Shown: piece by piece, positions 1 to 64,000 of the stretch
Layout: every line of letters begins with the position of its first letter
Numbering within the stretch: position 1 is the first letter of the stretch
DNA from: Isoetes taiwanensis
Lineage: Eukaryota > Streptophyta > Lycopodiopsida > Isoetales > Isoetaceae
Assembly (NCBI GenBank): GCA_021234155.1
Contig: JAJEKV010000017.1
Span: 9,863,525-9,927,524 of the forward strand
DNA length: 64,000 nucleotides
Direction: 5' to 3'
Notes under the pieces: generated by a model
Database searches by the model: none
What the model was told of the DNA's origin: nothing
What the model saw: only the letters and a program-made list of their open reading frames with translations
Made by a program: the position numbers and the translations under genes

Positions 1-1463
1 AGCATCATAACAGATTCATAACAAAATTGGACAAAGTTACTAGAATTTGACAACGTGAATTTTGGGAGTTTGACAAGGACATTTTCTACACACCTGATGT
101 ACTTGTTAAGCAAAAGAAAATTTTATTTTGCATAGTTTGGTGGTCCGCGGCAGCAAATGGGATGACGTGGTGCGGTGCATTATCCAGGCGAGAGGACGAG
201 GAGCAGAATAAAATCTGCCATCCCGGGGAGACGGGTGTAAAGCAGCCCTTACGGCACACCTACCCAGGGGTACTTAAGCTGTGCGCAAAGGGGGTTTAGT
301 TGCCTGTCGTTGTCGAGCGGGATACTTGTAAACGGCCAGCTCAATAAGTGTCCCATTTTAGCATACATTTTTTAGGGTTGACTGGTTGACCCGCCTATGG
401 AGTAGGTGTGCTCCGAACCCTAATGATTTTGGAAAAGGATGGGTGACGTCATCCGTTGTAGGGTAGTTTGCAGATGGGGATATCCCCCATCATCGCTTCC
501 CCCAAGCATCTTCCGGTACTTGCTTATTATTAGGTGAAGATACCAACGTGTCAAGTAAATTGCAAGCCCGCATTCGCAACGTTTCGTGTCAATCGGACCA
601 AGCATATGTCTTGAAAAGTGCATTGTCCCTTGTTGATTCGAAAATAATGTCTTGAATTCTTTTAAAAGGAACTTAGTGATCTCCATTTCTGGGTTGAGGA
701 TTGAGGATATGCTAGTGGATATTGCCAATAGAAGGCCTAGATTGGTGGAAATTCCTCTTTTTGGACGCTCTGGATTGATGTTTCTTACGGTTTACTTGAG
801 TGAGGACAAAATTCAATCTTGCTCATACACACGTTGCGCATTAAACAATTTCCTTCTCTCCTTTCACATTAAACAACTTTTGGACACCCTTATGCACATC
901 TCTACATGAACTTCAATACATGTCCAACAAACTAAAAGACGTGTCATGGCAACACCTTGTTCCAATCAAAAGTCTATTCATAATAGTCATGGAGAAAATT
1001 ACCCTCAAATGTTTGCAATGATCAAGCATTGGAGGCCCCCAAACCATTACCTTTGAGAGTGCCATTTAACCTTGGATTGTTTCATGATCCTTAAGATCCT
1101 GCCTGATCTTTTGGACACAATAGTTTTAAATTTAAGAAATTGCACAGGCCTACCCATTTTAGGAGCGTTTGGTGCATCGATACAACCATCGTTAGTAGAA
1201 AAAGCTTTAAAATATGTATAATAGTGGCCAAAAATGGCGTCATAAGGATTTCCACGAGTATACAAGTCTACACTCACATACCATATGTTTTTTTAGTGAA
1301 AGCGCATCCATGTGGATGTAACTTTGGTAAACAGGTGTAATCAATCATTTTCTATGTAAACTAGTTATAGCGCCCATTGTTGATGGGCTAGGTTTGTTAG
1401 ATGTATAGGTTTAGCTATCTGGACCATCCAACTTTTAAGCCAAATCTGGATCGTCAAACTATT
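1..1463. other. No recognisable gene
   Basis: Short open frames on both strands show no domain I recognise. The stretch at 120-420 is more GC-rich than its surroundings and may be the remains of an LTR, but no second copy lies in the window. The right edge of this stretch abuts the AGGGT target duplication of the Copia-1 element. Confidence 0.5.
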
Positions 1464-1468
1464 AGGGT

Positions 1469-1974
1469 TGTTGATATTTCAGCAAGATAGTATGCACTCC
1501 GATAACCTGTGCATATGCTTCTCCACCAGATTAGCAAATAAATAGTGATCCACTGCGGCAGATATATTCCGGCTAGAAAACGCCAGAGCAAACAAGACTT
1601 AGTGATTCACTGGAATTGAGTATCTTTTGGCTAGAAAAAACCAGAGCAACCTGAGCCCATTGCCTGCAGCAGCATGAAATTGGAGCAGGATGAATCGGCC
1701 GTCCAGAGCTATCCGGTTATGCCTGCAAAAAACTGTTCCGGGGAGACTTCTCAGCAAATCCGGTATGACCCACAACAATCCAGCACTTCTCAATAAAAAC
1801 CCTGAGTTAACAAGAACTTTTTGCTAATCCATCTGTCTGCCGCTTCACTTGATCCGATCTCACCTTTTTACTATGATCCAAAGTTTTCTGATATGTGCAC
1901 CTGGCCTATTACATGTAAATCATGCACCTCAAATTTCCATTGCGACATGATTATCTTAAACTATTATTTTAGCA
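1469..1974 (-). repeat. Copia-1 3' LTR
   Basis: The repeat starts TGTTGATATTTCAGC and ends TTTTAGCA, and matches 9018-9528 along its length with scattered substitutions and small indels. It lies downstream on the coding strand, hence the 3' LTR. It is preceded by AGGGT, which is repeated after the other LTR. Confidence 0.95.
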
Positions 1975-1987
1975 CTCCTCCTTCATG
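1975..1987 (-). other. Copia-1 polypurine tract
   Basis: On the minus strand ATGAAGGAGGAG directly precedes the 3' LTR. That is the position and purine composition expected of the plus-strand primer. Copia-2 has the near-identical GAAGGAGGAA in the same place. Confidence 0.8.
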
Positions 1988-1988
1988 T

Positions 1989-3500
1989 CACAAGGGTTTC
2001 CAATGCAAAGCCCAAGTTTAAATCTATTGAATTTCTCTTCTTGCAGTGGTTTTGTGAGTAGATCTGCCATTTGATTATTGGTCGATACATATAAAACCTG
2101 TATCAATCCTTTCACGACCAAATCTCTAAGAAAATGCATATGTAGCGCAATGTGCTTGGTCCTTTCGTGCATTACTGGATTTTTTGTCATAGCTATGCAA
2201 CTCATGCTATCACTATATATATGCACTGCATTATCCTGTATAATTCCAAGTTTGAGTAATAGACCCTTGAGCCACACTATTTCCTTTGCTACTAGAGATA
2301 CTGTGCAACTGCTTCGGCTGAAGACATTGCAACTGAGGATTGCTTTTTGCTTCGCCATGATATTGCAACTTCTCCTAACATAGTGACATATCCAGAGGTG
2401 GATTTCCGAGAATCTAAGTCTCCTGCCCAATCTGCATCAGCATAAGCCTTGAGCACTAAGCTAGGTTCTTTGCCCACCTTATACTCCAATCCATGATTAA
2501 GAGTTCCTTTCAAATACCTAAGAACTCGTTTTGCTGCGAGCCAATGTGCCTGTCCTGGATTATTTAAAATCGGCTTAAAAAATTAACTGCATATGTAATA
2601 TCAAGACGTGTGCTATTAGCTACATAAAGCAAGCAACCAATGAGCTCTCTGTATGGTACCTTTTCCATATATGCTATTTCAGCATCTGTCTTAGGACACA
2701 TTTCATCTGATAGCTTAGCACCGATTACCGTGGGCGTTTTTATAGAATTACAAGCTGTCATGTTAAATCTTTCAAGTATACCTTGAATGTTTCTTGCTTG
2801 TGTAATGGTCATTCTTTTATTTTTTCTATCCCTTTCAACTTCCAGACCAAGAAAAAGTTTAAGCTCACCTAGGTGTCATCTTAAACTTCTGCTTCAAAAA
2901 GGTTTTGCATCGATCTAAACAATTTGCATTGTTTGATGCCATTATGCAATCATCTACATAAAGAGCTATGATGCAAAATCTATCTTCATCACGAAAAATG
3001 TAAAGATTACCATCAGACTTCAATTTTTCGAATCCTTGCTCCTTTAGATAGCCATCTATGCATATATACCTTGGAGCTTGCCTTAACCCATAGACTTGCC
3101 TTTTTTAATTGCCATACCATATCTTCCCCTTGCTCAAAACCAGGAGCCTGCTTCATATATATTTCTTCATCAATATCTACATTCAAAAAAGATGTGCTTA
3201 CATCCATATGATGTAGCTCTAGGTCATTAGGGTTTGCATATGCTAAAATAGCCTTTAAACTTGCAAGTTTTACAATGGGCGAAAAGTTTCTTCATAGTCT
3301 ATACCTTTTTTCTGAGAGAAACCTTGTGCAACTAACCTGGCTTTATATTTTTTCATGCATCCGTCTGGACCCTTCTTTATCTTAAAATCCATTTATTCCC
3401 TACTATGTTTTTACCTTCAGGACGCTTTACAAGCTCATATCTAGCATAATAACAGGGGGTTTCTTTTGTATTTTTGTACACTTTTTTCAATGGTTTTTAT
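1989..3500 (-). pseudogene. Copia-1 reverse transcriptase and RNase H (broken)
   Basis: This is the C-terminal part of copia pol. It is read in several frames on the minus strand: RT start near ELVKRPEGKN (about 3410-3450), HHMDVSTSFLN (about 3180-3210), the GCLLYVANSTRLDITYAVN block (about 2580-2640), then RNase H with DADWAGDLDSRKSTSGY, AMSSAEA and HERTKHIALHMHFLRDL. At least four frameshifts or stops separate these blocks, so no active enzyme can be made. The order and motifs match the better-preserved Copia-2 copy, which shows the two belong to related copia lineages. Confidence 0.9.
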
Positions 3501-5318
3501 ATGATTTGGTGGCCGTATTACATGAGGTGTACTAATTGGTACATCTAGAGTGTGCCAGGTATTTGCATGCAACTTGTGCTAATTTTTTTTTCCTTTCTTA
3601 ATGGTCAAGAATCAAAGGGCTTACAACAAAAGCCCTCTTTAAAAAAGACGAGATTGAATAGCTTACAATAAAAGCCCTTTTCAAAAAGTAAAAAATAAAA
3701 ATAGAAATAAAATCAAAAAGAAAAACATAGAACCTTTACCCTTCTGTGAAACCCTAGGCGCCATGTAGCACAGCTTTTCGCCGGCAACACAGTTTCTAGC
3801 ATAACTTTTGATCCAGAACTCCGTTTCAGGTAAGGTTTATTGCGTTGGAAAGCTCTCTCCAGGATCTTTTTGATGGTCTATGGTATGCCCATCTTTGGTT
3901 ACGTTTTCCATGTCAAAACAGTTCTGTTCCGGCCGGCTTTGGTAGGGTTTGTAGTATTGCCAAAGGGAAGGAAGCAATGTCTTTCAAATGATTGTTCCTA
4001 ATGTGACAGATGGATTTGAAGCAGCTTGGCTTGGCTTATCCGAGTTTGCAGATGATTTTGTTGCTTGCATGGGATTCTGACTGCACAAAGCAGATTTTAA
4101 GATTGTTGGGCTATTGCAAAAGCCGAAGAGAAGCCTTTACTATCTTTCTCGTCATTTGCATTCAACTGTGGCGGCACCATGGCAGCTCAAACCCCTGGGT
4201 ATTTGCTGACCAACAAGATTCACAACAGCCCATGTCGATTTCAACGAGGTAACTATTGGACCCAAATCCTTTTCTTTAATCTATGGCATTAAGAATTTGC
4301 TGCAGGCCTATCCCAGCCAGCGTCCTCTCAAAGTTCCAGGAAAGAAACCAACAAATGACTGCTTCCTATTCGAATCATATTGTGAAGTTTTGCTCCAAAA
4401 AGGCTTCCACAAAAATAAGATGTTTATTTCTTACTTTTGCTCGCAGCAAAATAAAACACATTAGATAGTTTATGCCACAAAGTGCAATGAAAGATTTCTG
4501 TAACTGTGATACAAAGCTTGTAGTTATATTTGCTGGTTCATGCCACAAATCTTGAAATTGGCAAAATTATGGATAATCTTGATTTCATCTTATTATATTT
4601 CTCATTGTCTTTGTTAGATTTATGAGTTTGATCTTGAATGGTCTGATTACATATAAACTTGCTCAGATAAGATTTTCTGACGTCTTGCGATAGAGGTTTT
4701 ATCTTTCAAATCCGGTCAAATTTTTGTTGCGGATGTTCTTACATACCATATAGGCACATCATGAAGATGATTTGTGCCAAGATTTTGGTCTGTAGTGCAA
4801 AGGCATTACATGCGTATTGCTAAAGTTTCATAAACACTGTCTTCAATCTCAGTTTTAGGTATAAGCATTTCAGAAGTATTGGCAGACCTCTTGCAAAGGA
4901 ATGTGCCGCAGACTATTCACCATGTTGTGTTGCATGTTCAAAAAGATATGCCAACGACTTGGTTTATAATAAGCAACCAAGACCCAAATTTTTTTAAAAT
5001 AAATACAATTCATTACATTCGGGCCCTTTGGTTTGTTGAAGGCCCCAGGGGCCAAATTTTTTTTAGATATAATACAAACCATTACATTCCACACTTAAAA
5101 ATAAAATTCCCCCTTAAACCCCCTTTGGTTTGGGTGCATATTCACACGGGGGGTGACGTAGGGCAGCGAGAGCCCCTAAAATCATATTATACATGTATAA
5201 AATCAACAACATATAGTACATTGCCTCAAATCTTATAGTATTTTGCAAACTGTGTTATACATTATACCAAAACTTGTACACGCATACCCCACAAATCTCT
5301 ATGTACGGTCTAGATCGA
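3500..5318. other. Unidentified 1.8-kb segment inside Copia-1
   Basis: Compared with Copia-2, this segment sits between the end of the linker after integrase (motif AMEDEMQ at about 5318) and the start of RT (about 3500). It contains no copia coding sequence. It includes an A/T-rich border (3580-3730), short open frames with no recognised domain at 4010-4252 and 4283-4468, and a locally repeated AAACCATTACATTC-type motif near 5000-5090. I saw no target duplication or terminal repeat, so whether it inserted as a mobile element or came by recombination is unknown. Confidence 0.6.
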
Positions 5319-6304
5319 GGAAACTGCATTTCATCTTCCATTGCACTTTTCCACTTTTCTATATCTTCTGCACTAATAGCTTCATCAAAATTGTTAGGTA
5401 CTCCAGGTTCAAACAATGCCATAAGAGCAGGAATATTATCATCTAGTAGTAAAAGCATTTGTAAACGTCTACTTTTTCCTGATTCTTGTCTACCATATAG
5501 TTCTTCATCCACCTGTAAATTCTCTTTTAAACGCTCAACTTCACTCTTACGTTTTTTTGATGGATGAGTATCAACTACAGGAGGTACTTCACTTACTTGA
5601 TCATCATTAGAGACTGTAGAACCATTAGAACAATTATCATCAATATCTACAGATGTTTTAGGCCCTTCCTCGGCTTTAGCATATTTTTCTATAATCTCCT
5701 CCTGAATTCTAGTATCTTGTATCTGTTTCCTATCTTTATATAGTATTGATTCATCAAATGTGACATCTCTACTAATATATACCTTCCGAGATTTTGGATT
5801 ATAAAGTCGATAACCTTTAGCTTCTTCATCATAGCCAACTAGAAATGCTTCTGTTGATCGATCTTCTAGCTTGGTTCGTAATTCTTCTGGAACATTAAAC
5901 ACCCATATACTTTAAACTTATCATACTTTTGTTTTCTGTTAGTCCATATTTCTTCTGGGATAGATCCTCCTATGTTGACTGAAGGTAGTCTATTTTGAAT
6001 ATAAAATGATGTTTTTACTGCTTCTGCCCATAAGAAATTAGGTAGCTTTGCATGCTTTATCATTGCTCTAGCTGCATCCAATACCGTTCTATTTTTGCGT
6101 TCTGCAACCCCATTTTGTTGAGGACTATACCTGCAAGTGAGCTGCCTTCTTATACCCCGTTCAGAACAAAAAGCCTTAAATTTTTTAGACAAATATTCTC
6201 CTCCTCTATCGGACCTTATACATTTCACCTTCTTTCCTGTCTCACATTCAACTTCAGCTACAAACTGCTTAAGTGCTTCCAAAGCTTGATGTTTCATACC
6301 AGTT
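5318..6304 (-). pseudogene. Copia-1 integrase C-terminal half and linker
   Basis: Minus-strand frames show the integrase blocks CIRSDRGGEYLSKKFK, RYSPQQNGVAERKNRTV (second Asp and catalytic Glu), the capsid-like YDKFKVYGCLMF block, then VGYDEEAKGYRLYNP and SRDVTFDESILYK. The charged linker before RT ends at AMEDEMQ. One frameshift lies near 5880. The preceding integrase N-terminal half is separated from this part by the gypsy fragment at 6305-7400. Confidence 0.9.
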
Positions 6305-7400
6305 GTATTCGATGTTGACACAACGCTGGGTCTATTCCTCGTAAATCTTTGTAACTCCATGCGAAGACATCTTTATAGGCCACAAATAATTCGTAATACA
6401 ACTGCCTTCTTCGGGTAACTGTGCTCCAACTCGAACCACCTTAGGCTCCTCCTTGGTTCCCATATTCAACTCAATCACTTCTGGCGGTTCCAAGCTTTCT
6501 GGCATATTCTTTCGACCAACCACTTCACAAGCTGGTGCTTCATTTAACTTGATCTCCCCCTCCTCGTATTCAAAGAAATAAGGAGGGAACTCTCCTAACC
6601 TTTCTTCTTTTGATACTTCTTCCCTTGGAGCCTCTTCTTTCTTAGACAAATTCAAAGCTTTCCATCGTGCTTTCTTTCCCTTTTTCATCAATTGTTGCTG
6701 AGTCGGTGGCTCCATCTCCACTTCCACCATGGCACAATCCAATTCCATTCGATCTTGCAACCATTCCTCAAGAACAAACACTTGAAGTGTCATCCCTATA
6801 AGAGGGTCGTAGTTGTAACCCCTTGTAGCCCTTTTCTTTTTCGGGTGCTACCAAAGCGGCCTCTTGTTCCTCATCATCAGACAGTTCTTCTTCATCATCA
6901 TCACTAGAACTTGTATCACTATCAATCTCTTGAACTCGTCCAGCCGCCGAAATCCTTCCTGGAGAGATATGCACTTTTATAGAAACTGCATTGTTTCCAT
7001 CTCCTATGGTCAATAATCCCGTTGACCAGTCATGCTTGGCTCTGGCTTGCATTAGCCAAGGCCTTCCAAGTAGTAGAGGGTAGACTAATGCTCCCTCCAC
7101 CACCATTTTTAGGACCACATAGTCCACGTAAAACATGATGCCCGCTATCAATGTTTGCACTCCCGTGATAACATCAATTGGTTTCACACGTCGTTGGTCT
7201 GCCATCTTGACCACAAAGTGTACTGGAACTGGTTCAGGCAGCTCAAGTTTCCTCCACATGTGTTCAGGCATAATGTTGATGCCCGATCCCCCATCAATGG
7301 TACAGTTTCGGATCAGTTCGCCATTTATTTCCAAGTCCAAACATGGTGAACTCATATCTGCGATTACTGGCCATGCTGAATTCAAAATAGCATCTACTTC
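6305..7400 (-). mobile_element. Gypsy fragment captured inside Copia-1 (protease to start of RT)
   Basis: Two minus-strand frames encode Ty3/gypsy sequence. First comes an aspartic protease with active-site IDGGSGINIMP followed by LLGRPWL and an acidic Ser/Asp/Glu stretch. Then comes the RT approach region with LPEEGS and, in a shifted frame, YKDVFAWSYKDLRGIDP. The fragment lies in the same orientation as its host element and interrupts integrase between the DDYSR motif (about 7410) and the KHQALEALKQF block (about 6300). Gypsy and copia pol are distinct lineages, so this is a chimera. I saw no target duplication at the joins, which fits template switching better than ordinary insertion. Confidence 0.85.
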
Positions 7401-8120
7401 TCCTGCTATAATCATCAATAAATGAAATATAATACCTTTTTCCACTCATACTTGCTATATTCATTGGTCCACACAAGTCAGTATGCACTAATTCCAGTAG
7501 ATCCTTCGCACGCTTATTGCTTTTCTTAAAAGATATTCTTGTATGCTTTCCTAGCATACATCCATAACAAACGAATTGACAGTTTTCTTTTGAACAGTTT
7601 ATTAGTCCTTTCTTGGCCATAACCTCAACGTTCTTTACATGAGTATGAGCTAGTCTTTCATGCCATAACTTAACAGATGGTAGCAAAGTAGCATTCATTT
7701 CAAGTATTCTACTTTTGCTTAGCTCAAACAAGTCACCAATTCTTTTTGCCAAGAAAACTATTTTATTATCGCGCAATATCTTGCAATATTTTTGTTCAAA
7801 TACAACCTTATAACCCAAATCCACTATCTGACTTACAGAAATTAAGTTTCTGATCAAATTTGGTACACACAAGACATCTTTCCGGCTTACAGGTTTGCCT
7901 TCCAAATCGAACAACTCTAGCATTCCTATTCCTTCAACCTGTTGCAAGCTCCCATTGCCCAACTGAATATGTCTCGGTCCAGACGTTGAGCACTCAACAA
8001 GCATATCTTGAGAGCTGACTACGGATCGCTCAGCTCCACTATCTATCACAAGGGAATTCGCACGAGTATTTTTTACCAATGCAAATCTTAGGTATTACCT
8101 CAGTATCTTCTTCTTGCTCA
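7400..8120 (-). pseudogene. Copia-1 aspartic protease, pre-integrase and integrase N-terminal half
   Basis: The minus-strand frame reads through LVIDSGAERSVV (copia protease active site DSGA), LISVSQIVDLGYKVVF, the zinc-binding pre-integrase LWHERLAHTHVKNV and CYGCMLGKH, then integrase VHTDLCGP with the first catalytic Asp and FIDDYSR. It then runs straight into the gypsy-derived segment. The blocks align with Copia-2 without large gaps. Confidence 0.9.
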
Positions 8121-8199
8121 GTGGATTCAACAGTTATATTCACAGAGCTTGATCTACCTTGACCTCTTGCTCGTGAAGCTCCTCCTCTATTACCTATTT

Positions 8200-8995
8200 G
8201 TTTTTTGGGCTAGGACAAGTTGGTGACATATGACCTCTTCCACCACAATTATAGCATGATATTTCTTTGCCTAGTTTTGGACAATTAGCCTTTACATGCC
8301 CATACTCATTACATACAAAACATGGATCAATTTTACCTCCTCTACCTTTGCGACCTCTCGTATATAGAATTTCAGCCCCTTCATCATCATTTCGTACTAC
8401 CCTTTTTTGCTCAATTTCAGTTCAAACTATCCTTTTGCCTTGCTCACGATTCTTTGCTACATTTCTCAGAAACATTGCAATCTGCTCATCATGCTGAGAA
8501 AGCTCTTGAGATAGCTAATATCTTAGCTTCTTTGGATAGCATAGCACCAGCGGCTTTTAGATCAAACAATATCGTATCCAAAGTTTGAAAAAAACTTCTA
8601 AATTATCACCATCATGATATTTAAGACATTTTAATTCTTTTTTCAAAACATCAATTTGCGAAAACTTACTTTCATAATTTTTGAGGAAATACAGCCACAT
8701 CTCTTGCGGTGATAAACCTTGCAGTCTCAACAAAATGCTGGAACTAACTTTGCTACAAATGATACCTTTTGCTTCATTTATTTTTGCAGACGTATCAGAT
8801 GCTCCAGCTTTGTCCTTAGCCTTCTTCCCCTTTTTTACTTCCTCGTCGCTCAGTTTCAGCTTCTCGAGTTGCCTTTTGGAGGCTTCACAATGTCCCATAC
8901 TCCTTCAGTCATCAAGATTCTCTTAACTTTGGATTTCCATACTTGAAATCCAGACCCACCATTATACACATTCACCACTTCAACCGACTAGCCAT
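8200..8995 (-). pseudogene. Copia-1 gag with two zinc knuckles (broken)
   Basis: A start codon at 8995 gives MASRLK, then after a frameshift NVYNGGSGFQVWKSKVKR, closely like the Copia-2 gag start. The middle part shows EAKGIICSKV and LQGLSPQEMWLYFLKNYE. Near 8220-8325 two CCHC knuckles are visible (CFVCNEYGHVKANC and CYNCGGRGHMSPTC), which bind the RNA genome in the particle. At least three frameshifts are present. Confidence 0.85.
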
Positions 8996-9003
8996 ACTGA
9001 ATT

Positions 9004-9016
9004 GGCTCTGATACCA
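9004..9016 (-). other. Copia-1 primer-binding site (initiator Met tRNA)
   Basis: On the minus strand the sequence TGGTATCAGAGCC begins two bases inside the 5' LTR. This is the standard plant copia primer site, complementary to the 3' end of initiator-Met tRNA. Confidence 0.93.
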
Positions 9017-9017
9017 T

Positions 9018-9528
9018 TGTTGATATTTCAGCAAGATAGTATGCACTCTGATAACCTGTGCATATGCTTCTCCACCAGATTAACAAATAAATAGTGATCC
9101 ACTACGGCAGATATATTCCGGCTAGAAAAAGCTAGAGCAAACAAGACTTAGTGATTCACTGCAATTGAGTATCTTCTGGCTAGAAAAAGCCAGAGCAACC
9201 TGAGCCCATAGCCTGCAGCAACATGAAATTGGAGCATGATGAATCGGCTGTCCAGAGCTATCCGGTTATACCTGCAAAAAAAAACTGTTCCGAGGAGACT
9301 TCTCAGTAAATCCGGTATGACCCACAGCAATCCGGTACTTGTCAATAAAAAAACGCTGAGTTAACAAGAACTTTTTGCTAATCCATCTGTCTGCCGCTTC
9401 ACTTGATCCAATCTCACCTTTTTACTATGATCCAAAGTTTTCTGATGTGTGCACCTGGCCTATTACGTGTAAATCATGCACCTCAAATTTCCATTGTGAC
9501 ATGATTATCTTAAACTATTATTTTAACA
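9018..9528 (-). repeat. Copia-1 5' LTR
   Basis: Direct repeat of 1469-1974, starting TGTTGATATTTCAGC and ending TTTTAACA, next to the primer-binding site. It is followed by the AGGGT target duplication at 9529-9533. Confidence 0.95.
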
Positions 9529-9533
9529 AGGGT

Positions 9534-10210
9534 TTGATCCACAACATGCACTAAAACAATATAATATAAGAAGATTAGTAAGGGTGATGGTTAACGGATA
9601 ATGTTAGGCTTCCTAAAGAAGAAAACCCAAATGGGTACACTTCCATCCCAGGAAGCATATATTGAATTTCCCCACATGATTGACAATTTGGTATTCCAAG
9701 AGGATTCAATACAGGAGCAACAAAGATAGGAATTAGAGTGCATTTCACCTACCGCGGAGAAATGTGCAATCCCACCTTTGCCACGTGATCATGGCCATCA
9801 AAATGATCACATCCTCACTCTTGAAGAGTTCGACGTAAGAAAAGTTGAATTAGATATCTTTATAGACATGGAGGCATGATTGACCAACATCGAAAAAGTT
9901 GTATTTCCAAGGCTGTTAGCCTCAGATCAGGTTATGCTACAGTCTATAATGGAGCTGTGGTACTTATTGGTACATCAAAGAGCTCTAGATGCCAAACATT
10001 GGTCTACATTTCTAACTTTTCTACTATATTGTTCTTAGTGATTCTAGATTCACTTTAGTATAGGCGCCTTGCAATCGACATTACAGGCTCTAGGATCTGC
10101 TAATACTATACATGAGATACCATTTGCACCTATATCAATGGATGAGGCACCATCTAGCCATCATGTGCATGTAGTAGAGTTTAATAACATTATGCATGAC
10201 ACATTGCTCA
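9534..10210. other. No recognisable gene
   Basis: AT-rich sequence between Copia-1 and the LINE at 10227. Short frames such as 9876-10058 show no known domain. It may be the remains of an older element into which both neighbours inserted. Confidence 0.5.
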
Positions 10211-10387
10211 AAAGTTCAAAAGGCTAGGACGATAACTGGGGAAACATGCTAGAGAGATGGAAGGCGGTCGAATTGGGCAGTTGGGGTTCTGACGGCGAAA
10301 CTTTGATTGGCAATATCTCTCTTATCTGGTGTCAGATTTCGGCGTGCTTAGGCTCATTGGAAAGCCTGTTCCGAGTTCTTTCCGGAG

Positions 10388-12140
10388 GTGTATAGCATCA
10401 GCTATTTTGAATGTGGTTTGTTGCCGCAAACAGCTGATTTCCGGACTGGTTCGGATGTCATGGCTCCTGCCAGACAGGCTGATGGGGGATCGATTGAGCC
10501 TCATGGCTTGGGGCTGAAGCCAAGGGAGATGGCGAGGAGGAAGAATCCTTCAGTAAAGGGGAAGGGCGCGGGTCTCGGCATGCATGAAGAGGCGCGGGCT
10601 GTAGGAAGTGGCATGCAATTAGTGGCAGAGATGAGGGAGCTCTTGGAATCCCCTTCGGTTGAGAGGTATGTGGATTGCTCTTCCTCTCAATATAATTTTG
10701 AGACCCCAGTAGATTGTGTTTTGGAGACTCCGGTCTTGATCCCATCAAGCATGCCCCCTTTGGAAACTGGATCTGTGATGCCCTCTTCCCCTGTGCTTGG
10801 GAAGGGATCACTTGCTGGTGATGCGCCCTCTTCTAGGGTGCATGTAGCTGATGTGCCTCCTGGGGTGCCCCTGGATACCTCACAGGATGCCAGGGCGACA
10901 GCCCCAACTCCTGTGCGCCCAGCCTGGCGGAGCAATGACACTGTTGCTCGCATCACTCGGCCCGGGTTTTTAGATTGAATTAAGCGCAAGGCTCCGGAGT
11001 GTAGGACTGCCCGTGTTCAAGAGGCTCTGAAATTTGTGGAGGATCATCACTCTGTTGACCTGCAGGCAGCTCTTCCAGAGACTCCATGGATAGATATTGA
11101 TCATACCAGACATGTTCAGACCATTGAGAATCTATTTTCATTTGCGGTATTAGGCTACTTCACGGGTTACATATTGGACACGAGGAGGTTTAGCTCTTGG
11201 CTTGTCGGACGTCTGAGGCGGATTGATTTGCCTAGGTATCAGTCTCTGAAATTCCTACCAAATAATTTCTTCATAATCATGTTTGAGGCTGAGTCTTCTG
11301 TGCGCAATTGGTTAGTCGGGGGGTGGATACTTTGGATGAATCTTATGTGTTGTATCAGTATTATACTCCGGCGATTTCTTGGTTTCTATGGCTAATGGCC
11401 TGGGTGTATATTTGGCTCATTCTATTGTGCAGGTCCCCAAGATCTGTGTTGCTCTGCCTGCTTTGCAGCCTGTGCCCACTTCTCTTCCAGTGCATAGTGG
11501 TCCCTGGCATTTTCTCTTCCGATTGAAGCTTTTGAATGGCTCTGAGATCCGGCGGATGTTTCCATCTATTGTGCTACCATCTGACCATGTTGATGATCTT
11601 GCTGGTGCTTGTGATGTGATAGGGGTTGCGGGTGCTTATGCAGGGGCCCGGGATTCCTCTGTTTCTGAGGCAACAGACAGAGGACTCCGTGGTGCAGTGA
11701 GTGGAGTTGGACGAGGTGGTGTGGTTGGGAGAGGTGGTGTGGGATGAGGCCGGGGCAGGCTTGCTGCTGGCCGCCCATTGGATGGCGGGGCTAGGGGACG
11801 TGGTGGCTCAGGGAAGGGCTCAGATGATTTGGTTGTGGCTAGGTCTGAGGACAGGGCTGTGGGAGGGGTTGGGGATCCTGGTGGGGATGTCCCGGTAGCA
11901 GTATGTGCTGAGCATGAGGTGGCTGGAGCAGCCCAGTTGGAGGTAGAGACTAGTGTGGTCCATGACTCTATGGAGGTGCCTGGGGGACTTCCAACACGTG
12001 TTGGAAGTGGAATCTCACGTAGAGCGGCTGTGGGTCACATTGTTGTGATTAATCCTCTGGCTCTAGATGATGACTATGTGGAGTGGGCTGATGGTCTGGT
12101 GGGTAGGCATGTGGGGCTGGACACTTCTCCTCCGGGATGA
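10388..12140 (+). pseudogene. LINE ORF1, DUF4283-like RNA-binding protein (broken)
   Basis: The reading frame opens at 10388 and has an in-frame TGA at 10976-10978. It continues through LVGRLRRIDLPRYQSLKFLP and NNFFIIMFEAESSVRNWL (about 11195-11320), a DUF4283-like block typical of plant L1 ORF1 proteins. After a frameshift near 11320-11380 it continues with a Gly/Arg/Val-rich tail. A second in-frame TGA lies at 11745-11747 in GVG-stop-GRGRL. Both stops could come from CGA by C-to-T change. The frame ends at 12138-12140, overlapping the next start. Confidence 0.75.
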
Positions 12141-12981
12141 ATAGGTCAATCCTTAGTTGGAATGTGCGGGGGGTGCGGTCCTCTAGTAGTAAGAGGGCCC
12201 GTGTTTTTTTGGCACTTCGGCAGTTGCGTCCTGATATTGTTTGCATTCAGGAGCATAAGTGTCACAGGGGTGATATGTCTAGGCTCATGAATATGGTTGG
12301 TAGGCAGTTTGCCTCTATTGCTTCTTCTTCTGGGCGGACTAGTGGGGGTACTCTTATTGCTTGGAGGATGGATGTGCAGGTCACGTACTCTGCAGCAGAC
12401 AGATTTGGTCGGTGGGCAATAATTAAGTGGTTGGAGGGAGGGCAGGAGTGGGGTATTGTTAATGTTTATGCCTCTAATCAGCCTTCTCAGCGGGGTGCTT
12501 TATGGGCCACAGTTCGGAATAAGTTGCGAGCCCTTGGTGGGTTGCAGGTCGCTTGGTTGTTGTTAGGGGACTTCAATATGGTAGAGCGAGTAGAGGATCG
12601 CTCTGGTTCTGGAACCCAGGTTGTGCATGGGTTTGAGAGGGACCAGTGGTCTCGTTTGTTGCAGGTTGGACGTGGACATGGAGCTCACTTCCCCCACCGA
12701 AGGTTAGGGTGCTTCTGTGGCAGGTGGTGCACCGTTGTATCAGGGTGAATGCCCTTGTGAGTCGGTTTAGGCCGGGTGTGAGCCCTCTCTGCCCTTGTTG
12801 TGGCCTTCATCGTGAGACTGTGGAGCATTGTCTGGTTTTATGCCCCCACCTGCAGGCTGACTGGGATTGGGTTAGGGCTCTGTTTCAGGTGAGATTGACT
12901 AGCCAGCAGTTGCTGCTTCATGTGTATCCTGGTGCTTGGCCGCTCTTGAGGCAGCAAGCCTTGCATTTGTGCGTGGCTTAG
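12137..12981 (+). pseudogene. LINE ORF2 remnant: endonuclease joined to zinc-finger RVT
   Basis: The ATG at 12137 overlaps the ORF1 stop as ATGA, suggesting termination-reinitiation. MNRSILSWNVRGVRS is the start of an APE-type endonuclease; IVCIQEHKC and LLLGDFNMVE are its catalytic blocks. Near 12660 the endonuclease frame ends, and in another frame the sequence continues as LPPPKVRVLLWQVVHR and CPCCGLHRETVEHCLVLCPH, the zinc-finger RVT domain found after plant LINE reverse transcriptase. The RT fingers, palm and thumb are absent, so the protein could not copy itself. Confidence 0.88.
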
Positions 12982-13334
12982 TTGGTGTGGCTGATTTGGA
13001 AGCGGCGGCGGTTGTGGATCTTTCAGGGGATTCAGCAGCCTGCAGCCTCTCTGATTCCTCGACTCAGGTACAAGCTATTTCAAAGCTTTCTGGTGTTCCC
13101 AGGAGCAGTAGAGCGAAAGTTTGCCATTTGGCGGGACTTCTTGGGTGTTGTAGATGGTGATGATCGATTTATACAACAGTAGAGTTGCAGTTTTTCTGTG
13201 AGTTTGTTGTGGAGTGTCGAGGTATCGTTGTCTCTTTGGGGCAGTTCTCCTTCCTCCTCACTTGCTTTGTAACATTACCATTCTTTTAATATATTGATGA
13301 CACAGTTCTTAAAAAAAAAAAGTTCAAAAGGCTA

Positions 13335-15640
13335 AAGTTCAAAAGGCGTGATTGAATGGTAAATGTCCTGTTTATCATGATAGCATAACCATCGTACTTG
13401 ATGAGTGGCTTCGTGGTGGTACAACCATTGTACTTGATAAGTGGCCCTATAGATCCATGGATTGGTTGATAGAGTGCTCTTTGGGGGTCCTTTATCTTAT
13501 TCTGTCATTTTTTGCTATATGTGCCTCTACTTTATTTTGCTTTGATATATTATAATTGTTCTACCATTTGCCCTAAATCTATTGTCCATGCTGATTTTGG
13601 CTTCATGCTCTTGTTCATTGTATCGCCCCATAGTTGTGGTGGTCTCAATGGATATTAATGGACATTAAAATATCTGTCTTGCCTGTCTGCTTGTTTGTCT
13701 TTCATAGGCCATTTTGGCCTCCATGGACAATAACATTCAATTCAATTCTTAAGATACTGTTTATTACTTGGCTAATTGGTTACTACAATTTGGCAACAAG
13801 GCATTTGAAGCAATAACAAAATTCTTCGTCCTTTGTTGGATTTCTCTGTTAATGGAACAATTCATTAGCAAGCGTGGATTTGGGGCATATTTTAAACATA
13901 TTTGAAAATATGATAGTTGTGTTTTGCCTTGTTGCATACCTGAATAATTTATTATATGCCCAGAATGACTCAAACAAGTGGATCTTCCTCATCAAAACGA
14001 AGAATCTTGAGATCCTAATTGTTAAAAGTAATCATAGGCAATACAAATGCTCCAACATAACAAGTACGCATAAAATTAGAATGGCTAGTAAGATTTAGCT
14101 TCTCCAACTTAGAGATATTATCCTTCATAAATAGCATCTAATACTGTCTCACTGGCCTCAAAAGACTAGCTAGAGATATCATATAATTACATCTCATGTT
14201 CTCTCTCCATGTTGAATAAATCTATTTGTATAAGAACTAAAAAACTCTAGCATTGAGGCAATCCATAATGCCTTTTGCCACTTTGTGTAGTTAACATGAT
14301 AATGCTAAAAGCAATACAAATGCATTCGGTGACTTGCATCAGGGCGGGAGTAGAGGAATATAGGCGACCAGAAGAAGCTTGAATTATGATTAGCATTCCA
14401 ATATCCCACAATGTTGCAAGAAGAGGGCATCCAATCTGGCGTAGCTTAGTTGATCATTTTGTTTTATCTTGCAGCATTACATCATGCATGTTTTTGGATA
14501 TTAAAAAAAAGGAACTAGCAGTAGGGCAGGCTTGGAGAAGGAAAGTGGAAAGAAAAAAAAGTAGAGTCTAGATGAACAAAGTGCCAAAGGTCAATAGAAT
14601 AGCAATATTGGAGAGGGTTGCTTTGCTTGGAAAAGTGTTTGGTTGATACTTTGGGCATTTTTCATGGGTTTTGAAAGGATGTTAAATAGATGATGATACA
14701 TAACATACAAAAATACACCATTTACAGTTTTGCTTTATCAACTAGAGCAAATAAGATATTAAAATCAATTCACAATCATTTACTTGCCATATGCTAACTA
14801 TTTATACCTCCAATTACACTCGATGACATGAAATCCTTCTAGATTTTGAATAACATATTCTTTGCCACTATTAGATTTTCTAAAAGGCTACAACTTGCAT
14901 GTAAGCATATAGTCCTTTATGACGACCAAAACTCATCCATGCACAATTTGTGCTCCTTATATGTGAGGCCAACATGAATTGCAAGTTATTGTTTATCTCA
15001 ATTCCTCATTTACAAAAATGGTAGCATTTCGATTGGCATAATGTTAGGGAGAAAAGGAACATTGCACTAGATCTCATTTACAAGACCCAACTTCATGTTT
15101 ATAGCACACACATAAAGGGAGAAGCCATTGTTAAAAGCAAACGCTAATTATGCTCGTTGTTTGGGATTCAAAAAAATGGTAGTAAAACTCCATATTGCTT
15201 TGGTTTAAGCAAAGGATCTTAATGAATTCCTTCTTTACAGTTAGGACTCTATCCATTCTAGGTTCTATACAAATGCGCCATAATATATGCTACAGATTAC
15301 TAAATATTTACTAAGAAGTGAAAAACAATACTATAAAATGAATAATAACCAATAGACTAGTATGGCGGCATGTTGTGAGAATAGAATGAAAGATGATCGC
15401 GTGTTACAAGACCACCTTCCTGCATTTCCGCAAACTTCAAGTCCAACTGTAACAAGTGTTGGGACATCAATCCATGCATTCTTGGTAACTGTAATGCAAG
15501 TAGAACATTCTCTTTATTGAATCCTTGATAGCCTGTAAATGCAAGTAGAACATTATTGGTGAATCATATAGTTTTCAATTCAATTTACGATTCTTACTTG
15601 CATGTCTATCTATTATGGTCAAGATGGATAGCACTAATAC
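13335..15640. other. AT-rich stretch without recognisable gene
   Basis: Short frames on both strands show no known domain. A direct repeat of GCAAGTAGAACATT occurs at about 15490 and 15541. Nothing else stands out. Confidence 0.5.
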
Positions 15641-15654
15641 TTGTAGATCAGTGC

Positions 15655-15790
15655 ACCACATCTACCCATTCCATGAAAAAGTACATTGGGCCCACTTAGA
15701 TTCTTGTACAATATGGGTATCTGGACGACTTCTCCCGTTGGGTTCCCGTGGACGTAAAAATTCATCTTATCTTATCTTATTATTACGTAT
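15655..15790 (+). repeat. Short element sharing a LINE 3' end, with TTATC tail
   Basis: The plus-strand sequence ends GGGTTCCCGTGGACGTAAAAA followed by a run of ATCTT/TTATC units. The minus-strand LINE ending at 16072 finishes with the near-identical GGTCTCCGTGGACGTTAAAA followed by ATTCT units. The two lie in opposite orientation. This is either a strongly 5'-truncated LINE copy or a SINE that borrowed the LINE 3' end; its left boundary cannot be set. Confidence 0.5.
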
Positions 15791-16071
15791 TTGTAAATAC
15801 CGAGGTGTCACGTTTATGCTCCATTACACATTGTTTCTAAATTACATGTCCACTAAGAAATCGCAATACATATTGGTAGCCAACATCAACATGCTTCTCG
15901 ACAACAATTACTAGAATATTTTAACGCTCAGTCTTGTTAAGTTAGTAGGTTACTATGCAAATAAAAGAGCTAACGTATGCTAGATTTAAAGCAAAAATAT
16001 GATCGACTAAAGGGATTGCATGAGGTGTTGCATATCTTCATGGAAAAAGGATTTTAGCACTTAGATCAATA

Positions 16072-16739
16072 TATAGAATAGAATAGAATAGTTTTTTTAA
16101 CGTCCACGGAGACCAATAGGTCATGGGACCCATACAATGGGCTAGTACAATCATTACTACTAGGATTAAAAAAACCCTGCCTTGAAAGGTTTTCAAGGGA
16201 AAAACCTTTGCAGTAACGATGATACTAGACAAGCAGAGATAATGACTACTGAGGGCTCAGTAATTGCAGACGTTTGTCTAGAACCTCAAGTATGTATAAT
16301 GCCAAGTCATGCACAGATGGTGCTCTGAGAAGTTGTGGAAGTGTGGAATGGAATGCTAAGGTCAAAAAATGATTCCGGACTATCTCAAAAGCAGGGCAAC
16401 TCAGAAGAGTATGGCTTTCATCTTCAATAACCTGTAACTGGCAACAGGCACATAGTCTCGCTTCTCGCGGCAATTGCGGCCGCTCCCATCTACCTGTCTC
16501 AATCCGTAGCCTGTGGGACCCCGTGCGAATTGATGCAATAGCTACAAGCTTGTTCCTGGACAATGAAGCAAGCAAATAAGCTTGGGGCCCTGGTGCCAAG
16601 GTGGGATTTATGTGTGCATGATAATGACCAGTTTTCACTTGGGCCAAAGTAACCGCGTCCCATATCTTTTGAGAAAAACGACCATTGAGATATTGTTGCA
16701 AAAGCTCAGGATCAGAACTGGCAAGCATCAGGCAGTGCT
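16072..16739 (-). mobile_element. LINE-A 3' part: zinc-finger end and 3' UTR
   Basis: The minus-strand frame 16739-16246 reads LMLASSDPELLQQYL, then RTGSHRLRIETGRWE and LCACCQLQVIEDESHTLLSC, the C-terminal zinc-finger region of a LINE reverse transcriptase. It is the direct continuation of the RT frame that stops at 22658 on the other side of Copia-2. The 3' UTR runs to a GTGGACGTTAAAAAAAC end followed by ATTCT repeats at about 16072-16090. Confidence 0.88.
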
Positions 16740-17513
16740 TGAAGAGAAACTGATAGAAAAATAAATGTCTAGTAAGATTTTTCCTTTGCTTTTTCAATTC
16801 AACTACAACATTGGTACAAAGACCTTTGATCTTGTAAGAAGCCAAGATGTGGTCACTAATTCTTACAAAGATCATACACTCAAGAAACCATGCATATCAA
16901 TTTACACATTTGCTTATAGACTTATCCTTGCCCTTTTGCCTTAATAAGTCATCATTCTACCATTGAAAATATAATGGTCTAGTACTGTTCATCGGGCATT
17001 GACCCGAATACTGTAGCAGTGTTGACTGCTAACCTTCGACCCCTTCAAATCAATCGTTAGAGCTCCATATCCGATCGTTCTACCTCGATCTACACAAATC
17101 ACATCTATATATGGAAACTTATACCATTCCCGGCGGTTATGGGTAAGGATCAACTTGCTAATCCGGTTGAACTCCGGCTTCAAATATCCCACAGGACGGT
17201 TGTACAAAATGAGCTTTTCCACAATATCCCACATGCCTGTTAATCAAAATTGGCTTTGGAACCATTGAATGAATTTATCCCCTTTTACCATTGTTGTTAC
17301 GAACCACCTTTATCTTGCAACCAATTAAACATGTCATGAAGATCTTTGCCTTAGATAATCCTGTCAATTGCTCAGATCCTTTCTTGTGCTTTAGGTTAAT
17401 TTAAAATCAACCTAGCTCTTCTAATGACCAAGTAAGTCTGCCTACTGCCACTGCTTCTCATAGGCAGACTGTGTAACCTTCAATGTATAGACTTATGAGC
17501 TGACAACTCAACA
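16740..17513 (-). repeat. Copia-2 3' LTR
   Basis: Starts TGAAGAGAAACTG and ends AACTCAACA, matching 21883-22657 nearly base for base. Small differences occur near 17115 and 17170. Confidence 0.96.
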
Positions 17514-17525
17514 TTCCTCCTTCAG
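17514..17525 (-). other. Copia-2 polypurine tract
   Basis: On the minus strand CTGAAGGAGGAA lies directly before the 3' LTR, the expected plus-strand primer position. Confidence 0.8.
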
Positions 17526-17567
17526 CTTATAAGTCTATAAGTGTGCATTCTTGTCTGCAACTTTCAA

Positions 17568-18764
17568 CTAGTCCCCGACCTTAATAAGTTTGTTTCTGGT
17601 TTCCTTCTTTAGTTTATAAGACTGTAAGTCTGTAACCTTGTCTGCAACATTCAGCTGATCCCTGAACTTAACAAGCTTAGTTTCTGGTAGAGCCTTCGTA
17701 AAGATATCTGCTACTTGATTGCTTGTATCAACATATGCCATTTGAATAAGCTTCTTCTCAGCAAGATCCCTTATAAAGTGCATATTCAGCTCTATGTGTT
17801 TTGTCCTGTCATGATAGACTGGATTTTTAACAATTGCTATACAACTCTGACTGTCAGTCCATATTTCTGTAGGTGTTTGTTGTCTACAACCTATTTCATC
17901 AAGCAATCTTCTTAACCACACTAACTCTTTGGCAACAAGAGAAGATGCAGCATATTCTGCTTCAACTGAGCTCATAGCTACAGCAGTTTGTTTTTTACAT
18001 TTCCAGGTAATCACTCCTCCTGCTAAGAAAATGGCATACCCAGATGTAGACTTTCTAGTGTGCAGATCTCCTCCCCAATCTGCATCACTATAACTCAACA
18101 TTGTCAGATTTTCAGAGTTGAAACAAATGCCATGTGTCTGAGTTCCCTTTAGATATTTGAGCACCTTTTTAGCTGCCTCCCAATGTACCTTAGTTGCATC
18201 ATGATTTCTTCTGCTTAAAATGTTTACTACATATGCTATGTCAGGTCTAGTGCTGTTGGCTAAAAACAGTAAGCAACCAATCAAGGCTCTATAAGGCACA
18301 TTTTGCATTTCTGTAATCTCCTTATTAGAGACATCATGTACATCTGTCAGTCTATGCCCAGTTGCTATAGGAATTTTAGAAGGCTTAGCTTCAGTTAGAT
18401 TAAACCTCTTCAACATGTTTCCTATGTGAGTACTTTGGTGTAGCTTTATCCATTTTAGCTCTCTGTTCCTGATCACTTCAATTCCTAGAAATTTTTTAAG
18501 CTCGCCTAGATCTGACATTTGGAATCTGGCCCTTAAAATATCCTTGCAAATATTCAGAATTTGTAATGAACTTGCAACCATTATACAATCATCCACATAT
18601 AAGGCAATGATGCAATATTCTCCATTTTGTTCAAATCTATAAAGATTCCCATCATTTTGCAATTTCTTAAAACCCTGTTCTTGCAAAAACTGATTTATGC
18701 ATAGGTACCATTCTCGAGGGGACTGTTTTAGCCCATAAACAGCCCTGTTGAGCTTCCAAATCAT
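17568..18764 (-). pseudogene. Copia-2 pol, RT and RNase H part
   Basis: This 398-codon frame carries RT from MIWKLNRAVYGLKQSPREW through the catalytic YVDDCIMVAS, then the connection and copia RNase H with SDADWGGDLHTRKSTSGY, AMSSVEAEYAASSLVAKELVWL, WTDSQSCIAI and HDRTKHIELNMHFIRD. The motifs are all present, so this part looks recently active. It is separated from the preceding frame by a single frameshift at about 18761-18775, in the motif APGYH..DMIW. It ends at TAA shortly before the polypurine tract. Confidence 0.94.
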
Positions 18765-19207
18765 ATCTTTACCATGTGATATCCTGGAGCCTGTTTCATA
18801 TATGCTTCCTCTTCAAGTGTGGCATTTAAAAATGCTGTTTTTACATCCATATGGTGAATTTCCAAATTCATTGCATTTGCCATAGCTAGTAACACTCTAA
18901 TACTTGTAAGCTTGACTATAGGTGAGTATGTTTCATCATAGTCACGTCCTTTCTTTTGTGTGTATGATCCCTGAGCCACCAATCTTGCCTTATACTTTTT
19001 GGTCCCATCTGGATTTAACTTGATTTTGTACAACCATTTACTTCCAATAATATTTTGCTTACCATCAGATTTAACCAGCTCATATGTTTTAGTCTCTTGG
19101 AATGATTTGAGCTCATCATCCATGGCTGCCATCCACTTTTCCTTATCTTTACTGTGTTGAACTTCTTCAAAGCTTTGAGGGATGATTTCATCCTCTAGTA
19201 TGGCCAT
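18761..19207 (-). pseudogene. Copia-2 pol, RT N-terminal part
   Basis: The frame shows FEEVQHSKDKEKWMAAMDDE, TYELVKSDGKQNIIGSKWLY, KYKARLVAQGS and LEIHHMDVKTAFLNATLEEE, the standard beginning of copia RT including the first catalytic Asp region (MDVKTAFLN). It overlaps the end of the upstream pol frame in another phase, which marks one frameshift near 19190-19210. Confidence 0.93.
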
Positions 19208-21161
19208 AATTAATTTGTTCTGGTTCTAATGTAACAACTCTTCTACTTCTTCCCAATTCATCTCTTCCATATAATTTTCCTTCTTCTAATTTAGCTTCCT
19301 CCATTAATCTTTCGGCCTGGGTTTTTCTTTTCTTCTTCTCTATGTGATGGTCTCCATGTCCTCCTTGATCTTGATCTTCTGCTGGCACATTTGTAATTTC
19401 TGGAATTTCTGTGGCTGCTGAGCTTGCAACTTCTTCCTCATTAACATCATCATCATCTATTACAAGTTCAGGTTGTACCTCTGGTTTTGTTGTTGTAACT
19501 TTGACTCCTTTTATGTATCTGTCTTTATATAATATGCTCTCATTAAACAAAACATCCCTGCTAATAATAACAGATTTAGTTTCTGGAACATATATTCTGT
19601 AGCCCTTAGACTCCTCATCATACCCAACAAGAAATCCAATTTCAGCCTTGCTATCAAGTTTCCTTCTTAATTCTGTTGGAACATGAGTATACACTAAACA
19701 ACCAAAGGCTTTCAATCTTTCATAATTTAGTTTTTGGTTTGGATTCCATAAGATGTCTGGAATGTTCCCCTTTAAACTTGCTAGAGGTAACATGTTTTGT
19801 ATTAGAACTGCAGTAGTCAAAGCCTCTTCCCATAATTTATTGGGCAGACCACTTCCTTTGATCATTGCTCTTACTGCATCCATCAGAGTTCTATTCTTCC
19901 TTTCCGAGACCCCATTTTGCTGAGAAGAATATCTACAGGTCAGCTGCCTCTTAATTCCACGAGCTATGCAAAATTGCTTAAATTGTTTGGCAAGATATTC
20001 TCCACCTCTATCAGATCTGATGCATTTAAGTTGATGACCAGTTTGTCTTTCCATCTTTGCCACATATTGTTTGAATGCACTCAAATCTTGAGATTTCCTT
20101 GCCAAGCAATATGTCTTACACTTCCTACTGTAGTCATCTGTGAAGGTTATAAAGTACCTTTTATTATTTCTGCTTTGCACATTCAAGGGGCCACATAGGT
20201 CTGAATGTACCAATTCTAGAACTTGCTGGGCTCTGGTTTTGCTTTTATGGAATGGCAGTCTGTTTAGTTTCCCTAGGGCACATCCTTCACATATAAGCTC
20301 ACTACCTTTGGTGTCATGATAGTTAATGTAGCCATGCTTCAATAAGAATTTAAGATTTTTGTGATTTGTATGAGCAAGCCTTCTATGCCACAAGTCTGCA
20401 CTTTCTTCTTGTATTGCATTTATGCAAGGATACTTCACATTATCCATTTCAAAAAGATTTCCAACCCTTTTGGCAACAAACTTTATTTCATTATTCATAT
20501 ACACATTACATTTGTCTCCTTCAAAAACCACTCGATATCCCAAATCACATAACTGACTAACAGAAATCAAGTTTTTAATTATTGCTGGCACACAAAGGAC
20601 ATTCTCTATGTTCACAACATTTCCTGAAAGATCTTCTAACTGTAAAAGACCAGTCCCCTTCACTTCTTGAAGAGCTCCATTTCCCACTTGAATTTTCCTG
20701 GAACTTGTGGCAGAAATATTCTTCAAAAGATCAGTAGATTGCACTACTGATCTTTCAGCTCCACTATCAACTATCAAGTGATCAGATTTATTAGTAGCAA
20801 TCTTATCATTTAACACAGCAAATTCAGCATGTACCTCATCTTCATCTTCTTCCTCGGCCACTCCCTTTGAAGATACTTCTTGTTCTTGAGCAATATATGC
20901 CCTTTCATGCCCTCGGCCTCTCCCTCTTCCAGACCTGCCTCTGCTTGACTCTCCTCTGCCTCGAGATTTTCCAGAACCCTTTGGTGTAGGACATTTTGAG
21001 GCCATATGTCCCCTTCCTCCACATGTATAACAATTAAACTCTTTTTTTAATCTAGGGCACTCATTTTTATAATGCCCTAACTCATGGCAGTTATAGCAAG
21101 TCACCTTGTCTTTTCTTTTGACCGCTAACACTTCTGGGGTTTCTTCATTTTGGCTTTGCCT
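19188..21161 (-). pseudogene. Copia-2 zinc knuckles, protease and integrase
   Basis: In order: two CCHC knuckles (CYNCHELGHYKNEC, CYTCGGRGHMASKC), a basic Arg/Gly/Ser stretch, protease LIVDSGAERSVV, pre-integrase LWHRRLAHTNHKNL with CEGCALGK, and integrase with Asp in VHSDLCGP, Asp in CIRSDRGGEYL and Glu in QQNGVSERKNRTL. The YERLKAFGCLVY and GYDEESKGYRIYVP blocks and the acidic linker follow. It is in frame with gag upstream across one TAG, and all catalytic residues are kept. Confidence 0.95.
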
Positions 21162-21863
21162 CTAGATTTTCTTTTGCTCCCATTCTGTTCTTAAGGTAAT
21201 TTCAGCTTCTTCTCGGGTTCTACATGAATTCCTTATAAACAAGGCCAAAGTTTCATTTTCACCTATAGCTCTAGATATTTGTAATACCTGACTTCTTTCA
21301 GAGATTATAACTCCAGCCCCACTTAAATCAACAATCAGGTTATCAAACTTGTTAAAGAATTCTCCCACATCTTCATCCTCTCTCAACTTCAATCCCCTTA
21401 ATTCATTTTCAAGCAAGTCTATTTGAGAAGAGGTTTTTTCCTCATAATGTTTTAATAGGAATTTCCACATCTCTCTAGGTCCAAGAGATCTAAGTTTGAG
21501 ACGAATTGAAGGACTTACCTTGCAACATATAATCCCTTGAGCTTCCTTTGCCTTAGCTTGCAGAGATTTGCCTCCACTGGAACCACCTGCTCCTCCACCT
21601 GTTACACTAGCACTGCCTGCTGTACTAGCACTGCCTGCTGTTGGTTGAGCCTTTGTACCTGCAGCAGATCCAGTAGAATCTGATCTGGTCAGAGTTCCTG
21701 CTCCAGCACCAACTGCACCAACTGAACTATCTGGATCTACCAGATCCCAAAGATCCTCCACTTCTAACACATACTTGATGGCATCTTTCCACACCTGGAA
21801 CCCTGAGCCACCTTTGTACACATCAATAGTATTTAGCAAACTAGCAGCAAATCTACTAGACAT
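21162..21863 (-). CDS. Copia-2 gag
   Basis: The start codon at 21863 lies just inside the primer-binding site and gives MSSRFAASLLNTIDVYKGG. The 233-residue frame has a Ser/Gly/Ala-rich low-complexity stretch (about residues 55-100), then a gag capsid region with AKEAQGIICCKVSPSIRLKL, REMWKFLLKHYEEKTSSQID and FFNKFDNLIVDLSGAG. It ends at a TAG at 21162-21164. The same frame continues beyond this stop as RQSQNEETPEVLAVKRKDK into the zinc knuckles, so gag and pol were one frame. Confidence 0.92.
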   Translation of the reverse strand: MSSRFAASLLNTIDVYKGGSGFQVWKDAIKYVLEVEDLWDLVDPDSSVGAVGAGAGTLTRSDSTGSAAGTKAQPTAGSASTAGSASVTGGGAGGSSGGKSLQAKAKEAQGIICCKVSPSIRLKLRSLGPREMWKFLLKHYEEKTSSQIDLLENELRGLKLREDEDVGEFFNKFDNLIVDLSGAGVIISERSQVLQISRAIGENETLALFIRNSCRTREEAEITLRTEWEQKKI

Positions 21864-21869
21864 CTTGTA

Positions 21870-21881
21870 GCTCTGATACCA
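21870..21881 (-). other. Copia-2 primer-binding site (initiator Met tRNA)
   Basis: The minus strand reads TGGTATCAGAGC one base inside the 5' LTR, the same site and spacing as in Copia-1. Confidence 0.95.
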
Positions 21882-21882
21882 A

Positions 21883-22657
21883 TGAAGAGAAACTGATAGA
21901 AAAATAAATGTCTAGTAAGATTTTTCCTTTGCTTTTTCAATTCAACTACAACATTGGTACAAAGACCTTTGATCTTGTAAGAAGCCAAGATGTGGTCACT
22001 AATTCTTACAAAGATCATACACTCAAGAAACCATGCATATCAATTTACACATTTGCTTATAGACTTATCCTTGCCCCTTTGCCTTAATAAGTCATCATTC
22101 TACCATTGAAAATATAATGGTCTAGTACTGTTCATCGGGCATTGACCCGAATACTGTAGCAGTGTTGACTGCTAACCTTCGACCCCTTCAAATCAATCGT
22201 TAGAGCTCCATATCCGATCGTTCTACCTCGATCTACACAAATCACATCTATATATGTCAGCTTATACCATTCCGGCGGTTATGGGTAAGGATCAACTTGC
22301 TAATCCGGTTCAGAACTCCAGCTTCAAATATCCCACAGGACGGTTGTACAAAATGAGCTTTTCCACAATATCCCACATGCCTGTTAATCAAAATTGGCTT
22401 TGGAACCATTGAATGAATTTATCCCCTTTTACCATTGTTGTTACGAACCACCTTTATCTTGCAACCAATTAAACATGTCATGAAGATCTTTGCCTTAGAT
22501 AATCCTGTCAATTGCTCAGATCCTTTCTTGTGCTTTAGGTTAATTTAAAATCAACCTAGCTCTTCTAATGACCAAGTAAGTCTGCCTACTGCCACTGCTT
22601 CTCATAGGCAGACTGTGTAACCTTCAATGTATAGACTTATGAGCTGACAACTCAACA
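21883..22657 (-). repeat. Copia-2 5' LTR
   Basis: Direct repeat of 16740-17513, beginning TGAAGAGAAACTG and ending AACTCAACA, followed by the GTGCT target duplication. Confidence 0.96.
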
Positions 22658-23747
22658 GTGCTCTGGTTGCACAGCCCAACGGGCAAACCATGTAGTGCAA
22701 TGCCCTTTCCAACATCGTTTCAAACGCTGAGGAGATTCAGCCATGGCAAGTGCAAGAACATGATATCTAACATCATCCATGTGGTGCACCTTGCAGATAT
22801 AGTGGAGATGGCGCTTCATGGCAGAATGTTGAAGAGGCCAAAAACCTGTCTCTTGTAAAAGAATAGCATAGGGCACCGTTGTTTTAACTCCGAGGTTGTA
22901 AGTGAGAAAGGACTTTTGCAACCGCTCCAAGCTCTCCCAAGCACTAGCACTAATGGCAGGCCCCCACACTTCAGAACCATACAGTAAAACAGGCTCTACC
23001 AAAGCCCGAAACAAGTGGGCTTTCCGTGGCCAATCATGAATTTCTGCGCGAAAACAATTGTTTTGCATTGCATAGAGTGCTCTCCATCCAAAGACCACCG
23101 GCTTGGTAATACACTGTTCCCAAAGTGTGTTCTTCCAGAATTCTATACCAAGATACTTGTAGCTATCTACAACTTCAACTTCGCGGCTATCATAGTGCAT
23201 AGGGGGAACATTGTGACGAGAAGATTGAACTACCAAAAGCTTGGTCTTTTGGAGATTAACACGCAAACCTGTGTTCTCACAAAAACTGTGTAGAGCATGT
23301 AAATGTTGCTGCATACTAGCAGCGGTATGTGCCAGAAGTGAAACATCATCAGTATACATAAGTTGCCTAATGATATAGTGTGCCAAATGTGGATCTCCGC
23401 CGCCATGATTATCAAGCCATTCTTCCAATTGATCAATGTACAAGCCAAAGAGTGTAGGAGATAAAGGGCAACCCTGACGAACTCCAATATTGCTAGTGAT
23501 TTGAGTACCTGATGCTGGAAATTTAGCAAAAACCCTTTCATAGAGCCGATAAACTGCATTTTGAAGATCTTGTGGAACCCCAAGTGCCTGCAAGCGCTTT
23601 CAAAGAAGCTCGCGTGGTACTATATCAAAAGCAGAAGTAAAATCCACAAAGCATATATAGAGGTCTTGTTTCAGACTTCGACTATGTTCAATAAGCATGC
23701 GCAATGTGAAAATATGGTCTATTGTAGAATGGCATGGACGAAAGCCT
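22658..23747 (-). pseudogene. LINE-A reverse transcriptase, main part
   Basis: The minus-strand frame 23593-22652 is a LINE reverse transcriptase: RLQALGVPQDLQNAVYRLYE, GVRQGCPLSPTLFGLYID, then catalytic LMYTDDVSLLA, NTGLRVNLQKTKLLVV, YKYLGIEFW, and the connection HLFRALVEPVLLYGSEVWG. It is cut at 22658 by Copia-2 and resumes at 16739. Upstream, near 23747, it joins a second copy of its own sequence (23749-23859), so part of RT is duplicated in tandem. Family members are also at 43.6-46.6 kb and 60.4-61.6 kb. Confidence 0.92.
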
Positions 23748-23748
23748 T

Positions 23749-23859
23749 GCGGCTATCATAGTGCATAGGGGGAACATTGTGACGAGAAGATTGAACTACC
23801 AAAAGCTTAGTCTTTTGGAGATTAACACGCAAACCTGTGTTCTCACAAAAACTGTGTAG
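23749..23859 (-). repeat. Duplicated LINE-A segment flanking the TIR element (left side)
   Basis: This stretch repeats 23187-23290 almost exactly, and encodes NTGLRVNLQKTKLLVVQSSR and the following HYDSR. It ends at GTGTAG, where the TIR element begins. The LINE resumes at 32924 with GTAGAGCATG, so the element split this copy. Confidence 0.9.
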
Positions 23860-23881
23860 GGGTAAAAGCATGAAAGGGTGT
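23860..23881 (+). repeat. Left terminal inverted repeat
   Basis: The element begins GGG followed by TAAAAGCATGAAAGGGTGT, the inverse of the right end apart from one indel, one substitution and two extra G at the tip. Confidence 0.85.
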
Positions 23882-24176
23882 ACGTACATCGTACTGAATT
23901 GAAGGACGAATTTGTGCTTTTTTGGGGTACATTTTAGATGTACATCAAGATACAATGGTTTGTCGTTTTGTGTCAGATATGCAATGATTGCAAGATCATC
24001 CCTGACATTCCCCCCGAAATTCTTGGTTAACCACCAAACCACCGAACCAATTCGAATGGATCCGTCCCTCCCTTTCCGAAATTCCCCCCTTTCACCGGAT
24101 CTAACACAGAGCGAATTCGAGAAGCAAACACATGCCAATTGAATCTACAAGAAATACAAATCAATTTCAATCTGTT

Positions 24177-27015
24177 CATGGAGGGTGAGAATTCCAATGG
24201 AAGTGATGGTTCTAAGCGCTAAAGTATGCCGACATTGGCGGTGTTATGCCACAAAACAAATAAAAAAAGCGTGTTCACGTGTCGGTGGATTGCATCCTCG
24301 ATTCTTTCGGCAAACGCCTCCGTCGAGATCAATGAATAGTTTTTGTGATCGTTTGTTGCAAGATGACGGGCTTTTTTTTTGTTTTCGAACACATGAATTG
24401 GAAATCCTTCGAAGTTATTGTTATGAAATCAATGATCAGAAACTTGAAAGATGGGCTTCAAGAAGTAAAGTCCGCTAATAGCAAAGATAAATTGGCTGCA
24501 AAACATTCTTCGTTATCAATGATTGTTGGAAAAAAGGAGATATAAACAAGAATGTTTCTTCAAAATTGCTAAAGATACTGACCAAGAAATTTATCCAAAG
24601 CTGCAGCAAGAAGGAAGATAATGTCATTAAGTGGAGCAAATGTATGGGCTTTGGCGGGGAAGGATGCCAAGATCAAATAGAATCGATGATTCAATCAAAT
24701 GTCGGGTTCGTGAATTTTGGCTTGACAATACCAAAGTTTCACCAAAAGGTTAGAGATGTCATGAAGAGGAGAACACAAGCAATACAATACCTTGATATCT
24801 CACAGGGTTTGCTCTTGTAATTGAATCAATTCAATTTTGGAGATTATGTTTTCTTCCAAAATTCTTTCATGACTTTCTTACGTACATTCTAGTTACATTC
24901 GAAAGTGACCTGTTAATGAATACACATGGTTTTCATGAAATGTATTGCATTTTACATTGTTTACATTTATACATTGTTTACATAGTAGCAGAAATCTTGC
25001 AGTGATGTGCTATTAGGTACTTTTTAGATGTACATCCATTAACACTTACATGTCCATGCAGCTGCATTTACATGTACTTGAATATCAAAATTACATCATT
25101 TTACATTTTAGTGTACTTTCAGGTAATGAAGCCAAACAAATCAGACATATGTACATTAGTTGTACTAATATTGTAACATTAATGTGATGTACTAATATTG
25201 GAACATTAATTAGATGTACATTGGATGTACATTGGATGTTCAGTGGAACTGTTGGCTGTACATTAGATGTACTGATGTACATTAGATGTACATTAGATGT
25301 ACAGTAACAGATCAGTGGAACTGTTGGATGGACATTTTATGTACATAGAACATACATTAATTGTACAATAGTATAGTTCAATACTCTTTTGGCATCTGGT
25401 TGCTGACATCATTTTGCTAACATGGTCTTTAATGCTTTTGTTATTGCGAACCGAGCTTTATCAACAGTTTGTATATCAGAATTCTGATACCAAAATTCGC
25501 CTTCGACAGTTCGAGTATCTGAAACCTGATTGCATAAGGAAATTGAAGGAGAGAAACACATGTTGTTGTGTCAAACATGAGCAAACAAGAAGACTTTTGA
25601 TAATGTTAGTATCTTGTGGAGGTCAACAATTTGCGAGAAATATGTGACGGATGAATGGCATAAACTAAAATGCATCAAAGGCGAATGTGATGAATGTGGA
25701 GTGAAGAAATTAGACATCTGTCCAAACGAGGAAGATGGAATTCAGAATGTGGACTGGCAAGTATATGCATATGTCAATGAGCCATCCAAAAAAGGTACAT
25801 CCAGAAGGCTTAGATTAGTTGATCAGAATGACAAAGCATCTGTTTTGTTAAAGAACATGAAAAATCAGCTTGCTAAGTTTGAGATCATAACTTTTTACAA
25901 AGACTGCTTGGCAGAGCAAACAGTTTAAAAGATGTGTTGAGAAACTCCCGGATAATAGTGTGTTGTCTGTTGTTGACTTTGCAGAAAACTACACATTGAA
26001 ACCAGGGACAGAAGTGCAATCCGAGCATTGGAATCCTGATCAAATTAGTATTTTGGTCCATATATAAACAGTGCATTTCTATGTTTCAGATGACAGGAAG
26101 CATGACACTCATTTTGTGCAACATGGTTTTAAATTGCATTTGGGGTGGCTTAAGAATAATGGAGGTGGACACATAAATCTTCATTATGTGTGGTCGGATG
26201 GTTGTGCATCTCAATTCAAATCAAGACGGGCATGGTATGGAATCTGTAGATACCATGTTGAAAATAAAATTCGAAAGTGATATGGAATTTCTTTGGATCG
26301 GCCATGGGAAAGGCACACATGATGGCGCAGGCTGGTATAGCAAAGTTGTGGCTTGAGAGCGAGCAGAGAAAACAAAATGGCATGCCCGGTGGCAAAAGTG
26401 AAACAACTTGTGCGGTTTTAGGGCCAAGGAATCGGATTGTGAAAGGGTGTTTTGGGAGGTTGGAAAAACAGATGTGAACAGCAAAGCAAGCATTCAATTG
26501 CAAGACTTTACGGTACTTTCGGCCGAGATACATTGCAGGTCAACTATAAACCCAGCCGAGATCCAACAAAGTTGCTATGCGAGACCACTCTCGTGCTTTT
26601 GTGATGCTTGCATTAACTTCAATTGGTTGAATTGTGAGAACATTAAACATTGTGGAGAATGGTCTCTAAAAGTTTGGAGCCCACAGATCATATTGCCTCT
26701 CGTGTTTGAATTTGAAAATGATGTGGATGTTTTGTATCTGAGAGGACGAGGTTTGGTTTAGATGACATCAGAGTTGTTTTGGATGTATTTGTGTCTTTTG
26801 CAGCACCAGACAATGTGGAAGGTGTTTCATACTATGTTCTCATGTGCACCAGGGAAAAGCATGCATTGGAAGAAGATTCAATTGATGACTATGGAAATGA
26901 ATACTCTGGCGGCACTAGTGTCATTGAAGGACAATATTATGAACTAATCCCGAGCTGCCACAATAAGTATAAACCGCTTCCTACTAAGAATGTTTTGGTA
27001 CCCGGAGAATCGTGA
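24177..27015 (+). pseudogene. DDE-type transposase-like gene (DFAENY/SDG family), frameshifted
   Basis: Starting from MEGENSNGSDG (24177), several plus-strand frames give a protein of a family I know as uncharacterised from animals and seed-free plants. After a basic N-terminal part come FEYLKPDCIRKLKE and CCCVKH (about 25500-25580), a Cys-containing region CDECGVKKLDIC, then LSVVDFAENYTL with EVQSEHWNPDQISILVH (about 25965-26065). YVSDDRKHDTHF and VWSDGCASQFKSR (26190-26225) follow, then FFGS and, in a shifted frame, HGKGTHDGAG (about 26300-26335). The two Asp and the acidic residue in the last block fit a DDE/RNase H triad (inference). At least five frameshifts and stops make this copy dead. 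The gap at 24830-25390 is TGTACA-rich and may be an intron. Confidence 0.75.
25180..25360. repeat. TGTACA motif cluster 1
   Basis: Many copies of TGTACAT and TTAGATGTACA occur in direct and, because TGTACA is palindromic, inverted order. They sit in the non-coding gap of the transposase-like gene. Confidence 0.8.
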
Positions 27016-27224
27016 TTGGGGTTCGAATCCCATTCAAGAAAGTAAAACACAAGTGAAGGGGGCAAGCCTGACATTTCACTTGCCATATGAAGTCCATGAG
27101 ACATTGTTATCACAACTTCCAAAGAATTGTAGATGACATGGACTAAGTCGAGATATGTAGTACTTTCTGAAATATTGTAATACTTTGTTATAAGAAATCA
27201 AGAACTGGACTACTTGAAGTGCAT

Positions 27225-27290
27225 TATGTACATCAATGTACATAAGATGTACAACACATGTACATCTTATGTACATCTGTTGTACATTCC
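27225..27290. repeat. TGTACA motif cluster 2
   Basis: About six TGTACA or ATGTACAT motifs lie within 65 bases, between the 3' ends of the two convergent genes. Confidence 0.8.
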
Positions 27291-27599
27291 AGAAATATTA
27301 TAAAAATTTGTTAAGTGTAAGTTGATTAGAATTGAACACAAGAAAGTTGAATTGCATAAACATTAAAAATGGTTTCATGGCAAAGATAAGAAATGGACAG
27401 GTTTTCATGTACAAATGGTTGATATATTTATATTGTGGACATAAATACAACACACCCGAAAATGAGCATGGCTCATAATTCATGACCAAGCTTCAAAATG
27501 TCGGTAGGGAGCCTGATATCTTATGACTATTGCATCATGTCTTCCAGCCAGCCGAGAGGTGAAGAGATATCCTCTAAAAGCGATGAGTCCATGCGGTTT

Positions 27600-29025
27600 C
27601 TATAGCACGTGCGTGCCTGGCAAACCTTTCCATCCTACATGGCTTGCATCTTCCAGGACACGTGCCTTCCCCCAAGGGTTGTGCAACAAGTGATTTGCTG
27701 CCAATATACCTTTCATGGTTGCTCGTTCCTCATAATTTTCAATTTGCTCAACCTTTTCCCAAAGTTCAGGAACAGCAGTATAGAGGCGATAATCGGTCCC
27801 CAACCCTATGTACTTGCAGCTTGTGTTGGTTTGTATTACCTCTGGGTGCAGCAGAACTCTATCTCTTAGTTTCTTAATAGTCTTTTGTGTTTCAGTCCAT
27901 TCATCTACAAAGCAAATGAAGATCACTTAATTATGTATACACACTCATAATTGTACCAATAAGAAAGACAGTAAGAACAGAGTACTCAAGTGCAATGAAC
28001 AAAAACTTTGATACATATATTCATAACATTTGAATTTGTACATCAGTCAAAGTCTGTACCAACAATGGGCCAGTCGAGAGGCCAATAACATGATGGCAGT
28101 TTCTCCATTCCTTGCTCCGTATATTGACTAAATTTAGGCAGCAGAGCACCCAAGTTGCTGCCATAGTTTGCCAGCAAAATCTGTTCCACCTGCTCTGATA
28201 TGCCATCTGCTGCATTAGTCATTGGATGCTCTTTCACATAAACTATACCATCTTCGGCCATTTTGAATCCATTAAGCCATGGAATGAGCTCCATGACAAG
28301 CAATCTGTCACCAGCTAATATCGGTGTCCAAGAGAAAGGACATATGTAGCTTCCTACAGGATTCAAAGTGGATTTGTATCTTTCGTCGATCGACGTAATC
28401 GTATGTCCATAGTACTCTGGGTACTCTTTCCATACCACAGCTAATGGTTTCACAAACAACCCCTTTTGAGGTTCAGTAGGGTGTTTGTGTGGCAGAGTCC
28501 AACACTGCTCCTGGCTGTAAACAAACTTCAGCTTTATGGAAAAAGCATCACAAATATGTTCCACAATTGGTTGAAGATTTTTAGAAGTGAGTGAAGACCA
28601 GATGGCAACATCAAACCCTTCTCTTACAAATGCTAACAGTGATGCTAACCCTGGCCTGCAGTAAAAAAACCTGTTTCCTATATTAAATTGAAGCTCATCT
28701 TTCTGGATCTGTTGGTATCTTGAGTTAATATTTTCATTCTTGTGCACACTCTTGCCCAACACAGAATTTAAGTCAAAGATAATGAGCTTTCTCCCTGAAT
28801 TAGATGATTCACCTGTCAGCAAGAAAACACTTGAGATTCACAATTTATAATTACATTTCAGACACACAATTGAGAAAACACATTGATAATTACACGATTG
28901 TTATTTGCACAGGTGTAAGTGAGACAAATAAATTAATTTTTTCATTACTTATTGAGTACAAAGAAGCTCGGAGCATGGCTCATACAAAACTGTAATTTAC
29001 AAACAAGTCAAAGGGACTATCTACC
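27600..29025 (-). pseudogene. FCP1-like HAD phosphatase domain exons (C-terminal part of minus gene)
   Basis: Exons fit canonical GT-AG introns: the exon ending at 29025 joins 28812 (intron 29024-28813), and the exon ending at 28060 joins 27904 (intron 28059-27905), both keeping frame. The domain starts KLIIFDLNSVLG (HAD motif I, with Asn where catalytic DxD phosphatases have the second Asp). It continues VAIWSSLTSKNLQPIVE (motif II-like) and TITSIDERYKSTLNP with ICPFSW (motifs III/IV region). Plants have a family of FCP1/NLI-interacting proteins with the same DLNG-type motif I. With the second Asp lost, phosphatase activity is doubtful even in an intact copy. The last exon reads DEWTETQKTIKKLRDRVLL. 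The domain follows the C48 protease domain in the same gene. Confidence 0.8.
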
Positions 29026-29905
29026 CTGTGTAGGAACAATTGCTTGTATATTCATCTCGCCTTCTACAATTAATGCCTCCATTAGATGATCCCTCCGTGA
29101 CTCGGCATAGGCATCGATGAAACCAACTGGGTGTCATCCATGATGGTGCACAAGTATTAGAGGACTATACCAACAAATAACTAATAGGAAAATAACATGT
29201 TCTACTTACAAAAATGGAGCTTGGTGTGCATCAACCACGGCATCTATGAATTTGTGCATGTAAGCCACAATGTACATGCAAGGGTTCTTGGTACTAGTTT
29301 TCGCATTTTAGGGACAGAACACGGGAGCATCAAAGTTCTTCCTACCATGGTTTAAGCTGTTGGATCCGAGCATCATGTTATTGATCACAAGCTTATGAAA
29401 CCTGCAAAATTGCAATGTGAGAATAAATCAAGCATAAGAAATTGCAAATGAGAATAATCAAATCATAAAAACAAAACAGAAACTCATACTTACTTCTGGA
29501 CCACTTTAGCATCGGGTACATAGCCTTTGACAGGAGAGAGGATCTGTATACTTGGGCTAGCTATAGATGGAAAAGAGCTTTTCAGTGGACCAGCAAGCAC
29601 AAGTATTGCCAATGCCACATTTGGGCCTTGCAGAATTGGAACAAATATGTATTGGCATCTTGCAATCAAAATGCCATCCAGCCCTTCATTTATGTTTGTG
29701 TTCTGTGCATCTGCCCTCCCCTGTTCTTGAGGGAATTCACAAAATTCTGGAAGGTGTCCGGTCGAACCGTAAAAAACTTGTGTTTCCAATCAGATGGAAG
29801 ACTGCTACAAAGGTACCTGCACACAAATCCAGATTACATATTAATACATAAGATGAGTGACTTAGGGAATGAAATAACATAAATATGTTGAAATGCTAGC
29901 CTACC
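29026..29905 (-). pseudogene. C48 (Ulp1-like) cysteine protease domain exons
   Basis: Three clear introns keep the frame: 29904-29817, 29493-29402 (donor GTAAGT, acceptor TTTTGCAG), and one from about 29215 (donor GTAAGT). The protein shows YLCSSLPSDWKHKFFTV, then after a frameshift CQYIFVPILQGPNVALAILV and SIQILSPVKGY, matching the C48 pattern of IFIPI, the HW strand and the aspartate strand. NFDAPVFCP-stop-N and NPCMYIVAYMHKFIDA follow, matching the Gln and Cys nucleophile region. The His and Asp are lost here. The Gln codon has become TAA (29308-29310), probably from CAA. Proteases of this family remove SUMO-type modifiers, and transposons have captured them before. Confidence 0.72.
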
Positions 29906-29909
29906 TCCC

Positions 29910-30921
29910 ATAGACATCTACCATCTTAGAGGTCAAGTCCAGCTTCCAGCAGAACTCGTCAACATCACTTTGAAAGATAGAGGGTGCAGGCTTAGGAGGA
30001 CAGTCCCTATAAGGAGTGAATGGAACCAACCTTTTCAGTCGGTTCACTAAATTGTACAAGGAAACAACAGCATTAGCAAAAGAATATATCTATTGTAATC
30101 AATTGTATATTACTCACCTTGTAAATTCATCACCTGCTTCAGCATCTTCTGAGGACTGCTGCACCTTATTTGTTATCACATCAATATTTGCTTGTAGATC
30201 CTCTTCCTCTTCCGGTTCCGACTCAGAAGAATCGGGATCAGCTTGCTTCACAGCCTGTGATCGTGTCCTATGTACAAAAAAAATGTGGTTAATTATCATA
30301 AATCTGAGATGTTTAACAAAATTAGTTCAACTTGGACATACCTCTTTCTAGGTGGTGGTGGCACTTTTTGCTGGAGATTTTGCCTGTTTTTTTCCTCTTG
30401 GAGTGCCATCACCAGCATTCTTTTGCCTCCTCTTTGGAGTGGACTCAACTACCAACTCAACTTCCTCTTCCCTGGTATCTCCCGGGTTAAAATCTGGATC
30501 TGTGTCCTTTGTAGCTTTTTTACGTAATGAGGTCCAGCTGGGGGACCCGCAGATGATCTTTGAGGCGATTTGAATCTTTCTTAGCTTCTCCAATTACTAA
30601 TTTAGCACTTGGTGATGAAAGAGTTTTCATTTGTGATCATTGAAGGCTCTCAGACCGCAAATCGCTTTTAGCTTTCTCAAGTGCCATCCTCTCAATTTCC
30701 TCAACTTCACTTTGCCATGTTCGAGGAGGCACTGTTGCAGATGGTTCTATTACTGGCACTGTAAATGTCATTGGTGATCTGGAGCTGGAAGGTTGAGGGT
30801 CTACAGATTCGGTCTGCTTATTATGCTCAGTAAAATCTGTAAAGAGAGTCGATGCAGATGGCTCAAGAACATCAGCCATTAAAGCTGCTTCTGGGATAGG
30901 AACAACCTCATCTGCAAACAA
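29910..30921 (-). pseudogene. Middle exons of the C48-HAD gene, low-complexity region
   Basis: Minus-strand frames 30921-30637, 30593-30348, 30270-30118 and about 30050-29905 are Ser/Pro/Glu/Lys-rich. Basic stretches (TPKRRQKNAGDGTPRGKKQ) and an acidic stretch (SSESEPEEEEDL) occur. The donor AG-GTGAGT at 30118-30117 is clear. The last block reads LKRLVPFTPYRDCPP and FCWKLDLTSKMVDVYGR and runs into the C48 domain. The basic runs could serve as nuclear localisation signals; this is inference. Confidence 0.6.
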
Positions 30922-30984
30922 ACAAATGATCTAAATTTCAATAGACATAAAAGAACATGAAAACAGAACTAATGAGAAATATCT

Positions 30985-31410
30985 GGTACATTCTGCCAAG
31001 CATGTACATTTCATGTACATAAAATGTACCAAATGTACGTAACTACATTTAACTATAGCCAAATGTACATGTACATGTTCCTCAATGTACATAGAGGTAC
31101 CTCAATGTACCCAGATGTACCCAGATGTACCCAGGTATCCAGTTAGGGAATGTAGATCTATGCCAAAAAAAAAGCACATATATGTAAAAAATGCACATAC
31201 TTATGAATCCATCTACAGATGCACTCTAAAGATAAATGCATGTACATCTATTTGCAGATGTAGACTCCATTAGAGACATGTACAACTGATACAACTGCAG
31301 TCCAAGCTCAAAAATAAAAGCATCAATAAACAAGCAAATATATGCCTATGTACCTCTGCTTACAGACGTACACTAAAAGTTATACATGTACAAGGAATAG
31401 CAATGCACTG
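30985..31410. repeat. TGTACA motif cluster 3
   Basis: Repeated ATGTACATTTCATGTACAT-like, GATGTACCCA and ATGTACAT motifs lie in a non-coding stretch upstream of the middle exons, probably within an intron of the minus gene. Confidence 0.75.
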
Positions 31411-31499
31411 AAAGCCATACATGTAGAACTATGCAGATTACAATAACAAATATGAATGAAGAGAAATATAAGTTTAAATTAGTTGAGAGCAATGCATAC

Positions 31500-32800
31500 C
31501 TTTCACAGCAGGGAAACCAAGCTTAATTCAAATGCCCTCATCCCAGATGCAACCTTTTATGCAATTCTGTCTTTCATGGACCAGATAACACAAGCGAGAA
31601 GAGGCAATAAGCATCTCGCATGGAGCTAGTAAACAACAAAACCGGTTTTGCCAAAGCCTTGGCCACAGCAGTGTACATGAACTGAATGTGATGAACTGCT
31701 TTATAGAAGTAGCTCCTACTGAGGGTAGGGCCTCGGGTGAGAACAATAGGTCCCGCTCTCCCCATGAAATCCAAAATCATGGAATGCCTTTTTTGAACCA
31801 ATTCAATGCAATTAAGTTTTTCCTTTGCTTGTTCAATTGAGATTTCATGCCTTTCAATGTCTTTAGTTGCTTCCACGCAAACCAATTTCTAGCTTAGAAG
31901 AGTGTTGTTCTTTATCATGTCTACTCATAACCAAGTCTTCCAACTTGTACTTCAACACCGAACATAACTTGATTTCCAGTGGGGATCCCGGGACAATTTG
32001 TCAAATTCTGTTTTGTCTCATCTATTTTTTCGGCAGATCTGCTGCGGATCTTTGGATAGCATATCCTTTCTACCCTCAATCCGGCTGATGACCTTCAATG
32101 CATCCCTCCTTTTTCTTCGGTGCTTCTACTTCATTCAATAGGTTAGTTTTCTCCTCCAACCCATGCTTAAGTAATCGCTTTATTGTGTCAACATCGATCT
32201 AGAATAACCGGGGCTCTAATATTCTCACGCAATACGATGTCCTGTTTGATAGTTGAGGATTTACCCGTTGTAGGGTCCTCAGAACGCCCGAAATGAGGGT
32301 TTTGGCAAGATCTTTGACGGTCCTAGCCACGTCCATCCAATCAACAAGCCGTCCCTTCAAGTGAAGAGCAAATGCTCTGGCAAAATAGGTTGAAATATAA
32401 TGGTTTGTAACCTGTTTCTTGCCATAAACCAATTCATAATATTTAAAAAAATCATCTTTCCATGCGTTCTGGATTCTCCCTTCCTTGAATCCTCGTCATT
32501 TTTGGAGCTTCACATACCCTGTTCATAACCATCTCTAGGTTGGGTATGTGAGCCTCTGCATATTTATCACGGAGGTCTTTGGCTTGGATCACCTCCCGGA
32601 ACTAGCGTAAACTCCTTGAGGTGGAATTCCCACTTTATAAGGCTCTTTGGCATCTTGCTGGATATGATGACAGCACTCATACGGGGCGTTTAGGGCCATA
32701 GCTAGATGAAAATTCGTCGAATTCAAGCGGTAGGGATAGTGAGCAGAGGCAAACCAAGAAAAATTTGGGAAAAATTTCAAAATCCACGATAATTGCGGGT
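31500..32800 (-). pseudogene. N-terminal exons of the C48-HAD gene (unrecognised)
   Basis: Minus-strand frames 32780-32589 (NFSWFASAHYPYRL, CCHHIQQDAKEPYKV), 32432-32199 (YFARAFALHLKGRLVDWMDV) and 31885-31574 (ERHEISIEQAKEKLN, FYKAVHHIQFMYTAV) lie in order just inside the right TIR. I do not recognise a domain. Their place and order suggest they are the start of the same gene, transcribed inward from the right end of the element. Exon joints could not all be set. Confidence 0.5.
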
Positions 32801-32904
32801 TGAGTAGTGATAACCATTAATCATAGCGATTTACTAATGGTCATGATATGATTATTCAAAATATTGCATTAAGTACATATGTCTCTACAAAACTACATTT
32901 ATAG

Positions 32905-32923
32905 ACACCCTTTCATACTTTAC
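32905..32923 (-). repeat. Right terminal inverted repeat
   Basis: Plus-strand ACACCCTTTCATACTTTAC, followed by GTAG, is the inverse of the left end. It lies exactly at the point where LINE sequence resumes. Confidence 0.87.
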
Positions 32924-34165
32924 GTAGAGCATGTAAATATTCTTGCCTTGAGTGTTGTGTGCAGTGAGCATCGTAATGCATAAGTTGCCCTAATGATACT
33001 GCGTGTGCCAAATGTGGATCTCCGCCGCCATGATTGTAAACCATTCTTCAATTGATCAGTAACACAAGCCAAAGAGTGTAGGAGATAAAGAGGCAGCTGA
33101 CGAACTCCAATATTGCTAGTGATTTGAGTACCTGATGCTGGAAATTTAGCAAAAACCCTTTCATAGAGCCGATAAAATGCATTTTGAAGATCTTGTGGAA
33201 CCCCAAGTGCCTGCAAGCGCTGCCAAAGAAGCTCGCATGGTACTATATCAAAAGCAGAAGTAAAATCCACAAAGCATATATAGAGGTCTTGTTTCAGACT
33301 TCGACTATGTTCAATAAGCATGCGCAATGTGAAAATAAGGTCTATTGTAGAATGGCATGGACAAAAGCCTGTCTGACCTACAGCACGTACATCAATATGT
33401 TCTGCCCATGATGTCAACTGCTTCTCAGTAAGACTGGCTAAGAGCTTTGAAAATATGGAATTTACCATGATCATGCGATAATTAGAAGGGTCATGCTTAT
33501 CACCTGCTTTGTAAATTGGTACAACCTTACTGACATTTTGCAAAGCTTGATTTAAAAGAGTAGTGATGATTGGAAGCAATAGCGGACCCCCCTTCCCATT
33601 TAAGCAATTCTGCTTGCAAACCTTGAAGAACAGGAGACTTGCCATTAGATAGATGCCGCAGTCCTTCTTTGACTTCTTCCTCTGTGAATTGAAGAATATC
33701 ACCTTCCAAAGGAGGCACAGAATTAAGGACCCCAGGATGATCATATAAGTGGACCAATCGCTCATCCCATTGCTGCATAGAAATATGTCCAAGAGTAGGA
33801 GGTGGTCGATATAATATTTTGCGCCAGAAGGTCTGAGGCTCACGTAGCAGTAATTCAAACATTTGCTTCTGATGCTCAGCAACAAAGTGTGCCTTCTTGC
33901 GTTTCAAAACAGACTTATAATTCTGAATGGCATTATGTCGCATATCTGGCTCAACTATCGTTCGCAATTGTTTTTTAAGCTGCTTGCAGTCTTCATCAAA
34001 CCAGGCATTTCTAGGAAAGGATTTCCCATCAGCATGAGCAACACCAGAAGTGCGTGTACCAAACCAAGAGACAGCAGAAGTAAGCAAAGCATCAGCAAAT
34101 GCTGCATTACACTCTTGAAGAGTTGGGTAATCCAAAATACCTGCAAGCGCATGAGCTAATGTCAA
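32924..34165 (-). pseudogene. LINE-A 5' part: linker and N-terminal RT
   Basis: Minus-strand frames read HALAGILDYPTLQECN, FPRNAWFDEDCKQLKKQL and LREPQTFWRKILYRPP (region between endonuclease and RT). Then come KVVPIYKAGDKHDPSNYRMI, YICFVDFTSAFDIVP (RT with catalytic Asp) and RLYERVFAKFPASGTQI. A frameshift lies near 33540, and the sequence is rearranged close to the TIR element (32930-33030). The endonuclease is missing, so the copy is 5'-truncated near 34165. Part of this RT (32924-33369) is repeated at 23290-23747. Confidence 0.9.
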
Positions 34166-34984
34166 ATGCATAAGAATTTCAAATGCATAAGAGTGATTTA
34201 CTTGCTTGTATATGAGATTCCACTCTATCCCTATTGTGATAGTAGTAATGCAACTAAAGTACAATAATTTCATCAATCAGTAATTAACTTTTGGTAAATA
34301 CCCATTAGTAGTATAGTCTTCTAATTTGATTTTATCCTATGGTACACATGCTTTGTTGTACAAAACTCTCTCGTCATTCTATCATGCATTAAGTTTTCAT
34401 ACCCTACAAAAAACCATAATCAGCTGTCTTTATATGCTTTGTACACTCTTTTGAGAGGAATTAAAAATTCATTACGTGCTACATTTTTCTATGACCCTAA
34501 CTCTTTGGCTTTTCCTTTCCTCCACAACAAGTTCAAACGGCAGAGCACATCATTGCAAAGAATTTTATGATATAGCATGTACTTTCTGCATATAAATATC
34601 CTAGCCTAAACATGCAGTACACACGCTAAGGATGTGCAACATTGAATAGCAATTAGAGCACATGAAATTACCTAACTTTAGATAGATCCAAATTGTAAAC
34701 GAGAGTTGAATAGAACATCCGTATTTGGTATATGCAATAAGCTGCAAGCAGTTATTTGGCAGCCCTGATTAGTCAGAGTAACCTAATAAAGACATCGCAA
34801 TGTGTGTGTGTGTGTATGTTTTTTTTTTTATGTAGGTGTGGAAAGTTTTCCATGTAGATGTAGAAACTTTCTATATGAAAGCCTTCTATCTACCGTTCGA
34901 AAGGAAACATATTTGGCATTTATTTTGCTAGAATTATCACTAGAAATGACTATGTGTGAATTGACACCCCAGATGGTGTCAATG
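34166..34984. other. No recognisable gene; short TG run
   Basis: AT-rich sequence between two LINEs. A (TG)7 tract lies at about 34801-34815. No domain is visible in the short frames. Confidence 0.5.
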
Positions 34985-34999
34985 AAAACGATGTGTCAA

Positions 35000-37900
35000 G
35001 CGATGAATTCACAAGCTGGAATTCTCTCCTTTCTTCTCACCACCTCTCTTTGGCCAGAGTTATTCCCAACTCTTTTAGTTGGAATGATCACAGAGATTAG
35101 CCAGTTTGTTGTCTCCATGACAGATTCTATCTTAGTGAAACCTTATGGAGTAACAGCTCTAGAGTTACTAATCTCACTAATTATACTCTCTCTGATCATT
35201 TCCCTCAACTCATTAGCATATGTGGTACTAGTGGCCAGAGGAAAAGAAATTCTTACTTTAAGTTGAATACTAATCTCCTTGAGCAGGATGTTTTTTTGCC
35301 TAATCTTCAGCAGATCATATCTCAGGAGGAGAAGCCTTCTGGTAATCGGGGTTGGATGGATTGGTGGGTTAAGGTTTCTAAGAGAATCAAGAACTGGCTC
35401 AAAGTTTGGGGAAAAGATGTCCATAGAAGTAATACTGCCCATCTTCAGGACCTAAGATCCCAGCTAAACTTGGCTCAAGGTCAACAAAGAGACGACATCA
35501 AAATCCAGATAGAAAGAGAAGAAATTAGAATAGCCAGAGGCTGGAAGATCAAGGCAAAAGTTAAGGAGCTCAAGGAGGATGAAAGGAGCAACTCAAAGTA
35601 TTTCTTCATCAAAGCCAAAGGCAGAGTAAAGAAAAATCACATCTATAGCATTCTTTGGGAAGGTAATAATATCGATAATGACACTCAGCTAAAGTGTGCT
35701 GCCAAAGATCACTTCTCCAGGATCATGGGAACTGAGGAAAATATCAGAGGGGAAGATATAGAGAATTTTGTGCATATCCAGCAGAAAGTGACTGAGCAGA
35801 TGAATGACAGTTTATCCAGGCCTTTCACCTATGATGAAATGCTCAAGGTTCTCCAGGGGATGGAGAATGATAAGACTCCAGGCCCGGATGGTCTCCCAGC
35901 TGAGTTCTTCAAGCAATCTTGGGGAATTCTTGGTATGGATATTGTCTCCCTGGCCAATGAGTTTTTAATAACCAAGTATCTAGATTGCAGAATTAATACA
36001 AGTTTAATTGCCCTCATCCCGAAAATTGAGCTCCCAATTACCTTCTCTGATTATAGACCCATCTCTCTGACCAATGTGGTTTATAAGTTAATTACAGGTG
36101 CCATTGCTGCCAGACTCAAACCTATTCTGGAGGAGGTCATCGGCAATACTCAAAGTGCTATCTCAAGGGAAGGTATATTCTAGATAATGTTGCTGCAGCT
36201 TCTCTAGGTATCTCCTGGGCCAAAGATTCTAACCAGTCAATTGGCCTCCTTAAATTAGACATTACAAAGGCCTTTGACTCGGTAAGTTGGGCTTTTCTCT
36301 GCTAGTGTTGCAAAAAACTTGGTTTCTCTGACAATGTAATCTCTGTCTTCCAAGCTATTCTTAAGAACTCTAGATCTGCAGTTCTTATAAATGGTTATTG
36401 TAGTCCTTTCTTTGATATTAAAAGGGGGGTCAAGCAAGGATGCCCTCTTGCACCTTTCCTATTTCTAATTGTAATGGAAGGTTTAAATAGCAATTTCAAG
36501 AGGGCAAAAGACCTCCAATTAATTAAGGGTCTCAGTCTTCCCTCCCAGGAGACAAACGAGAGTCTCAATGTCCATTTTGTAGATGATACCTTCTTATTCC
36601 TTCATTTGGAGGATCAATCCATACAGAATACTCAAGCTATCTTGGAGGACTTTGGCAAATGCTCGGGGTGCAGAATTAATCCCAACAAAACCAAGCTGAT
36701 ATCAAGGCATCAAGAAGAGGGTGAGATTGCAGCAGCAAGTTTGGGATGTATGTATCTCTCCCCTAATACTAAAACGAAAATTCTAGGCATTCCTTATGCT
36801 ATCAGAATTAATGCTTCTGACCTTTGGGAAGACCTGATCGACAAATTTTACAGAAAGGTTGACTCCCTTAACTCTAAATTTTTATCTAAAAATGGGAGAG
36901 CTATTCTGGCAAATTCTGTCATCTCCTCCTCTCAGGTCTACTAGTCCTCCATTATTATGGCCCCTAAGAAGGTCCTTGCTAAAATGCAAAGTATCATTGG
37001 AAGGTTCATTGCAGGTGGATCTAGTAGGAGGTGCTGGGTCCCTATTTCTATGGAAGAATGTTGCAAGCATAAAAAGAAGGGAGGTCTAGGGGTCATCAAC
37101 ATAGAGAAGCAGGCTACTGCTTTGGCTGCTAAATATTTTTTCAGGGCTTGCAATAACCAGATCAATCACCCTGTGAGTGTTCTCATTTCCCATTACATTA
37201 GAAAATGTCATCCCTCTGGCTGGAGAAACCTCAAAATGCAATTGCCTCATAGTATCTACTTTGAGTTTACTGTCCCTGCCACCATGCCTCTGATTATCAA
37301 GAAATGGATTAGAGCTTGGCTTAAGGTCAAAGGCATGTACACATGGAAATAAGGGCTTTCACAGGATCAGCCCATCTTCTGGAGTCCCTCTCTTATTTTG
37401 GACGACCCTAATATATGTCTCGCCACTAATTTCCCTAAGTTAACCAAGCAGTGGACTGACAGAGGTATTATCTACTTTAGGGACATTAATGATGATTTTG
37501 ACTACCAAGAATCCACTCTTACAGACCTTGGAGATGACTCCAGACAACTCTTCAATAGTATATCTCAAAGGTTGGATATTGGAGTATGGCATGATACCAA
37601 TATACTTTGGCATATTAATGGATTTTCTGGTTACAAAGTGAATTTAGCCTACATGTATTTAAACAGGCATCAAGAAATATCCATTCACATGAAATGGAAT
37701 ATTGACCCCGACAGAGTTTACAGGAACCTGACCTTTATGTGAAAAAGTCCAATTCATCCTAAAATCAAGGCATTCATGTGGCAACTCTGGCACAGAGCTC
37801 TTGCTACCAATAAAAAGAGATGGAGGCTCAACATGTCTAATTCTGACATATGTGTTAGGTGTTTGCAAGATCAGGAAGATGAAGAGCATCTGTTTAAAAA

Positions 37901-39310
37901 CTGCTTATGGGCAGAATGGATTCTGGAATTAGCAAAAACTGAGCTAAACATTCCAGGCTTATCCCAAATGCATGCTACTGAGCTCTTTTTCCCTGATAAT
38001 CCAGTTGAATGGAGGAGGTACAAGAAACACCTTGATTTTCAAGGAGGAAATCATCTGGCCCAATGCCATAATTAAACAAACCTAATATGACATAAATTGG
38101 GTGTTGGAAGTCTATGGAAATCAGAATTTATGCTGAATTATATTATTAATTCTGGTACTCTTTTGCCTGCAGGTAATATCTGAATCATGTTCAAGAGGAT
38201 GAATCTCCATGCAAATGCACTGTGGCTCACTCAGTTTGGAGTTGAAGTTCCCAATGAACATGGATAAGACTGCCACAGCCACTGCAATTGCGCCTGCACA
38301 TCCTACTTTGATGAGAAAAGATACATCTTATGTACCGCCAAGGACAAAAAGGACAGATTTAATCCAGGAAAGGCTCATCTCTGTTTGGGGTCCGGGCTCG
38401 GGATCGCCTGAGGGACAGATCTCTGTGAGATCCGTGAAGTCCGGCAGGGCAAATCCTGAGACACTCTTGTCACGCGGGATTTTTGCTAACAGAGGAAAGA
38501 ACAAGAAAAACTCAGATAAAACAGCAATGGCAATACACAATGAAACACACAAGACACTTGTGGAGAACACGGCAATCCATTGATCAAAACAAGTGTACAA
38601 TGAAGGCTCAAAAGAGCGCACAACAGGCGACCAGCATGTCTGCTCTGTAGTGACACAAAAGAACACTCTGAACCCTCTTTTTGAAGGAGCAAAAATGCTA
38701 CAATATATAGGAACACGGAGTGGCCTACGGGCCTGAATCTGATCCTCATCATGACAACGCGTGCTCCACTACTTGGGCACTCGAACAGGAATCTGAGCTG
38801 TCCGCGGCCGTGCTAACAGACAAGTAGTGGCCCGCCGTGGGTCCTACCTTTGGGTCTTCTGCTTCTTGGAGGAGCTTTGACCCGCCGTGGCGCCTTGTGG
38901 ATCCCTCTTCTTGGACACCGTGGCCAGTGGGGCCTCGCCCTCATGCAGCAAGTATAGACCTGTGTGTCTGCCAGGCACAGGGCTAACAATCTCTACAAAT
39001 GCCCCTATTGCCTATTCATTGTAGCCAATAAGGGGATGGGAAGAAAGGATCATTCTAAGAGGGAGCCTAAGAAGAGAAGATTTTCGGGAGAATACTGATC
39101 TCCTTGTGGATCCTGATACTAGTTACTACACCTTTTTGAACTGCCAAGACTTTTCATGCTCTATTTTGTTTTTGGATAGTTCGATATTTTCAGGGTCCCT
39201 AACCTACCCTTTCCTAAAGGTTATTTCTAAAAAAGCTTTTATTAGCTATCCATGTACTTTTATTATACGGATTTAAATATACTGCCTTCAATTTAAAAAA
39301 AAAAAAAAAA
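35000..39310 (+). mobile_element. L1-like LINE, 5'-truncated, with 15-bp target duplication
   Basis: AAAACGATGTGTCAA lies at 34985-34999 and again at 39311-39325, right after a poly(A) tail that begins at about 39294. The element starts inside the endonuclease (SETLWSNS, SDHFPQ near 35130-35210) and continues with RT, zinc finger and 3' UTR. It is therefore a 5'-truncated insertion. The segment at about 38260-39000 does not look like LINE sequence and could be a further nested insertion. Confidence 0.93.
35263..38075 (+). pseudogene. L1-like ORF2: reverse transcriptase and zinc finger
   Basis: The 306-residue frame 35263-36183 holds the region before RT and the RT start: KTPGPDGLPAEFFK, ITFSDYRPISLTNVVYKL. 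The next frames carry LLKLDITKAFDSV (first catalytic Asp), KRGVKQGCPLAPFLF, then FVDDTFLFLH at 36590, where the usual FADD is FVDD. Later frames show KCSGCRINPNKTKL, CWVPISMEECCKHKKKGGLGV, and the zinc finger HPKIKAFMWQLWHRAL with CVRCLQDQEDEEHLFKNC (37755-37915). At least four frameshifts and stops break it. It belongs to a different LINE family from LINE-A. Confidence 0.92.
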
Positions 39311-39325
39311 AAAACGATGTGTCAA

Positions 39326-41290
39326 AGAGCCAATTATCTAGGGGAAGTGTGTCAAAGGATATATGCACACCTTGTAATGTTCACCTCTAATTAATAAACT
39401 TTCCATTCTTCTGTAAAGAGGGGGTATCTTAGTTTGAGAAGTTGTTTCAAAAGAAACTTCAAAAAATTTGAAATATGTCATCTAACCACCATAAAATATA
39501 AATTGTGTCAAAAAAAAATTAAGTGCCTAGCTTACATGGATAGTATGCCAATAAATAAGGTAAAATTTGGAGCATTAATCAAATTCTACTTCGCTAACTT
39601 CTATACTTATCATTCTCCTAGCTTACATGGCTAGTATGCCAATAAATAAGGTAAACTTTGGAGCATTAATCAAATTCTACTTCGCTAACTTCTATACTTA
39701 TCATTCTATTATTGTGTGATCTTAGGCATTCGTCAAAGTCAAAATTTGATTTTATTTTATTTTTTCTTTCCGGCATGGTCTAATAGTAGGACCTTAAACC
39801 ACCACACCAGAAATCGTGGGTTAAAGTACGGCCAACATCACCATTTAGTTAGGGGGTCCTTAAAATCCATTGCCCCGAGGCCACGAGATCAAGTAAGACA
39901 AATCGATCTTGTGGTAAGGACCTTAAATCTGCCATATGTAATAGATAATCACATGCAAGCAACTCCTAGTATAAGGTATCACAGCTGGATAATGGATTGG
40001 TTTTCATGTGATACGTAGAACTATACTCATGATATGATGGTAAATAGACTGATGTCCTTCTATAAAAGGCACTTATTTTTTGAACTTCTTGTTTGACAGT
40101 TTAGAAAGAAGCGTCTCGGGGTCCTCGCATCTTACGGTGTCTCAATTCTAGTATTCATTTGTCCATCCAAATTAGCACTATTTTTTAGTATTATGGGAAT
40201 AGGGAAATTCAAAATTCATGATAATTTCCCTTGGGGAAGGGGGGTTGATTCCCCTTTTTCCAAGGGGGAGAAATCTCCCTTTTTTTTGTCCATTTTTTGT
40301 TCAAGCTTCTTTCGATCTGATGACCAAAGACGAAGATAGGAGGTAAAAATGGTGTTTGCAGAAGCAATGACAAAAAGCAAGCAAGATGAAATGGAAATTG
40401 TCAAATGGAAATTTAGATGGGAGTATTGAGCATACCAAAATCAATTGCATCATGCAGCCTACGTAATTGCACAATTAGCACGTCCTGGTCATCTTCAATT
40501 AAAGGGCTAAAAAACATAGAACGTGAAAACCTTAAGAAAGTTCAAAATCAATTGACAAGGTTATGTCTGAATTTATAAGACCACTTTCTGTGTCCTCTGA
40601 TGAGTTTGTAACAAGTGTTTCATATTCTATTATATATTTTGGAGCACTACCATCTTTTACGATATTTTGGATCTTCAACATATGTCTTAGGCAGAAATGG
40701 AAACTACTTCAATGTCTATAGACCAGAAGAAAGAATTATGCCATCTAGTTGAGAACAACAAAGTGAAAAGAGTGGAGTCCAATGATAAATTAGCAACATT
40801 AGTCATGGCACCTGGGAAGGTTAGGCATGTAGTAAAAGATTAGCATGGCTTTAGGAATTCTTCCAAAAAATTGTTCCATAGCTAAGAAGCACCATATTGC
40901 ATTTTAGGCTCTTGTTGGAAGAAAGATTGAAAAGTTTTTGGACTATTGGGCTAACTATACTAGAGCTTCTCATCGCTTCAAGGACATGAGATTTGATAGA
41001 GGAAAAATATCTTATGCGTCCAACACATTACCTTGTCGAAGTAATTGCTAGTAATTTTCATAAGTTTTGTGGTTATTGCTGATTCTAATAGGAAGTGTGT
41101 CTGCATTCGAATTAATCTGCAAGTGGTATATCACAAAAAATGTATAATTATGTAAAATGTATAATTATACGGCCATTTTACTATGGTTTGCATATGATTC
41201 TGTTATTGTATTTGTGTGAGGGTATGCCAATAGTATTTATAGAGCGCGTGTTATATTTCTTGTTAGTTTTCACTCCCAATCTATGGTTTT
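39326..41290. other. AT-rich stretch without recognisable gene
   Basis: No domain visible in short frames. It includes a tandem duplication (39526-39707). An ACC/GGG-rich palindromic stretch of CCCCTT and AAGGGG blocks lies near 40225-40285. Confidence 0.5.
39526..39707. repeat. Tandem duplication, 91-bp unit
   Basis: The unit starting CCTAGCTTACATGG occurs twice in a row (39526-39616, 39617-39707) with only one or two differences, which suggests a recent local duplication. Confidence 0.92.
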
Positions 41291-41417
41291 GGCATGCACG
41301 CATGCATGCATGCATTGCATGCATGCACACAATGGATGCATACAGTGCATGCATACATGCAATGCATGCACTTTGCAATGCATGCGCACAGTGCATGCAA
41401 ACCATGCAATGCATGCA
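41291..41417. repeat. ATGC-type simple repeat
   Basis: Runs of GCATGCATGCATGCATT and variants with ACAC or ATGG breaks. The sequence is nearly its own reverse complement, so all frames across it give Met/His/Ala/Cys repeats with no meaning. Confidence 0.9.
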
Positions 41418-42389
41418 CGTGAGTCCCTTTAGTACTTAACACTATACAAGGCACATTGCTTACTTTCTTTTGCGGCCATATAGGTATTTTCACATAAGAG
41501 ACATATAACATTCATCTTCACGGTAAATTTGGAGATTAGCTTTATTTGTATGAGAGCTAGAATTCACAAATCCCCAGTTCATATCGATATAGCTTATTAT
41601 GCTCGAGTAGCAAACTGTGATACTGTGTTCATGCACGCAGCAAGGTCCAGTACTATGTTCATGAGAATCTCGTTGCCTTTGCTTGTATTTTAGTCTTTAA
41701 AGAAGAACAGAGGATATACCTCTCAAAGCATAATTTGCAAGCCTCTTCATCATGTGAGTCCAACTGAAGAAAGCTTTGAAGTAAGTTTTGTCAAGTTGTG
41801 ATTACATAGTTGTGATTTGCGTGTTGGGCAAGGGTTATTCTACGGGAGATCAAAGTTGCAAGTTGCAATAAGCTAACTTGCTGTCAATAGACAAACTTAC
41901 TTATAGGATATTTTAAAATGTAATTTCAATTTGTATCCTGTAATTCCAATTTGTATTCTGAATATATGCATATTGGCATACATTTTATTATTATTTACAT
42001 ATTTGTTTGTCAATTTGTGCTGTAAGCATAAGGTTCATGATTGTTATTGCTTTGCTTTATTTGTTCGTTTTATTACTTGCTACAAGGTTGCCTTCGACTC
42101 TAAACATATTTCAATGGTCTGGGACACCATGGTATATTTCTAAGGTATTTGAGGCTGCAAGGCAACCTAGCTACCAAAGAAGAAGGTGTGCTCAACTAGG
42201 GATATTTACACTTCGTTATATTCTACAACATATGGTATTCCATGTTCCTTACTACCCCATGACCTTATTTTCTATGTTTTTTTAATGTTCGTACACATTT
42301 CTTACAACATTCACACATATTTCGTACAACATTTATATTTATTTCGTACATATTATGTAGCTTATTAATAATAATATATTAATATAACA
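41418..42389. other. No recognisable gene
   Basis: AT-rich; short frames without known domains. Confidence 0.45.
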
Positions 42390-42786
42390 CATTGAACCGT
42401 TGAAAGAAGCATCAAACATATTAAGAAATTGAACCATTAAATTAAACTCCCTCGACCCCCCCAAGTTGTTTTTGCTAATATTTGTGCAGAGCGTCTAACG
42501 GTTGGCGAGGAGCCCCAAATACATATACCAATATAGGTGTACTATACATGTGTACAATGCACCTCATAACCTTTGGTTTAATTGTGTATTTGAAACTGAT
42601 AGTTAACTAAAACTTACTAAAAAATGAGTTGTGTCTAATGATGGTTGGAATCGTCCGAAAGAGACATCCAATGGTTCGAGCCTACCGATGAACGCCCTCC
42701 ACGAATATCAACAAAAACAACTGGGGGGGGAAGGGTGGTTAATTTAATGGTTCAATTTCTTAATATGTTTGATGCCCCTTTCAATG
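42390..42786. mobile_element. MITE / foldback element, 397 bp
   Basis: The left arm (about 42390-42506) and right arm (about 42670-42786) are inverted copies. AGCATCAAACATATTAAGAA, ATTGAACCATTAAATTAA, a run of C (or G) and GTTGTTTTTG occur in both, with similarity reaching about 110 bases. The centre is non-coding. The ends read CATTGAA on both strands. I could not set a target duplication, so the superfamily is unknown. Confidence 0.82.
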
Positions 42787-43640
42787 ATTTTAGTACTATT
42801 GATGGTTGATAATGGAGCATTTCCTATCATGCCTAAGATGAATGCACGTCTAATGCCTACACCTTTCGTCACCCTTGGCGTAGGAGGTGGCTTATCCTCC
42901 ATAGGTGGTTCCCTATCATGCACCTATCCATCTCAGTTCTAGGACTCATGCGTGCCTAATTACTTATAGACATGACATCATAGCATAGGGAACGTTAAAG
43001 GTGATCCCATGGTCGCCCATGATCACATGCATAACCTACATGGCTACCCAAAAGTGATTGCGTGCATTCTTTGACCCGTCAAGGTCGAGTCTCTACTGAA
43101 TGCCTGTGCTCACCTTGCCGAATCATTGCTGACGATGTCCATGGCGAGCTGGCCCTCACATTGCTCCATAAACTGTGGGTACTACTTTTCAAGATCAGAT
43201 TTAAGTACCCATGTCGCATCTTCCACTGGCAAGTGTCTCCACTTGACCAAATATTGGAGGAACTGAGATCTCCTTGTTTTCTTATATGCCTTGTCAAGAA
43301 GAACTTCTGGAACAATCTCAAGAACACCATTGCACATTAAACGAGAGCAAATCATCTAAACGGGAGCAAAAGGAATATTCTGTGAAGATTCCTTTCTTTT
43401 TTTAAAAAAGAGGCTAAATTGAGGGGTAAAAAAAGAAAAAAAAAACATAAAACTGTATTTTGGCCCCCCAAAAAACAGCTAATTAATTGACTGTGCTAAA
43501 GTGACACTTTTGCAACCAATTAGAAGTTTCCTAAAGCGTGTTTTTAAAAAGAACTCCTGTTCTAAGAGAGTATAACTTTTAACCGAAATTATAAGTGAAG
43601 TAGTAACTGAATTTGTAGTATATTATTTTTTATCTAAAAT
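42787..43640. other. No recognisable gene
   Basis: Frames at 43062-43340 and on the opposite strand show no known domain. An A-rich run lies at 43395-43450. Confidence 0.45.
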
Positions 43641-44300
43641 ATGGAGATACTCGCGAAAAGAGAACTCGAGTAGTAGAATACCTTTTTTGTCCTGGATTAT
43701 ATTTGTACTCCGTAGTAGCGAAATGAAACAGGTCCGCCGCTTTCCCATAAGCCAGACGTTGTACGCCCTCGAAGACATCATCCTTTGCGAGTTCTAATGT
43801 TGGACCATTCTGTGGGGGTATGGGTTCGCATCCCAGGGGGATCATAGAGCTGCTGCAAGTACCGCTCCCACTGCCTAGTAGTGATATGTCATGTAGGCTG
43901 CACTGGCTTTCAAAGCACCCTTCTCTAGAAGGTTCTAAGATGACAGTCAAGCAGGTAGAACATTTCCCCTTGATGCCTCGCAAGGTACCGTGCTTTCTTT
44001 GCCTTCAACAATGCGCGATATTGTGCAGTGGCCTGTGGGCGCATAGCTGGATCCGTGATCTGGCGAAGCTTACATTTGTGTTCCTTATACTCAGCATCAA
44101 AACACTGGTTATGCGGGAAGGTTGTGTTTTCTGAGATCCTTCATGGGTGGGTTCTCTCAAAACACCTTTCTGCTGCAGTTTATAGCAGCTCAATCAGTTG
44201 GCTTGTTTGTTGCTCTAGCGAGGTGGCTTGCAAAATTCCTGCCATGTCATCTGTGAGCATTCCGGCATAGGCCTCTGCCTTTTCATAATCCAGTCGCAAC
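43640..44300 (-). pseudogene. LINE-C linker between endonuclease and RT
   Basis: Frames on the minus strand (43983-43630, 44193-44005) are broken. VFEGVQRLAYGKAADLF near 43735-43790 matches the pre-RT element corresponding to EEVKEGLRHLSNGKSP in LINE-A. RT proper is absent. Confidence 0.6.
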
Positions 44301-44389
44301 TAAGGTTGGTGAGAAGCCGCCACAGAAAGGGTTCTAACTGCCTGCAAGGCCAGTTTCAGGTAGAGTAGAAGGTGATCTGAGTCGGCCTC

Positions 44390-45160
44390 CTCGTCTCTAG
44401 TGTCTGTGCCTACTCAAAAGTGTGATGATAGGCATATCCTGCTCAGCCACTAAGACATAATCTACCACACTAGATCCTCCACCCCGGTTCTCCTGTCTAC
44501 AAGTGCATTCGCGGGAAGAGGGCCACTGTATCAGGCCTTTGCAAATCATCAAGTCAAAGATACCACATAGTAAAAGCATCTACCTACCAAAGCACGTGAT
44601 CTAGTTGTCATCTGATGTCCATCATCAAGTTGCCTCTGCAGGGCGTAGCTGCAGCACATCGTCTGCCAGGGGTCAAGTCTTGTGGGTTGCTCCAGTCTTG
44701 TTCGTGCATTGAAACCTCCAAGGAGTATGACACTACCCAATTGCTTGTGCTGCTGGATGTCATCATACAGATCAATGTAAGGATTCATCCTATCTACATC
44801 TGATTGGTTGGGATAGAAGTTTCTCTCTGCATGAGGGAAGTAGCAGGCGGCCAGGAAGAGAGGGTTGCCACTAGAATTATGCACGCGCACCCATAGGTAC
44901 CAGTTGTGTCTGTTTGTCTTGTGTAGGGAGACTGACTGCGTCAAAGATGTACGGTAATAATAGGGAACCCCATCATGTCCTCTCTTTCCTGCGTAGCTAT
45001 TGAATACTGAAAAATGCTGATATCCTGCAAGATTGGATATCTGTGCCCTGCATGCTCCCATATCTCTATGAGGAAGATAAGATCCATTCTTGCAGCCACA
45101 GAGTTGAGACTCTCCCCCTTCTATCATGGGAAACCCCGACAGTTCCAGAAGACCACTCGG
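44390..45160 (-). pseudogene. LINE-C endonuclease (APE type)
   Basis: The start MRLRVVFWNCRGFP lies at about 45150-45124. After a frameshift it continues DMGACRAQISNLAGYQHFSV, VPYYYRTSL, LAACYFPHAERNFYP and GSVILLGGFNARTR (catalytic GDFNAR block with Asp replaced by Gly). In another frame CRQENRGGGSSVVDYVLV follows (the SDHx/DYV end). These are LINE exonuclease-endonuclease-phosphatase motifs; the enzyme nicks the target to prime reverse transcription. Frameshifts and the Asp change make it inactive. Confidence 0.82.
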
Positions 45161-46566
45161 AGGCGCATTTCCCATTTGTAAGCAGCAGGTATATGTGCAG
45201 ACTGGGTTGCAAGGGAAGAGCGCAGAGCAGAAGCAGGATGAGTCGAGGGGGCGGGGTGAAAACCAGTGGGAGGATAGGTAGCATGTGGCTGAGGGGCAAT
45301 GGCCACTGAGGGAGCGGAAGCAGGGTGTGGAGCTGGAGCAGACAGGGTAGGAGCATGATCAGCTGGGGTTGGGGCTGTGGAAGAGTGGCCTTGGGGGTCT
45401 GTAGCAAAACTTGGTGGGCAAAAAATGCACATCCTCCCTCGGACTAGTCCTGCAGCTCCCCCTCGACAGCGGATGCTTCTAACCTTGGCGAGCTCTTGCC
45501 TGCGTGACTCCTGTTGCTCTAGTGTGAGGTCTCGGTCCACATACATGGACATCCCCTTCAATTGCTTGCCCTAACACAGTGTGGCATCTCGTACCTGTGC
45601 ATCTGCAACCGTGAAGATGACAATGCGGTTGTGGTTAGGGCATGGAGCACCATAGCGGCTTGCTCTTGCAATGTGTACAAGCGATGGGAATGTCATACAG
45701 TCGAGGATCTGCATTCGGAGGCGATGAACGAGATTCTCCCCCTCTTCTTCTGGCAGGCCTCGGATTACCAAATTATGGCCTCTCTGTCTGCGCTCTTGAA
45801 GTTCTGTGGCTTGTGGGTCAATGTCAGGTGTGGGCTGCAGCCTGTGCTAGGATGGTGGTGGCATGGGGTGGCTTGGTAGTGCGACAATGTGGGTTTCCAG
45901 CTGGCGGCATGCAGGTTGTGCAGGTCGTTGGCTATGCAGGACTGGTGCGGCTTGTGTTGTGGGCTCTGCTCTATGAACTTTAGAGCTCAGTTCCTGTAGA
46001 AGTTGTTGCTGCTCTGCCATCTCATGCACGCACTGCTGCAGCTGTTCATGTGCCTCTGTGTAGAGGCGTTTGCCTTGCTTGGTGATGGCTCCCGCAGCTC
46101 CTGCAACTCTCGATCTCGAACAGCGGGGCTGTGCTCGAGTTCTAGCAAGCAGGTATCCAGAGCCTAGTTTGTCACCAATAAAGGCACTTCCCGTGACTCG
46201 AGCCTACCCTGAAGGGCTCTCAGCTGTGTCTGACTCTCTTCAAAGATGACCTGCAGCCTCCTCAACCTTATATTGAAGCCGAGAGATTGTTGCCATCGTC
46301 TCCTGTACTGCCCGTTCCATGTCTTGTATCATGGCTTCCATGGTGGTGAACAGGGAGTCCAGGCGAGCCCGCATGTCAATGAGCTCCTGTCTATCCCGCG
46401 GCCTTTCAAAGTGTGCCACGCGGAGGCCATCTTCTACCTGATGTGTGTAGGTCTCCAGCTCCATGCTCCGTTGTTTCTCTGCTGCCAGGTCTATAATGCG
46501 TGCACTGTTATTCTCAATTCTGGCCTCGAGATGGCTCCAAGGATCTGCCGATGCTGAGTTCCCCAT
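45160..46566 (-). pseudogene. LINE-C ORF1 (coiled coil, RNA-binding like)
   Basis: The start codon at 46566 gives MGNSASADPWSHLEARIENN. A long coiled coil rich in Arg/Glu/Leu follows (EKQRSMELETYTHQ, RARLDSLFTTMEAMIQDMER). Further on MVIRGLPEEEGENLVHRLRM and HNRIVIFTVADAQ (45771-45571) look like the RNA-binding C-terminal domain of L1 ORF1 proteins. A Pro/Ala/Thr/His-rich tail runs to about 45170. Several frameshifts are present. Confidence 0.72.
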
Positions 46567-46589
46567 GGCGCCTAATGTGACGTTCCAGG

Positions 46590-48178
46590 TATTTATAAGG
46601 TATACGTATGCATACCATGACATGTCATCAGCATGTAGTGGGCCTAAGGGCCCAAGTGAGGTTCACCTACAATGGATTTTATTAGCTATACTAGTAAAAC
46701 CAATGGATAATTATGGATTTCATTGGCATAATTAACCTGATTATACTAACTTGGTCTAATTAATTAATTATCACCAATGAGGGGGCGCCATCTGGCCCAA
46801 ATCTATTGGCCAGGAGGGACTTGCTATTTGGGTTATCCCAAATTCGAATTGGAGAGTGAAGAGAGCAGCAGCCACCAGCTTAAACCCATCCTTGCCAACA
46901 CCTACCAACAGCCTCGAACTATGGATGCCTTCCGTGACAACGGCTCCAGCCAAGAGACTGGTTAGTCCTTAGATAGTTCCTATTCTGCTGACACTTCTTT
47001 GAATAGATGGAATGATTAAATTCTCTTTTGTATGTTGTTCTGGATACTTAGATGGTATTTATATTCTTTCTTTCCGCTTCTTCCATATATTAGGAATTAA
47101 GGGAAGGGTAGAGATCTAAAAGCCTCTTAGCAGTAGAGATGTCTCTAGCTAGATCCCTTAATACCCAATAATTGTGGCCTATGCACAAGAGCCAACCTGG
47201 CTGTGGATGCAAAGGTCCATAGCCTTTATTTGAGCTAATCTTAGCCTTGGCAACCTATATAAGGAGTTGGAGACGATTTTGGAAAACACAGTTCTACAAC
47301 TGGAGCCAGGCAATTGGAGCATCTTGCTCTTCCTTCCTTCCTGATCTTTTGTTTCTTAGTGTTTCTGTCCATTTCGAATCGATTGTGGATGTGGTTCAGC
47401 ACCAGATAATGAGTATGATGGTGAATCGGGGGTGGGGTCTTGCCTAGCGCAGCTATAGGGCTCCTACAGTGTGCTAGGCTTATAGCCGGCCATCGTGTGT
47501 GGGCCGGGTATGGGTCTGACACTCTCTGGGTCGCAGGGATGTGCCTATATAGATGCCCTGGGCTCGAACGGGCAGGTGAGCCGGCCTTTAGATTTAGGGG
47601 AGTAAGTCGGGTAGGGGTCGCTGATGTGGCACGTGTTCTCTAGCACACCCAGGGATCCGTCATGCTCGGGAAGGAGACACCTCTCTAACCTGCCTCATCG
47701 GACCAGGGAGATGTAACCCGGAGTAGTCCCGTAGGGTGATTCCTTGGGATTGCGTCTCCGGAGGGCTACAAGCACGTCATAGCATGATTCAGCCTATCTG
47801 CAAAGTGTGCACAGGAGGGGCAGATGGATTGAACTACCCTAGCCATTGTCTTATGCCAGCCAACGCCATGTTATACTTCCGTCTGCTGATACCTTGAGGC
47901 CCTGGCCGTCAGTTGGTCCCTTGGAGTCTGAGCCCCAGGGTAGTGCCTTGTTATGGTGTTTAGCTTCATGTATGGGCCACCATGTATGCTTCCACTGTAT
48001 AGGATTCTCATAGAGGACGTGGGACGAATGACACATCCGTGTTTCTCGCCCGGACACTTGGCCATCCCAAGAGGTCCGAGTATAACGGAGGGCCTTACTA
48101 TGGTGATGGAGTCGCCATGGGAGGGGAATTCCCGTATTTGTACGATGAGAGCATCGTATAGATGTCGGGAGTGCCACA
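46590..48178 (+). repeat. Probable 5' LTR region of the chromodomain gypsy element
   Basis: The right boundary is set by GTGCCACA at 48171-48178, followed one base later by the primer-binding site. The left boundary is not known because no matching 3' LTR is in the window; the region after LINE-C is taken as the outer limit. No gene is visible in it. Confidence 0.55.
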
Positions 48179-48179
48179 G

Positions 48180-48191
48180 TGGTATCAGAGC
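48180..48191 (+). other. Gypsy primer-binding site (initiator Met tRNA)
   Basis: TGGTATCAGAGC follows the LTR end CA by one base, on the plus strand, fixing the orientation of the element. Confidence 0.9.
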
Positions 48192-48862
48192 ATGGTTTTG
48201 GTGGACCAAAATCATTGCACTGGCCATAGCCTAACTCGTTTGTTGACGGTACTTTCTCCTAGGTTAAAGTAGTCAAACTCTGTAGTTAGCATGTTAGTTG
48301 GCCTAGTTATGGGAGGAATGACCTAGTATATAAGGAGAGTGTTCTCTAGTAGAGTGGTTAAGGTCAGAAGGTGGAGCCAGAGTTTCAAGTTTGTAAGCGC
48401 CATAACTTTCTCCAGATAGCTCGGATTGACGAGATTTTTGCTCCAACATATTGGGCGTGGTCCAAATACCCTAGGGGAGTCGTCATCCGGCAGCAACAGG
48501 TCAAGGAAGCGGCTCAAAATCCAACTCGGGAGCCGCTCGAGTTTGGGCGTCCTGGAATCGGATTATAAGCACATATAACCGGACCGGCGCGCCCGACCGT
48601 ATAGCCGCCATATAAAAAAAAATAAAAAAAAAGAAAGTTTTCAAAAAAAATTTAAACTTAAAACTAAAGAGACGTTTTTTTTCCGTTATGCCTTACTCCT
48701 TCCACGCGCCTGCCCTAGTCGTCCGCCATAGCCGCCGGAACCCAAGCTCTTAGAACCTTGCCTCTGCTTGTGCTTGTTGCCACCACCACCCCTTAGCGCC
48801 TCATTTCCCCCCTCTTCTCGGCACAATGCCCTCTTCTTTGTTCTTCTTCTTGTCTAGGCCCA

Positions 48863-49194
48863 ATGAGCATGGCACGTATCAAGAGTACTCAGAGCTATGG
48901 CTCCCTCAACATACCCCAGATCTACACCCAACTTGGGGAGCATTTGGCTACCGATCCTAACAGGATCGAGCTCCTTCTAGTCCAGCTGGTGCAACGTTTC
49001 ATTGACAGCCATAGGATACCCTATCCTATTTTTCACCTCCGAGCGCTTCTTGATAAAGCTTAACCTTTTACAGCAGTCATATACTATAATCGAGCAACCC
49101 GACCAAGTTATGATGTTGGTTAAGTGTTACCCACCTGAGTGTTAGGAAGTCCCTGAAGGAGGCCATTCGGAGGGAGGCGGCCCGCATTAGGGGG
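48863..49194 (+). pseudogene. N-terminal extension of the H3-like protein (frameshifted)
   Basis: A frame starting MSMARIKSTQSYGSLNIPQ at 48863, 16 bases or so after a TTGTCTAG acceptor-like site, runs to a stop at 49061. Further on [20 protein letters not shown] is in frame with the ORF at 49195. The two parts are plausibly one protein with one or two indels between 49060 and 49140. I recognise no domain in it. Confidence 0.55.
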
Positions 49195-50148
49195 TTGGCC
49201 CGAGAAGACGACATCCGAGAAATAGAAAGGGGAGACACCGAAGCTTGGGGCCGTGAGTATGTCTACCTGGGTGATGGGAGAGCCATCATCAACTATAACC
49301 CCCTTGATCTTCCCCCATATGAATATGATGAGGCTACACAAAGTTTTACTTGGGGTGAGGTCCCATCTCACATCAACCTGGATTACTTAATAATGATTCA
49401 AATGGATATGCAAGCCCGGCCGGACCGCTACCATATGGAACTTATCCGAAGGGTTACGTCCCGACGTCTTGCACAGGTAGAAGCAGATACGGCTGCAGCT
49501 CGTGAGGCTCAGGAGGAGGCTGAGAGAGCCCAGCAGGAGCAACAGCAGCGAGAGCAGCAGGAGGAACAACAACAAAACCAGGACCAACCGCAGCAGCAGC
49601 CCAACACTGAGCAGGAAATCCCGCGCGGTCCCGACCAAGCAGACAAGCCTCCCATTAAGAGACGGCGGAAGTCCACCGCCCATAAGTCGGGGATCCAATA
49701 TAAGGAGAAGCTCAAGGCTGTCGTTGGGACGCACACGAGCTCGAGTGGCCGGCAGGAACGAGTGGATGCCGCACGGCCCCACCCAGTCTCTGCGGGCAAG
49801 ACTTTGCCCAAGAAGCCTGCACCGACTCAGAGGGCGGCTACTTCAAGAAAATCCCATCGCTTCAGACCCGGTACCGTGGCCTTATGGGAGATCCATAAGT
49901 ACCAAAAGACCACGGAGTTGCTATTACAGAAGCTACTTTTCCAGAGATTGGTCCGAGAAATAGCCCAGAAGTTTAAGACCGACCTGCGCTTTCAGACTTT
50001 TTCTATTCTGGCACTCCAAGAGGCTGCGAAGGCTTACCTGATAGCCCTTTTTGGGGATGCAAACCTTTGCGCTATCCACGCAAAGAGGGTCACGATCATG
50101 ACTAAAGATTTGGCCCTTGCCCGGAGAATTCGGGGAGATCCTCTTTAG
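49195..50148 (+). CDS. Retrotransposon-borne histone H3-like protein with coiled-coil N-terminus
   Basis: This intact 317-codon frame ends in a histone H3 fold (about residues 220-317). [18 protein letters not shown] begins the alpha-N region, then [19 protein letters not shown] (helix 1, loop 1), [14 protein letters not shown] (helix 2), and [13 protein letters not shown] with LARRIRG (helix 3). By eye about three quarters of the residues equal those of canonical plant H3, with no gap, and loop 1 has canonical rather than CENH3 length. Before it lie a Glu/Gln-rich coiled coil (about residues 95-145) and [13 protein letters not shown], which recalls the H3 tail. Changes at Arg-to-Trp and Pro-to-Leu sites are unlike any host H3 I know. 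It may be incorporated into, or compete with, nucleosomes; this is inference. Its position between primer site and gag, same strand, argues that it is an element gene. Upstream frame remains open towards 49140. Confidence 0.9.
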
Positions 50149-50384
50149 CTTGTTTTCAAGCATCTTGTAACAATTTTGTAGGGATAAATATCAATCCAAA
50201 TTTTGTCTACTTAGTCTCTGTTTCAAAATAATTATTAATAATAAATAAATAATTTTATAATTATTTAAAATATAGATGCTAACATCAGCATAAAAGTGAA
50301 AAAGGTACTTAAGAGTTTTTAGGGTTTTATTCCTTATCTCTTACCTTTCTGTTCGTCCTCCTCCTCCATCCCTTGCAGAGCCAA

Positions 50385-51736
50385 TGGCAACCCCAACTCT
50401 ACTCGAATGATATCAAGATGGAGAGCACTGGGACCCCTAAGTTCCCTTCAACCTCCTACAGCCTTTCTTGCTCCAAAAGATAGATCTTATATCCAACATG
50501 CAAAGTCATCCTGACTATGCTAGTTTTCTTGAGTTCTATACCCAAGAAATGCTCCCTCTCTGCATTCCTTTGGGAGATCCACCACAGCTCTACATAGAGC
50601 GAATTGTAGTGAGGGAAATGCTCGGAGGAGACACCCATGCATACGACGTGCTCAAGGGCAAACTCCGATGGAGCCGCAGCCCATTATTGTCATTCATGAG
50701 TGCCAGCAATACCTTGAAGTGGCCTTTTCTCTGGCCATTCTTATGGACCAGTATGTAGACTATTGCCGGCAGAAAAGGGCAAGGTCTCTGAGTCTCCAGA
50801 TGAGAAAGAAGACGAGTATATAAGGATGGATGATTTTGTCAGGTGGAACCAGTTGGCCAAACAGATGCCGCCGCACCGGGATCAGGGAGCACGCTTGACC
50901 GGATTGGATGCCCTTCCGGTTATCTATCACCAAGGTCAGGAGTTCCTCCTGTTGGATGATATTATCTAGACATACCATGTAGTGGCCGGTTTGAAGGGCC
51001 GGGAGAAAGTCCAGGTGCTCTATGAACTAGCCGAGTATTGCATGGATGACTTTATTGATTTTACACCCATAGATCTCCCTCCGGAGGTACAACAGCTGCT
51101 CCAGTTTCATCAGGAGACTATAGAGCCGGCTGATACTCTTCTTTGGCTCAGAGATCTTGTACTTCAAGACCCTCCTTCTCAGCCTCCTCAGCAAGCCGGA
51201 CCTCACGTCCCAAACATTAATATGGTTGTCATTCCTTCCGATTCAGATGAGGAAGGTAAAGATCTCTATCATAACCCCACTCATCTTAAGGAGGAGAAAG
51301 AAGAGCTCACGGAGGAAGAGGTACTTCGGTTACACCACAGGGTAAAGCATTGGGGAATCACCTCACACGCTTCTTCTTATCAGCCTTCCGGCAAGGGCAG
51401 GTCCTTTTTGTGGCACGAGACCTGGCCCCAGAAGCCGAAGCATCGTGGTGGAGCCTCCATGCATTGTCCACCCTGGCGGGCCACAAGAAGCTTTCTTATC
51501 ACATCCTCACTTATGTGTTGGTGCGTCGGGACTTCGCCCTTACCGCCTTGGGCCAAGACATAGCACCATGGATGAGCATGAAGCTCCTTACGGCAGCCCC
51601 ATTAGCTGTTGCCTATCCACCAGAGGTTGCTTCCTTGGCAGCCACCACTGTTGATCCAGGGATTACCCTGCTACGCCATCGGCCGCCACCATCCCCTCCT
51701 ACACCGATGGATCGGGATGTGGGGCCTAGCTCATAA
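50385..51736 (+). pseudogene. Leader ORF 2 of the gypsy element (unrecognised, frameshifted)
   Basis: An ATG in MATPTLLE follows the acceptor-like CTTGCAG at about 50372-50378. Plus-strand frames then read HPDYASFLEFYTQEMLPLC, MDDFVRWNQLAKQMPPHRD, LAEYCMDDFIDFTPIDLPPE and, in a shifted frame, ASWWSLHALSTLAGHKKLSY and FALTALGQDIAPWMSMKLL. A Ser/Asp/Glu-rich acidic stretch with SDSDEEGK lies at about 51240. I recognise no domain. At least four indels or stops are present. It lies where retroelements carrying extra genes place them. Confidence 0.5.
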
Positions 51737-51895
51737 ATAGGCATAAGAGGCATTATAGAGTATGGCCTTTGGCTACTTAAACATATGTATTATTGCATCG
51801 ACATTTTGATGCCCTTTTTAATACAAGAATTTGTTTTTCCTACATTACTTGTCTCTCTTTTCCAAGAGTTTGAAGTATAAGGAATAACTTACATA

Positions 51896-52210
51896 TTGTA
51901 TATCTATTCTTGCCTTCTTACAGAAGAAGAAGAGCCATATGGCCCAACTAAGGGCTTCCAGATTATTACGATCCTTCGGGACCATGCCTACGAGCACTTA
52001 AAGCTTACCCTCTGCCGAAGTTGGTCGTATTGGGATTGCACCAAGCAGGAAGCTTTCGAAGATGCTGACGATCATCTGTGGCAGATTTACTACACGCTCC
52101 GTGATCTTCTCAATCTTTTAATTATCAGCCCAACCTGGGAGTTTCAAGACGTGATCATCCAAGCTTGGGCTAAGTATAAGATGGTCCATGCAATAAGGGA
52201 GAGTATCTGA
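51896..52210 (+). CDS. Leader ORF 3 of the gypsy element (unrecognised)
   Basis: A frame of about 100 codons; the coding part most likely begins after CTTCTTACAG at about 51920, giving EEEEPYGPTKGFQIITILRD and ending AWAKYKMVHAIRESI. It is rich in aromatic residues and has no stop. No domain is recognised. It could be the last exon of the preceding frame. Confidence 0.4.
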   Translation: MYIYSCLLTEEEEPYGPTKGFQIITILRDHAYEHLKLTLCRSWSYWDCTKQEAFEDADDHLWQIYYTLRDLLNLLIISPTWEFQDVIIQAWAKYKMVHAIRESI

Positions 52211-52493
52211 TACTCTATCCTTTATCCCCTTATTCAGCCCTAAGCTAGCTTGTTTCAGGATCCTCTTTGTATAAATATAACTCTAGTTTCTTGCATGTTC
52301 TGCCAAGAAGTTTTGTAATCGTGTCTTCATCTTAATAAATGGATGTTTTTCTGTTGCAAAGTTCTTGTCATAACTAATTGAACTAGTATGCTTATCTTGA
52401 ATTTGTTTTCTACCTTAGACAGTGCACGCCCCCCTCCGTGGGCGACACCCGTACAACCGGGCCGTCTTACCTCCGAACAGTAGCTCACTATCA

Positions 52494-53530
52494 TGAAGCG
52501 CCAGCTTAGTGAGCTCCAGACCTATGTAATGCAAATCAATCCACCCCAAATGCCACAGGAGTATGGACCAGAGATTCCTGCTCCACTGAATTAGCAGCCG
52601 CCGCCACCCGCACCTGCACCTGTGCCCGCAACAACTAATCGATCTAAGAGGGCACGCACTAGTTCTCCTTCAGATGCTACCTTTGAGTCTTCTGACTCAT
52701 CTGACTCCTCTAAGGATGAGGCCGACCATATGAAAGCCAAAAAGAAGGATTACCAGAAAACAGTGGATTCGGCCATCACTAGTATTTGGAGGAACCGAAA
52801 ACTAGCAAGTTCTCGGGAAAAACCAGGTCCGGAGTGGATGCGGAATCCTGGTTGGATGAAATGCAGAAGTTCGGTAAGTCATATGGAATGACCGAGAAGG
52901 ATGTCGGCAAAGTTGCCACCACCTATCTCACAAGGTCTGCTCGTATATGGTGGAAGGGATATGCCCGCTCCCATGGGCTGACGAGAGGAAGGTGCCGCTA
53001 TAAGGTCTTTGCTAAAGCCTTCAAGTCTCATTATGTACCCAGGGCTCACCGCTGTCAACAGATCCAAACCTTCTATCACCTGGAACAGAAGAACATGTCC
53101 ATCCAGTCATATACGGATGAGTTCATGAGGTTACGCTTATATGTCCCAGAGATAAATGAGCGTAGGGCAGTTGAAGGATATATAGAGGGCTTATCCCCTA
53201 CCTTGAGGAAAATGGTTTGAGAAATAGACCCTAAGACAGCTGCAGAAGCAGAGGCTAAAGCCCTTAGCCTAGAAGAGGACACTCCCAAGTACCAGCCATC
53301 GCGACCCTCTTCTTTCAGTCAGAACAAAGGGCATACACGTTTCAGGGGGCGCTCACCTAGTCCGGGGCCTCCCGCCTCTACTGGATATCAGAAAACTGAG
53401 AAGAAAGTTTCCTTTACTGTACCAGAGAAGTCTGCCAATACTGCGGGAGCTTTCAGAGATATCCTTCAAGCCATTCCCAAGGAAGCTCGTGAACAGTTAC
53501 GTAAGGATAGGGCTTGCTATCGATGCTTCC
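52494..53530 (+). pseudogene. Gypsy gag with zinc knuckle
   Basis: MKRQLSELQTYVMQ begins at 52494, followed by a Pro/Ala- and Ser/Asp-rich stretch. After a frameshift near 52785 the retrotransposon gag domain follows: RSGVDAESWLDEMQ, ARIWWKGYARSHG, FKSHYVPRAHRCQQIQTFYH, SIQSYTDEFMRLRLYVPE. A stop lies at 53218. The zinc knuckle CYRCFHLGHHMQEC lies at about 53515-53557. Confidence 0.88.
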
Positions 53531-56350
53531 ACCTGGGACACCATATGCAAGAATGCCCCTATATTACACAGACCGTGCAGGCTGCCCTTGCTGATATAGA
53601 TTGGGAAGGCGTAGGGGACCCAAACCATCTGGACGATGCTGCTGAAGATGACGCGCCTGACTATATAATAGGTGAGTCTCATATCTATGCTGCCATTGAA
53701 ATGGGTCAAGCCAACCATCAGCCCTCTGTCATCTCTATGGCAAGTAGTTGTAAACCTTTCATTATCCTTATGGATACTGGTAGCACGCATAATTTTGCAT
53801 CTTTTAGAATGGCAGAAGTCTTACAGATTACTCCTTTGAAGTCTAAGCCACGTCCAGTTACGTTGGCTAGTGGGGCTATACGCCACACACGTGGTCGGCG
53901 TATCAATTTGAACATTCAGTTGCCAGGAGCATCTGTCGCTCTCGGAGCAGAGATAATGGATATTGGCCGCTATGATCTCATTGTGGGAATGGAATTCCTG
54001 GCTGCTGCCAAGGCCAACATTGACTGTGAGAAATGGGAAGTTACCTTTAATGCAGCCAATGGGGCCCGAGTCACTATAGCAGGTAAGCTGGTTATTCCCA
54101 TTATACAATGTATTTCATTATGCCAGTTGCATAGGGCTCTCAGGAAATTTCAAATTATTGGCATGATCTGACTTGCTTCAGTGGAAGCTAAGTCCAAACA
54201 GGATGAAGTTCTTGATACCTTGCCTCCGGCAATAGCCGTGGTCCTTCGGGAATACCACGACTTATTTCCGACGAGATCCATCGCTTGCCACCTTTTAGAG
54301 GGGTGGAATGTGAAATCACTTTGGAGCCAGGCACTAAACCTACCAGTAAGGCCCCGTATCGGATGAGTATTCCTGAATTAACAGAGCTTAAGAAGCAGTT
54401 GCAGGAGCTCCTCAAATTAGGCTTCATTCGACCCAGTGTTTCACCTTTTGGAGCCCTGATACTCTTCGTCAAGAAGAAGATGGCACCTTGAGAATGTGCA
54501 TTGATTACCGCCAACTGAACAAGCATACTATTAAGAATCGGTATGTTTTGCCGCGGGCCGACGATCTAATGGATCAATTGCAAGGGGCTAAGTACTTTAC
54601 AAAGATTGACCTTCGGTCAGGATATCACCAGATAAGGATTAAGGAGGATGACATCCATAAGTCCGCTTTCCGGACGCGCTATGGATATTACGAGTTCATT
54701 GTGATGCCATTTGTCCTGACCAATGCTCCAGCCACTTTCATAAGGCTCATGAATGATGTCTTCCGCGAATACCTTGATGATTTTGTCATCATATTCTTCG
54801 ATGATATCCTCATATACAGTAAGACCTTAGAGGACCATGAATGGCACCTTCGGTTGGCCTTACAGAAATTGAGGTGCCACCAACTATATGCCAAGTTCTC
54901 CAAGTGTCGCTTTGCAACCCCCAAGGTTGATTACCTGGGACATATTGTATCTGCCGAAGGAATAGCCACAGATCCCGCTAAGATTGAGGCAGTAAAGGAG
55001 TGCCCATTCCAACCAATATGTCTGAGGTCTGCAGCTTTCTAGGTTTGGCCAGTTATTACCGTAAATTTGTCAAGGACTTTGTCAAGCTCGCCCCACCTTC
55101 AACTGACCTGACCAAGCATGAAAAGGTTAGGGATTGGATGGCACATTGGAAAGACAAGGTTCGGGCCGGATTTCAAGCATTAAAGGATGCCTTGACAACA
55201 GCTCCAGTTCTTACCATGCCAGATCCTCAAAAGGATAAGTGGGTTGCCACAGATGCTAGTAAAATAGCTACGGGTGGAGTCTTAATGCAAGAAAGTCGGG
55301 TTATCGCCTATGATTCTAGAAAGATGAATAATGCAGAACAGCGATACCCCACGCATGATCAAGAATTGCTCGCAGTTGTGCGTGCCTTGCGCATTTGGAG
55401 GCACTATTTACTTGGAAGGCGATTCCACTTAGATACGGATCATCAAAGCCTCCAATATATCTTCATGCAACCTCATCTCAACTTGTAACAAAGTGGATGA
55501 AATTCCTTGAGGAGTATGATTTTGAGGTCATTTATAAGCCGGGCAAGCATAATGTTGTTGCAGATGCGCTTTCTCGACATCCATTCGTCACTCGCACGCA
55601 GTGTAATGCTATATCCACACTCTCCAGTGAGTTTGGAAAGCAGATTCAGCAGGTCCTTCCCGTAGACCCAGAATTCCGGGAGATATGGCAAAGTGTATCT
55701 AAGGAAGCCAGAACCGATAAGGAGAGGGAGACCTTCCGCCATTATAAGAAGGAAGCTGAACTCCTTCATTACAAGGATAAGTTATGTGTTCCCGAGACAT
55801 TTGGAGTTCGTATGCTCATTCTCCATGATACGCATAACAATCCTATAGCGGGGCATGCAGGATTTATGAAAACATATTTCAAAATCCGCTCCAGCTATTT
55901 CTGGCCAAGAATGACAAAGCACATTGCCAAGTACATTAAGCAATGCCAGATCTGTCAGCAAACAAAGGCGGGGCAGTTGCGTATCCCAGGGGAGTTACAA
56001 CCCCTCGATGTCTCCCCAATGCAAAATGGAAAGTTATTACCATGGATTTTGTCGTGGGGCTTCCGTGCACATTAAGAGGATTTGATGCCTTAATGGTGGT
56101 AGTCGACAAACTTTCTAAAATGGCACATTTCCTGCCATGTTGTACCACGGACACTGCATTGGATACCGCCTTGCTCTTCACTAAGGAGATATTTCGTTTG
56201 CATGGGATGCCTCGTACCATTGTATCAGATCGGATACTAAGTTTGCTAGTGCGTTCTGGAAAGATTTATTCAGCACTATTCAAACTAAGCTTGTCATGAG
56301 CACAGCTTATCACAGATGGTCAAACAGAGCGTACCAATCACATAATTGAG
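53530..56350 (+). pseudogene. Gypsy pol: protease, RT, RNase H, integrase (broken)
   Basis: Protease FIILMDTGSTHNFAS (active-site DTG) lies at about 53757-53800. RT has [37 protein letters not shown], and catalytic FFDDILIYS (usual first residue variants aside, both Asp are present) near 54793. RNase H has VATDASKIATGGVLMQ, HDQELLAVVRALRIW and DTDHQSLQYI. Integrase has HAGFMKTYFKIRSSYFWP, CQICQQTK, MDFVVGLPC (first Asp) and IVSDR. Frameshifts or stops at 54169, 54366, 54490, 55042, 55487, 56073 and 56298 break it. Confidence 0.92.
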
Positions 56351-57198
56351 GATATGCTACATAACTATGTCTGGAACAAGCAATCTCAATGGGCATCCAT
56401 TTGGTGGAGTTTGCCTATAACAGCACTAGACAGGAGTCCTCAAGGACGTCTCCTTTCATGATAAATTACGACTATCAATGCCTCACTCCAGACACGTGGC
56501 ATAATCCAGTATCCAAGGTGGAAGTTTCTCAGCAGTTGCTTACAGACATGCAAGTGCTAGTTGAAGAGGTTCGAGCATATTTGATAGCTACAAGGGCTCG
56601 GCAAAAGAGTCTTGCTGATCGACATCGCACGCCCCGGGAGTTTCAGGTCTGTGATTCCGTTTGGCTAAAGATCAAGGTGAAGCAAGCCAAACTTAAGATT
56701 GGCAATTGCAAGAAGCTTGCACCTAGATGGGCGGGACCTTTTCAGATAACCGAAAGGATAGGTTCTCAAGCTTACCGATTGGATCTACCCGCACATTTAA
56801 AGATCCATAAAGTTTTCCATGTAAGTCTTCTCAAGAAGCATCATCCGGATCCAGAGGAAGTTCTTGATACACCAACACTTATGGAGATGACTGAGGATCA
56901 ATTGGAGATTGTGCCCGAAGCTCTCCTTGATTATGCATACAAGCAAACCCGTCGAGCTCGAATGTTGCAATACTTGGTTAAGTGGAAACACTTACGCACA
57001 ACGGACACAACATGGGTTCTTAAAGCGGATTTGGATAAGACTTACCCAGACTTTATGAAAGAATGCCAGGGCCGAACCATTCGAGATGCAATCATCTCCG
57101 ACCCTGATGGTAAGCATAGTGTGTTTCTAGTGCGACAGGGGTCATATAAGCGAGATCCGGCAGGGATCATTCTAGGGGTTGGGTTACATGCATCTTAG
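56350..57198 (+). pseudogene. Gypsy integrase C-terminus with chromodomain
   Basis: The frame 56389-57198 carries the integrase end and GPY/F-like block WAGPFQITERIGSQAYRLDL with HKVFHVSLLKKH. A chromodomain follows (about residues 175-225: YLVKWKHLRTTDTTWVLKAD, with the aromatic Tyr, Trp and Trp). Chromodomains of plant gypsy elements guide integration to heterochromatin through histone H3 tails. This is noteworthy because the same element carries an H3-like protein. Confidence 0.85.
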
Positions 57199-57660
57199 CT
57201 GGAAAACTGGGCATCTAGGCATTCATGATAGGACACATTCGTCTCCGGCTATAATGGGAATATTGCCATTCCTTACGCCGCGACGACATGCCAGTCATAG
57301 GCATGATAGGATTCTTGCATTCATATTTTTATTCCCTTCAACCACACTGCCTAAATTATTTCTTAAACACTAATGTATTCACTTCTGCAGGCCAATAGAG
57401 CGTACTGACAAGCTGCAGAAGAACCTGGACCTCACTTCGCAGGCCAACTTGTGTTTTTATGTTTGAAATGTACTCTTGAGTGTTAATCTCGTGCTACTTA
57501 TGTGAAAAAAAGGACTCTTGTCCTGCTACCTGAATATGTAACCCTTCACGTCTTCAATAAATGAAAGTTATCTTTTCCATATTGACTCTCCACTAACTCT
57601 AACTGTCACACTGCCCCCCTGAGCAGGCCCTTACTATCAATAAATGGACCAAAACAAGAC
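57199..57660. other. Non-coding stretch, probable 3' end of the gypsy element
   Basis: No matching LTR to the 46.6-48.2 kb region is seen. CTGCAGGCC at about 57387 and AATAAATGAAAG at about 57557 look like a splice acceptor and polyadenylation signal. The pyrimidine run CTGCCCCCCTGAGC at about 57610 is not matched to any element end. Confidence 0.4.
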
Positions 57661-57699
57661 AATGATACCTAGGCTTAGCAAAATCAGTATGGAGGGATG

Positions 57700-59480
57700 A
57701 ACGGTTAAAACTTAATGTGACTGGTGCACTGATGCATGGGCATGGCACAGGTGCATTAGGTCATTTCTCAATTGACCTTTGGAAGGATGATTTGAATTTT
57801 CGTGTTGGTTCTTTGAATCATGCTATCAAAACTTTGGAGGATACTTCTGAAGATGACTGGGGCCATTTGAGAGAAGAAGGCCGCCCTGAGTGCATTTGGC
57901 GATCAACACTTCTTAACAGCATGGGGTTGAGAACCAAAAAATTGAACATCACTGGCCATGACTTTATAACACCCCCACGACAATTGGCTCAACTTAAAAA
58001 GCTACCCAGGAGGCTCTACTTGTAGTTAGACAACTGCTCAGGCCAGAATAAGAATAGATATCTCTTCTCTTATCTTTTCTATCGTGTTTAGTTGGATGTC
58101 TTCGAACAAATACAACTAGGTTTATGATGGTTGGACGCATGATGATAGTGATGCACTCTTTGGTAACTACTCCACTTTAATGCGCAGATCGGATGCACTT
58201 ACTATTCCAGAGCTAATACAACTCTTTCAAGAATGTAGCACCAAGGCATCGGCACTATACCCTGTTACAGATGTTCCTGATTGGAAGTTTTTCGTGAAAG
58301 GATACATTCCTAATAAGAAGGATCGCTTGATTGGTCATTTGAAGCCCTTATTGTTCAAGTCTCTGCATGAAGGATGAGTGGCCACTAATGTATTACAAGA
58401 TGAGACCAGTTTAGAGAATGGTTGCCAAATAAGGGTATTCGGATGTGGAAAGCAGATGACAATGGTGTGCCCATGATACTGATGGCTCTCCAAAGTCTGT
58501 TAAGCCGTATGCAAGCCTAAAGGACATAGATGCTTTGAGATCATCTATTGCAAAGTACATGATGCATTGGGCTAATATCTCTAGGGCTGGAGCGAACTCA
58601 TGGTCCAATTCTTACATGAGTGAAGTTATTGACTACTGGTCTGATCTGATGCATGTCTAGGGGATGTTCCCTCTGGCAATACTGAAATAAAGAACTTTTG
58701 GCCTCAAACGAGGCAAGACCTGATAGCCGAGGTAGATCCAATTATGGTTGATGAATAGAATGCTCTCCCACCTTACGTGGGACCTGCAAAGGGTAAACCT
58801 AAAAATGCAGTTGAAATATTTGACCCATACCAAGATGTCCAGAAAGACATGTTCTTGGTTGTCAGCCGGGAGATGTGTGTCCTGCATGGGTAGCGTATGC
58901 AGAAAAGGACTCTGTACAAGACCCGACTCTTCCACATTATGAAGAGGTTCTTGTGTCTTGGTGGGAGCCAGTGGCAAGGAAAGGTACTACATATGCTCAG
59001 CAATATCGGGATTGCTGGCATAAAAAGTGGAGACTAAATTCTAATGACAGACCACGCGTGCTAAAATACAAGTTTTCATACATTTTCATCCTTTGGCAGG
59101 CCATGACCAACCTACAATGTTTAAAGATTCATCATAAAGTTTTTTACTGGAATTTTAAATCAAAGGCTTCATCCCAGGCACAAAAATTACCTGCCTAGAT
59201 CTCGATATGGCAGAACATGAACCAGGAGCCAAGGCGTCAATTCTGTCTCCAGAAGAGCGTGGCCAACTATCTAGGAAAAGATGCAGAAGCCTTGTGCCAT
59301 CTTTAAAAAGAATCGGTCTTTCTGGAGCTCAAATCCGTTAAAGGTCAAGGAAAGAGAGTTGTCTCAGGCATCAAATTATCTTCCAGATTTTTGGGTTTTT
59401 GTTTGTGTCGAGCGTGTATACATGCCTTGTATCACTTTCTTAAATCTCATCAATCCTAAAGAGAAGAAACTACTCTGTTA
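57700..59480 (+). pseudogene. DUF7869-type transposase remnant
   Basis: Broken plus-strand frames show the block LPRRLYL, LDNCSGQNKNRYLFSYL (58025-58080), VFEQIQLG and, later, RRSDALTIPELIQLFQEC. This matches the DUF7869 pattern LQLDNC..(E/Q)NKNR...VGHTHEDID...F that occurs in plant and animal transposon-associated proteins; the VGHTHED part is recognisable only in shifted frames near 58120-58150. The C-terminal region CPAWVAYAEKDSVQ and LVSWWEPVARKGTTY follows. Many stops and shifts; no terminal repeats found. Confidence 0.72.
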
Positions 59481-60410
59481 GAGGAAGCAGCCTGAAACTA
59501 CTCAATATAGTAGCGGGAAGAAAATCCATAACAAAGCAAAATGATTTTGGCACGCCATAGCTAGGCGATCCGGCGAAGGAAGGGGCATTCGCATAACCAT
59601 TTACTGCCAAAAAGCCTTCTGATAAGATCAATAGAATAAACTAGATTAAGAAACCACATCAAGCCAGTCATCGAAGGAGGAAGGGATTTGAATTTTCTCC
59701 GATGTAATGCTACGCAGTGGACATGCAACAAAACCGCTAAATCGAAGGATGAAAACAGATAAAAAAAAAACAATGGCCAGGATGCTGCATAGACTATCAT
59801 CTTATTTTGGCTTATAGATACTAAAAAAACAATAGCTATTTTTATTTTTTGTCTTTTAAAAGCACATATCATTTTTTGAATGAACCATCACTTGAAAATA
59901 ACATAGTTAAAAAAGAAAGAGAAACCTGCAAAGATAAGACCCCAGTAACTGCACTAAAGTCGTGCTCAACATCGCATGCAGCAGTTGGTTACGTAGGGCC
60001 AACTCAGCATTGCGCGTATGGATATGGTCGAATGCTTAATAGTTTTGAAGAGTATAGCACTCATTCTTAACGACTCCTAGTTGGTAGCATTGACAAATCT
60101 TGTCCTCGCGCGTCTCCCTAATCCATCTCCGTATCTCAATTCTGAGGCAATGTGCACATGTATGAATTGAAGCGACGAGTCTGCACTTCTGCATGGGAGG
60201 TGTATGAAGGCAGCGTTGTGGATCCCTTTAAGCATGAAATTAACCTAGCACTGGTAGTTTGTTGTCTTGACCTATTCTAAGGCACATGCATCCCAAAGCT
60301 TGATGAGGAAGTAAGCATCAAATACTACCTCCAGTCATGGTGATTTTCTTTTATCTATATCTCTATGCACCTGTGTTCATATACATTCCATTAGGAGAAT
60401 CACTGAGCTC
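59481..60410. other. No recognisable gene
   Basis: Frames at 59561-59872 (minus) and 59849-60070 (plus) show no known domain. An A run lies at 59761-59770. Confidence 0.45.
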
Positions 60411-61575
60411 TTTTTTTCCTTTCAATAGGCTTTGAGATGTTGCGGACCCATTGCCACAATGTAAGCAAAGTTGGGGAGACAAGCATTGCCTATACTGACT
60501 ACCTTCTGAAAGTAGATGATGTGGCAATTGAGTGCAGAGAGGCAAGAAACTTGTCTCCTACAGAAGAATCATGATATGGGACACTGGATTTTAGTCTAAG
60601 TGCTTGGGCTAGGAACACTTTCTATACCAAGTCATTCTACTTGGCAAGGGATACTGTCAGGCCTCAGACTTCAACACCATATAGCAGAACCAGTTCCACC
60701 AGGACCCTAAACAAGTGCACTTGATAGGCCGACCCAGTTATATAGTTTTGTTTTATAATTGTTATTCTGTATTGCATGCAGTGCCTTCAAGCCCACTATT
60801 ATTTGCAACCCAATAGAAGTGTCCCAGTATGTGGTAGAAGGAAACTTCACTCCAAGTACTTGTAGGTGTTAGTGGTCCGACGAAAGTGTGTAGAGCATCT
60901 AAATGGCATTGCATGTCATTCGAGGTATAAATTAAGAGGTCCACATTGTTAGTGTATATGAATTGCGTAATGATATGGGTGCATGAACAGAGCCCCATTG
61001 CCCCACATTCAACAAGCCCACCTTCCACCCAGACAATGTAAAAATCAAACAGTATTGGAGAGAGTGGCCATCCCTGGCGGACCCCAATACTATGATTGAC
61101 AAGTTGATCTGATGGTATCAGTTGGCCTGAGCATGTCTTATATAGCCTGTAGACAGCAAAGATCCCCAACTGTCTCAATCTTTCCCACATGCTTTCCCGA
61201 GACTTAGTGTCAAAGGCCTTTGCAAAATCAACAAAGCAGTAATACAGGTCCTGCCGTCGATTCTTGCTATCTTCAATCAAAGTCGGTAGTGTAAAAATGT
61301 AATCAATGGTTAAGTGTCAGGGCTTGAATCCTTCCTGTGTGCGGGCACATACCTCCGCCTCCTCTGCCCACATCGTCAACTGTTGCTCAAGAATATAGGC
61401 CAGTAGTTTTACAAACAATGAACTAACCATGATTGTTCGGTAATTGGCTGGGCAGTGAGGGTCACCTGCCGTGTAGATGGAAACAACCCTGCTAGTGGTC
61501 CACTGCGGGGAAAAGCTCCTTCCTGTAACACCATGTGCTGCCATGCTATGGCAGCATAGAAGAGCAAGACACATT
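60410..61575 (-). pseudogene. LINE-D: reverse transcriptase fragment of the LINE-A family
   Basis: Minus-strand frames give VSIYTAGDPHCPANYRTIMV, DLYYCFVDFAKAFDT (RT with catalytic Asp), GVRQGWPLSPILFDFYI and FIYTNNVDLLIYTSNDM. In the last of these the catalytic YTDDV of LINE-A reads YTNNV. VHLFRVLVELVLLYGVEV near 60650-60730 aligns with HLFRALVEPVLLYGSEVWG of LINE-A, and ETSFLPL near 60560 with its continuation. Loss of both catalytic Asp and several shifts make it inactive. Both ends are truncated. Confidence 0.85.
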
Positions 61576-62961
61576 TTGATTTACTCATGCTTATACATTG
61601 ATTTGAGCACAGATATACAAGCATTATTGATTTGAAGAGAACACATCCCTACAGATCATGACGTGGACACTTGAAGACCAAGGTGAAGACATTCATGAAA
61701 GATCACACAAACATGCTATGAAAGGTGATTCAAGCAAGGCAACCTTGAAGTTTGGAAGACCCCTTTAGTGTTCTTGGTATGTGATATTTCCATTGAGCTC
61801 TTGGCATGACTATATCTTATAATCCTCATCTCAAGCCTTCCATCTCCTTTTCCATGAAAACACACCCATATGACCTCAAATTCCATGCCTAGCTTTCATT
61901 TCCTAGAGCAAATTGGCTTAGGGGAGTTTTTCTAGTCAAAACTTCTCTTTCATGCATCATTCATACCTCACACACCCACCACACTATCACCATCTTGTAA
62001 AAGCAAAAAATTTCACTTGATTTGGCCACATCCATGGTCCACGGTCAAATTCTCTCACTAGAAGTCAAAATGGAGAGAGAAAGTGCAAAATTCCTAAGGG
62101 AAGCAAAAAAAGTTAAAGATTTGCCTAAAGTATGCAATTTATATGCATTAGCATCAAATTGACCCATGTCATCACTTGAAAATGGCCAAGTCATCATACA
62201 CATCATCAACATTGCCATGTCACACCACACACATGTCACCCCTATTGAAAATTCCATTTTTTTCAAGATTCTTCAAAACAAGTTGTTTAAGATCATAAAG
62301 GTGACATGTTGTCTTGCCACATCATCACCAACACTTCCACATCATCACCCACGTGTCACATTCATCACCTCCACCTCATCATGTGCTTTGACTAGAAAAA
62401 ATATACCTTGCCAACTTGTTTGACACCTCATCACCCCTCTTTGCCATGTCAGCATCACCTTGCCTATTTGCCACCTCACTATTTCCATATCCTTCTTTGA
62501 GCCAAAAAATCAAAAGTCTAATTTTGCAAAAAAGATGCCACCATGTTATGAAGCAGCAAAAAAAATTCTTTTTGCAAAAAAGAATTTTCAAAAGAGGGTT
62601 CATTTAGGCCTCCATATTGGGTTTCTTGGGAAACGTGCATGATTCTATTAAGCAAAAAATTCTCCCATCTAACCACCCCAAAAAAAAAAAAAAAAAAAAA
62701 AAAAGCCTAGATCATCTTAACCAATCACCAACACCTGCGCGGGTGAGGCGGTTACGGACCGAATCCCACGTGGGCATGGTACGTCGATTTCTTAACAATG
62801 CTGACTGGATCTGTCTTTATAAACCCAGGCTTACTTTTTTAATAATTCCTATGGAATATTTCGAGCTTTCCTGCCAAGAACCCTAAAACACAGTCATGCC
62901 AAGATCCGAAGTTTTGATCCTAACAAACCACCCAATCATGTTGAAACACTCTCGGATCAAC
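61576..62961. other. Non-coding stretch with 25-bp poly(A)
   Basis: The region is rich in CATCATCACC-type low-complexity sequence (62140-62460). An uninterrupted A run at 62680-62704 looks like a retroposon tail, but I found no matching target duplication. No gene is visible. Confidence 0.5.
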
Positions 62962-62967
62962 CTATAC

Positions 62968-63124
62968 TGTAACGGGCCCATGGTAGACCGCTCGAGTATT
63001 CGAACCTTGAATGTGCCTGTGGGGCGTTCCCGAGACATCGGCATAAATGGTAGAAGCGACTACTCATAAATGTCTAGACGGTTTTGCCCAGTTGGTTAAG
63101 GGCATGTCGGTTAGGAACGTCACA
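62968..63124 (+). repeat. TRIM 5' LTR
   Basis: Starts TGTAACGGG, ends GTCACA. Contains a tRNA D-arm-like stretch GCCCAGTTGGTTAAGGGC at about 63086-63103. Confidence 0.94.
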
Positions 63125-63126
63125 GT

Positions 63127-63138
63127 TGGTATCAGAGC
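63127..63138 (+). other. TRIM primer-binding site
   Basis: TGGTATCAGAGC begins two bases after the 5' LTR, complementary to initiator-Met tRNA. Confidence 0.9.
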
Positions 63139-63278
63139 AGGTCTCGAGTTCGAGTTTCCATGGGTGCCTATATGCATGGGTAATTTGCAAAGACTTGGTA
63201 ATCATTGTGACATGGTATGACATAGACATGGTATAGCCTTGGATGCTCGAGGACGAGCATAATTCTAGTGGGAGAGAC

Positions 63279-63436
63279 TGTAACGGGCCCATGGTAGACC
63301 GCTCGAGTATTCGAACCTTGAATGTGCATGTGGGGCGTTCCCGAGACACCGGCATAAATGGGTAGGAGCGACTACTCATAAATGTCTAGACGGTTTTGCC
63401 CAGTTGGTTAAGGGCATGTCGGTTAGGAACGTCACA
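63279..63436 (+). repeat. TRIM 3' LTR
   Basis: Matches 62968-63124 with a few differences (for example ATGGTAGAAG against ATGGGTAGGAG). It is preceded by the purine tract and followed by CTATAC. Confidence 0.94.
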
Positions 63437-63442
63437 CTATAC

Positions 63443-64000
63443 TACATCAAAAACTCACTTATTGAGAAAAAAAGACAAGATTTAGCTCGGATTTGCCAAG
63501 AACGAGCCGGAATAGGGGACTTTGAAAAGGGAAAACATTGTTCAGAGTTTTCCGAGGGTTTTTGGGCGGGACACTGATCGACTTTCTTTGAAGAAAGACC
63601 AGTTTCAATAACTCAAGCTTGATTGCCTTCCATTTGTCGGATTATTCATGAATTTCTGATATTTTAGTTGAATTACCTGACTTGGAGTTCGACTTGATCC
63701 TGTGCCCAAGACATAGAGCTTGGGATTATCTTTGATTATTGTGTTAATCTTGAGTGAATGAAAATCCGACCCTTGGAAAAGCAATTGTGAATGATTTACT
63801 TTTAGCATTGTGCTTGGCTTTGTGAAAATAACATGACAGTAGACCTCAGCACTTAGGCACGAGGAAATCACAGTGAAAGTTGCACATAGACACTTGTATA
63901 ATGCATGAATGGTGATCTAAATGCTACATATACTTCTGACAAAAAAAACTTTTGCTTGCATAACTAGATTAGGAGTTAGCATATTCTAGGATTTGATTGC
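63443..64000. other. No recognisable gene
   Basis: AT-rich sequence; the minus frame 63871-63605 shows no known domain. Confidence 0.45.

Follow-up and report, generated by a model that had tools for sequence, protein, structure and literature searches.

The gene that we call ORF-A, which encodes a protein ending in a complete histone H3 core, appears to belong permanently to a large lineage of chromodomain Ty3/gypsy retrotransposons in Isoetes taiwanensis. One copy lies in the 64-kb stretch of DNA analyzed here (the window), in which a first-pass annotation had reported an H3-fold protein encoded between the primer-binding site (PBS) and gag of a chromodomain gypsy element. The parts of this window copy are as follows.

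46576 to 48178, plus strand: 5' LTR, TGTGACG...CCACA, about 1603 bp; LTRs of several fetched copies align to it from their TGTGACG onward.
48180 to 48191, plus strand: PBS TGGTATCAGAGC, read from the sequence.
48863 to 49157, plus strand: broken 5' part of ORF-A (N-terminal domain), in two frames with one stop, located with the ORF-A of another copy, L009, as the tblastn query.
49195 to 50148, plus strand: the reported frame, which is the 3' part of ORF-A (translation and tblastn with the L009 ORF-A).
49474 to 49617, plus strand: Gln/Glu-rich linker of ORF-A, probably helical (translation; helix at residues 184 to 235 in a low-confidence model of copy L020).
49660 to 49692, plus strand: basic H3-tail-like motif of ORF-A, with the lysine of an A[R/H]KSG-like motif that is present in 22 of 22 rows.
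49846 to 50145, plus strand: histone H3 core, H3 positions 36 to 135 (Pfam, solved H3, and alignment of element cores).
50384 to 51730, plus strand: remnant of ORF-B, about 466 codons where open (comparison with open copies; no Pfam match).
51932 to 52231, plus strand: remnant of ORF-C, about 165 codons in relatives (comparison with relatives; no significant Pfam match).
52415 to 55535, plus strand: remnant of gag, protease, reverse transcriptase (RT), and RNase H, with several frame changes and stops (Pfam and alignment to open relatives).
56389 to 57198, plus strand: C-terminal part of the integrase (SH3_Tf2-1) and chromodomain (about 56911 to 57063), from the Pfam matches SH3_Tf2-1 and Chromo.

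We take the PBS TGGTATCAGAGC to be of the initiator-Met tRNA type. Pfam placed gag at 52783 and RVT_1 at 54488, and the assignment of the H3 protein to the element, between the PBS (48180) and gag (52783), was borne out. A 3' LTR for this copy was looked for within the 64-kb window and not found.

The reported frame at 49195 to 50148 runs for 317 codons from a TTG, and from stop to stop (49114 to 50145) it has 344 codons. It had been described as an intact 317-codon frame, uninterrupted while the surrounding gag-pol is broken. The frame is indeed open, but it is not a whole gene; it is the 3' part of an ORF-A of about 418 codons. Homology to the L009 ORF-A begins at 48863 in another frame, and two frame changes and one stop follow before the open part. 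Because the 5' part of the same ORF-A is broken, the openness of the window frame proves little, and the idea that the frame is open because it is selected in this copy was ruled out. ORF-B, ORF-C, and gag-pol hold about eight frame changes and about nine stops beyond those in ORF-A, so that the whole copy has about 10 frame changes and about 10 stops over the pieces aligned to open-framed relatives (positions 55536 to 56796 lie outside these pieces). With that much damage, one open kilobase is unremarkable, and the window copy appears to be an old, broken copy of the element. Four core substitutions (R49W, P66L, E77K, and E97K) were found only in the window copy among 23 element cores, which points to decay.

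The window holds other repeats as well. An LTR-like pair at 16740 to 17513 and 21883 to 22657 (region 16740 to 22657) is 99.0% identical, has a minus-strand PBS at 21881, and is probably a young LTR element; a second pair at 1468 to 1971 and 9017 to 9525 (region 1468 to 9525) is 94.3% identical and has a minus-strand PBS at 9016. Two near-identical repeats lie at 62966 to 63436. At the end of the first, next to a PBS at 63127, stands CGTCACA, which resembles the LTR end of the H3-carrying family; the rest leaves the window. Downstream of the chromodomain, at 57717 to 58300, there is a frame followed by a DNCSGQNKN-like stretch, which resembles the remnant of a DNA transposase. A tandem duplication with a 91-bp unit (98% identical) is found at 39526 to 39707.

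The claim that this frame aligns without gaps to histone H3 held up. Residues 205 to 313 match Pfam Histone (E value, 1.3e-35), and residues 200 to 315 match solved histone H3.3 at 6e-45. The core has the length and fold of H3, being gapless over 100 residues with no loop insertion, and it is identical to host H3 at 80 to 88 of 100 positions in the 20 copies fetched from the assembly and at 75 of 100 in the window copy. The Gln/Glu-rich stretch and the H3-tail-like motif that had been noted upstream are likewise present in the translation. In the young group of copies, ORF-A runs from ATG to stop over about 418 codons. The encoded protein begins with an acidic N-terminal domain, continues through a helical linker and a basic stretch (pI 11.9) that holds the A[R/H]KSG-like motif, and ends in the complete H3 core (pI 11.1). 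The canonical N-terminal H3 tail (ARTKQTARKSTGGK...) is absent from ORF-A, about 318 residues standing in its place; tail-like remains are limited to short ARKS-like pieces and, in the window copy, KKPAPT. A chance frame was ruled out by the Pfam match, the match to solved H3, and the many genomic copies. Centromeric H3 (CenH3) has a longer loop 1 and a divergent core; given the lack of a loop insertion and the high identity to canonical host H3, CenH3 was also ruled out.

The rest of the protein gave few leads. AlphaFold models had mean pLDDT values of 47 for ORF-A and 36 for ORF-B, too low for judging fold, and Foldseek with this low-confidence ORF-A model gave no match below an E value of 0.001. 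Profiles compared with solved structures gave weak matches alone, the best E values being 0.4 for the N-terminal domain and 0.07 for ORF-B. No protein related to the N-terminal domain came up in a word-based search of 5.8 billion proteins, and searches elsewhere gave no tblastn match in phages and no confirmed relative in IMG/VR. ORF-B (L019:4032-5429) and ORF-C (L019:5617-6111) are two further conserved element proteins without a significant Pfam match, and Pfam found no histone in either. ORF-B is acidic (pI 4.9), with a motif, LPVV.HQG..YL, that seems to be repeated.

We searched the assembly (1,658,258,908 bases in 1110 contigs) for further copies. The window protein gave at least 125 scored ORF-A places, the window included, from 18,008 first-look candidates; 44 of the 125 scored places were free of stops. 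A search with a young ORF-A copy gave at least 101 places. Around ORF-A copies picked for stop-free, mostly long frames, we fetched 20 stretches of 10 kb, in which the order of parts was PBS, ORF-A, ORF-B, (ORF-C), and gag-pol. ORF-A spans nearly the full length of the query in 20 of 20, and ORF-B is likewise present in all 20 (displaced by about 5 kb in L021). Gag was found in 15 (in L014 as a fragment only), RT on the same strand in 14, and the PBS TGGTATCAGAG in 14. Copy L022 has the Pfam domains Retrotrans_gag, RVP_2, RVT_1, and RT_RNaseH, with a weak match to the gag zinc knuckle. Copy L020/L031 has LTRs of 1614 and 1613 bp that are 96.2% identical (42 mismatches), a GCTGT target duplication flanking both sides, and a purine-rich AAGGAGGGGAGAA before the 3' LTR; in L017, L018, and L022, no 3' LTR was found inside the stretch fetched. 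Thus, domain order, paired LTRs, PBS, purine tract, and target duplication all identify the carrier, by its sequence features, as a chromodomain Ty3/gypsy LTR retrotransposon (chromovirus).

Linkage was also examined from the other genes of the element. Ten RT places were sampled along the best 150 RT matches, and 6 of the 10 carry ORF-A, five directly and one in the next stretch. In L046, L049, L050, L051, and L052, the H3 part of ORF-A lies inside the expected 1.4 kb; L054 has an N-terminal part at 29% identity, and its H3 core follows after one stop in the adjoining stretch, L055. ORF-A was not found in the stretches fetched around the other four, where there were RT-like frames (L045) or unrelated sequence (L047, L048, and L053), so that loss and rearrangement are indistinguishable there. 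With ORF-B as the starting point, 47 of 91 places are preceded on the same strand, at a distance of 176 to 262 bp, by a listed ORF-A or H3 place. Two more adjoin L046 and L050, with ORF-A present at both; the match lists, which hold the best-scoring places, allow no judgment on the other 42. The first-pass annotation had left room for other copies of the element that lack the frame. That reading failed, as ORF-A was present in 20 of 20 fetched copies (picked for an open ORF-A), at 6 of 10 RT places, and at 49 of 91 ORF-B places.

Next, we consider selection on ORF-A. dN/dS was calculated by Nei-Gojobori counts from the 20 copies, which were picked for open frames, and therefore describes conserved copies. 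Across all 20, it was 0.136 in the N-terminal domain, 0.250 in the helical part, 0.231 in the basic linker, and 0.060 in the H3 core. The corresponding values were 0.105, 0.195, 0.213, and 0.045 in 11 young copies and 0.143, 0.220, 0.211, and 0.074 in 9 older copies, whose N-terminal silent sites are near saturation. When one copy at a time was left out (jackknife), the value for the H3 core stayed between 0.057 and 0.066. The comparison of the H3 part with gag-pol, which had been suggested in the first-pass annotation, gave 0.062 for H3 versus 0.063 for RT in matched copies (n = 6) and 0.062 versus 0.096 for gag (n = 8), with stop codons excluded (three stops fall in a single RT stretch of the six, and one stop in each of three gag stretches of the eight). 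The H3 core therefore appears to be kept by purifying selection, about as carefully as RT. Choosing open copies biases the sample toward conserved ones, yet this choice alone cannot make amino acid changes so much rarer than silent ones. A captured host H3 might instead have been multiplied by transposition without any function, and RIP-inactivated fungal hAT elements offer a precedent in the accessible part of the report (PMC6710886). We regard such a passive passenger as very improbable, because the core has dN/dS values of 0.045 to 0.074, equal to that of RT, at a dS of about 0.4 to 0.8 in the compared copies, and 129 of 135 element-like H3 places (best-scoring places only) have no stop in the match. 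Unless a sampling artifact is at work, the selection result refutes it.

These 135 places come from a search with Arabidopsis H3, in which the best 150 scored places comprised 15 host-like ones (96 to 98% identity) and 135 at 71 to 86%, which we take to be element-like, an assignment made by identity without checking each place. For host H3, eight genes were read of the twelve host loci cut out. Compared with an Arabidopsis-type H3.1, all eight have F41Y, D77E, and A90L, and two have one further change; E77 is shared by host H3 and 22 of 23 element cores. The element cores differ from host H3 in a uniform way. G102A, I124L, and G or S at position 105 occur in 23 of 23 cores, and A107, T86, F87, and I89 occur in 22 of 23, so that the element-specific changes cluster at 86 to 89, 102 to 107, and 124 to 125; these private residues are absent from all eight host H3s read. 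R69, R83, F84, C110, H113, K115, V117, T118, D123, and I130 are invariant in all 23 element cores, and R72, R116, L126, and R129 are kept in 22. The window copy taken alone would permit the insertion of a host H3 pseudogene into one element copy by chance. However, the same ORF-A is found in 20 fetched copies and many further places, and the same private residues recur in 23 cores, which leaves that reading a negligible probability; family-wide private residues and a dN/dS of about 0.06 rule out the host pseudogene that the first-pass annotation had named as one of two refuting outcomes.

Silent differences between element and host H3 are saturated (pS, 0.78 to 1.04), which implies that the capture is old. 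In a tree, a branch with support of 99/96 separates the 23 element cores from the eight host genes and two Arabidopsis H3s. This split fits one capture, although a tree without an outgroup is no proof, and we infer a single capture of H3 by the lineage. The element core nearest the host side is that of L055, a deep-lineage core that has all four element residues at 102, 105, 107, and 124. The N-terminal part of L054 gave 151 matches when used as a query; among those listed, identities ranged from 39 to 100%, many in frames of 400 to 546 codons. At five compared places with the L054-type N-terminal domain, an H3 place lies directly downstream on the same strand. At C928 near 1,487,000 and C1007 near 5,629,500, the N-terminal and H3 matches lie in frames of equal length (494 and 476 codons, respectively), and there the two are presumably one ORF. 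The N-terminal domains of the deep and main lineages are about 27 to 29% identical; because the deep sister lineage carries the fusion too, the fusion seems older than the split of these domains.

Amplification, compared with H4, is special to H3. An H4 search of the assembly gave 69 first-look candidates versus 9022 for H3, and of the 43 H4 matches, 16 are genes at 99 to 100% identity and the rest are fragments or divergent pieces; none of these matches points to a mobile element carrying an H4 counterpart. Any partner of the element H3 would therefore have to be host H4.

The explanation that we favor, and to which we give an even chance, is a captured and selected H3 that would pair with host H4, enter nucleosomes, and tether or mark chromatin. 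An ancestor of the lineage would have acquired the coding sequence of an H3, probably that of a lycophyte host, and joined it to the end of the N-terminal domain; the core would then have been kept by selection while the element diversified. The ORF-A protein would pair with host H4 and take its place in host nucleosomes as an H3 variant made by the element. There it could link chromatin to element proteins or to the integration complex or, alternatively, keep the chromatin on element copies in a state favorable to the element. The residues that H3 uses for the H3-H3 four-helix bundle, for H4 contact, and for DNA contacts are known from nucleosomes. Almost all of them are kept in the element cores, and they would be needless for a mere decoy or DNA condenser, which favors nucleosome incorporation. 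Chaperones tell H3 variants apart at positions 87 to 90, and the element changes at 86 to 89 lie beside this site, so the element H3 could conceivably be deposited by a separate route. H4 pairing, nucleosome entry, and the use of ORF-A are all inferred from sequence.

Two other uses of the protein would not involve integration or host nucleosomes in this way. ORF-A might be a decoy against silencing, its core and the A[R/H]KSG-like lysine soaking up histone chaperones or H3K9 methyltransferases or forming nucleosomes that cannot be marked, with no role in integration. The lysine conserved in every row would suit this, as would the family-wide changes at 86 to 89 (adjoining 87 to 90), 102 to 107, and 124 to 125, but a decoy needs less than a whole H3 core, and the H3-H3 and DNA contact residues are also kept; we consider it unlikely. 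ORF-A might also condense element RNA or cDNA in particles like a viral histone and never enter host nucleosomes. The joining of a basic linker and core to an acidic domain is in keeping with such packaging, and a viral H3 exists in the phycodnavirus DSLPV1, which like this element is a noncellular replicator with an H3 fold but is an algal DNA virus and not a retroelement, as far as the accessible text goes (PMC5769502). However, the element already has a gag with a weak zinc-knuckle match, and DNA binding alone would not demand preserved H4 and H3-H3 faces, which makes packaging rather improbable.

The favored reading, nucleosome incorporation, has a more specific form that involves the tail-like motif. 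A lysine about 50 to 55 residues before the H3 core is conserved in the context A[R/H]KSG.QY or similar; the variants are ARKS (10), AHKS (6), and one each of ARKF, ARKT, ARKL, DRKS, VRKS, and VYKS. Chromodomains of the HP1 type bind ARKS with a methylated lysine. By our own reading, the element chromodomain keeps Trp45 and seems to lack Tyr24 and Tyr48. In the accessible text of PMC3350952, this is the condition of group II chromodomains, and the binding partner of the plant members is reported as not found. The plant group II chromoviruses described there have the same Ty3/gypsy pol with a C-terminal chromodomain, and no histone ORF is reported in that text (PMC3350952). As speculation, the ORF-A tail could be the partner of the element's group II chromodomain. 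An ORF-A H3 variant in nucleosomes might then serve as a self-made chromatin address, read by the chromodomain integrase or the N-terminal domain, that directs integration or shields the element from silencing; we hold this version to be possible but doubtful.

Histone H3 in a mobile element has been described before, in fungi. In the parts of the reports available, a hAT transposon of Pyrenophora tritici-repentis has an H3-like ORF beside its transposase (26 H3L genes, with expressed sequence tags and with N-terminal tails that contain insertions); for these very similar copies, the authors propose drift (PMC3538342). The two cases are alike in that a mobile element carries an H3-like ORF, but that carrier is a fungal DNA transposon, whereas here it is a plant LTR retrotransposon with deeply diverged lineages and a dN/dS of about 0.06. 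In Pseudocercospora fijiensis and relatives, H3 copies captured by hAT elements are RIP inactivated and purifying selection is reported on the host gene (PMC6710886, accessible part); here, in contrast, the captured H3 core itself appears to be under purifying selection. The carrier being an LTR retrotransposon, the fungal hAT type of captured H3 does not apply.

Extra proteins are known from plant LTR elements. According to the accessible text of a review, additional ORFs tend to lie downstream of pol, before the 3' LTR (PMC7264820), whereas ORF-A lies 5' of gag; a term count found no "histone" in the main text of that review. An orchid Ty3/gypsy element likewise has an extra domain fixed in it, but this is an m6A demethylase-like 2-ODD domain and differs from H3 (PMC9289625, accessible part). 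Term counts also found no "histone" in the main text of both Isoetes genome papers (including PMC8566536), and the matches listed in the open-access literature (most subscription papers and preprints lie outside it) included no histone-carrying plant or LTR element. The statement in the first-pass annotation that no described plant LTR element has its own H3 therefore agrees with our search, but any claim of a first has to be narrowed given the published fungal hAT carriers (PMC3538342 and PMC6710886). What is known is H3 in mobile elements; what is new, within the literature searched, is a plant LTR element whose H3 gene is diversified and under selection. The selection signal on this mobile-element H3 appears unusually strong.

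Few proteins are as conserved as the core histones, which are also the substrate of transposable-element silencing. The lineage is thus a natural case of a parasite that holds the molecule on which its silencing is written, and it makes testable whether a mobile element installs its own nucleosomes. It also puts forward a possible partner for the group II chromodomains of plants, along with many natural H3 cores whose variation under selection is separate from the host H3 genes. Taken together, these results suggest that the element handles the chromatin of its host by means of its own histone.
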